Source: Candidatus Latescibacter sp. (GTDB lineage Bacteria > Latescibacterota > Latescibacteria > Latescibacterales > Latescibacteraceae). From it: DNA of 40,303 nucleotides. Of this stretch, positions 1-40,303 are shown piece after piece. The position numbers and the translations under genes were made by a program. Location: the NCBI GenBank assembly GCA_030692375.1, contig JAUYCD010000192.1, forward strand, positions 1 through 40,303, written 5' to 3'. The notes under the pieces are model-generated. The model saw only the letters and a list, made by a program, of their open reading frames with translations. It made no database searches and was not told where the DNA came from. Each line of letters begins with the position of its first letter. The stretch's first letter is position 1.

Positions 1-738
<738 letters not shown>

Positions 739-942
739 ATTCTTATAATTTTCATATGAGAACCTGACCTTTTGGGTCAATTAACTGTCTACTCATTCCA
801 GAGCTTACGCTCCTTCTGAGAGGACCTGCTGACTTATATGAGTCTACGCACGTTATTCACTTTTCAAAGAACACTGTATAGCCTCCGAACTTTTTCGGAA
901 GCATACTTTGTACCCCATCGCTTTTTTCGCTCAGGGATATCA
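739..942 (-). other. rRNA operon leader with boxA-like element
   Basis: This is the transcribed leader between the rRNA promoter and 16S. It holds TGTTCTTTGA at 864-873 (minus strand), which resembles the boxA antitermination element upstream of bacterial 16S genes. It also holds an imperfect hairpin at 881-902 (TCCGAA/TTCGGA) and a palindromic CATATG pair at 734-759 next to the mature 5' end. No gene is seen here. Confidence 0.6.
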
Positions 943-971
943 ATTATACTCAATCAGTTTTATAAAATCAA
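943..971 (-). promoter_or_regulatory. Sigma-70-type promoter of the rRNA operon
   Basis: On the minus strand TTGATT (971-966) is followed by exactly 17 bases and a perfect TATAAT (948-943). The surroundings are AT-rich, about 200 bases upstream of 16S, between the gltX stop and the leader. Spacing and position fit an rRNA promoter. Confidence 0.75.
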
Positions 972-1103
972 GTAATTTTTAATCTTTTCTGAATTCTTTT
1001 TTACTGAAAGCATCGTAAAATTACCTTGTATCTTTGCTTACCCGATTTTTTCGACAAGATTTATAATATAACTTCTCTATCATGAGAATGTCAATAATTA
1101 TTT

Positions 1104-2558
1104 TTAACATCCGGTAATGTGTCGTTCCCGGATGAAATGCACTGCCCGGCGTAACCGTGCAACCACCCGTTCCTTTCCGACAAGAACGAGCAGCTCGAAA
1201 AGTCCCGGACCATTAGTGACCCCGGTAACCGCCAGGCGGGTTGAATGTATCAGTTTCCCCGGATTGAGATCAAGTTTTTCCGCAAGTTCACGCACCGAAT
1301 CCTCGGCGGCTTTTTCAGTGAAAACACCGCGCGCCTCGAAACGGTCGGCAAGGGTATCAAGAAAGTCCGCTGCCTCCCGGTTTCCGAAGTATTTCTCCAC
1401 CCCTTTTACCTCATACGATTCCGGTTCCCTGAAAAAATAAACGCTCTGACTGGCGAAATCCGGAAGAATCCGGCACCGTTCTTTCAGGAGATGGATGATC
1501 TTGAGCAGGTACTCGCGCTCCTTCTTACGGCCGCCCGGGGGAACGAATCCTTCCCGGATGAAGTAGGGCATGGCCAGAATCAGAATCTCTTCCGCGGGCA
1601 GTTCATTCAGGTACAGGCCGTTCAGCCATTCGAGTTTTTTGATGTCGAACACCCCGCTCTTTTTGGCGATTCCATCTATGGAAAAGGCCTGAACGAGTTC
1701 CTCAACGCTCATTTTCTCACGGTCATCCCCCGGATTCCATCCAAGCAGCGCAAGAAAATTCACCAGCGCGGGCGCAAGGAAACCCATGTTTCGGTATTCC
1801 ATGACCGAAGCAGCGCCATGACGTTTGGACAGCTTTTTCTTGTCCGGCCCCAGAACCTGGGGAAGGTGGGCAAACCGGGGAATTTCATGCCCCAAAGCCT
1901 TCATGAGCATAATCTGCTTGGGGGTGTTCGAAATATGATCGTCTCCCCGCATGACCAGGGTGATTTCCATGTCTGCATCGTCGACCGCCACCCCGAGAAG
2001 ATACACCGGGCTGCCGTCGGCGCGTGCGATGATGAAATCCCCGATCGTGTCGTTATTGAATGTGGTAACGCCGTGCACGAGGTCGCTGAACGAAGTCTGG
2101 CCGGGCGAAACACGGAATCGCACCGTAAAGGGACGGCCTTCCTTCATATGGCGGCCAATCTCTTCCGGCGAAAGGCAGCGGCATTTGCCGGAATACTGGA
2201 ACGTCAACTCCTGCGGATTTCCGGTCCGTTCCGCCTCCAGTTCCTCCTTTGTGCAAAAACAGCGATACGCGGAACCCTCTTCGAGCAGTTTTGCTACCGC
2301 CCCGCGATACAATTCGCCTCTCTCTGACTGGCGAACCGGCTCCTCATCCCAGGCAAGACCGAGCCACTGCAGGCTGTCAAGAATTGACTCCAGGAATTTT
2401 TCGGAGGAGCGCTCGACATCGGTGTCCTCGATGCGCAAAAGGAATTTCCCGCCTGTCTTGCGGGCGTAAAGCCAGTTGAAAAGCGCCGCCCGTGCACCGC
2501 CGACATGAAGGTCGCCGGTTGGGGAGGGGGCAAAACGGAGACGTTCGGGATGGTACAT
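1104..2558 (-). CDS. gltX: Glutamyl-tRNA synthetase
   Basis: Charges tRNA with glutamate in the cytoplasm (class I synthetase, 484 residues, a normal length). The HIGH-type motif is in APSPTGDLHVGG (residues 10-21) and the KMSKS-type motif in KLSKR (242-246). The paired Cys at 100/102 and 126/128 resemble the zinc site of many bacterial GluRS. The open frame runs upstream to 2639, but ATG at 2558 is preferred because an AGGA ribosome site lies just before it and the family's conserved N-terminus starts there. It lies 52 bp after hicA and reads towards the rRNA operon. No clear terminator was seen after the stop. The nearby glnS remnant makes the route to Gln-tRNA a fair question, but this gene alone does not show whether the enzyme is discriminating. 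Confidence 0.97.
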   Translation of the reverse strand: MYHPERLRFAPSPTGDLHVGGARAALFNWLYARKTGGKFLLRIEDTDVERSSEKFLESILDSLQWLGLAWDEEPVRQSERGELYRGAVAKLLEEGSAYRCFCTKEELEAERTGNPQELTFQYSGKCRCLSPEEIGRHMKEGRPFTVRFRVSPGQTSFSDLVHGVTTFNNDTIGDFIIARADGSPVYLLGVAVDDADMEITLVMRGDDHISNTPKQIMLMKALGHEIPRFAHLPQVLGPDKKKLSKRHGAASVMEYRNMGFLAPALVNFLALLGWNPGDDREKMSVEELVQAFSIDGIAKKSGVFDIKKLEWLNGLYLNELPAEEILILAMPYFIREGFVPPGGRKKEREYLLKIIHLLKERCRILPDFASQSVYFFREPESYEVKGVEKYFGNREAADFLDTLADRFEARGVFTEKAAEDSVRELAEKLDLNPGKLIHSTRLAVTGVTNGPGLFELLVLVGKERVVARLRRAVHFIRERHITGC

Positions 2559-2610
2559 ACATTTCCTTACAAACTTTATTGAATTGCCGTTATTAGAAGC
2601 AAGCGCCAAC

Positions 2611-2853
2611 TTATTGAAATAAGAGTGATAACACCTCATTGCGTGTCAGGCCGTGGTGCTCGCCAATGTCTTTTACCAGGGCGTTCAACATTCCTATTTT
2701 CAGCGGATCATTGAGTGGAATGGTGATGTGGTGAACACCCCCGTGGTCGGTTGTCAACCGAACATGGGAACCTGTCTGACGAGTAGGGGTATATCCCATA
2801 TGGGAAAGAGCTCGAATCAAGTCATCCCCAGAAACGTCTCGCGGGAGTTTCAC
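2611..2853 (-). CDS. hicA: HicA-family toxin (mRNA interferase)
   Basis: This 80-residue protein has the YcfA/HicA layout: an N-terminal helix (SGDDLIRALSHMGY), then TGSHVRL with the conserved catalytic-type His at residue 30, then a beta strand and a C-terminal helix. Family members are double-stranded-RNA-binding-fold ribonucleases that cut mRNA when freed from HicB. The start ATG overlaps the hicB stop as ATGA, so the two are translationally coupled. Antitoxin-first order is unusual for E. coli hicAB but common elsewhere. The gene looks intact. gltX follows 52 bp downstream and may be co-transcribed. Confidence 0.85.
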   Translation of the reverse strand: MKLPRDVSGDDLIRALSHMGYTPTRQTGSHVRLTTDHGGVHHITIPLNDPLKIGMLNALVKDIGEHHGLTRNEVLSLLFQ

Positions 2854-3056
2854 AACACCATGACCTCGTCGTGCACCTGATGCAGCCGTACGATTTTCGG
2901 GCGCTCAATTTCAGGAAAGTGACATACGACAGCATCACGCACAGCTTCGCGTAATGCGATCATGTCATCCGCCTGTGTAAAGATCGACTCGCCTACCGCG
3001 CGGGCGGTGAATCCGCCATCCGGATCTTCTTCGATGAGAAAAAGGATTTCGGTCAT
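2850..3056 (-). CDS. hicB: HicB-family antitoxin
   Basis: This 68-residue protein has the HicB partial RNase-H-like fold signature: a short strand (ILFLIEEDPDGGFTARAVG), then an acidic helix (ADDMIALREAVRDAVVCHF). It lacks a C-terminal DNA-binding extension, so autoregulation may need a partner. Its ATG overlaps the preceding stop as TGATG, and its own stop overlaps hicA. A decayed second copy of this gene lies at 3586-3741. Confidence 0.8.
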   Translation of the reverse strand: MTEILFLIEEDPDGGFTARAVGESIFTQADDMIALREAVRDAVVCHFPEIERPKIVRLHQVHDEVMVL

Positions 3057-3241
3057 CAGTCTTTCTTGCCATTTTGCTGTTTCAATTCCTCCGCAGCTCT
3101 ATCAACCGTCACCCGAGTGATCCGCTCATTCTCAAATTTTGTATTTCCGTAAGCAAAACTCCGTCTTTGACGTTCGGCATCAGGAGAAGAAATTTCAACA
3201 TGACGCGCAGCTTCAAGCAGCTTTTTTAATTCTTCTGACAT
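3056..3241 (-). CDS. Small protein leading the hicBA operon
   Basis: I do not recognise this 61-residue protein. It is charged and mostly helical in appearance: an N-terminal helix (SEELKKLLEAARHVE), a Gln/Arg-rich middle and a Lys-rich end. The start at 3241 is chosen over the ATG at 3253 because a strong GGAGGT site lies five bases upstream of it. It shares one base with the hicB start, so the three genes form one translational unit. It could be an accessory antitoxin or regulator of the module; this is inferred from position only. Confidence 0.65.
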   Translation of the reverse strand: MSEELKKLLEAARHVEISSPDAERQRRSFAYGNTKFENERITRVTVDRAAEELKQQNGKKD

Positions 3242-3352
3242 AGATACCTCCATATCTATTACAAATTGTCTTTATTGCCGGAATCCTACGATCATTCGTC
3301 TTTAAAACTATACGGATAAAATATCATCATGTATTACATTGTGGCAAGACAT

Positions 3353-3577
3353 TTAAACAGATTCATCTCCTACTAATTTGGAGAAGAACCTCTTTTCTTG
3401 ATTCTTCTCCCACTCATCCTTCAGTGTCACTGTCCGGTTGAACACGAGCCGTCCCGGCGCTGTGTCTACAGTATCCACGCAGAAATACCCCAGCCGTTCG
3501 AACTGTACCCGGCTGCCGGGAGCAGCGTTCGACAAACTCGGCTCAAGGCGGCAGCCGGTGAGTACTTCAAGGGAATG
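3353..3577 (-). pseudogene. glnS: 3'-end remnant of glutaminyl-tRNA synthetase
   Basis: About 74 codons read as the C-terminal end of GlnRS: SLEVLTGCRLEPSL, then the hallmark VQFERLGYFCVDT and FNRTVTLKDEW. The whole catalytic Rossmann domain, HIGH and KMSKS are absent, so it cannot be a working synthetase. The frame is open to its natural stop and begins with MKLP, which is not GlnS but the first four codons of a hicA copy. The join therefore marks a deletion or recombination point. A complete glnS may exist elsewhere in the genome. Confidence 0.85.
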
Positions 3578-3741
3578 CGGAAGTTTCATAATACCAAAAC
3601 CTCGTCATGCACCTGATGCAGCCGAACGATTTTCGGGCGCTCCATTTCGGGAAAGTGACATACGACAGCATCACGCACAGCTTCGCGTAATGCGGTCATG
3701 TCATCAGCCTGTGTTTAGATCGACTAGTCTACCGCGCGGGC
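3578..3741 (-). pseudogene. Degenerate second copy of hicB with the first codons of hicA
   Basis: This is closely similar at the DNA level to 2850-3010, covering most of hicB and the first four codons of hicA (MKLP at 3589-3578). The codon matching Phe in SIFTQ is TAA here, so the frame is broken, and similarity stops abruptly at about 3741. The ATGA overlap of hicB and hicA is still visible. It arose by duplication of the neighbouring module, or it is what is left of an older tandem copy. Confidence 0.85.
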
Positions 3742-4042
3742 CTGGTGTTTCTTTACCACACCCCCTGTTCCCTCTCCTAGTCATGAGAGGGGGTAACTCA
3801 TTATGCGCCTTGTTCTTACCCTATCCTTTTTATGAGAGGGTGGCCTTAGGCCGGGTGAGGTTTCGACATAACTGATTTCTTTGTAACACTTTTTGCCGGA
3901 TCATCTATATTCCTTCAAAGAAAAATGCATGAGATTATCCTGAAAAGCAACAGGTTATTCTTATCAGCCGCCGTCAATCTCCGGGCAAGAAAAAAGGGTT
4001 GCTGTTTCAGATAAAACTCACTGTTTCAGGGCATGTTTGTTC
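3742..4042. other. Gene-free stretch with short inverted repeats
   Basis: No coding region is supported. The first 120 bases hold two degenerate palindromes built on CCCTCTC/GAGAGGG, like the repeat debris elsewhere in the window. The rest is AT-rich upstream DNA of rpmE. Confidence 0.5.
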
Positions 4043-4071
4043 TTGACTAATAAAAACATAAGAATTATATT
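4043..4071 (+). promoter_or_regulatory. Sigma-70-type promoter upstream of rpmE
   Basis: TTGACT at 4043-4048, 17 bases, then TATATT at 4066-4071, about 78 bases before the rpmE start. The match and spacing are good. Confidence 0.65.
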
Positions 4072-4148
4072 ATAAAGTTCTTGAATGAATATAACGCTGT
4101 GTTCCGGTCACTGTCGGAACGATATAGACTCTATCGGGAGATTCAATC

Positions 4149-4367
4149 ATGAAAAAGGGAATACACCCCAAATACCAGGAAATAACCATCACCTGCGGAT
4201 GCGGTAACGTTGTTAAAACCTGCTCTACCGGCGGCAATATGCATGTAGAAATCTGCTCCGCCTGCCATCCGTTTTATTCCGGAAAACAGAAAATTGTGGA
4301 TACCGCAGGAAGAGTGGAACGTTTCCGAAGGAAATATGGTCTCAAAGAAGAATCCGTTGATAAGTAG
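4149..4367 (+). CDS. rpmE: 50S ribosomal protein L31, zinc form
   Basis: This 72-residue protein is a normal L31, part of the 50S central protuberance and the bridge to 30S. It begins [12 protein letters not shown] and carries the zinc ligands CGC (residues 17-19) and CSAC (37-40), so it is the C+ form rather than the zinc-free paralogue. A GGGAG ribosome site precedes the ATG. A strong promoter lies upstream and a hairpin terminator directly downstream, so it can be expressed apart from the following genes. Confidence 0.97.
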
Positions 4368-4389
4368 ACTTTATTCGCTCAGGAGAATG

Positions 4390-4423
4390 GAGGCCTTTCC
4401 GAACGGATTGGCCTCATTTTTTT
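4390..4423 (+). terminator. Rho-independent terminator after rpmE
   Basis: A perfect GAGGCC/GGCCTC stem (4390-4395 and 4410-4415) has an inner CCG/CGG pairing in its loop and is followed by ATTTTTTT. It lies 22 bases after the rpmE stop and about 20 bases before the next start. Confidence 0.8.
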
Positions 4424-4442
4424 ACTTGAAAGGGAGATTTTA

Positions 4443-5441
4443 TTGAACGAAACACCGGAAACACCTGCCATAGAAAAGAAAAGCCCATTTTCGGTTTCTT
4501 ATGAAGATACGGTGGATTTGAACGTGGGCGGGCAGGCGGTAATTGAAGGAGTGATGATGCGCTCTCCCCAGGTCATCGCCACAGCAGTCAGGCTTCCGGA
4601 CGGAAGCATCGAGCTGAAAAAGCGCGAGTATATATCCTTTGTAAAACGCCACTCCTATCTGAATATACCGATAGTGCGGGGAGCGATAAACTTTTTTGAG
4701 ATGCTGGTTATCGGCCTTGAGACACTGAACTGGTCAGCCGATATCCAGATACAATATGATGATCGTACCAACCCCAAAGGGAAAAAAGAGAACAGCGCAT
4801 TCTGGAACGGAGTAATGCTCTGGGGATCGGCGCTTTTCGCGATCGCGGCGGCTATGGGCATTTTTTTCGCCCTGCCGATTTTTATCGCCACCCTGCTCGG
4901 TCTGGCCAAAGGCGCTCTGGTATTCAACCTGGTTGCCGGAAGTATACGGCTTTTTCTGTTCGTCCTCTATATTTATCTCATTTCACTGCTGCCGGACATA
5001 CGGCGGGTATTTCAGTATCACGGCGCCGAGCATATGAGCATTTACGCCCTGGAAGCATCGAGCGCTCTCAATGTTGAATCGGCACGCTCACGGAGCCGTT
5101 TCCATCCAAGGTGCGGCACTTCGTTCATTTTGATTGTGGCCATCTTCAGCATTTTACTGTTCGGAATATCCGATTCGATTTTTCCCCTGGTATTCGGCCA
5201 TCTGCAGAGTTATCTGGAGCGGCTGGCCACCCATCTGCTGCTTCTGCCCTTCGTCGCGGGAGGTTCATACGAACTCCTGAAACTTTCGGGGAAATTCCGG
5301 GCGAACCGTCTGGTCAAACTCATGGTGGCGCCGGGGTTGCTGCTGCAGACCATGACCACGGCGGAACCGGATGACAGCATGCTGGAAGTTGCACTTTGTG
5401 CATTGAACGCCGCCCTGCAAAGAGAGAAGTTGGTATCGTGA
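4443..5441 (+). CDS. DUF1385 family membrane protein
   Basis: This 332-residue protein carries the family signatures [15 protein letters not shown] near the N-terminus, [13 protein letters not shown] in the middle and HPRCGTSF before a membrane segment. About four hydrophobic segments suggest an inner-membrane protein. Its biochemical role is unknown. In many bacteria it sits between rpmE and prfA/prmC, as here, so the context is conserved but does not explain it. The start is TTG at 4443, eight bases after a GGGAG site; no in-frame ATG fits better. The stop lies 2 bases before prfA, so they are probably coupled. Confidence 0.85.
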
Positions 5442-5443
5442 GC

Positions 5444-6547
5444 ATGAATATTCTGGCTAATATAAAAAAAATATACGATCATTATACCAGGCTGGGCGAA
5501 CAGCTTTCCTCTCCGGAAGTAATTGCCAATCCTCCCCTTCTCTCAAGAATAGCCAAGGAACGCGCCGACCTTGAACACAGGGTCAAGATATTCGGACGGT
5601 ATGAAAAACTCCAGAGTCAGCTCGCCGAATCCCAAAGCCTTCTGGAAGAGGAAACCGATCCGGAAATGATCGGGCTTGCCCGCTCGGAGATCGAGTTTAT
5701 CGAAAAAGAGATGGCGCTGCTTGAAGAAAAACTGAAAATACTGCTTCTGCCGCCCGATCCCATGGACGGAAAAAACATCATCATGGAAATACGGGCCGGA
5801 ACCGGCGGGGAAGAAGCCGCTCTTTTCGCCGGCGCCCTTTACCGTATGTACACGCACTATGCCGACGCCATGGGATGGACTGTGGAGGCGCTCTCCTCCA
5901 CTCCCTCGGAAAAGGGGGGGTTCAAGGAAATCATTTTCTCCGTCTCCGGCTCGAATGTATATTCACATCTCAAGTACGAGAGCGGAGTGCACCGTGTGCA
6001 ACGGGTCCCGGCCACGGAATCCCAGGGCAGAATCCATACCTCTGCCTCATCGGTGGCGGTCATGCCCGAGGCAGAGGATGTGAACATCGAGATTAATTCG
6101 AACGATCTGAAAATCGATGTTTACCGGTCAAGCGGCCCCGGCGGGCAAAGTGTCAATACCACCGACTCGGCGGTGCGGGTGACCCATATCCCCACCGGGA
6201 TCGTGGTTACCTGCCAGGATGAAAAGAGCCAGCTCAAGAACAAAACCAAGGCTTTGAAAGTTCTCCGCGCCCGTCTTTTGGACAGAGCCATCACCGAGCA
6301 GCAGCAGAGCCGAAGCGCCGCCCGTCGTTCCATGGTCGGCACCGGCGACCGGTCGGCAAAAATAAGGACCTATAATTTTCCCCAGAACCGGTTTACCGAT
6401 CACCGCATCAACCTTACCCTTTACAAGCTTGACCGTATCATGGAAGGTGATTTGAATGATATGATCGATGCCATCCGGATCGAGGATCAGAAAAGCGCCC
6501 TGGAAGAACAGACGAAGGAGCCTTTGCACCAGTATGAAAAAAGATAA
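5444..6547 (+). CDS. prfA: Peptide chain release factor 1
   Basis: Recognises UAA and UAG in the ribosomal A site and triggers peptide release. 367 residues. The stop-codon-reading tripeptide is PAT (residues 189-191), the PxT form of RF1 rather than the SPF of RF2. The catalytic GGQ is at 233-235 in [18 protein letters not shown] at 5444 matches the family N-terminus; a GTG two codons earlier at 5438 overlaps the upstream stop and has a better spaced AGAGAAG site, so the true start may be either. prmC, which methylates the GGQ glutamine, follows after a repeat element. Confidence 0.96.
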
Positions 6548-6551
6548 ATCT

Positions 6552-6697
6552 TAAAGGTTTGTGAAAAAGTTGGTTTTTATTATCATTAAGATCCTGAAAC
6601 GAGTTCAGGATGACGTCATGCCGAACTTGTTGCCGCTTCGCGGGAACGAACCGTTTCGGCATCTACCAATTAAACAGTTTTTTCACAAGCCTTTTGA
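6552..6697. repeat. Small palindromic element between prfA and prmC
   Basis: A 146-bp unit. Its ends are imperfect inverted repeats (AAAGGTTTGTGAAAAAG at the left, reverse-complement-like at 6674-6697). Inside are two REP-like stems: a CCTGAA/TTCAGG hairpin and a GCCGAA/TTCGGC hairpin. A reverse-orientation copy, interrupted by another element, lies at 24873-25244. No coding capacity is seen; it looks like a non-autonomous mobile element. Confidence 0.75.
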
Positions 6698-6724
6698 GAC
6701 GGGTGAAGGAACCGGTATATTCCT

Positions 6725-7591
6725 ATGGCTGAAGAAACCCTGCGGGTGGTTGATCTGATCACGGCGGCTTCCAATCATCTGAAAAGCAGGGGTTTTGAAA
6801 ATGCACGGCTGGAAGTGGAACGTATGCTTGGCAGTGTGCTCCGCATGAGCCGTTTGGAACTGTACCTGGTATTTGACCGTCCTCTCGGCAAAGAGGAGCG
6901 GGATACTTTCCGCGCTCTTTACCGGCGGAGGCTGGTGCATGAACCTCTCCAGTACGTGACCGGTTCGACCGAATTCCGGGAGCTCAAGGTAAAAACCGAT
7001 CGCCGCGCCCTCGCGCCGCGGCCGGAGACGGAAATCCTTGTCGGTTCCGCGATAGAGTTTCTCCGGGGGAGGGAAAAGCCCCTTGTTGTAGACCTGGGAA
7101 CCGGAACGGGCGTGATCGCCTTGAGCGTAGCCCGGGAAATCCCTGAAGCCTTGGTGGTGGCGGTAGACCAGTCTGATGATGCACTCCGGCTCGCTGAAGA
7201 GAATGCCTGTGCCTTGCAGTTGGAACGGTCGGTCACGCTGGTCAAAGGAGACATGCTGGATGGGATCGCCGGCCTCGGGCCTTTCGATGCGATCCTCTCC
7301 AATCCGCCCTATATCCCGTCAGGGGATATCGTTACGCTCCAGCCGGAAATCTGTCGCTATGAACCGCTGATGGCCCTGGACGGCGGAGGGGACGGCATGC
7401 GGTATCTGAGAAGCATCGCGGAGGGTGCGCACCGTCATCTGAAATCGGGGGGGCTTCTCCTCCTCGAATGCGGAGAAGACCAGGCAGACCTTGTACAGCA
7501 GATTCTGGAACATACAGGTAACTATGCATCGGTGGAAATAATAAGGGATATGGCGGGCCGGAAACGTCTGGTCAGGGCCATTCTTATATGA
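6725..7591 (+). CDS. prmC: Release factor glutamine N5-methyltransferase
   Basis: Methylates the glutamine of the GGQ motif in RF1/RF2 using S-adenosylmethionine. 288 residues, normal length. It has an N-terminal helical domain, the SAM-binding loop VVDLGTGTGVIAL (121-133) and the substrate-binding NPPY at 193-196. It follows its target prfA, with a repeat element in between. The stop overlaps an ATG as ATGA, and the next gene's AAGGAG site sits directly on this overlap. Confidence 0.95.
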   Translation: MAEETLRVVDLITAASNHLKSRGFENARLEVERMLGSVLRMSRLELYLVFDRPLGKEERDTFRALYRRRLVHEPLQYVTGSTEFRELKVKTDRRALAPRPETEILVGSAIEFLRGREKPLVVDLGTGTGVIALSVAREIPEALVVAVDQSDDALRLAEENACALQLERSVTLVKGDMLDGIAGLGPFDAILSNPPYIPSGDIVTLQPEICRYEPLMALDGGGDGMRYLRSIAEGAHRHLKSGGLLLLECGEDQADLVQQILEHTGNYASVEIIRDMAGRKRLVRAILI

Positions 7592-7602
7592 AGGAGAAAG
7601 AT

Positions 7603-8496
7603 ATGCGGATTTACTCTCTCTCAAAAGATGAGGAGGATTTTCTGGGTTTCGAGGATGACGGCGCTCTGGTGGATCTGACACGGGCGATTGCCTATTATGA
7701 GATTTCACGGGACAACTATTTCGGTGAACCGATTCGTGATATTGAAGAATTGATCTGGGATAATCTTTTTACAGCGGAATATGTTGGCGCGGTCATGGCT
7801 TTTGTTGACGCTCACGGATTGAAATCCGATCTGACTGTCGCCGGGGAATATGAAATAAACCCTCCGGTCAATCCGGGAAAGATCATTGCCCTGGGAAGGA
7901 ATTACCATAGTCATATCCGCGAGATGGGTCATACCATCCCGGATGCGCCGGTTCTTTTCGGCAAATGGCCTTCCACCGTGATCGGCCAGGGTGCGCCGAT
8001 TGTAAAGCCCGCCTGGATCGGAAGCCTGAGTTACGAGGCCGAGCTGGCATTCATCATCGGGCAGACCGCCAAAAATGTACCCGCCTCGGAGGCGATGGAA
8101 TATGTGGCCGGCTATACCTGCCTGAACGATGTGACCGCGCGCGATATTCAAACAAAAGACCTGGCACGGTCGCTCCCCTGGATGCCGTCGAAGAATTTCG
8201 ATACGTTTTCTCCCATGGGACCCTGTGTGCTTTTGGCGGGAGCGGAAAAAGAGCCGCCTGAATTCGGAGTGCAGAGCCGGGTGAACGGACAATTGAAACA
8301 GGATGGGAATACGCGCGATCTGATTTTCAGTATTCCTGTTATCATTGAGTATATTACAAAAATTATGACCCTGGAGCCGGGAGATGTAGTATCGACCGGA
8401 ACCCCGGAAGGGGTTGGCTCCCTCGACCCGGGGGATAGAATTGAAATAACCTGTACCGGGATCGGCGTACTGTCGAATCCTGTTGTCGAGCCCTAA
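7603..8496 (+). CDS. Fumarylacetoacetate hydrolase family protein
   Basis: 297 residues with the FAH fold signature: ALGRNYHSHIREMG, the metal-ligand stretch SYEAELAFIIG, LNDVTARDIQTKD, FDTFSPMGPCV and STGTPEGVG near the end. Family members cleave C-C bonds or decarboxylate/hydrate acylpyruvates and ring-cleavage products, using Mg2+ or Mn2+. The actual substrate cannot be read from sequence. The start at 7603 is chosen because AAGGAG lies six bases before it; an ATG at 7588 overlaps the prmC stop but has no such site. Likely co-transcribed with prmC. Confidence 0.88.
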   Translation: MRIYSLSKDEEDFLGFEDDGALVDLTRAIAYYEISRDNYFGEPIRDIEELIWDNLFTAEYVGAVMAFVDAHGLKSDLTVAGEYEINPPVNPGKIIALGRNYHSHIREMGHTIPDAPVLFGKWPSTVIGQGAPIVKPAWIGSLSYEAELAFIIGQTAKNVPASEAMEYVAGYTCLNDVTARDIQTKDLARSLPWMPSKNFDTFSPMGPCVLLAGAEKEPPEFGVQSRVNGQLKQDGNTRDLIFSIPVIIEYITKIMTLEPGDVVSTGTPEGVGSLDPGDRIEITCTGIGVLSNPVVEP

Positions 8497-8526
8497 GAGG
8501 CTCAGCAGTTCACATGGAGGTAGTGT

Positions 8527-10326
8527 ATGGATAGTAGAAAACAGAGAAAAATCCTTTTTCTGAATATGGCTCTTGCCGCCCTGATAATCAGTGTCATGCT
8601 GTTTATCCTTGAGGTCAGCGGAGCTGCCGGCGGTTCGATAATCAAGGATGCCGATAACGGGTATGAACTGTTCTCAAAGGTGTACAACCGGGTTCTCACC
8701 AGCTATGTGGAGCCGACCAACGCCTGGGATATGTCCAAAAACGCGGTTGACGGCATTCTCAAAAAGCTCGACCCCTATTCATCGTTTTTCGATCCCCGGG
8801 ATTTCAAACAGCTTCATGATGAAACCATAGGAAAGTTCGGCGGAATCGGTATCGAGATCGGAGTGCGACGGGATTATCCCTGTGTCATGGCGTATCCGAT
8901 AAAAAGGGGGCCGGCGCTTAAAGCGGGCATGCGCACCGGTGATCTGATCTGTGAGATCGAAGGCAAGAATACAAAAGGTATGGACCTCACCGATGTGGTG
9001 GGTATGCTTCGCGGAAAGGAGAATACACAGGTCCATATAAAGATCATGCGGGGGAATCATCCCATCTTTGCGCTGACACTTACAAGAGAGATTATCCCTC
9101 TTCCCAATGTTCTCTATGCCGGAATAATCCAGGATGACATCGGGTATATCAAGCTGAGCCGGTTCAACCAGGAAGCTTCAAGGGAGATGGACAAAGCCAT
9201 TGCCAGACTTGACTCCGCCAAGGCAAAAGGCATTATCCTTGATATTCGGAACAACCCCGGCGGCCTTCTTACCGAAGCGCAGCAGGTTTCCAATAAATTT
9301 CTCCCAAAAAATTCGGTTATCGTGTATACGAAAGGGAGAACCCCTGACGACAGTCTCACATTCAAAGCGGAAGATTCCCCCAAAGTATTACCGAATATGC
9401 ATCTGGTTGTGCTGGTAAACCAGGGAAGCGCGTCCGCCTCCGAAATCGTGGCCGGGGCGATCCAGGATCACGAACGCGGGGTGATCATCGGCGAAACAAC
9501 ATTCGGAAAAGGCTCTGTTCAAACTGTGTATGACGATCTGCCGGAAGGCACCGGACTGAAACTTACCACTGCTCATTACTATACACCATCCGGCCGTCTG
9601 ATCCATAAAGTGCGCAAGATGGAGGAGCTTACGGCGGTTGCTTCTACAGACGAAGAGAGGGAAATGACCGACACTCTCGGAACTACCGTTTCACCCGACA
9701 GCCTGAAAAAAATAAAAACAAACAGTCCCCAATTTTATACCGATGCCAAACGTATCGTGTTCGGAGGAGGCGGCATTACCCCCGATATTATCGTCCAGGA
9801 AAAACCGGTGGGGAACATTGTCAGCCAGTTGTTCAGTCAGAGCATCTTTTTTGATTTCGCGGTGGAATACTGCGAAACCCATCCGGATCTCCAGGATACG
9901 TTCACGGTGACCGATGATCTACTGAACCAGTTCAAAGCCTACACTGACACATGTTCCGATTTCGATGCTGAACTCAATAAGCGAGTTCTCCTTTTTGAAT
10001 ATGTTATTCCCGGCAAAGCCAGTCTCGACAAATTCCGGAATAGTTTGAAACAGGACAATTATGACGGCGACATCTTCAAAATGATCGACAGCCTGGAAAA
10101 AGCCGTTGCTGCCAAACGCAATGAGGATTTCTTCAGCCACAAGGATACGATCAAACGCATCCTGAAGCGGGAAATCGCTTCCGCCAAATTCGGCGCTGAA
10201 GAGCGCACCATCGCCTCGAAGGACTGGGACGTTCAGCTTCAGAAAGCCATCGAGGTTCTGCACAACGAGCAGATGTACCACACCCTGCTCTCTCCGGGGA
10301 TGAAAACCGGCATAAAGCATGACTGA
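8527..10326 (+). CDS. S41 family C-terminal processing peptidase
   Basis: 599 residues. An N-terminal membrane anchor (about residues 10-31) places the protein in the periplasm. It is followed by a PDZ domain (about 103-180, GGIGIEIG start) and the S41 catalytic core. The nucleophile lies in SASASE (301-306) and the general-base Lys at 328 in FGKGSVQT; ILDIRNNPGG is the usual preceding strand. The last 200 residues form a C-terminal extension common in CtpA homologues of this type. The start has a GGAGG site six bases upstream. Likely role: tail-specific proteolysis of envelope proteins. Confidence 0.93.
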   Translation: MDSRKQRKILFLNMALAALIISVMLFILEVSGAAGGSIIKDADNGYELFSKVYNRVLTSYVEPTNAWDMSKNAVDGILKKLDPYSSFFDPRDFKQLHDETIGKFGGIGIEIGVRRDYPCVMAYPIKRGPALKAGMRTGDLICEIEGKNTKGMDLTDVVGMLRGKENTQVHIKIMRGNHPIFALTLTREIIPLPNVLYAGIIQDDIGYIKLSRFNQEASREMDKAIARLDSAKAKGIILDIRNNPGGLLTEAQQVSNKFLPKNSVIVYTKGRTPDDSLTFKAEDSPKVLPNMHLVVLVNQGSASASEIVAGAIQDHERGVIIGETTFGKGSVQTVYDDLPEGTGLKLTTAHYYTPSGRLIHKVRKMEELTAVASTDEEREMTDTLGTTVSPDSLKKIKTNSPQFYTDAKRIVFGGGGITPDIIVQEKPVGNIVSQLFSQSIFFDFAVEYCETHPDLQDTFTVTDDLLNQFKAYTDTCSDFDAELNKRVLLFEYVIPGKASLDKFRNSLKQDNYDGDIFKMIDSLEKAVAAKRNEDFFSHKDTIKRILKREIASAKFGAEERTIASKDWDVQLQKAIEVLHNEQMYHTLLSPGMKTGIKHD

Positions 10327-10367
10327 TTTGTTACGAGGCGTCATATCGCTCTACGTATCTGTATGGA

Positions 10368-10424
10368 ATAGATGTCGAAACGAGTTCGGCATGACGTCAT
10401 CCTGAACTTGTTTCAGGATCTATT
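10368..10424. repeat. REP-like double hairpin
   Basis: Two adjoining palindromes, a (C)CGAAAC/GTTTCGG-type and a CCTGAA/TTCAGG-type, separated by ATGACGTCAT. The core is the same as in 6552-6697, 24900-24985 and 32817-32870, here without the outer inverted repeats. Confidence 0.75.
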
Positions 10425-10480
10425 TCTCCTTCATAGATATTGTCTATGCTGTTTAATTCCAGGGAGAACAAAACCTTTTC

Positions 10481-11296
10481 ATGCCGTTGATATATATTCT
10501 GGAACTTTTACTTGCCGGAGCGGTCGCCGGTTTTGGTGCGGGATACCTCGGTATCGGCGGCGGCGCGATCCTTACTCCGGTTTGTCTTATTCTCTACCCG
10601 GCTTTGGGAGTTACCACCCCTGATCTGGTGAAAATTATCTTCGGAACCAACATGTTCCTGGTAACCGCCTTTTCCATCTCGGCGGCGCTGCGTCATCACC
10701 GGAACAGCCGGGTGGACTGGCGGACTGTCGCCATTATGAGCCCGATAGCGGTTTTTGGCTCCATAACAGGTTCCTGGGCAGCATCAGTGGCAAGTCCTGT
10801 CATGCTGAAAAAAGCCTTTGCCGTTCTCCTGATCGTATCTTCGCTGCTCATTATTTTGAAAGGCTCAACCAAACCGGCCGGTCCCCGTCAGGGCGGCCCT
10901 ATCCTGTCCGGAAAATTTCTCCTGATCCTTGGATTCGTCACCGGCTTTCTGGGGAGTTTTCTCGGCATCGGCGGCGGCATAGTCATGATTCCCGCGCTCA
11001 TCCTCCTGTTTGCCCTGCCGGTGGCTGTTGTGGCGGGAACTTCGAGCTCGATCATCATATTCATCGGAATCGCATCCACCCTGTCTTACATGTGGTATGG
11101 CCAGGGGATGCAGTTTACTCTGCCGGGCTGGTCAACAGGATACGTTTGGTGGTCGGCGGCGATTCCGCTCATGCTTGGCGGGATTCCCGCGGCCACTCTC
11201 GGCGCCTGCCTGAACGCCAAAACCCATTCCAGAGTGCTGCAGAGGATTTTCGGCGCTTTTCTCCTGGCGCTGGCTCTCAGGATACTGTTGAGCTGA
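10481..11296 (+). CDS. TauE/SafE family (DUF81) sulfite/anion exporter
   Basis: 271 residues, almost entirely hydrophobic, with about seven to eight membrane helices. It shows the internal duplication typical of the family: AGFGAGYLGIGGGAIL in the first half and GFLGSFLGIGGGIVMIP in the second. Relatives export sulfite, sulfoacetate or other organosulfonates and related anions; the substrate here is unknown. The start is uncertain because no ribosome site lies close to ATG 10481 (GGGAG is 17 bases away). Its stop lies 1 base before the next ATG, so the two are coupled. Confidence 0.88.
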   Translation: MPLIYILELLLAGAVAGFGAGYLGIGGGAILTPVCLILYPALGVTTPDLVKIIFGTNMFLVTAFSISAALRHHRNSRVDWRTVAIMSPIAVFGSITGSWAASVASPVMLKKAFAVLLIVSSLLIILKGSTKPAGPRQGGPILSGKFLLILGFVTGFLGSFLGIGGGIVMIPALILLFALPVAVVAGTSSSIIIFIGIASTLSYMWYGQGMQFTLPGWSTGYVWWSAAIPLMLGGIPAATLGACLNAKTHSRVLQRIFGAFLLALALRILLS

Positions 11297-11297
11297 T

Positions 11298-11960
11298 ATG
11301 TACAGAATATTTGTTGATTTCGACGGTACGGTAACCCAGGGAGATGTGGGAGACAGCATCTTCGAGCGGTTTCTGCCCCCCGAGCTGTTGAACCAGGGCT
11401 GGCACAGAGATATCATCGAGGAATGGAAAGCGGGAAGAATTTCTTCCCAGGAATGCCTTCTGAGGGAATGCGCTCGTGTAGTGGTAACCAAAGAAAAGCT
11501 GGATCTCGAGCTGGAAACCAAGACGCTGATACCGGGATTCATCCATTTTACGGATTACTGCCGCCGGAAAACCTTTCCTTTGACCATTCTGTCGGATGGA
11601 CTCGATTATTATATTGAATTCATTCTCGCCAAATACGGCATCGACGAAATCCCTTACTATGCCAACCATATGTACTTCACCGAAGGCGCCCTCGGAGTGG
11701 AGTTTCCCCATGCGGGCAAGGGCTGCGGCAGATGCGGCAACTGTAAACGCTCGCATATCCAGTCCGAACGGAAAGAAGGGGAAACGGTCCTCTATATCGG
11801 AGACGGGTATTCCGACCGATACGCAGTCCGAAGTGCGGATGTCGTGTTCGCCCACCGCGGCCTGGCCGAATACTGCGACCGGACCGGCATTTCTTACATT
11901 CCTTTCAAGGACTTTTTCGGGGTTATTGATTTCCTGGAGAATGGAATTGGAAACTTTTGA
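11298..11960 (+). CDS. HAD-superfamily phosphatase, MtnX-like
   Basis: 220 residues. The N-terminal FVDFDGTVT carries the two catalytic Asp (residues 7 and 9). Motif II is ILSDG (about 97-101) and motif III/IV is YIGDGYSDRYA. A Cys-rich insert (CGRCGNCK) is typical of MtnX-like proteins. MtnX removes phosphate from a methionine-salvage intermediate, but many homologues act elsewhere, and no other methionine salvage gene is in the window. It is coupled to the TauE gene upstream and its last 20 bases overlap the next gene. Confidence 0.85.
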   Translation: MYRIFVDFDGTVTQGDVGDSIFERFLPPELLNQGWHRDIIEEWKAGRISSQECLLRECARVVVTKEKLDLELETKTLIPGFIHFTDYCRRKTFPLTILSDGLDYYIEFILAKYGIDEIPYYANHMYFTEGALGVEFPHAGKGCGRCGNCKRSHIQSERKEGETVLYIGDGYSDRYAVRSADVVFAHRGLAEYCDRTGISYIPFKDFFGVIDFLENGIGNF

Positions 11961-13788
11961 GGTACAGTTTCAGCCGGACGGCCTGAGGATCAAGGCGCTT
12001 TCCGGAAAACTCCTGTCTGATGTCATGAAGGCGCTGGGCATGAAAGTCCAGATGCCCTGCGGCGGAGAGGGTACCTGCGGGAAATGCGCAGTAGAAATTC
12101 ATCCCGACCCGCCCGGACCCGGACCCTCGGATCTTCTGTATCTCACCGTAGAGGAAATAAAACAGGGCATGCGGCTGGCCTGCCAGACACATGTCGACCG
12201 CCCCATGAGCGTCCTGATCTCCCCCGGCATGCGGGTTATCGGGGGGAAAATTCTGGTGGACGGCCTCGAACGCGCCTTCGATCTCGATCCTCCGGTTACC
12301 AAGACCTATACCGAGCTGCCCTTACCAACCCTTGAAGACCAGGCGGCCGACCTCTGCCGGGTCAAGAGGGCGTTGAATCTTCACGATGACCGCTGTGAAT
12401 TCGACATCGATCTCTTGCGGGATCTGCATTCAATTCTCCTGAAGGCGGATTTCAAAGTGACTGCGGTGATGGCAGAAGGCCGCATAATCGGGATCGAAAG
12501 GGGCGATACGGCTTCCCGGAAATATGGCATGGCGTTCGATATCGGCACCACCACGGTAGTGGGAACTGTTATAGATCTCACCACCGGCCGTGAGCTTTCC
12601 CACGCCTCACGGCTGAATGCGCAGGTGGTTTACGGCGAAGACACCATTTCCCGCATCAAGTTCGTCATGGAAAATCATGGCGGCCGTAACGACATGACCG
12701 AAAAAATCCGTGGAGTGGTAAACGAAATCATTGCAGAGGCGGCTGAACAGGCGGGAATCGAGACCAAAGAGATATATGAGGCGGTTTTTGTGGGCAATAC
12801 CACCATGTCTCACCTATTTATCGGGCTGGACCCTTCGGGGCTTTCGCAGATACCTTTTGTGCCTGTGACCGATACGGCGGTTAATCTGAGGGCGCAGGAT
12901 GCGGGCATAGCCATCAGTCCCCGGGGGAACATCCATGTGCTTCCCAACATCGCAGGTTTTGTAGGGTCTGATACGGTGGGAGTGATGCTGGCCTGCGACT
13001 ATCTTGAACCCGGACCGGTACAGCTTGCTGTGGATGTAGGCACGAATGGCGAACTGGCGCTTCGGCGCGACGGTGTCATGATGGTGTGCTCAACTGCCGC
13101 GGGACCGGCACTCGAGGGAGCGGCGCTTTCCTGCGGCATGCGGGCTGCGAACGGCGCCATCGAACATGTAAGATTTACGGAAAAGGGAGTCGAGTGTGAG
13201 GTCATCGGCGGCGCCGCCCCGGTTGGATTGTGCGGCTCGGGAATCATCGATCTTATGGCCGAACTCCTGGACGCCGGTATCGTGGACCATCTCGGACGTC
13301 TTCTCAGCCGTGAGGAGCTGGAGGGAAAGATTTCCCCCCCCCTGCTCGACCGTATCGTCACTGTCGATGATCAGCCGGCGTTCCTGGTAAGCGGGGCCTG
13401 CGGCAGTGATGCCGTGAGAGAGGTGCTGCTCACCCAAAAGGACATCCGGCAGATTCAGCTTGCCAAGGGTGCAATAAGCGCCGGGATCACCCTTCTTTTG
13501 CGTGAAATGTCTCTAACCGTGGAGGATATCGAAGTAATTCTCCTCGCCGGAGCATTCGGTAACAACATCCGAAAAAGGAGCGCGCAGAGAATCGGGCTTT
13601 TGCCTCCTGTGCCGGAAGACCGTATCCGGTTTGTGGGGAATGCTGCTTCCACCGGGGCGAAGATGGCGCTCCTCTCCCGCTCGACACGGAAAGATGCCGA
13701 CCGAATACGGAAAAAAGCAAAGCACATCGAGTTGGCCGCACTGCCAGACTTCATGGCAGTGTTCATGGATACTATGCTGTTTCCTTGA
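11941..13788 (+). CDS. RACo-like 2Fe-2S ferredoxin/ASKHA activator protein
   Basis: About 615 residues. The N-terminal ferredoxin domain has C40-x5-C46-x2-C49 and C81 as cluster ligands. After a linker comes an ATP-binding ASKHA domain of the DUF4445 type (AFDIGTTTVVGTV at about 199, AVDVGTNGEL, and LLAGAFGNNI near the end). Characterised relatives (RACo) use ATP to re-reduce Co(II) corrinoid proteins of methyltransferases. No corrinoid protein or methyltransferase gene is in the window, so the partner is unknown. ATG 11941 is only one base after GGAG; TTG at 11947 has ideal spacing from it and may be the real start. The open frame extends further upstream inside the phosphatase gene, but that part is not plausible as protein. 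Confidence 0.88.
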   Translation: MELETFEVQFQPDGLRIKALSGKLLSDVMKALGMKVQMPCGGEGTCGKCAVEIHPDPPGPGPSDLLYLTVEEIKQGMRLACQTHVDRPMSVLISPGMRVIGGKILVDGLERAFDLDPPVTKTYTELPLPTLEDQAADLCRVKRALNLHDDRCEFDIDLLRDLHSILLKADFKVTAVMAEGRIIGIERGDTASRKYGMAFDIGTTTVVGTVIDLTTGRELSHASRLNAQVVYGEDTISRIKFVMENHGGRNDMTEKIRGVVNEIIAEAAEQAGIETKEIYEAVFVGNTTMSHLFIGLDPSGLSQIPFVPVTDTAVNLRAQDAGIAISPRGNIHVLPNIAGFVGSDTVGVMLACDYLEPGPVQLAVDVGTNGELALRRDGVMMVCSTAAGPALEGAALSCGMRAANGAIEHVRFTEKGVECEVIGGAAPVGLCGSGIIDLMAELLDAGIVDHLGRLLSREELEGKISPPLLDRIVTVDDQPAFLVSGACGSDAVREVLLTQKDIRQIQLAKGAISAGITLLLREMSLTVEDIEVILLAGAFGNNIRKRSAQRIGLLPPVPEDRIRFVGNAASTGAKMALLSRSTRKDADRIRKKAKHIELAALPDFMAVFMDTMLFP

Positions 13789-13921
13789 ACTCACCCCATA
13801 ATCCCCTTCTACCACCCTACTTTTGCTTTGCAAAAGCAGGGAACCCGGTGCAAGCAATAGAGGGGAAGACCCCTTTACTTGTCAAAAGCAGTAGTTTCAA
13901 CGGCTGGAGTAAAATAAAACC

Positions 13922-14602
13922 ATGAAGATAATCGAAGATTTCAAAGCGGTATTTGAGCGTGATCCGGCGGCGCGTGGATTCTGGGCTTTTCTTATTGTCA
14001 TTTTGACCTACTCCGGGTTTCACGCCATCTTTCTGCATCGTATCGCACACCTGCTTTACCGCCTGCATATCCCGGTGATCCCTTTCATCGTCATGTGGAT
14101 AGGGAGACTCTTTACTGCAATCGAGATTCACCCGGCGGCCAAAATCGGGGGAAGCTTCTTCATCGATCACGGCTTCGGGGTCGTCATCGGCGAGACCTCC
14201 GAGATCGGACGGAATGTGACCATGTATCAGGGCGCCACACTCGGAGGCACCGGGAAAGAAACAGGGAAACGTCACCCCACAGTCGGGGACAACGTGGTCA
14301 TCGGCGCCGGCGCCAAGGTCCTGGGCAATATTCAGATCGGAAACAATGTCTATATCGGCGCAAACGCGGTGGTGCTCCAGTCGGTGCCGGATGATTGCAC
14401 CGTGGTGGGTGTTCCCGGAAGGTGTGTCAAACAGGAAGGCCAGCGGGTGACCAGCCTGACTCTTCGGCATGACCTCCTTCCCGACCCGATACTCCAATTG
14501 CTGGAAGATTTGCAAAAGGAAATTCATACCGCCGAAGAAGAAATCCACCGCTGGCAAAAGGGCGAGAAACCACCGGAATTAAAAGACAAGGATGAAGGAT
14601 GA
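13922..14602 (+). CDS. cysE: Serine O-acetyltransferase
   Basis: 226 residues, the short CysE form. It makes O-acetylserine from serine and acetyl-CoA, the first step of cysteine synthesis. An N-terminal helical region is followed by a left-handed beta-helix of hexapeptide repeats: HPAAKIGGSFFIDHGFG with the catalytic Asp-His pair, then MYQGATLGGTG and VIGAGAKVLG. The C-terminal tail is Lys/Glu-rich and does not show the usual Ile end needed for docking cysteine synthase. The upstream gap (13789-13921) contains a perfect CTTTTGC/GCAAAAG hairpin at 13822-13838 without a T-run. The ribosome site (GGAG) is rather far from the ATG. Confidence 0.92.
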   Translation: MKIIEDFKAVFERDPAARGFWAFLIVILTYSGFHAIFLHRIAHLLYRLHIPVIPFIVMWIGRLFTAIEIHPAAKIGGSFFIDHGFGVVIGETSEIGRNVTMYQGATLGGTGKETGKRHPTVGDNVVIGAGAKVLGNIQIGNNVYIGANAVVLQSVPDDCTVVGVPGRCVKQEGQRVTSLTLRHDLLPDPILQLLEDLQKEIHTAEEEIHRWQKGEKPPELKDKDEG

Positions 14603-14637
14603 AGGATGAAAAAACATGAGCAAAGGCACAGAGGAAC

Positions 14638-15945
<1,308 letters not shown>

Positions 15946-15954
15946 AAAAGAAAG

Positions 15955-16085
15955 ATCCCCTCTGGCTTTGCCATCTCCCCTTATTAAGGGGAGAATTTGT
16001 CACCGACATTATTTTACTTCTATGAGCACTCTTTATCACCCCCTTCGATAAGGGGGTCGCCGCTTATGCGGCGGGGGGATCTTTT
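15955..16085. repeat. CCCC/GGGG palindromic repeat pair
   Basis: Two palindromes (CTCCCCTTATTAAGGGGAG at 15974-15992 and CCCCCTTCGATAAGGGGG near 16039-16055) are enclosed by AGATCCCC at the left and GGGGATCTTTT at the right. The same architecture recurs at 19290-19418, 22137-22290, 22553-22600, 25007-25150, 26511-26626 and at the window end. Confidence 0.7.
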
Positions 16086-16139
16086 ACCCCCATATCAAGA
16101 TACAAATATCAAATATCAAGTGTTCAACAATACAGTATT

Positions 16140-17234
16140 TTACCGCCGAACAACACGAAACCCGATATTGAAGTACCTGCCGTCCGGGGTGAAGTAGTAA
16201 CGGTCGGCCGACCGGCAATCGAGGACGCTGGAGCCGATCCAACTGCCGCCGCGGATAACGCGGGAGTAGCCAGTTTGTGCACCAGTGGGATTAGTAGCAG
16301 TTTATGAGCTGTAGCTTCCGTACCAGTCGCTACACCACTCCCATACGTTCCCATGCATATCGTATAATCCCCAGGCATTAGGAGTCTTTTGGCCAACCGG
16401 GTGCGTCTTATTGCCGCTGTTGTCAAAATACCACCCAGCGCGGTCAAGATCACTTACAGCGTCGCCTGTATAATAATTTGTCGTTGTCCCGGCACGGCAG
16501 GCATATTCCCACTCAGCTTCGGTCGCCAGCCGGAAACCGTTCTTCGTAAAATCGCGCGCGCCGGTACTTTCATTATAGCAACGGCTCAATCCCGAACTGT
16601 CACTTGCCGCATTGCAGAACTTTATCGCCTCCCACCAAGACACCTGCTCCACCGGAAGGTTGTCATCCCCTTTGAAATAAGAAGGATTCGTTCCCATTAC
16701 CAACTTATATTGCCCCTGTGTTATTTCATAAGCACTCATGAGAAATGAAGACAATGTTACCGCATGAATTGGCTGTTCATCGGAATAATCATTTGACCCC
16801 ATCTGGAATGTCCCGGCAGGGATGGAAATCATTTTGATGTTATTAAGAAATGTGTCTATAATTATAGAGACTGTCTCTGACCAGCCGCTGTCCTTATTTC
16901 CGCTGTTTGTCTTTACTCTATAATACCATGTTTCACCGTTTGAAGAGTGAGTGAAGATTTTTGAAGTCTCATTCACTACAAATGAAACAGCATTTGCAAA
17001 AGAATCATTATTCGCCTCTTCCAGTACATATAAAGATGCTCCGACATTTTTCCATGTAATCGTGTACAATTCTCCTTTCAACGCGGAAGAAGGGCCTGCA
17101 AGAATCGGAGTTGCATATCCCTGGAAATTTACCCCATAAGGGTCGAGCGGATTGTCAAAGGAATGCTTCTTCGACTGGCAGGCCAGTGATGAAAATATAA
17201 GCCCTAATAGAAATATGTAGGTGTATGTTTTCAT
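16140..17234 (-). pseudogene. Formylglycine-generating-enzyme-like lipoprotein, interrupted by a stop
   Basis: A lipoprotein signal with lipobox SLAC (Cys19) is followed by a fibronectin-like segment (about 35-125) and an FGE/SUMF1 domain beginning IPAGTFQMGS. Downstream are VSWWEAIKFCN, LATEAEWEYACR and MHGNVWEWCSDWYG. The frame then meets TAA at 16304-16302. Beyond it, the same frame continues for 53 codons with the family's conserved end (VIRGGSW, then GFRVVRR) to its natural stop at 16140. So one nonsense change, most simply TAT to TAA, removes the last conserved segment. Such lipoproteins often lack true sulfatase-activating function and act as sugar- or peptide-binding envelope proteins. 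The truncated 310-residue product could still be made. Confidence 0.85.
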
Positions 17235-17264
17235 TAAATTTTTTAATTGACACCTTTTTGAATT

Positions 17265-17324
17265 TTAGATCATTTCTCTGAATTCATCTACGGTTATACC
17301 AGCCTGCCGCAGAATAGTCTGCTC
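17265..17324 (-). pseudogene. C-terminal scrap of a HicA toxin gene
   Basis: Directly after the HicB stop, 19 codons read as the end of a HicA protein (QTILRQAGITVDEF), matching the family's usual last helix, followed by TAA at 17267-17265. The N-terminal two thirds, including the catalytic His, are missing. The frame differs from the ATGA-overlap frame that an intact hicA would use. This is inferred from family resemblance of a short stretch. Confidence 0.55.
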
Positions 17325-17535
17325 ATTCACCGACCTCGACAAACTCCTCTATGAAGGAGGGCGGTATCGGTTCATTAGCCATTTTAAGGCTCTCGATATA
17401 ACATTCAATTGCGTCCCGAATGTTTTCAATCGCTTCCTCATGGGTTTTCCCCTGCGAGATGCAACCCGGAAGCGCGGGACACTCTACGACGAACATTCCA
17501 TCCTCATCCTGCTCAATGATAATTCTGTATCGCAT
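17323..17535 (-). CDS. Orphan HicB-family antitoxin
   Basis: 70 residues with the classical HicB motif: YRIIIEQDEDGMFVVECPALPGC followed by GKTHEEAIENIRDAIE. A strong AAGGAGAG site precedes the ATG. No complete toxin gene adjoins it; only a short HicA C-terminal remnant follows. It is unrelated in detail to the HicB at 2850-3056, so it belongs to a different HicB subgroup. It may be a leftover antitoxin or may serve as an anti-toxin against modules elsewhere. Confidence 0.85.
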   Translation of the reverse strand: MRYRIIIEQDEDGMFVVECPALPGCISQGKTHEEAIENIRDAIECYIESLKMANEPIPPSFIEEFVEVGE

Positions 17536-17566
17536 TTCTCTCTCCTTGAATAATGAAGAAAATATT

Positions 17567-19213
17567 TCAAAACCTCGCTATCGCATATAGCCCAGAGAAA
17601 TTATACTTGATTCCAGGCTCGATGTTCCATGTATTTTTCGGCGGTTTCACTTCTATTTTCGGAACAGTAAATATGGCATCAACGATATTGTAGAGATAAA
17701 CCGCCACTGCGGTACCGATTAAGATTGATTGTATGGTTCCAGTGGAGGATACCTTGTTGTATTTTGCGTTCATTTCTGTCCTGGCCGTTTGTATCTCGCC
17801 GGGTATTACTGCGTTTTTATATGTTACATAGGCATCATCATATTTCTTCCGGGCGTCGTTCGCACTGAGAGTCGCGCCGACCGCACCGGCAAGGGCGGCG
17901 ATCTGGAGAACGCTTATGAATGCGCCCTTGCCCTTGTATTCGGCGTAATACTGGCCGCTTCCGGGGAAGACGATGCTTTTCAAAAGCGCTTTGTTCTTAG
18001 TTTTGGGAATAATAACCGGAGAGATATTCAGTGAGGTGGAAGGGCTGACTGTTACCTGTTCCCTGTGCGTTTCGTACCCCATTCTCTTGAGGGCGATTTC
18101 ATGCACGCCTTCGGCGACGGTGAAATCCCGTAAGGGTGTTTCACCTGCGTTTTTGCCGTCGATAGTGACAACAGCCCCATTGGGGCGGCTTTCGACAGCA
18201 ATTTTGACCAGAGCGGCGAGGGCATATCCGATTTCTCTTTTTTCACCGGAGGAAAGACTGATATTCTGCTGGAAGTCGGTGTATCCCTGGCGGGTAATAG
18301 TAACCGTATAACTTCCTTGGGGAAGCTCCCGGTCATCGAGGGGAGTCTTCCCGATCTCTTTCCCGTCAATGGAGACTGTCGCACCATCCGGCTTTCCTTT
18401 AAAAGTGAGCCTCCCGAATGCAGTGAGGTTATAGGACAGTTTGTGCTGTTTTCCCGGCTCGATGACAATCTCTTTCGTAAAATCCTCATATCCGGCGTTC
18501 GCAATTACAACTGTACACCGTCCCGGAGCAAGCGCATGATATTGCACCGGCGTCTGCCCGATGCTCTGCCCGTTTATCCGCGCTTCGGCGGAAGCGGGGG
18601 TTCCCTCTATGGAGAGATATGATATTTCCGGCTGAGCGGCGGGCTGGGAAACACCGGGGAGCGTTCTTTGCATAGGTTTTATAGGCTCAGGCAGTCGAAC
18701 GCCGGTAAGTAGTTCATGGCCGACAAGCGGAAGAATATCTAGGACGCCGTCAATCTTTCCCTGATGTCTGAGGCTCGCGGAGCGGATGACTTTGGAAGAT
18801 TCGACATCCACGATACGGCAGGAAATGATGTAAGTTTCCCCGACCAGCCCCACCGAGCCGATGATAATCAGCTGCACCGAGAGCAGTCTCCCGAATGTCA
18901 CCGCACAACTGTCATCGGAGCAGAGAGCGTCCTGCATTTTGAATTGATCCAGAATCTTGTCCATCTGGGAGCGTTCGAGGAGAGAGTATTTTTCTTTCAG
19001 TTTAGCGCTCTGGTTGACAAGAATTTCAGAGATACCTGAATAGAGGGTTTCGGTCAGGGTTTCCGCCTCTATTTCGGAGATGCCCATACCTTTCAGTTTC
19101 ATGATAGCGATGCTGTAAGGTTTTTCGCTCTGGGCGTAAGAAATCGGTGAGGCCGCCAGAAAGATAGCGGCGGCGAGGATGCCTGCAAGAAAAGACAATG
19201 GTTTATGGTACAT
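17567..19213 (-). CDS. PEGA-domain envelope protein with CsgG/LpoB-like N-terminus
   Basis: 548 residues. A Sec signal peptide (about 1-27, ending SYAQ) is followed by an N-terminal domain like the CsgG/TolB-type group (about 30-180: IAIMKLKGMGISEIEAETL, LLERSQMDKIL, DVESSKVIRSA). Then come three PEGA domains (about 198-400), each with a PxGAxVxIDGKxxGxTP-like core. A C-terminal region with two hydrophobic segments (FPGSGQYYAEYKGKG) resembles the DUF5683-type tail. PEGA domains are extracytoplasmic and often bind wall or surface polymers. Its function is not known; an envelope assembly or stress-sensing role is inferred. The ribosome site is weak. Confidence 0.8.
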   Translation of the reverse strand: MYHKPLSFLAGILAAAIFLAASPISYAQSEKPYSIAIMKLKGMGISEIEAETLTETLYSGISEILVNQSAKLKEKYSLLERSQMDKILDQFKMQDALCSDDSCAVTFGRLLSVQLIIIGSVGLVGETYIISCRIVDVESSKVIRSASLRHQGKIDGVLDILPLVGHELLTGVRLPEPIKPMQRTLPGVSQPAAQPEISYLSIEGTPASAEARINGQSIGQTPVQYHALAPGRCTVVIANAGYEDFTKEIVIEPGKQHKLSYNLTAFGRLTFKGKPDGATVSIDGKEIGKTPLDDRELPQGSYTVTITRQGYTDFQQNISLSSGEKREIGYALAALVKIAVESRPNGAVVTIDGKNAGETPLRDFTVAEGVHEIALKRMGYETHREQVTVSPSTSLNISPVIIPKTKNKALLKSIVFPGSGQYYAEYKGKGAFISVLQIAALAGAVGATLSANDARKKYDDAYVTYKNAVIPGEIQTARTEMNAKYNKVSSTGTIQSILIGTAVAVYLYNIVDAIFTVPKIEVKPPKNTWNIEPGIKYNFSGLYAIARF

Positions 19214-19258
19214 TGCCTGCTCTCAAACGGAGGAATTGCGATTGAAGAGTTTTTTAGT

Positions 19259-19462
19259 ATGAGCCAATTGCAAAAGTCATATTATTTTACGAAGCCCCCT
19301 TCTTGTCCTTTGGACATCCTTCCCCCTGAAGGGGGCAGGAAAAGACTGTGGAGCAACGACTTCCCTTGCCCCCCATTGGGGGGAAAGGGACTGAGGGTTA
19401 GGGGGTTAAAGTTAACAATTTGCCTTTTTTTAGTATAAAAACGACTTTTGCAATTGGCTCAT
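19259..19462. mobile_element. MITE-like element with perfect 20-bp inverted ends
   Basis: The ends ATGAGCCAATTGCAAAAGTC (19259-19278) and its exact reverse complement (19443-19462) bound a 204-bp unit. The middle is a CCCC/GGGG palindromic block. It encodes nothing credible. It ends where the next repeat (19460-19543) begins. Confidence 0.8.
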
Positions 19463-19543
19463 GATTTATGGGATTCAAGGATTACCGTAATGAAAAGAAA
19501 AAAAATCAGGGTAATCCTGTAATCATGCAAATCATGGTTCAGA
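19460..19543. repeat. Inverted repeat of the TCTGAACCATGATT family, left end shortened
   Basis: Left arm GGATTCAAGGATTACC and right arm GGTAATCCTGTAATCATG pair with each other, and the right end reads AATCATGGTTCAGA (19530-19543). The matching outer TCTGAAC of the left end is missing; instead the sequence runs straight into the element at 19259-19462. A complete copy is at 22697-22854. Confidence 0.7.
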
Positions 19544-19559
19544 CAAACATTTTCACACT

Positions 19560-21971
19560 TTACTGCCCCATGCTCCCTATCGGCACCGGCTTGGGGATGT
19601 GCTTGGCAACCCAGTTGCACTCGATGAAGCTTGGATGTCCGGCCACCCCGAACCTGGAGACCGCGCGCATTTCAAGGCGGTTGTTCCCGCTGTGCAGCCG
19701 CCAGGTGTAATGGTCGTCCGAATCCACCCATCTGCCGTCCTCGGTGCGCACCTGGAAGGTTTTGAAGCTGGGGGTGAACGTGGTCATGACGATGAACACC
19801 ATGTCGCCGTTGATTTCCGGCACAGCCTCCCAGCGCACCTGGCTCAGGGTCGGCCAGAAATCTGCTTCACGGTCGGTGTGGCGCGAATACTGGAGCTTGG
19901 GCGGAGCGAGACGGTCGTACCAGTTCAGGTAGCCGTCCCAGGGCCACTGGATGTTCCCCTGCTGGAGCGGCTCGGGAAGCGAAGTGGTGGAGAAATCGTT
20001 CCGGGGCATCATGCGCATGAATTCCACATTCACATAGTAGCCGCCCCAGACCGGATGGGCAAGCTCGATGCGCGGGTCGGTGGTGGAGAAGGAGATGGGC
20101 AGGCGCTTGAAATCGAGCGGAAGAGTCCGCCATGCCGAAGGCGGTTTCATCCAGTCGATGGGTGTTTTGACCCCGTACATCTCGTAGTAAGCCTTGTGGC
20201 AGTCATAGAGGCTCAGCGGGACGCCGGTGTTCTTGTCGTAGCAGTAGATGTCCACTCCCTGGGTGGGATCGAGGTAGACCCATTTCTGGAAATCGTTCGA
20301 CCATACTTCCACCACCTCGTGGGCGATGATGTTCACATGGCGGGCATGGAAACCCATTACTGTCAATATGTGGGACAGGTAGGCGGCGAACTGGATGCAC
20401 ATGCCGCCTCCTCCGATAGACTCTGCGCGCTCGATGATGTCCACCACGTTCCATTTCGGATATTCGACTGCTGGCGAGCCCCAGATCCATCGCCGGGAAG
20501 CGTAATCCAACGCCCGGACGATGATGTCGAACTCGCTGCCTGCGCCCTCTTTCAGTTTAACGAGGTCTTCGCGTTCGATGACCGTCTTGTTCGCAGGCTC
20601 ATCAGCGGACTGGTAGGCGAACCCGGTGGAGGAATAGCGGATTTCCGGGTTGTAATAATCCCTGACCATGATGTTGGCGGGGACTTCCATCCTGCGGTTG
20701 ATTTCACGGTCCACCGAAACCGATTCGACCGTGGGGGATTTGAGCGGGTCGGTGGTGGAGAGAACAGCCCGCCACTGGATATACCGTACTTTCGGCATGG
20801 TCACCGAACGCTCGGGGTCCCAGTGGGAAGGCGGCATTCCCACCCTTCCCCTGGGCACAACTGTCGCGGTTCCCCCGGAGGCAAGGGTGACCCACTGCGA
20901 CCAGTCGGCCTCGCTCAAAGGGTCCATGGACAGCCCGGCGCGAATCTGCCAGGAAATCTGCGTTCCGGCGGGTGTTGAACCTTTGCAGGTCAGGGTGAGC
21001 TTTTCCACCTCGGTGAAAGGGACGAGTGCGGCGGGTTTGTCCGGCTCCGCCCAGAGGTCGATCACCGGGGATATCAGCGTCCCCTCGGAAACATACTTCT
21101 GGAGATTGAGCCGCGCTGTGTATTCTCCTGCCACGCCGTTCTTATCGCGCTCGAGAGCTCCGTGCATATCATTCAAATTGTCTATACCGAGCATCCCGAT
21201 CAGGCTGGTGGAGGATGCGTTCAACTCGGAGGGATGCAGTCCCTTGCCGGTGATGGTGAATGTTTTGCCGCCGTTTACGCTGATCATGGAATGGTTGCCG
21301 ATGATTTTCGGCGGCGCCGTGGGAACTTTGAACTCGTCACGGCCCCTGATAAGAAAGCTGATGCCGCTGTCTACTCCCGCACGGGGAGCGAGTCCCAGTA
21401 AGACAGGGTCGCCGCCTCCCGCCTTGTACTCGTCGGCGCGGGCGATAAGGAACACATAGCCACTCTCCATGTCCTTTGCGTCCGGGCAGGCGAAGGTGAT
21501 CTCGTTATCGCCCTTTTTGAGCCAGGAAGGCTGGATGGGAACGTAGGCATACTGTTCGGTGGTCGTGTAGGTGAAGGAAGTGGTATTTCCGTTGACTGTA
21601 ACTTTGAGAGGCGGTTTCTTGGGCGAGCCCCAGCCGACTGTGAAGAACACCACGGTGGCAGCTTCGCACCGGGGGTCGTCCAGAGCGAGAATTTTTTTTA
21701 TTACCCGGTCGCCGTACACCGGCTCGGTGAAAGAGCCTTTGTTGCTGGTTCCGGAGCCGGGGGCGTCGTCCTCGATGAGCACATGGTTCCAGAGCTTGAC
21801 CGCGCTCTCGCCCTCACGCATGACCTGTTTGGCGAATCCCCTGTCATAGGCTGACTGGGCCGGTGCAGTCTGTTTCACCGTGAGCATCCTTCCGGGCGCC
21901 GCAGCCGCGGAAGTTGCACCTGCGGCGACCATAAGCACCGCCGCTGTGAAAAGAATAAGTAACCCTCTCAT
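19560..21971 (-). CDS. Secreted transglutaminase-like superfamily protein
   Basis: 803 residues with a Sec signal peptide (about 1-25, ending in an Ala-rich cleavage site). Residues 40-430 look beta-rich, with an immunoglobulin/IPT-like segment near 224-245 (TFTITGKGLHPSEL). The transglutaminase-like core is near 465-620, with Cys525 (GGGMCIQFA), His551 (AHEVVEVW) and Asp568 (YLDPTQG) as the triad. A beta-rich tail follows. Such domains are cysteine proteases or amidases, or carry out cross-linking or deamidation; the substrate is unknown. A strong AAGGAGG site precedes the start. The gene is flanked on both sides by repeat blocks and seems to be a single transcription unit. Confidence 0.85.
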   Translation of the reverse strand: MRGLLILFTAAVLMVAAGATSAAAAPGRMLTVKQTAPAQSAYDRGFAKQVMREGESAVKLWNHVLIEDDAPGSGTSNKGSFTEPVYGDRVIKKILALDDPRCEAATVVFFTVGWGSPKKPPLKVTVNGNTTSFTYTTTEQYAYVPIQPSWLKKGDNEITFACPDAKDMESGYVFLIARADEYKAGGGDPVLLGLAPRAGVDSGISFLIRGRDEFKVPTAPPKIIGNHSMISVNGGKTFTITGKGLHPSELNASSTSLIGMLGIDNLNDMHGALERDKNGVAGEYTARLNLQKYVSEGTLISPVIDLWAEPDKPAALVPFTEVEKLTLTCKGSTPAGTQISWQIRAGLSMDPLSEADWSQWVTLASGGTATVVPRGRVGMPPSHWDPERSVTMPKVRYIQWRAVLSTTDPLKSPTVESVSVDREINRRMEVPANIMVRDYYNPEIRYSSTGFAYQSADEPANKTVIEREDLVKLKEGAGSEFDIIVRALDYASRRWIWGSPAVEYPKWNVVDIIERAESIGGGGMCIQFAAYLSHILTVMGFHARHVNIIAHEVVEVWSNDFQKWVYLDPTQGVDIYCYDKNTGVPLSLYDCHKAYYEMYGVKTPIDWMKPPSAWRTLPLDFKRLPISFSTTDPRIELAHPVWGGYYVNVEFMRMMPRNDFSTTSLPEPLQQGNIQWPWDGYLNWYDRLAPPKLQYSRHTDREADFWPTLSQVRWEAVPEINGDMVFIVMTTFTPSFKTFQVRTEDGRWVDSDDHYTWRLHSGNNRLEMRAVSRFGVAGHPSFIECNWVAKHIPKPVPIGSMGQ

Positions 21972-22062
21972 ACTGTTGATTCCTCCTTTTTGGGCTGATG
22001 AAATCTATAATGTAAAAATGGATATTCTAATGTAAATATAAGAATCTCTTGAGAAAAACTGC

Positions 22063-22330
22063 TAACCCGGATTATTCATAAAGTTACATAAGTATTATCT
22101 CAACTTATTTTTAAACAAACACTTAAGCCTACTTTTTTGAAGGCAGCCCCCTAAATCCCCCAAAGGGGGACTTGGTATGGTAAAGATAATAACATGTAAG
22201 TTCAACAAAATTGTAAAATAACTGTTAGGCTTTGTATTTCAGCCTTTTAAGTCCCCCCTTGGGGGATTTAGGGGGCTGTAGTTTTAAAGCTTACAAAAAG
22301 AAAATCCTTTTTTATGAATAATCCGGGCTA
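22063..22330. mobile_element. MITE-like element with CCCGGATTATTCATAAA ends
   Basis: TAACCCGGATTATTCATAAA at 22063-22082 is matched, with one difference, by the reverse complement at 22311-22330. The interior is a pair of long arms, CAGCCCCCTAAATCCCCC and its counterpart near 22250-22280. A relative with the same ends lies at 26455-26657. Confidence 0.8.
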
Positions 22331-22372
22331 AGGGTAATACTGTTCACTTAAGCGAAAAAAGGAAGGATTTTT

Positions 22373-22459
22373 AACCACGAAACACACGAAAGGCACGAAA
22401 AATGATTTTATAAAAAAAAATGAATAACAAATTTCGTATTTTTCGTGACTTTCGTGGTT
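22373..22459. repeat. ACGAAA inverted repeat
   Basis: AACCACGAAA and CACGAAAAAT at the left are mirrored by ATTTTTCGTG and TTTCGTGGTT at the right around an A-rich loop. It could form a long hairpin and is not coding. Confidence 0.65.
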
Positions 22460-22552
22460 CAAAATTTTTTAAATGAACTGGATTGGGGCTAAGGGGGGAA
22501 AAAGAAAATCGTTACTATTACCGTGTAAACATTTTTAGGACTTGACACCCTG

Positions 22553-22600
22553 TATTCCCCCCTTAACAAGGGGGGATGCCGAAGGCAGGGGGGATTTTTA
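22553..22600. repeat. CCCC/GGGG palindromic repeat, short copy
   Basis: CCCCCCTTAACAAGGGGGG followed by a second GGGGGG run; a single-stem fragment of the family described at 15955-16085. Confidence 0.6.
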
Positions 22601-22696
22601 AAGGCACAGGAGCACACAATTTTTCCCATTTACTGTATGTTGCTGACTTAGCGACATAGCCATAAATAATTTTCTAAAGCAAAGCTGCAAAGTAAG

Positions 22697-22854
22697 TCTG
22701 AACCATGATTAATAGGATTCAAGGATTACCATGATGACCCTGAAACGGCTTTATCGTTCCCGCGGAGCGCAAGTTCAGGGTGACGCGTGTCTTGCCGAAC
22801 TCGTTTCGGCATCCAATCAAGTTAATCCTGTAATCAGGCGAATCATGGTTCAGA
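22697..22854. mobile_element. MITE-like element with TCTGAACCATGATT ends
   Basis: Perfect 14-bp inverted ends (22697-22710 and 22841-22854) and a second inner inverted arm (GGATTCAAGGATTACC-like) enclose a REP-like double hairpin of the CCTGAA and GCCGAA type. The right end lies only 33 bases before the next start codon, so it forms part of that gene's upstream region. Confidence 0.8.
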
Positions 22855-22886
22855 TATTCTTTGGACTTTGTTAAAAAGGAGGCGCC

Positions 22887-24842
22887 ATGTCTTTTTCACA
22901 TCTCTTCAGCCCCATAAAACTTGGTAAGGTGGAAATATCAAACCGCACTGCGATGGCGCCCATGGGGGTCGGCCTCTACAGTCCCGATGAAACCTGGCCG
23001 CTCCGTGAGATACGGTATTTCGAGGAGCGCGCCATCGGAGGAACGGGCTTGATAATCACTCCGTTCACCCGCGTCCACGGCGCCCTGGCCTCCATTCACC
23101 TGGTCGGTATCTACGATGACCGTTTTATCACATCGCACAAACAGCTTGTAGAGCGGATTCACCGGTACGACACCAAGATATTCCTGCAGATCGCCCTTTC
23201 CGGAGGGCAGCTTAGTCATGAGGCCCCAACCTCAATGTACAGCAATTTATATCCGGTTAAACCGCGTGAGCTTACCGCCGACGAGATCGATGAACTGGCG
23301 GAATCGTTCCTCAAAGCCGCCGCTCGGGCGGTTGAAGCAGGCTATGACGGCGTCGAGGTGCATGGCGCTCACAGCTACCTGATCGGGCAGATGATGTCTC
23401 CCGCACTGAACAAACGCGCCGACCGGTATGGCGGAACCTTTGAAAAACGGATGAAATTCCCAACCGATATAATCGCCGGAATCAGGAAACAGTTCCCTGA
23501 CCTTCCGGTCGGATTTAAATTCAGCGCCGATGAAGCGCTGCCGGGCGGCGTTGACATCGACCTGGCGAAAGATATCGCCCGTCACATCGCAGGGCTGGGA
23601 GTATGCTATCTCCATGTTTCGACCACAGGACTGACCCACGAGTTCATGTACGAATACTGCGCGGTTTCGCCGATGTACGTTCCCCGCAACACCCTCATGC
23701 CTCTGGCTGCGGCTATCAAGAAAGCCGTTTCCGGCACACCGGTGATCGCCGGAGGCTCCATTACCGTCCCTGAGGAGGCGGAGGAGTTCATCGCCCAGGG
23801 GAAATGCGATATGGTTGCGCTGGGAAGGACAATCCTCGCCGACCCGCACTGGGCTGATCATGCCCGTAAAGGGAAACGGGTCGTTCCCTGTATCCGGTGC
23901 AATGTATGCTACTGCCAGCTCTGGTTCGGGAAAGTGCTGTGGTGTTCGGTGAATCCCTATCTTCTCCGTGAGGCGGAGCAAAAACTCCCCGTTCCGGCTG
24001 AGAAAAAGAAAGTGATGGTGGTGGGCGCCGGGCCTGCGGGGATACGATGCGCATTGACCGCGGCGAAACGCGGGCATGATGTGCTTCTCTGTGAGAAAAA
24101 GCCTTTTGTCGGAGGCATGGTGTATCCGGGCAGCAGGCCGGAATGCAAGGCGGATCTGGCACGGCTTTACGAATGGTATGCCGCAGAGCTGCGGGAGAGC
24201 ACGGTTACACTCCGGCTTAACTGTACAGTCACCCCGGAAATGGTGGAAAAGGAGGCTCCCGATGCCCTGGTTATCGCTATCGGGGCTGAACCCCTTCTGC
24301 CGGATGTTCCCGGAATGGACCTTCCCCATGTGGCGCAGGCGGTCGAGGTTCTCCGCGATGTCGCTCGGTTCAGCGGGAAAAAAGCGGCGGTGGTCGGCGG
24401 CGGGGAAGTGGGATGCGAGACAGCCTGCCACCTGGCTGATCACGGCTGGGAGGTCGCCCTCATCGAAATGCTGCCGCATCTCATGCAGGCGTCGCATTCG
24501 ATTTTTAACAGGTACCCCATGATCGAGCTCCTGAAAAACCGTAATGTGAAAATAATGACGGAAACCAGGCTTAATGCGGTCACCGATGGAGGGATCGAAG
24601 TCATCCTTCCCAATCAAAAGCAGTGGGGCCTGGATGTCGATCTGGTGGTAATCGCCGCCGGTTTCAAACAAACGGAAGCAGTTGCGGCCAGAGGCGCATC
24701 CATGAGCCTGGTATCGGTAAGCGGGCTTGTCGGCAGTCTGGCCATGAAAGCGGACGAGGTGCATATTATCGGCGACTGCGCCGCTCTCGGCCGCATCCGT
24801 GAGGCCACCGAAGCCGGAGAACGTGTCGGCAGCCGGTTGTGA
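22887..24842 (+). CDS. NADH:flavin oxidoreductase, 2,4-dienoyl-CoA reductase-like
   Basis: 651 residues in the order typical of FadH and trimethylamine dehydrogenase relatives. An FMN-binding TIM barrel (about 1-330; FSPIKLGKVEISNR, HGAHSYLIGQMMSP, RADRYGGTFEKR) is followed by a Cys cluster for a 4Fe-4S centre (CIRCNVCYC, then a Cys before SVNP, about 338-357). Then come FAD- and NAD(P)-binding Rossmann folds (VVGAGPAGIRCAL and VVGGGEVGCETA) and an ending with IIGDCAALGR. It probably reduces an activated double bond in an unsaturated acyl or aromatic substrate, passing electrons from NAD(P)H through FAD and Fe-S to FMN. AAGGAGG lies five bases before the ATG. No beta-oxidation genes adjoin it, so the substrate is open. 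Confidence 0.9.
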   Translation: MSFSHLFSPIKLGKVEISNRTAMAPMGVGLYSPDETWPLREIRYFEERAIGGTGLIITPFTRVHGALASIHLVGIYDDRFITSHKQLVERIHRYDTKIFLQIALSGGQLSHEAPTSMYSNLYPVKPRELTADEIDELAESFLKAAARAVEAGYDGVEVHGAHSYLIGQMMSPALNKRADRYGGTFEKRMKFPTDIIAGIRKQFPDLPVGFKFSADEALPGGVDIDLAKDIARHIAGLGVCYLHVSTTGLTHEFMYEYCAVSPMYVPRNTLMPLAAAIKKAVSGTPVIAGGSITVPEEAEEFIAQGKCDMVALGRTILADPHWADHARKGKRVVPCIRCNVCYCQLWFGKVLWCSVNPYLLREAEQKLPVPAEKKKVMVVGAGPAGIRCALTAAKRGHDVLLCEKKPFVGGMVYPGSRPECKADLARLYEWYAAELRESTVTLRLNCTVTPEMVEKEAPDALVIAIGAEPLLPDVPGMDLPHVAQAVEVLRDVARFSGKKAAVVGGGEVGCETACHLADHGWEVALIEMLPHLMQASHSIFNRYPMIELLKNRNVKIMTETRLNAVTDGGIEVILPNQKQWGLDVDLVVIAAGFKQTEAVAARGASMSLVSVSGLVGSLAMKADEVHIIGDCAALGRIREATEAGERVGSRL

Positions 24843-24872
24843 GGAAACGTGTGAATAATTTGTGTTTTAAAA

Positions 24873-25244
24873 AACTTGTGAAAAACCCTGTTTAATTGAT
24901 AGCTGCCGAAACGGTTACATCGTTCCCGCGAAGCGGCAACAAGTTCGGCATGACGTCATCCTGAACTCGTTTCAGGATCTAAATGATAATTGAACTTTGG
25001 CAAAAAGATCCCCCTGTCGCCTGTGGCGACGTCCCCCTTACTAAGGGGGACAAAAGATAAAAAATTGTCACAAAACAGCGGAATTGGAACAGAACATATT
25101 TCTTTTAACCCCCTTCGATAAGGGGGTCGGCGCTAAGCGCCGGGGGGATCTAACAACGCAACAGAAAAAATTTGCTCCACGCTTAAAATCTTAAAATTTG
25201 CCAAAGTTCAGTGATAATACCAACTTTTTCACAAACCTTTTAAG
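24873..25244. mobile_element. Reverse copy of the 6552-6697 element, split by an insertion
   Basis: Read in reverse, 24873-24990 plus 25212-25244 follow the 6552-6697 element from end to end: ACTTGTGAAAAA end, TGCCGAAACGGTT, the CCTGAA hairpin, then CAACTTTTTCACAAACC. The two halves are separated by a second element at 24991-25211. Confidence 0.8.
24991..25211. mobile_element. Non-autonomous element with 14-bp inverted ends and target duplication
   Basis: Inverted ends TGAACTTTGGCAAA (24991-25004) and TTTGCCAAAGTTCA (25197-25210) enclose a CCCC/GGGG palindromic pair. TGATAAT is present on both sides (24984-24990 and 25212-25218) but only once at the matching place of the uninterrupted copy, so it is a target-site duplication. 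No transposase is encoded; it must have been moved in trans. Confidence 0.85.
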
Positions 25245-25315
25245 ATTATGTCGCTTTTATATTTTTCCGCCATGCATCAATTATGGCGCATATACCTTAT
25301 ACCAGGAGAACAGGC

Positions 25316-26383
25316 ATGAAACGTCGCGATTTCTTCAAATGCGGAGCCGTTGGCATCATGGGAGTTACACTCGGCGACTCTTCTATTGCGGAAACAGAAA
25401 AAATCACTCTTTGGAAAGAACTGACCGCCTTCTATCCAAAACCAAAGGGCGGTCACATGCCCATGAAAGAGCTGGGTAAAACCGGCATCAAGGTTTCCCG
25501 GCTTACATTCGGCTCTCACATTCGCGCGGAAATGCGTAAATATGACTATCAGCGCGAGTACATGATGCATGAGGCGCATGACCTGGGAGTGAATGTATTC
25601 GACGTCTATGACCAGGAGGAGGGCGTCTCGACCGGCGGCAGTTACCAGTACGAGCCGCTGGCCAGGCAGATCAAGCCCTTCAAGAACGAGGCCCTCGTGT
25701 CGATCTCGTTCCGCCCATACGAAGGACGCACCGATGAGCAGGAACTGGAGCGCGACCTTAAAATATTCGACCGCGACGCCATCGATCTGGTGCGCATCCT
25801 GCGCCAGCCGGAGAGTCCCATATGGGGAAAACTGATCAAGTGGAAGGAACAGGGAAAGATCCGCGCTTTCGGCGCCCCGGTTCACGACATGAGTCATATC
25901 GATATGCTCGTCGGAAAAGTGCCTCTCGATTATATTCTCTTTCCCTACAATTTTTATCACAACATATGCTGGCTCGAGGAGAAGGAAGACGATTTCGAGT
26001 CGGTGCCTGAACGGCTCCGCAAGAACGGCATCGGCGTCGTCGTCATGAAACCTTTTGCAGGCGACTACCTCGCCACTCCATTCATCGAAGTGGCCCGCAG
26101 ACTGCGGAAAACTGAAGATATAGATTTCTGCCAGGCTGCCATCAGGTATGTCCTCAACTCTAAGGTCGACCCTGACACTATGTTTGTCGGCATGTACAAT
26201 CTCTACCACCTTTATGATAATGTGGCGGCATACTATGATCCCGGGATGTCCAAAGAGGAGAGGCAGCTCCTGGATGATATGCAGAAAACTATCGTTCGCA
26301 GCAACACCAAAGCGTGGCTCCCGGACCACTACCAGTGGCTCGACAACTGGGCGCCCCGGGAACGGTATCACAGGCAGGTATGA
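25316..26383 (+). CDS. Tat-signal aldo/keto reductase-like protein
   Basis: 355 residues. The N-terminus MKRRDFFKCG is a twin-arginine export motif followed by a hydrophobic stretch, so folded export is likely. The rest follows the aldo/keto reductase barrel: MPMKELGKTGIKVSRLTFGS, GVNVFDVYDQ, then IDLVRILRQ. However, the usual catalytic Tyr spacing, the Lys of the TK strand (here LVSISF) and the active-site His (here RIL) do not appear, so ordinary reductase chemistry is doubtful. The start at 25316 is preferred over 25283 because AGGAG lies eight bases before it and the Tat motif then begins the protein. It stands alone between two repeat blocks. Confidence 0.8.
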   Translation: MKRRDFFKCGAVGIMGVTLGDSSIAETEKITLWKELTAFYPKPKGGHMPMKELGKTGIKVSRLTFGSHIRAEMRKYDYQREYMMHEAHDLGVNVFDVYDQEEGVSTGGSYQYEPLARQIKPFKNEALVSISFRPYEGRTDEQELERDLKIFDRDAIDLVRILRQPESPIWGKLIKWKEQGKIRAFGAPVHDMSHIDMLVGKVPLDYILFPYNFYHNICWLEEKEDDFESVPERLRKNGIGVVVMKPFAGDYLATPFIEVARRLRKTEDIDFCQAAIRYVLNSKVDPDTMFVGMYNLYHLYDNVAAYYDPGMSKEERQLLDDMQKTIVRSNTKAWLPDHYQWLDNWAPRERYHRQV

Positions 26384-26454
26384 TGCATTCGATGGAGTGA
26401 AGTTTAGACAATTCATAAAATAATTATATCTTGCATTAGTTCACATCTATCATC

Positions 26455-26657
26455 TAACCCGGATAATTCATAAAAATATAATTCATCACCATCCATTGAG
26501 TCAGAAATCCCCTCTGCCTGTTGGCATCTCCCCTTATTAAGGGGAGAATTATTTACGAAACTGTCTTTTTTTCTTCTTTTTTAACCCCCTTAACAAGGGG
26601 GTCGCCGTGAAACGGCGGGGGGATTTTACCCTTTGAGTTTATGAATAGATCGGGCTA
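26455..26657. mobile_element. MITE-like element with CCCGGAT..TTCATAAA ends
   Basis: Left end TAACCCGGATAATTCATAAA (26455-26474) and right end TTTATGAATAGATCGGGCTA (26638-26657) are imperfect inverted copies and match those of 22063-22330. The inside holds two CCCC/GGGG palindromes. It occupies most of the 307-base gap before the next gene; no other feature was found in that gap. Confidence 0.75.
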
Positions 26658-26690
26658 ACAATTGAATTTCACAGTATTCAGGAGGGTCGT

Positions 26691-27635
26691 ATGAAAGAAC
26701 GATATATCCGTGAAATACTGGCCGCTTTCCCCTATCCCATCGTCGCCTTCTTCTCCAAGCTCCGCACCGACGAGTGCTTCGACCCCGGCCCGCTCAGGCT
26801 CAAGTACATCCTCTCGACCGGGGAGACCATCGCTCGCTTTTTAGGCACAGTCACACTCTGCGAGTGCCGGGATTACCTCGAACGGCATCCGGATTCTCCT
26901 CCACCGCCGCATCTGACGGCTGATTTCAGCGCCCGTTTCAGCCGTCCCGCCTGGGGAACATGGATGCACTTCACCCGTGAGGGGCTGCGCTGGCTCTCTG
27001 AAGCGGACGCCGAAATTACAATGCCGGAGATGGCTGGCCTTTACTTCAAAAAGGGGGGAGGGGAAGCCGAGCCGGCCGCCGCCCTTGGGAAACTGCTCAC
27101 CATCCGTAACGGGCTGAACCATGAGAAAATCCAGGCGTTCCGCCCCTCCGATTACCGGGAACTCTGCGAGGAGACCTGCGCCCACCTTGAAAGTGTCCTG
27201 GAAGCGATGGAGTTCCTCCTCAATTACGAGTTGGTGTTCATCAACCAGATCGAGGTGAATAAGAAGCGGAAAGCGCCGCCTCTTTTCCTGCACCGCCTGA
27301 GCATGCTTATGGGCAGCTCCGACGCCTTTCCCGGTGACCGCAAGCAGATGAACGAGTTCATGGATTCACGCTCCATTTTCCTCCTGAATGTGGAAGCGAG
27401 AAAACATCTGAACCTTACGCCGCTCCTTGTATATGAATCTGCCGCCGGAAAGGCCCCGGACATTTTCTTCTTCAACGGTTTCGATAAACCCGATGCAGTG
27501 GAATATTCCGCCTGCAATCACGGCGGCGGTTTTGTGAGCGGCAATTCCGACCAGGCCGGGGATATCGCCCTGGAGATCGGAAACATTCTTTCCCTCTTTA
27601 GCGCAAAGCCAATGGGAGGTGAGACGCATGGATAA
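26691..27635 (+). CDS. Gene A: protein with HEPN-like RNxxxH motif
   Basis: 314 residues, no signal peptide or membrane segment. I know no named family for the whole protein. The first 190 residues look all-helical, with RPAWGTW at 85-91 and R139-N140-x3-H144 (TIRNGLNHEK), the R-x4-H arrangement of HEPN ribonuclease-type domains. Residues 230-290 form a beta-like module with LTPLLVY and FFFNGFDK. The same two-part layout is found in genes D (34988) and E (37528). AGGAGG precedes the ATG. The last 8 bases overlap gene B, so they are translationally coupled. HEPN assignment is by motif only; it could be a helical adaptor without nuclease activity. Confidence 0.7.
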   Translation: MKERYIREILAAFPYPIVAFFSKLRTDECFDPGPLRLKYILSTGETIARFLGTVTLCECRDYLERHPDSPPPPHLTADFSARFSRPAWGTWMHFTREGLRWLSEADAEITMPEMAGLYFKKGGGEAEPAAALGKLLTIRNGLNHEKIQAFRPSDYRELCEETCAHLESVLEAMEFLLNYELVFINQIEVNKKRKAPPLFLHRLSMLMGSSDAFPGDRKQMNEFMDSRSIFLLNVEARKHLNLTPLLVYESAAGKAPDIFFFNGFDKPDAVEYSACNHGGGFVSGNSDQAGDIALEIGNILSLFSAKPMGGETHG

Positions 27636-30600
27636 AGATACCCCGGATTTCGATTTCCTGGATGACTTTTTCAGGAGTGCCGAGAAAGGTAAAACGCCCC
27701 TCGGAAGGACAGCGCCTTTCAAGTTCCTCGATCCCTACGGCCCGGAAGACAAAGGTATTTATTTCGGGCGGAAGTTCGAGGTGGCGGAAGTATACGCCCG
27801 TTTTTTCAAGACCCGCATTCTCGTAGTGTACGGCGAATCCGGCTCGGGGAAGACATCCCTCGTGCAGTGCGGATTGCGCTCGGAGATTCCCCCGGAGGAC
27901 GCCGCATTCCTCACCATCCGTTCCGCTTCAGATCCCCTTGAAGCGTTGGAACGTGAGCTGGTGAAATATACAGGGTTCGGAGAGGATGCCCCGGAATCCC
28001 TCAAGGAAATGCTCAAGGAGGCAATCTTCCGCAAGGGCAAGCCGCTGGCCCTCCTGTTCGATCAGTTCGAGGAATTCTTTCTCTTTCAGCCGCCGTCCGT
28101 GCGGGAAGCGTTCGTCCGGGAGCTTGCAGCCTGGGTTGAAGCCGACCTCAACATACGGGTGATCTTTGTCATCCGGGAAGAATACCTTGCCCGCATGACC
28201 GAACTGGAAACGGTTCTCCCGGAACTCCTTCAGAACCGCATCTGGGTGCGGCGCATGTCCCGCGAGCAGGCAAAGGAAGTTATCATAAGCCCCTGCCGCG
28301 CCTGCAATGTTGGCATCGAGGAAGGCCTGGCCGACGCCCTTCTAGACGACCTCACCCGGAGCGGCGGAGTTGAGCTTCCCATCCTCCAGGTGGTCATGGA
28401 CTCCCTCTATCGGCGGGCAATTGCGAACGATCCGGATTCCCCCTCGCTCACCATCTCCGAATACCAGGAGATGGGAAAGGTGGAATCCATTCTTGCAAGG
28501 TTCATCGAGGAGACGGTGGAGAGCCATCCCCAGCCGGAACGGGTGCGCCAGGTGCTGAAAGCCCTCGTCACCGCCGAAGGCACCAAGCGCATCAGCTCAC
28601 TCGAACAGATAATCGAGAACGCCGCTCCGTTCGGAGAGCCTCTCGACGCCGAAACGCTCGTTCCCATCCTGCGGAGCCTCATTGACCGCCGGGTGCTCCG
28701 TGAGGACGCCGACAGCCGCCTCTACGAGCTCCGTCATGACGCCCTGGCAATTCCCATCCGCCAGTGGATGACCGGCCTTGAACAGGAGCTTGTGGAAGTG
28801 CGCCAAACCCTCGAAAACCGCTTTAAGGAATATCAGCACCGGGGCACAGTCCTCGACGCCCAAACCATTGCCTGGATCGCTCCGTACGAGGCCCGTCTGC
28901 GGCTCAACCCGGACATGCGGTTCTTTGTGGAGACGAGCAGGCGGGCGGCGGTGCGTAAGCGGCGGATCGCGCTCACCCTCGCGGGTGCCGCGGTGGGAGT
29001 GTTCGTGATCGTGGTGTCCGCGCTCGGTCTCCTGAGCTACAAGAAATACCTCGATTCCGAGCGGAATATGGGATATGTGTTCACCGAGCGGGCACGGCAG
29101 GCGTATGAAACGCAGGACTATAACGCGGCGAGGCTGAATTCGCTTTACGCGCTCACAAAGTTAAAGGGGAAAGATACGGAAACTAGCCGGGCAGAGGCGG
29201 CGGGGTACTTTACCCTGAGCCCGGAGTATCCGGTCGTTTTCGATGTGCAGAGGAGTATTCCGGTACAGAGAAGTCTGACCGGGCTGGACTTTTCGCCCGA
29301 TGGAACAACCATTGCACTCAGCCAATTTTATGATAATTCGGTGACCCTGTGGGATGTCCGCACTGGAAACCTGAAAGCAACTTTGACCGGTGGAGTCGGG
29401 CAGGTTATGCGCCAAAGATTCTCTCCCGACGGAAGCCTCATCGCTGCTTGCTTTACAGCGGATCGGGCAGTTCGGATTTGGGATGCACGATCATATAAAT
29501 CCGTAGCGTTGATCGAAAATCTCGCCGAGAATCCCTGGAACGTGTCTTTTTCTCCAGATGGACGGCTTCTCGCGTTCGGCCTCACAGATGGAACCATCCA
29601 TATATGGGACCTGCCGGCGAACAAGGAGTTCGCTCGATGGAATGCGCATACCGGACCTGTCTGGATGGTGGTTTTCTCGCCGGATAGCACCACCATTGCC
29701 TCCAGTTCCGCTGATGGAAGTGTTGGTCTTTGGAATGTGCGAACAAGGGAGTTGATCAAGCGATTTAAGGGTCATATCGGGAATGTATGGGGACTCTGCT
29801 TCTCACCGGACGGGAAAACGCTCGCTTCTAGTGCTGATGATGGAACAATAAGGATATGGGATGTCGCCGCAAGAGACTCTCTCAAGGTGCTCAGAGGTCA
29901 TAATGCGATTGCGTGGGATGTCGATTTCTCTCCCGATGGGAAATTACTGGTTTCAGCGGCTTTGGATATCAGGTTCTGGGATACCCGGACATGGCAGCAG
30001 AAGGCGGTCCTGCCAACTGGAGACAGTGGAAAGGTGAAATTCTCTCCCGATGGAACCATGGTCGTTTCAGGCGGGATGCTCCGTTTCTGGGATGTACGCA
30101 CCGCCGCATCCCTGAAATCCGCTGTGGGACATGGCGACTCTGTTCTGAGCCTTGCATTTTCCCCGGACGGATTTTTCCTTATCACTGGCTCACGGGACCG
30201 CACGCTCCGGCTTTGGGAGTTGAAAACCGGCCGCCAGACCGGGATATGGGAAAATTCAGCCGGGCCTATATCAAGTGCATGTATCTTCCCGGAAGGCAAT
30301 AGAATAGCTGTCGGTTCGAATGATGGTATTGTGAAAATATTAAATATATCGCTCGGGGAGATCAGCCTTACCCTTCCCGGTCATACCGGTCAGGTCCGAT
30401 GCCTCTGCCTGTCGCCCGGCCAAGAGTTCCTTGCTTCGGCCTCGGCTGATTCAACCGTGCGGATATGGAATCTTCAAACAGGCAATTCGCGAGTGCTCAG
30501 GGGGCACGCTGGGAGGGTGAATAGCGCCTGTTTCTCACCGAACGGGAGTTTGCTGGCTACCGGTTCGGACGATGGGACCATCCGGCTCTGGGATAGTCTT

Positions 30601-32358
30601 TCCGGCCGCAATCGGGGAGTACTATCCGGCCGTTTCGGGAAAATCCTTAACGTCTTCTATGCATTGAACGATACCGCGCTGGTGTCTGTTTCCGGCGACA
30701 AAACCGTTGCGGTATGGAATACTGCAACGCTTGGGATTTCAGCGTCTTTCAGAGAAGACCGGGGCGAGCCTCAAACCGCGGCGGTTTCCACGGATGGTGG
30801 CCTCATTGCCCTTGGCTTGGCAGAGGGCGGGGTGATGTTATGGAACTTGCGTTCTCAAACACGAATCGCCTTTATCCCGACCGGCGCTTCCGCGGTCACC
30901 GCACTCGGATTCAGTCCGGACGGCCGTTTGCTCGCCGCGGGCACGGCAGAGGGTGGTATTCGGGTCTGGGATGTGTCTCCCGGTTTGCGGGTCACGCGGA
31001 ACAGGATACCAGAATCTATTTTTGGCGGAGTAATTTATTCTCCTGATGGATCCGTTCTTTGGCTGATGATGAGAGATAGAATTTACGCATGGGATGTGCG
31101 GAAGGAATACCCGAAGAGGAGCATTTCCATACCCGGTTTACGATATACTTCCACAGTCACTGCAGAAAAAATCGCATCTGTCAACACCGGCAATATAGTC
31201 CAGGTCTGGGATGTCCAGACCGGCAGAGTAATCACTTTGCCAGAGGCGGTAATAGCCAATGGATTTGTTGATTTATCCCCCGATGGCTCCGCGATCATCT
31301 TCCCTGGAACGGATGGCGTCGCCCGTATTTGGGACCTGTCAGCGAAACGTATACTACATACGTTGGGAGGAGGGTATTTAGGTGGGAGTTCGTGGGTATT
31401 CTATGGAAACTTCTTTTTACCGGACGGTACGCACGCCATGACAGTCGGAGCGGACGGATGGGTGCAAATCCTGGATATGCGGGACGGAAAGTTGAATAAA
31501 GTGTTCATGATTCCTGCATCCCCCCGGGCTTCGGCGATATCAAGCGACCGTACGTCGCTTGCTGTTATGGATTCCTTGCAGACCATCCATGTATGGGATA
31601 TCTGGACCGGCCAAAAGCGCGCTGTTATCAATCCCCGCATCTCCATTGTACGGTCAAGGTCGCTTTCACTTTCACACGATGGCTCGCGTCTCCTGGTCGC
31701 TAGCGCTGACGGCTCTGTGCAGGTGTTCAATGTGAAAGCAGGCAATATGGTGAGTTCTTTTCATGCCCCCGCCGTTGACATGAATTCGGCGATCAGGCTC
31801 TCCCCCAACGGTGCCCTTGTGGTTGCCACCGGTAGCGACCACATCATCCGGTTCTGGAACGCGGATACCGGGAAGCCGATGATTTCCTTGACTGGACATA
31901 ACGGAGTAATAATGGATCGGAATGTAGCATTCTCTCCCGACGGCTTCCGGTTAGCGATATCCGATCCCAGCAGTTTCTTCCACATCTGGGACATGGAAAC
32001 CGTTTCCCTTCTTTCCTCGACTCCAATTCAAAAACTGATCACTCACGCTGAAACCCAATCCCGGCTGACTATGAAGCGGTTCAAACTGGAACCAGATACC
32101 CCGAAGCCTAATCTCTTCGGCACGCCGCCCAAACCTCCCGTCTGGCCTGCGCGCCATCCCTTCCACTGGCTCGATAGTGCGGATAAAGGGGACGTGAACA
32201 CCATGCTCAAGCTTGGAGCCATCTACGAGCGGAGCGGGGAAACGGACAAAGCGCTTCAGTGGTACCAGAAGGCGGCGCAAAAGGGAAACATGGAAGGGAA
32301 GAAGAGGCTGGAGGCCTTGCAAACGAAGTTCAAAACTACATCCGGCAACCCGAAATAA
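27628..32358 (+). CDS. Gene B: STAND-type NTPase with transmembrane helix and WD40 repeats
   Basis: 1576 residues. Walker A GESGSGKT is at 69-76 and Walker B ALLFDQFEE at 141-149; the DQFEE form is typical of the nSTAND1 group. A winged-helix-like region follows (about 300-390, RRVLREDADSRLYELRHDALAI). A single transmembrane helix lies near 443-468, then about twenty WD40 repeats (about 530-1470), each with an FSPDG-type turn and a W-D/N pair, enough for up to three propellers. A Sel1-like repeat ends the protein. STAND proteins act as ATP-driven switches that assemble when a sensor binds a ligand; here the propellers are the likely sensor. ATG 27628 has GGGAGGT seven bases upstream; GTG 27619 is less likely. 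The cytoplasmic NTPase and membrane-separated repeats suggest sensing across the membrane, which is inference. Confidence 0.88.
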   Translation: MDKDTPDFDFLDDFFRSAEKGKTPLGRTAPFKFLDPYGPEDKGIYFGRKFEVAEVYARFFKTRILVVYGESGSGKTSLVQCGLRSEIPPEDAAFLTIRSASDPLEALERELVKYTGFGEDAPESLKEMLKEAIFRKGKPLALLFDQFEEFFLFQPPSVREAFVRELAAWVEADLNIRVIFVIREEYLARMTELETVLPELLQNRIWVRRMSREQAKEVIISPCRACNVGIEEGLADALLDDLTRSGGVELPILQVVMDSLYRRAIANDPDSPSLTISEYQEMGKVESILARFIEETVESHPQPERVRQVLKALVTAEGTKRISSLEQIIENAAPFGEPLDAETLVPILRSLIDRRVLREDADSRLYELRHDALAIPIRQWMTGLEQELVEVRQTLENRFKEYQHRGTVLDAQTIAWIAPYEARLRLNPDMRFFVETSRRAAVRKRRIALTLAGAAVGVFVIVVSALGLLSYKKYLDSERNMGYVFTERARQAYETQDYNAARLNSLYALTKLKGKDTETSRAEAAGYFTLSPEYPVVFDVQRSIPVQRSLTGLDFSPDGTTIALSQFYDNSVTLWDVRTGNLKATLTGGVGQVMRQRFSPDGSLIAACFTADRAVRIWDARSYKSVALIENLAENPWNVSFSPDGRLLAFGLTDGTIHIWDLPANKEFARWNAHTGPVWMVVFSPDSTTIASSSADGSVGLWNVRTRELIKRFKGHIGNVWGLCFSPDGKTLASSADDGTIRIWDVAARDSLKVLRGHNAIAWDVDFSPDGKLLVSAALDIRFWDTRTWQQKAVLPTGDSGKVKFSPDGTMVVSGGMLRFWDVRTAASLKSAVGHGDSVLSLAFSPDGFFLITGSRDRTLRLWELKTGRQTGIWENSAGPISSACIFPEGNRIAVGSNDGIVKILNISLGEISLTLPGHTGQVRCLCLSPGQEFLASASADSTVRIWNLQTGNSRVLRGHAGRVNSACFSPNGSLLATGSDDGTIRLWDSLSGRNRGVLSGRFGKILNVFYALNDTALVSVSGDKTVAVWNTATLGISASFREDRGEPQTAAVSTDGGLIALGLAEGGVMLWNLRSQTRIAFIPTGASAVTALGFSPDGRLLAAGTAEGGIRVWDVSPGLRVTRNRIPESIFGGVIYSPDGSVLWLMMRDRIYAWDVRKEYPKRSISIPGLRYTSTVTAEKIASVNTGNIVQVWDVQTGRVITLPEAVIANGFVDLSPDGSAIIFPGTDGVARIWDLSAKRILHTLGGGYLGGSSWVFYGNFFLPDGTHAMTVGADGWVQILDMRDGKLNKVFMIPASPRASAISSDRTSLAVMDSLQTIHVWDIWTGQKRAVINPRISIVRSRSLSLSHDGSRLLVASADGSVQVFNVKAGNMVSSFHAPAVDMNSAIRLSPNGALVVATGSDHIIRFWNADTGKPMISLTGHNGVIMDRNVAFSPDGFRLAISDPSSFFHIWDMETVSLLSSTPIQKLITHAETQSRLTMKRFKLEPDTPKPNLFGTPPKPPVWPARHPFHWLDSADKGDVNTMLKLGAIYERSGETDKALQWYQKAAQKGNMEGKKRLEALQTKFKTTSGNPK

Positions 32359-32369
32359 CGAGGAATACC

Positions 32370-34835
32370 ATGCCAGAAATACGCCTGTCGTTCACCACAA
32401 TGGGGGCCACGGTAAAGCCAGAGCCGGGGAAGCTCTTCCTGGACACCGGGAACAATCTTTGCCCGGGCATCATCGACCACCACCAGCTCTCCCATGAGAC
32501 CTGCACCGCCCTGCTCGCGCTCCAGCGGAAGGAGCTCTACACGGAATGGCTTGCGGGACTCCCGGAAGTTGAGGTTGTCCTGCATCTCCAGCCGGATATC
32601 GATTGCATTGCCGCGCTCTATATTGTGGATGCCATGCTGAACGGAAAAAATATCGGCGAGGAAAACCTTGAAAAACTCGCACGGTATGCTCTCGAGATGG
32701 ATATGGGCCGGACTGAGCGTCCGGACCTCGAGCGCCCGAGCCTTTACAACCTCCTCACCGCGCGGTTACAGATCATCATGGACGAGTTCGCCTGCCCGGA
32801 AGAGAAAATCCCAGAGGTCCTGAAACAAGTTCAGGATGACACGTGTCATGCCGAACTCGTTTCGGCATCCGATGCCCGCTGCCGGGAGATGAATACGCGC
32901 ATGGCGCGGGAGGGATTGGAAGTCGTTTCGAGATTTCTGAACCTTCTCGAACGCCGGGAAATCAAAGAGTTCCGCCTGAACGGCGACGCGGGGGATGAGG
33001 CGCTCTTCATTGCTGAACGGAAATACCTGCAGGATGACTATCAACGGTATTGCTCCGACCTGGGCGATTTTAACCGGGTAACCATCGTCCAGCCCCGGAT
33101 TCCTCTTCTGGGGCTCAACACCTCTGAGGTGAAAAAAGCGCTTATCTACCGGGACCCGAGCGCCTCGCTCTTCAAGCTTTGGGCGCGGCACGACATCTTC
33201 CATGCCGGGAGCGCGGAGGGCTTCACCGTGCTCCTGGTCATCTGGAACGGCGGCCCCCGGAAAGATAAGCGCTACATCATGAGCACCGATCCGCAAGGGA
33301 AATACTGCCTCCGTTTCCTCGGGGATGTGCTCAACTCCCACGAGGCCCGCAAGCGGGAGATTCTCGGTAAAGGTCAGGAAGGGCCGAACCGTCCCGGTTA
33401 CAAACTTCCCGACCCCTGGTATGATGGCCGGGCGCATAACTACACTATCGTGGACACCCCCCATGACGGTACAGTGCTCGACGAAGAGGAGGTCATATCC
33501 ATCTTCACCCATTTCATCACGGAGCACATCTTCCTGGAAACGCGCCTGCATGCCAACAGGATACACGTCGTTTTCCCCATGCGCCTGAGTCCGGGTATCA
33601 CACTCGATACCCGAAAGGTTGAGGAGGCAGGATTCGGGCCGGTTCCTGTGGATCGTATGTTTATCCAGACCTTCACCACCTCCTTTATATCTCTGTTTTT
33701 CTCCAACCGTTTCAACATCCGGCTGTTTTCCAAGCCGCTGGACGAGCGGAAGGAACTGATGGTCACTGCCGGGGCGCTCGAGGAGCGCTTCCCGGTGCTG
33801 GTGGAGTCTTGCCACCTGCTCGCCTACGGCAATATCCTGCTCTATTCCGTGCAGCTCCGGGTTGAGGATGACCGCCTTCAGACCATCCATGAGGTAAACC
33901 GCTTCCTGTACGCCCCCGATTTGGTCCAGGATTCTCCCGATGATTGGAACAACGCTTTCCTCCTTGACTCGCTTTCCCCGTTAGGACTGGAAGAGGAATA
34001 CTTCATCAGCAAGCCGTTTATCCACGTCGATCTTCTCCTTGAAAACTTCCATTTCTTCCGTGAGCCGGAACTGGTCTCCCCGGTTATCAACGCATTCCTC
34101 TCTGGCGAGGCGACCTCCATTCCAAGCCGTCCGCACGGCAATGTGATTCTCCCCTGGTCAGAGTACTGCGCAGTCGGGATGAATTTTACTCACTATCTCT
34201 CCTTCCAGAACCTCTCCGACCCGGAACTGAGCAAGAAAAGCATTCTCCACATTTTCACTGTAGACCGGGTGCATGCGTTCTACCTTTACCTATTTGTCAT
34301 TCTCAAGAAGGTGGTCCTCCGGGACCTCTCGGAACGGTTCAGCCGCCTGGACCTCATGCGCACCGACCGGAAAACCGCCCGGGAATCCCGGAGGCTTGAA
34401 GCCGATGTACTGAACTACATCAACACCATCAACCTCCGCCACATCACGAACGATTGCCTTGCCCGTGAGGTCTTCCTGAAGCTGCACGAGGTGAACGCCA
34501 TTTCAGAATCTTTCGAGGAAATATTCACCTCCGTGCAGCAACTCAATGCGTACCATGACGCACGTATGCAGAAAAAGCAGAGCACGCAGATAGACCTCCT
34601 GCAGGCGATATTCCTTGTGGGAGTGGCAGCATCAGTGGTGTCCCTGGGCGCCATGCCGGGCGCAAAGATTGTTACCAGTATCATCCGCGAACCCGACGGG
34701 AAAATTCTATGGGATTCAGCATTGACAGCCTTCGAGATGAGCGATCTGATCAATTGGGGATTGCTGGCGGTGCTGAGCGGGGTAGGTATATGGCTGCTCA
34801 TTAAGCTGCTGTTTTTACTGTTTAAAAAAGACTGA
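32370..34835 (+). CDS. Gene C: membrane protein with DHH-like motifs in permuted order
   Basis: 821 residues, not assigned to a family. Near the N-terminus FLDTGN (23-28, Asp25) and IIDHHQ (34-39) resemble motifs II and III of DHH phosphoesterases, and LHLQPDIDCIAA (71-82) resembles motif I (HxxPDxD). The usual order is I-II-III, so the fold would be circularly permuted. Residues 150-168 come from an in-frame REP-like insertion. The long middle is unassigned. Near the C-terminus a helical stretch leads to two transmembrane helices (about 742-762 and 793-818) with a Lys-rich end; this end also recalls CorA-like proteins. The start at 32370 has a GAGG site; it begins 11 bases after gene B. Confidence 0.7.
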   Translation: MPEIRLSFTTMGATVKPEPGKLFLDTGNNLCPGIIDHHQLSHETCTALLALQRKELYTEWLAGLPEVEVVLHLQPDIDCIAALYIVDAMLNGKNIGEENLEKLARYALEMDMGRTERPDLERPSLYNLLTARLQIIMDEFACPEEKIPEVLKQVQDDTCHAELVSASDARCREMNTRMAREGLEVVSRFLNLLERREIKEFRLNGDAGDEALFIAERKYLQDDYQRYCSDLGDFNRVTIVQPRIPLLGLNTSEVKKALIYRDPSASLFKLWARHDIFHAGSAEGFTVLLVIWNGGPRKDKRYIMSTDPQGKYCLRFLGDVLNSHEARKREILGKGQEGPNRPGYKLPDPWYDGRAHNYTIVDTPHDGTVLDEEEVISIFTHFITEHIFLETRLHANRIHVVFPMRLSPGITLDTRKVEEAGFGPVPVDRMFIQTFTTSFISLFFSNRFNIRLFSKPLDERKELMVTAGALEERFPVLVESCHLLAYGNILLYSVQLRVEDDRLQTIHEVNRFLYAPDLVQDSPDDWNNAFLLDSLSPLGLEEEYFISKPFIHVDLLLENFHFFREPELVSPVINAFLSGEATSIPSRPHGNVILPWSEYCAVGMNFTHYLSFQNLSDPELSKKSILHIFTVDRVHAFYLYLFVILKKVVLRDLSERFSRLDLMRTDRKTARESRRLEADVLNYINTINLRHITNDCLAREVFLKLHEVNAISESFEEIFTSVQQLNAYHDARMQKKQSTQIDLLQAIFLVGVAASVVSLGAMPGAKIVTSIIREPDGKILWDSALTAFEMSDLINWGLLAVLSGVGIWLLIKLLFLLFKKD
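32817..32870. repeat. REP-like double hairpin inside a coding region
   Basis: The CCTGAAAC..GTTCAGG hairpin and the ATGCCGAAC..GTTTCGGCAT hairpin of the intergenic family occur here inside gene C. The length keeps the reading frame and encodes LKQVQDDTCHAELVSASD. Confidence 0.85.
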
Positions 34836-34884
34836 AGATAACGACCATAAGGGAATCGGCGCCATTTCAATCTTTGGAAAAAAC

Positions 34885-34912
34885 TTGCGCTCCTTCAATA
34901 TACTCGTATATT
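34885..34912 (+). promoter_or_regulatory. Possible internal promoter before gene D
   Basis: TTGCGC (34885-34890), 16 bases, TATATT (34907-34912), in the only sizeable gap (152 bases) of the five-gene cluster. An AATATACTCGTATATT near-palindrome overlaps it. The match is weak. Confidence 0.3.
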
Positions 34913-34987
34913 ACGGTATCACCATGCTTCCAATCACAATCGGTTCTTTACACCATGCAGCGCCCTTACATTTAGGGAAGGTACATC

Positions 34988-37531
34988 ATGAACGAGCATG
35001 AGGCGCAGCGCTTCCTCAACGAACAGCGTTACCAGGCAGAGCTGCCGTTCCCTGTCTCGGCAGTGTTCACCCACTATGCAAGATCATCGAGCAAGAACTA
35101 CGCTCTCCGCTCTTTACAGCTTGTCGCTACCGCCCAGTCCACTATACGCTACACCGCCATAGTCGCCGCATGCGACTATGCCGCCAATCCCGACGCCGAT
35201 GAGGGCATCCTGAACTGGCTCAGGCAGGAATGGCTCGGCGGGAAAAAGCCGAGCTTCGGGACCTGGTACGGCGCGCTCATGCGGCTCCTCGCCGAATCCG
35301 GGAAAAGCTGGAAGCATCCCTTTGTCCCCGAATTCGGGGCCATCGACCGCGAACTTCTTGAGAAAAAAATCCAGCCGCTCATCCATAGCCGCAACGTGGA
35401 GATCGGGCACGCGGAATACTACGAAGCGCTGGCTCTTAAACACTTCGTTGAGTTGCAGGAGGAGAACCTCTTCGCGGTAATGGAGCAGTTCTCTTTCCTC
35501 GCCAGGTATCCCCTGGCGTTCGCGGAGGTGGAGGACGACTACGAACCACCTTCGCCGGGGACGAAACAAGCGGTGAATATCTGCCGTGGTGCATCTCACA
35601 ATTTCGCACGGTACACAGTTGCGCCTTCCCATCCTCTCCCTCCCGGAGCGCCTTTCATCTGGAACCCGGAGTACACGGGGATTCTCACCCTCTCGCCATT
35701 CCTGATCTACGGCCGCGCCACAACCGACGCCGAACAGAAGGAACGAGTAAAGGGAGTCGCCCATATCCAGGGTCTCATGGTGATGAACGGAGTCACGAAA
35801 GGCTCGCCGGTCTACACGAGCGTGGACGCCGAGGCGCAGTTCTCGCTCGATTCGTTCGAATTCCCGCCGAAAGAGCGCATTCAAGAGCAGGTGGATAGCG
35901 CGCTGAAGAAAGGGCTGGATGTACCCTCCCGCATGGAAACGCGGCTCAGTGAGGATGAGAAGGAGCTGTTCGTTCGGACCACGGACTATGTCGAGCCGGG
36001 ATTTGAAAAAGAAAGCGTGCCCCTGCAAAAGAAGAAGCCTTCTCTGAAAACAGTGCTAGTATCAGCGATACTCGGCGTGCTTGTTCTCATCGTGGGATTC
36101 GCGCTGTATTCACGTTTCACTGCTCCCAAACAGCAAATCAGGTCCATCGCTGTGCTTGCTTTCCGAAATATAAGTGATGATCCAAAGCAAGAGTATTTAT
36201 GTGAAGGTATAGCGGAAACCATCATTAATACCCTGACACGCGTTGATGGATTGAATGTTACCGCCCGAACATCAGCGTTTTCATTCAAGGGCAAGAATGT
36301 TACAATCGCTGAGATTGGAAAGGAACTGAATGTGGAAACCGTCCTTGAAGGCAGTATCCAGAAAGAAGGAGATAACATTCGTATCACAGCGCAGCTTATC
36401 AAGGTTGATGATGAATATCATCTCTGGTCGGATACATATAACCGTAAAATGGAGAGCATTTTTGCCATTCAGGATGAAATATCTCAGGCAATTGTGAGAG
36501 CGCTGAAAGGCAGGCTTTTAAAAGAAGAAAAAACAGCGATTAAGAAAAGGTATACCGAAAATACGGAAGCCTTTGAGCTATATCTACAAGGCCTTTCTTA
36601 CTGGAATAAACGGAATGAGGAAGGGATGAAGATAGGAATTCAACACTTTCAACAAGCCATTTCGATAGACCCATTCTATGCACTGGCTTATGCGGGAATA
36701 GCAGACTGCTATAACATGCTTGGGTACTATAGCTACCTTAGTCCCAAAGAGGCGTATCCACGGGCAAAGATTGCTGCAGAGAAAGCCCTGAAGATTGACG
36801 ATACACTTGCAGAAGCTCATGCATCTCTCGGGTGGGTGAGATTATTTTTTGACTGGGATTGGCCTGAAGCACAAAAAGAATTTAAGCAAGCCATTGATTT
36901 GAATCCAAACTATGCGGAAGCTCACTCTTGGTTTTCTGTTTATTTAAGAATTACGGGACAATTTGATGATGCCATTGCTGAGATTGATCGAGCTCAGGAG
37001 CTGGATCCTCTTTCGGTCAATATTATTACTACGGCGGGGAATGTACGAACAATCGTAGGACGATATAATGAAGCAATGGACTATTACAACAAGGCACTAG
37101 AAATGGATCCCTCCTTTCCATTAACATATTTTCACCTGGGACAGAATAACATTTATACTATGAGGTGGGAAGAAGCAATTGCCTCTCTCAATGAGTTCAT
37201 GATCCTTTCAGGAAGTACACCACTCTCAATAGGCTTTCTTGGATATGCGTATGCTATGTCAGGCCGTAAGGATGAAGCATTAAAGATGCTTAAGCGGTTA
37301 AACGATCTTTCGATGGAGAGGTATGTTTCCCCATTTTTCAAAGCATTAATATTCATGGGGCTTGGCGAAAAGGATCAAGTATTTAAGTATCTGGAACAAG
37401 CATATGAAGATCGAGAGACTTGGCTTGTTACTAATCAATTTAAACTAATATTTCAAAGTCTTCGTGACGACCCAAGATTTACCGCTTTAATAAAAAAGAA
37501 TCGAATTCCCGGAATAAGGGCTGTGCCATGA
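34988..37531 (+). CDS. Gene D: HEPN-like / transmembrane / TolB-like / TPR protein
   Basis: 847 residues. The N-terminal helical domain (about 1-185) has PSFGTW at 88-93 and R135-N136-x4-H141, matching gene A. A beta-like module follows (about 230-290; LSPFLIY, MVMNG). A transmembrane helix is at about 355-376. Next is a TolB/FlgO-like domain (about 384-510; IRSIAVLAFRNIS, LCEGIAETI, VLEGSIQKEGDNIRITAQLI), a domain often linked to adenylate cyclases or kinases with TPRs. At least six TPR-like repeats fill 530-830. Base composition becomes clearly more AT-rich from about 36120, just after the membrane helix, as if the outer half came from another source. A GGAAGG site lies before the ATG. The stop overlaps gene E as ATGA. 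Confidence 0.82.
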   Translation: MNEHEAQRFLNEQRYQAELPFPVSAVFTHYARSSSKNYALRSLQLVATAQSTIRYTAIVAACDYAANPDADEGILNWLRQEWLGGKKPSFGTWYGALMRLLAESGKSWKHPFVPEFGAIDRELLEKKIQPLIHSRNVEIGHAEYYEALALKHFVELQEENLFAVMEQFSFLARYPLAFAEVEDDYEPPSPGTKQAVNICRGASHNFARYTVAPSHPLPPGAPFIWNPEYTGILTLSPFLIYGRATTDAEQKERVKGVAHIQGLMVMNGVTKGSPVYTSVDAEAQFSLDSFEFPPKERIQEQVDSALKKGLDVPSRMETRLSEDEKELFVRTTDYVEPGFEKESVPLQKKKPSLKTVLVSAILGVLVLIVGFALYSRFTAPKQQIRSIAVLAFRNISDDPKQEYLCEGIAETIINTLTRVDGLNVTARTSAFSFKGKNVTIAEIGKELNVETVLEGSIQKEGDNIRITAQLIKVDDEYHLWSDTYNRKMESIFAIQDEISQAIVRALKGRLLKEEKTAIKKRYTENTEAFELYLQGLSYWNKRNEEGMKIGIQHFQQAISIDPFYALAYAGIADCYNMLGYYSYLSPKEAYPRAKIAAEKALKIDDTLAEAHASLGWVRLFFDWDWPEAQKEFKQAIDLNPNYAEAHSWFSVYLRITGQFDDAIAEIDRAQELDPLSVNIITTAGNVRTIVGRYNEAMDYYNKALEMDPSFPLTYFHLGQNNIYTMRWEEAIASLNEFMILSGSTPLSIGFLGYAYAMSGRKDEALKMLKRLNDLSMERYVSPFFKALIFMGLGEKDQVFKYLEQAYEDRETWLVTNQFKLIFQSLRDDPRFTALIKKNRIPGIRAVP

Positions 37532-40221
37532 TCATCACCCTCCAAAAGCTCCTCCAGAAATCCAAGCATGTCACCGAACCGCGCGACGCCCATGCGCTAG
37601 CTCTGGACCTCGTGGAGAGCATGCTCCGGCACTATGCGGTTGTGGCCATTGCCGCGTACCGTCATGCCGGGGCGCGGGACCAAAAGGTGAATCGGATTCT
37701 CTCGGAGCAGTTGCCAAGACCTTCCATGGGATCGTGGAAGAATTTCCTCCAAATGCTGACGGCCTCGGATAAGACTCTCTTTCCCGATGGGTTCCGGGAG
37801 AAATTTCTCGCACCGCTGACAAAAAAAGTATCCCACCCGGACATTTCACCGGCATACTCGGGATTGCGGAAACTCGCCGACCAGGATGTGTTTTCCTCTC
37901 ACGAAGCTCCGGCCCAATCTGAAGCTGCACCCTGTACGCCATTGGAATTCTTCGATGCCGCGGTCGCCTATCGAAACCGGTTCGCCGGGCATGGAACCCA
38001 TGAGTTGCCTGATGCGGCGGTTCAATTCGCTCCGCAGTTCCTGAAAGGGGCGGCGTCGCTCTGTACTCATCTCAACACGCTGTGGTCGGCCTGTCCGGTG
38101 TATGTAGCCAAACAGGACAAACTCTATGGGCGGACGTTCTTCCGCCTGACTCCCCTTATGAAAGCGGAGGGAATCGGCGAGTTGCAGGCGGCAGCTCACG
38201 GAATGGAAGAGGATCGGCTCTATATCTGTTTTGGTGATAAAAAACATCCAGAGGTCGAGAGCCTGTATCCCGCCGCCTTATGGGAAGAGGATGACATTCT
38301 TTTCGCCAATGGGACCAAAGGTTTGATAGACATTCATTACATCGGATATGCCAGCCAAAGGAGCTTCGAAACCTCTATCTATGAGGAAGATTTCCGGGAA
38401 TTTCTCTGTCCGTTTTCGCCGCCCCGTGAGACCGAAGCGGCGAAACCGGCCGTAGCTACTGCTCCCGCTGTGGTGTCGAGAGTGAAGGGGAAATGGAAAC
38501 CCATTATCGTGTTAATTGGAGTGATATTGCTGATCATAGCTGCGGTCGGAGGATATTTCAGGTTCGTTCATAAAGGAAATCAGGAAATAAAGTCTATTGC
38601 CGTGCTTCCGTTCATTGATGATAGTCCAGGGAAAGACCAGGATGCTTTATGCGAAGGAATCGCGGGAGAGATTCGTAACTCCCTCGTGAATATTTCTGAT
38701 CTGGAGGTGAGCGGCCGGCAATCTTCTTCAATGTTCAAAGGAAAGAATACCTCCTATAGCGAGATCGGCCGGAAGTTGAATGTTGTATCAATCCTCGAAG
38801 GGAGCGTGCGGAAGGAAGGCGACAATCTGCGGATTATCGCGACTCTCATCCGGGCCTCGGATCAGACCCAACTTTTCTCATTCGATTATGATCGGAAAAC
38901 GGAAAATTTGTTAACCATCGAGAAAGAGATCGCCCGCTCCATCGTGGATGAGCTTCAAGTCAAGCTCGCGAAACAAGAGCGGGCGGCGATGGAGCGGCGG
39001 CCAACGAACAATCCGGAAGCCTATATGTACTATGTGAAAGGCGCCGGTTATCTAATCAAAGGGTATACGCTGGAAAACGTATCCAACGCTCAAAAGATGT
39101 TTGAGAAGGCGGTAGAGCTTGATAATTCTTTCGCTCTGGCATATACTTATCTCTCTCTTACTCATGCGGAATTCCATTGGTTTTATTATGACAGAACGGA
39201 AAACCGTTTGACACAAACGAGAGAAAATGCCGAAAAGGCTCTTCATCTCAACCCTCAATTGCCGGAAGCTCATCTGGCGATGGGAACGTATTATCAGATC
39301 ACCACCCAGTTCGATTCCTCTTTGAAGGAGTTTGAAGCCGCTTATCAATTAGCCCCTCGCAATGGTTTATGCCTGTACTTTTTAGGGATAAATCACCGAT
39401 GGCGCGGCAAGCTCGACCTCTCGTCGGAATATCTGGAGAAAGCGCTCAAACTGGATCCCCTCTCGCAAATGAATTATTATGAATGTGCAATCAATCTTTA
39501 TTCTATGCGCGCCTATTCGGAAGCATTACGCTATTTGGATAATGGAATCATACTGGCTCCCGAAAATGTCGACAACTATTGTCTCAAGTCGGCGATATAT
39601 ATCAGGTGGCAAGGTGACGTGCGTAAAGCACGGGCGGTCCTGAATAAGGCCCCTGTGAGTCAGGATATGCTGTTGAAATCATTTGATGGATTCAACCGGT
39701 TTATGGAATTAAACATCCTGGAAGGTCATTTTGACGAGGCATTGGAACTGCTCTCAAGAAGCTCCGGAGATATATTTGAATCCGTGTTGACTTTTAGCAC
39801 CAAAGCGCAACTGCAAGCCCAGTTGTATGGACTGATGGGTAACCGGACCCGTATGCTTGAATATTATGAATCAGCCCGCACTTTGCTTGAATCCCTGATT
39901 CAAAAGAATCCGGATTATCCTCGATACCACAGCGCCCTTGGGATTGTATATGCCGGTCTGGGACGAAAAGAGGATGCGATAAGGGAAGGGGAGAAAGCGG
40001 TGGTATTGAAAGACCTCCGGAAAGAGATGTGGATGGGAATCGGCCGAGTTGAAGACCTGGCTCGTATTTATACGATGACGGGAGAATATGAGAAAGCGCT
40101 CGACAAGATCGAGTATCTCCTGAAACAGCCGGGGACGCTCTCACCCGCCCTGCTCCGCATTCACCCGGACTGGAAACCGCTGCATGGACATCCCCGGTTC
40201 AAAGCACTCATCGCTGAATAG
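37528..40221 (+). CDS. Gene E: second HEPN-like / transmembrane / TolB-like / TPR protein
   Basis: 897 residues. The N-terminal domain has PSMGSW at 65-70 and R149-N150-x4-H155 (YRNRFAGH), equivalent to genes A and D. A longer insert (about 100-140) and a beta-like module follow (about 225-285; LYPAALWEED, LFANGTKG, YIGYASQ). A Pro/Ala-rich linker leads to a transmembrane helix at about 325-345. A TolB-like domain (about 354-480; SIAVLPFIDDSP, LCEGIAGEI, ILEGSVRKEGDNLRI) and a long TPR array (about 495-890) complete it. It is a diverged paralogue of gene D with the same domain order. The ATG overlaps the gene D stop. After the stop only a repeat start is seen before the window ends. Confidence 0.82.
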   Translation: MIITLQKLLQKSKHVTEPRDAHALALDLVESMLRHYAVVAIAAYRHAGARDQKVNRILSEQLPRPSMGSWKNFLQMLTASDKTLFPDGFREKFLAPLTKKVSHPDISPAYSGLRKLADQDVFSSHEAPAQSEAAPCTPLEFFDAAVAYRNRFAGHGTHELPDAAVQFAPQFLKGAASLCTHLNTLWSACPVYVAKQDKLYGRTFFRLTPLMKAEGIGELQAAAHGMEEDRLYICFGDKKHPEVESLYPAALWEEDDILFANGTKGLIDIHYIGYASQRSFETSIYEEDFREFLCPFSPPRETEAAKPAVATAPAVVSRVKGKWKPIIVLIGVILLIIAAVGGYFRFVHKGNQEIKSIAVLPFIDDSPGKDQDALCEGIAGEIRNSLVNISDLEVSGRQSSSMFKGKNTSYSEIGRKLNVVSILEGSVRKEGDNLRIIATLIRASDQTQLFSFDYDRKTENLLTIEKEIARSIVDELQVKLAKQERAAMERRPTNNPEAYMYYVKGAGYLIKGYTLENVSNAQKMFEKAVELDNSFALAYTYLSLTHAEFHWFYYDRTENRLTQTRENAEKALHLNPQLPEAHLAMGTYYQITTQFDSSLKEFEAAYQLAPRNGLCLYFLGINHRWRGKLDLSSEYLEKALKLDPLSQMNYYECAINLYSMRAYSEALRYLDNGIILAPENVDNYCLKSAIYIRWQGDVRKARAVLNKAPVSQDMLLKSFDGFNRFMELNILEGHFDEALELLSRSSGDIFESVLTFSTKAQLQAQLYGLMGNRTRMLEYYESARTLLESLIQKNPDYPRYHSALGIVYAGLGRKEDAIREGEKAVVLKDLRKEMWMGIGRVEDLARIYTMTGEYEKALDKIEYLLKQPGTLSPALLRIHPDWKPLHGHPRFKALIAE

Positions 40222-40286
40222 ACCTTATCTTATTTAGTGTAATGTCAATCAGATAATGTCTGGTGCTGGAGTTTCTTTTTCTTTTT

Positions 40287-40303
40287 ACCCCCTTAAAAAG
40301 GGG
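40287..40303. repeat. CCCC/GGGG repeat cut by the window edge
   Basis: ACCCCCTTAAAAAGGGG at the window end matches the first stem of the palindromic family seen at 15955-16085. It may also mark the end of the five-gene cluster. Confidence 0.5.

Follow-up and report, generated by a model that had tools for sequence, protein, structure and literature searches.

STAND NTPases of the nSTAND1 clade form part of conflict systems built on the 'EAD principle', in which a small module occurs in several copies, mostly terminal, and is joined to varied partners (Kaur et al. 2020, 2021; PMC7159879, PMC8195603). Domains of the HEPN superfamily carry two signatures, R-x4-6-H with a polar residue after the arginine, and E-x3-[KR] (Anantharaman et al. 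2013, PMC3710099). Bacteroides has CorA as its membrane effector and NrN as the enzyme that cleaves SAM-AMP (Chi et al. 2023, PMC10600005), and fusions of NrN (DHH) to CorA are known from type III-B CRISPR of Aliarcobacter, including A. butzleri (PMC10600005).

We compared with these systems a locus of five genes, A to E, in a window of 40,303 nucleotides (the whole stretch of DNA that was analysed). All five frames are open throughout on the + strand; their coordinates and spacings, as given in an earlier note on this DNA, were reproduced exactly.

26691..27635, + strand, gene A: 314 aa; no TM; HEPN-like module on its own, followed by a beta-rich C-terminal part
27628..32358, + strand, gene B: 1576 aa; nSTAND1 NTPase, one TM, WD40 array, Sel1/TPR-like tail
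32370..34835, + strand, gene C: 821 aa; DHH phosphodiesterase-like domain at the N-terminus, fused to CorA-like domain
32793..32940, + strand, dispersed genomic repeat, in frame within C: contains LKQVQDDTCHAELVSAS; about residues 142-190
34836..34987, + strand, C-D intergenic gap: 152 bp, between blocks A-B-C and D-E
34988..37531, + strand, gene D: 847 aa; HEPN-like module, TM, TolB-N/FlgO-like region, TPRs
37528..40221, + strand, gene E: 897 aa; HEPN-like module, TM, TolB-N-like region, TPRs

Genes A and B overlap by 8 bp, B and C are 11 bp apart, and D and E overlap by 4 bp. The start of B is the ATG at 27628; the GTG at 27619 is also possible.

The reading of B as a WD40 STAND switch was borne out. 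Residues 30-406 match nSTAND1 (PF20703) with E 8.5e-55, the Walker A (GESGSGKT) and Walker B-like (LLFDQFEEFF) motifs are both intact, and a TM at 451-469 is followed by a WD40 array at about 550-1470 (E 4.9e-106) and a short C-terminal Sel1/TPR-like tail. By its NTPase profile, its Walker motifs and its C-terminal superstructure-forming repeat sensor, B is an nSTAND1 STAND NTPase, as in the EAD systems. Its partner A had no match in Pfam or PDB. When the profile of the module was run against 297 Desulfobacterota genomes, one strong match was obtained, in genome G506. This match is A itself (48% identity), followed by a homologue of B which overlaps it in the same manner; the latter is 42% identical to B overall, and the STAND-TM-WD40 layout and a PPVWPxxHPFHWL tail are common to both. 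In G506, the A-B pair, an AAA_15/AAA_21 ATPase and a 73-aa stub separate gcvPB (E 2e-217) from gcvPA (E 1e-22). The ATPase scored best with the PtuA model (1e-28), and matched the AriA model at 1e-21. The conservation of A-B is that seen at this one second locus, and the insertion, a single case, looks like a mobile defence-type cassette. Because A plus B is found again, in another phylum, next to a gene of phage-defence type, the locus probably encodes a new form of defence or stress switch anchored in the membrane. Its A-B pair makes a two-gene STAND unit, in which the output domain would be a separate, overlapping gene.

The earlier note had asked whether the five genes co-occur in the same order elsewhere and lie in defence islands. 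The order A-B, with the same overlap, does recur in Desulfobacterota, but C, D and E are absent from that locus; and the A-B pair of G506 adjoins a defence-type ATPase, whereas none of the cluster's neighbours in the present window was recognised as a defence gene.

The claim that one module is used three times, once in soluble form and twice with a TM helix, a TolB-like region and TPRs, was upheld by profile search and by an alignment of 19 proteins. A profile made from A, D and E finds a further member at E 1e-54, and a search with E's version by itself gives others, down to 3e-17; the 19 proteins align on the P-x-P, PSxGxW, RN..H and L-x-P motifs common to the module. These matches indicate that the likeness of A, D and E is genuine homology and that the module is a real family, which has no Pfam entry; no member gave a match in Pfam (2025 copy) or among PDB sequences. 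We searched E's module against 343 genomes of the phylum of L021 (a lake MAG described below) and found it in 15 genomes, with many paralogues, nearly all at the N-terminus of giant proteins. All five giant proteins tested are Ser/Thr kinases, and three of the five carry WD40 or TPR repeats. Other fusions are module-kinase-multi-TM, kinase-module-kinase and PCMT-module. The present genome has three copies at the locus and one elsewhere; one fusion elsewhere has the module internal. In one phylum, then, many genomes have giant kinases headed by a HEPN-like module that is absent from Pfam, and our literature search found no description of a bacterial HEPN-like domain on WD40 kinases.

In its distribution the module follows the EAD pattern: it is small and mostly helical, occurs in several copies per locus and per genome, is mostly terminal, and is fused to varied signalling partners (kinase, TolB-TPR, PCMT). 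It differs from EADs in being separate from the STAND protein, in its size (about 290 aa, with a helical and a beta part), in its HEPN catalytic-type motifs, and in its partners here, TolB-TPR receptors and a DHH-CorA protein.

The sequence RN-x(3-5)-H is present in 17 of the 19 aligned members, A, D and E included, and is lost or altered in the other two; its N (19/19) and R (17/19) are among the most conserved residues of the family. E-x3-[KR] is likewise present in 17 of 19, while D and its paralogue carry Q. The residues concerned are E45xxxR49 and R139-N140-x3-H144 in A, R135-N136-x4-H141 in D (with Q replacing the helix-2 E), and E30xxxR34 and R149-N150-x4-H155 in E. Both signatures therefore stand in the order expected for the HEPN superfamily (PMC3710099). 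Unlike known HEPN domains, the module has an extra C-terminal beta-rich region with L-x-P...FLN...YLDY motifs, and it gave no profile match to HEPN families or to HEPN of known structure. AlphaFold2 was run with proteins of the window and related loci as input; the model of A had a mean pLDDT of 39.8 and its Foldseek match was not significant. In this low-confidence model (pLDDT about 40), E45 falls in helix 32-65, helix 128-140 closes with R139-N140, and the loop that follows holds H144, a placement as expected for HEPN. Because fold prediction gave an unusable model, membership in HEPN rests on the motifs. The module may therefore be called HEPN-like at the level of motifs, and short-motif convergence could account for the likeness.

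Genes D and E are organised like the CadC and HilA receptors, but have the module where those have their cytosolic output domain. Their TM-TolB-TPR half (TM at 355-373 in D and 326-344 in E) is like that of the CadC-type and cyclase-TolB-TPR one-component receptors, and they differ from these in carrying the HEPN-like module in place of the cytosolic DNA-binding or cyclase domain. Ire1 and RNase L join a kinase to KEN, which is a HEPN domain, and the comparison with them is one of working parts only: an outside sensor, one TM and a cytosolic HEPN(-like) domain, with the bacterial kinases also pairing the module with a Ser/Thr kinase. Unlike in Ire1 and RNase L, the module is N-terminal to the kinase (the order is reversed), no sequence or profile relation was found, and an RNase activity of the module is putative.

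It is quite possible that all this is ordinary transmembrane signalling. The module would then be a protein-protein adaptor or a ligand-binding input and no RNase, the RN..H motif would be structural, and B, D and E would be regulators like CadC or the planctomycete kinases, with a role in envelope stress or development. Because the most frequent setting found for the module is on large Ser/Thr kinases, its use in signalling rather than as a toxin is suggested. Its position before Ser/Thr kinase or TolB-TPR parts or after PCMT, usually at a protein end and with many paralogues, fits this explanation, as do the CadC/HilA-type architecture of the downstream halves of D and E and the loss of RN..H in some members. 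However, the strong conservation of the motif residues, the coincidence of two independent HEPN signatures and the mobile-looking insertion in which A-B adjoins a defence-type ATPase argue against it.

The five genes had been proposed to form a single system, and this was not supported. G506 has A and B without C, D and E; neither A nor B was found in the neighbourhoods of C's relatives; and a paralogue of D stands alone, adjoining a sigma-70-family gene. Homologues scattered without a link to B had been named in the earlier note as a finding that would speak against such a system; C and D do show this scatter, whereas A does not. The GC content is 0.556-0.567 in A-B-C, 0.484 and 0.503 in D and E, and 0.52 in the part of the window upstream, and the 152 bp between C and D are the only real gap in the cluster. 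Because spacing, GC content and phyletic behaviour differ between A-B-C and D-E, the cluster is two blocks and not one conserved operon. On the same evidence A plus B is the conserved core, C is its likely co-expressed partner here, and D-E is a second block with the same module. The wider proposal was of a membrane-associated system centred on STAND and including a HEPN-like module; it is supported by A-B in an unrelated phylum and by the HEPN signatures, but the five genes as one are not supported. A promoter-like site at 34875-34904 in the C-D gap is a weak consensus match, and promoter and terminator scans gave results near chance. The contig ends 82 bp past E, within a repeat, so that genes beyond E lie outside it.

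Should A-B, C and D-E then be unrelated beyond their co-orientation? Every block is found elsewhere without the others, and the GC content of A-C differs from that of D-E, as a chance neighbourhood would predict. We nevertheless consider it improbable, since a rare module occurs three times within 13.5 kb, the B-C gap is 11 bp, A-B and D-E overlap, and among 60 genomes of the phylum both D's module and A are confined to this genome. None of the 59 relatives in the phylum carries A, C or D, and a search of viral contigs and plasmids with C, A, D and E gave no match.

Gene C had been described as a DHH-like membrane protein and possible phosphoesterase. Its DHH motifs and its two TMs, at the end of the protein (743-761 and 799-817), agree with this; the description is incomplete in that a CorA-like domain is fused, with residues 633-762 and 639-809 matching PADLOC CorA models at E 6e-11 and 3e-9. 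The DHH-type motifs are D25-x-G27, D36HHQ, H72xxPDxD78, D111xG113 and DPWYDGR at 348-354. Alignments with these motifs fixed and the remaining positions randomised were used as probes, of which the A3 probe was productive. The motif-guided scan of 84,980 species genomes gave three relatives, which tblastn and the conserved motifs of the hits themselves confirmed. L020 (a Clostridiaceae MAG) is the one full-length relative, a DHH+CorA protein with a CorA match of 2e-18; L019 (a Desulfatirhabdium MAG, of Desulfobacterota) is a DHH protein alone, adjoining a cyclic-nucleotide-binding protein; and in L021 the DHH part lies at a contig end, adjoining a MazG-like gene. The gene after L020 encodes a membrane protein that matches DUF4145, which is HEPN-class (E 2.3e-5, above the cut-off). 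The catalytic-type residues D25, D36-H37-H38, H72, D76, D78 and D111 occur unchanged in each of the four proteins, and a DPWYDGR...YTIVD.P block, its second half varying slightly, is common to the three which reach it. The Pfam DHH matches of C (E 0.12) and L019 (E 0.003) are both below cut-off; a Foldseek search with a low-quality AlphaFold2 model of C placed DHH-family yeast PPX1 at its top three positions, the best E of 0.014 being not significant. C is apparently an intact DHH phosphodiesterase joined to a membrane domain of the CorA type known from type III CRISPR effectors.

In having a DHH phosphodiesterase and a two-TM CorA-like part in one polypeptide, C resembles the type III CRISPR NrN-CorA of A. 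butzleri; it differs in being encoded with a STAND NTPase, in a genome without Cas10. No match to Cas10 (PF22335) was obtained in C's own genome, which is 97% complete, nor in that of L020 (G061). Because of this C appears to be a DHH-CorA fusion outside CRISPR, and we rejected its being part of a CRISPR system in its own genome. The similarity to CRISPR CorA is limited to the C-terminal part and does not reach the region of the SAM-AMP-binding cytosolic domain; because the ligand-binding part is not detectably similar to CRISPR CorA, SAM-AMP is not implied as the ligand of C. Among 399 genomes of L020's phylum, further matches were to C's CorA part only, two of them in type III-B (Cmr) loci, one adjoining Cmr1, and two standalone; among 375 genomes of L019's phylum there was one CorA-part match only. 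CorA similarity alone was rejected as proof of a defence role for C, because standalone relatives (L035 and L036, in Paenibacillus-like genomes) have no CRISPR next to them. That C is a SAM-AMP effector of the type III CRISPR kind, captured from CRISPR or working with it in trans, is in our judgement very improbable: the matches to CRISPR CorA models, the two distant relatives in Cmr loci and the Aliarcobacter fusions (PMC10600005) would suit it, but the lack of Cas10 in both genomes, the C-terminal limit of the similarity and the standalone CorA-like genes would not.

As the best explanation of the whole we prefer a composite locus with A plus B as its STAND core, C as a channel and D-E as receptors, leading to arrest of the cell; we put its probability at roughly 0.4. 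In its favour are the A-B conservation across phyla with its insertion context, the sparse distribution of A, C and D, the HEPN signatures, the DHH and CorA parts of C with the DUF4145 gene after L020, the charge at the single TMs and the selection on D's module. The finding of a single second A-B locus, the absence of recognised defence genes around the cluster, the frequent kinase setting of the module, its altered motifs in some members and its lack of a profile match to HEPN speak against it. A defence role of the locus appears likelier than not. STAND and kinase domains require cytosolic ATP, and the single TM has more K/R on its N-terminal side in B and its homologue, in D and E, and in most kinases sampled; for these reasons the modules most likely point into the cytoplasm, with the repeat arrays on the outer side. 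Such an arrangement, with outward repeats and inward domains, has been proposed for planctomycete kinases (PMC11032199). A plus B would be a two-gene, horizontally moving STAND unit, with B as a membrane-anchored ATP switch whose WD40 array is most likely outside the cytoplasm, and A as a small cytosolic HEPN-like protein, the detached output domain of B. A signal from the envelope or an invader would allow nucleotide exchange in B and its assembly into oligomers, which would draw in A and, through contacts between modules, possibly D and E. Since HEPN RNases act as dimers, such gathering would both recruit and activate the module, if it is HEPN. C, as a phosphodiesterase-channel fusion, may open or depolarise the inner membrane under the control of a nucleotide ligand, and its DHH domain would remove that ligand, so that C would carry an off switch of its own, on the model of NrN/CorA. 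RNA cleavage, a C-mediated membrane leak, or both, would then arrest the cell. D and E, probably the later-joined block, would be single-pass receptors that sense on the outside through their TolB-N/TPR parts and carry the HEPN-like module inside.

A further-reaching proposal, that the module founds a new family of HEPN RNases on the cytosolic side of single-pass receptors and that A-B-C is a CRISPR-independent membrane immune system pairing such an RNase with a DHH-CorA channel, we regard as doubtful. If it were true, the module would stand next to a STAND-WD40 switch, within TolB-TPR receptors and ahead of Ser/Thr kinases with WD40/TPR sensors, and bacteria would have assembled independently the parts that make up Ire1, namely an outside sensor, a membrane helix, a kinase and a HEPN RNase; for the module being an RNase would mean that bacterial receptor kinases share a combination of parts with this eukaryotic stress sensor. 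A DHH-CorA fusion outside CRISPR also raises the question of what other nucleotide signals are read by such channels.

The fourth copy of the module in this genome is that of the D paralogue, a TolB-TPR protein without a TM helix, and is 93% identical to D's module in amino acids. In DNA the two genes are about 86% identical between the ribosome-binding site and roughly codon 336, and about 70% identical beyond; of their codon differences, 96 are synonymous and 24 replacement. Since identity falls past codon 336 and synonymous differences outnumber replacement ones, the comparison indicates that D's module travels as one piece and evolves under purifying selection.

The HEPN-like module shared by genes A, D and E was also found on proteins of other architectures. 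In the same genome, a D paralogue (locus L017 on contig C26), adjoined by a sigma-70-family gene, carries a module 93% identical to that of D, while its TolB-TPR half differs and lacks the TM helix. Such near-identity beside a divergent partner half suggests that the module is exchanged among receptors. Elsewhere it forms the N-terminus of giant Ser/Thr kinases (L063, L065, L067, L068 and L069), several of them tandem paralogues, whose C-terminal repeats are WD40 in L063 and L067 and TPR in L069. A further protein (L081:256-2562) carries the module C-terminal to a protein-L-isoaspartate methyltransferase (PCMT) domain.

The DHH domain of gene C has relatives beside genes for a cyclic-nucleotide-binding protein (L019:9442-9954, Desulfatirhabdium MAG) and a MazG-like pyrophosphohydrolase (L021:9430-9906, lake MAG), neighbours that hint at nucleotides as substrates. 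Downstream of the full-length Clostridiaceae DHH-CorA gene, L020:6707-8982 codes for a DUF4145-TM protein as well as a membrane protein of 514 aa; this may be a DHH-CorA system of a second type. Standalone CorA-effector-like proteins are encoded in two Paenibacillus-like genomes (L035:9212-10663 and L036:8840-10300), where they share one gene setting, made up of ABC transporter genes; no CRISPR genes were seen beside them at either locus. The Desulfatirhabdium MAG (G060, loci L022-L027) encodes at least five Cas10-like proteins; it is unusually rich in them, or else the bin is mixed.

Two further stretches of the window were annotated:

16302-19213, minus strand: neighbouring FGE-sulfatase-domain and PEGA-repeat proteins
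19560-21971, minus strand: 803-aa protein, no match to any Pfam or PADLOC model

Other conflict systems are on record as using FGS domains as effectors.

Gene C contains an in-frame insertion of a dispersed genomic repeat (32793-32940, translated LKQVQDD...ELVSAS), of which the genome holds at least 14 further copies. A REP-like palindrome, CCCCCTTAANAAGGGG, occupies six intergenic sites in the window (15976, 22558, 25033, 26529, 26585 and 40288); 11 matches were found, counting both strands, against 0.09 expected by chance. The contig ends within one copy, directly past gene E.
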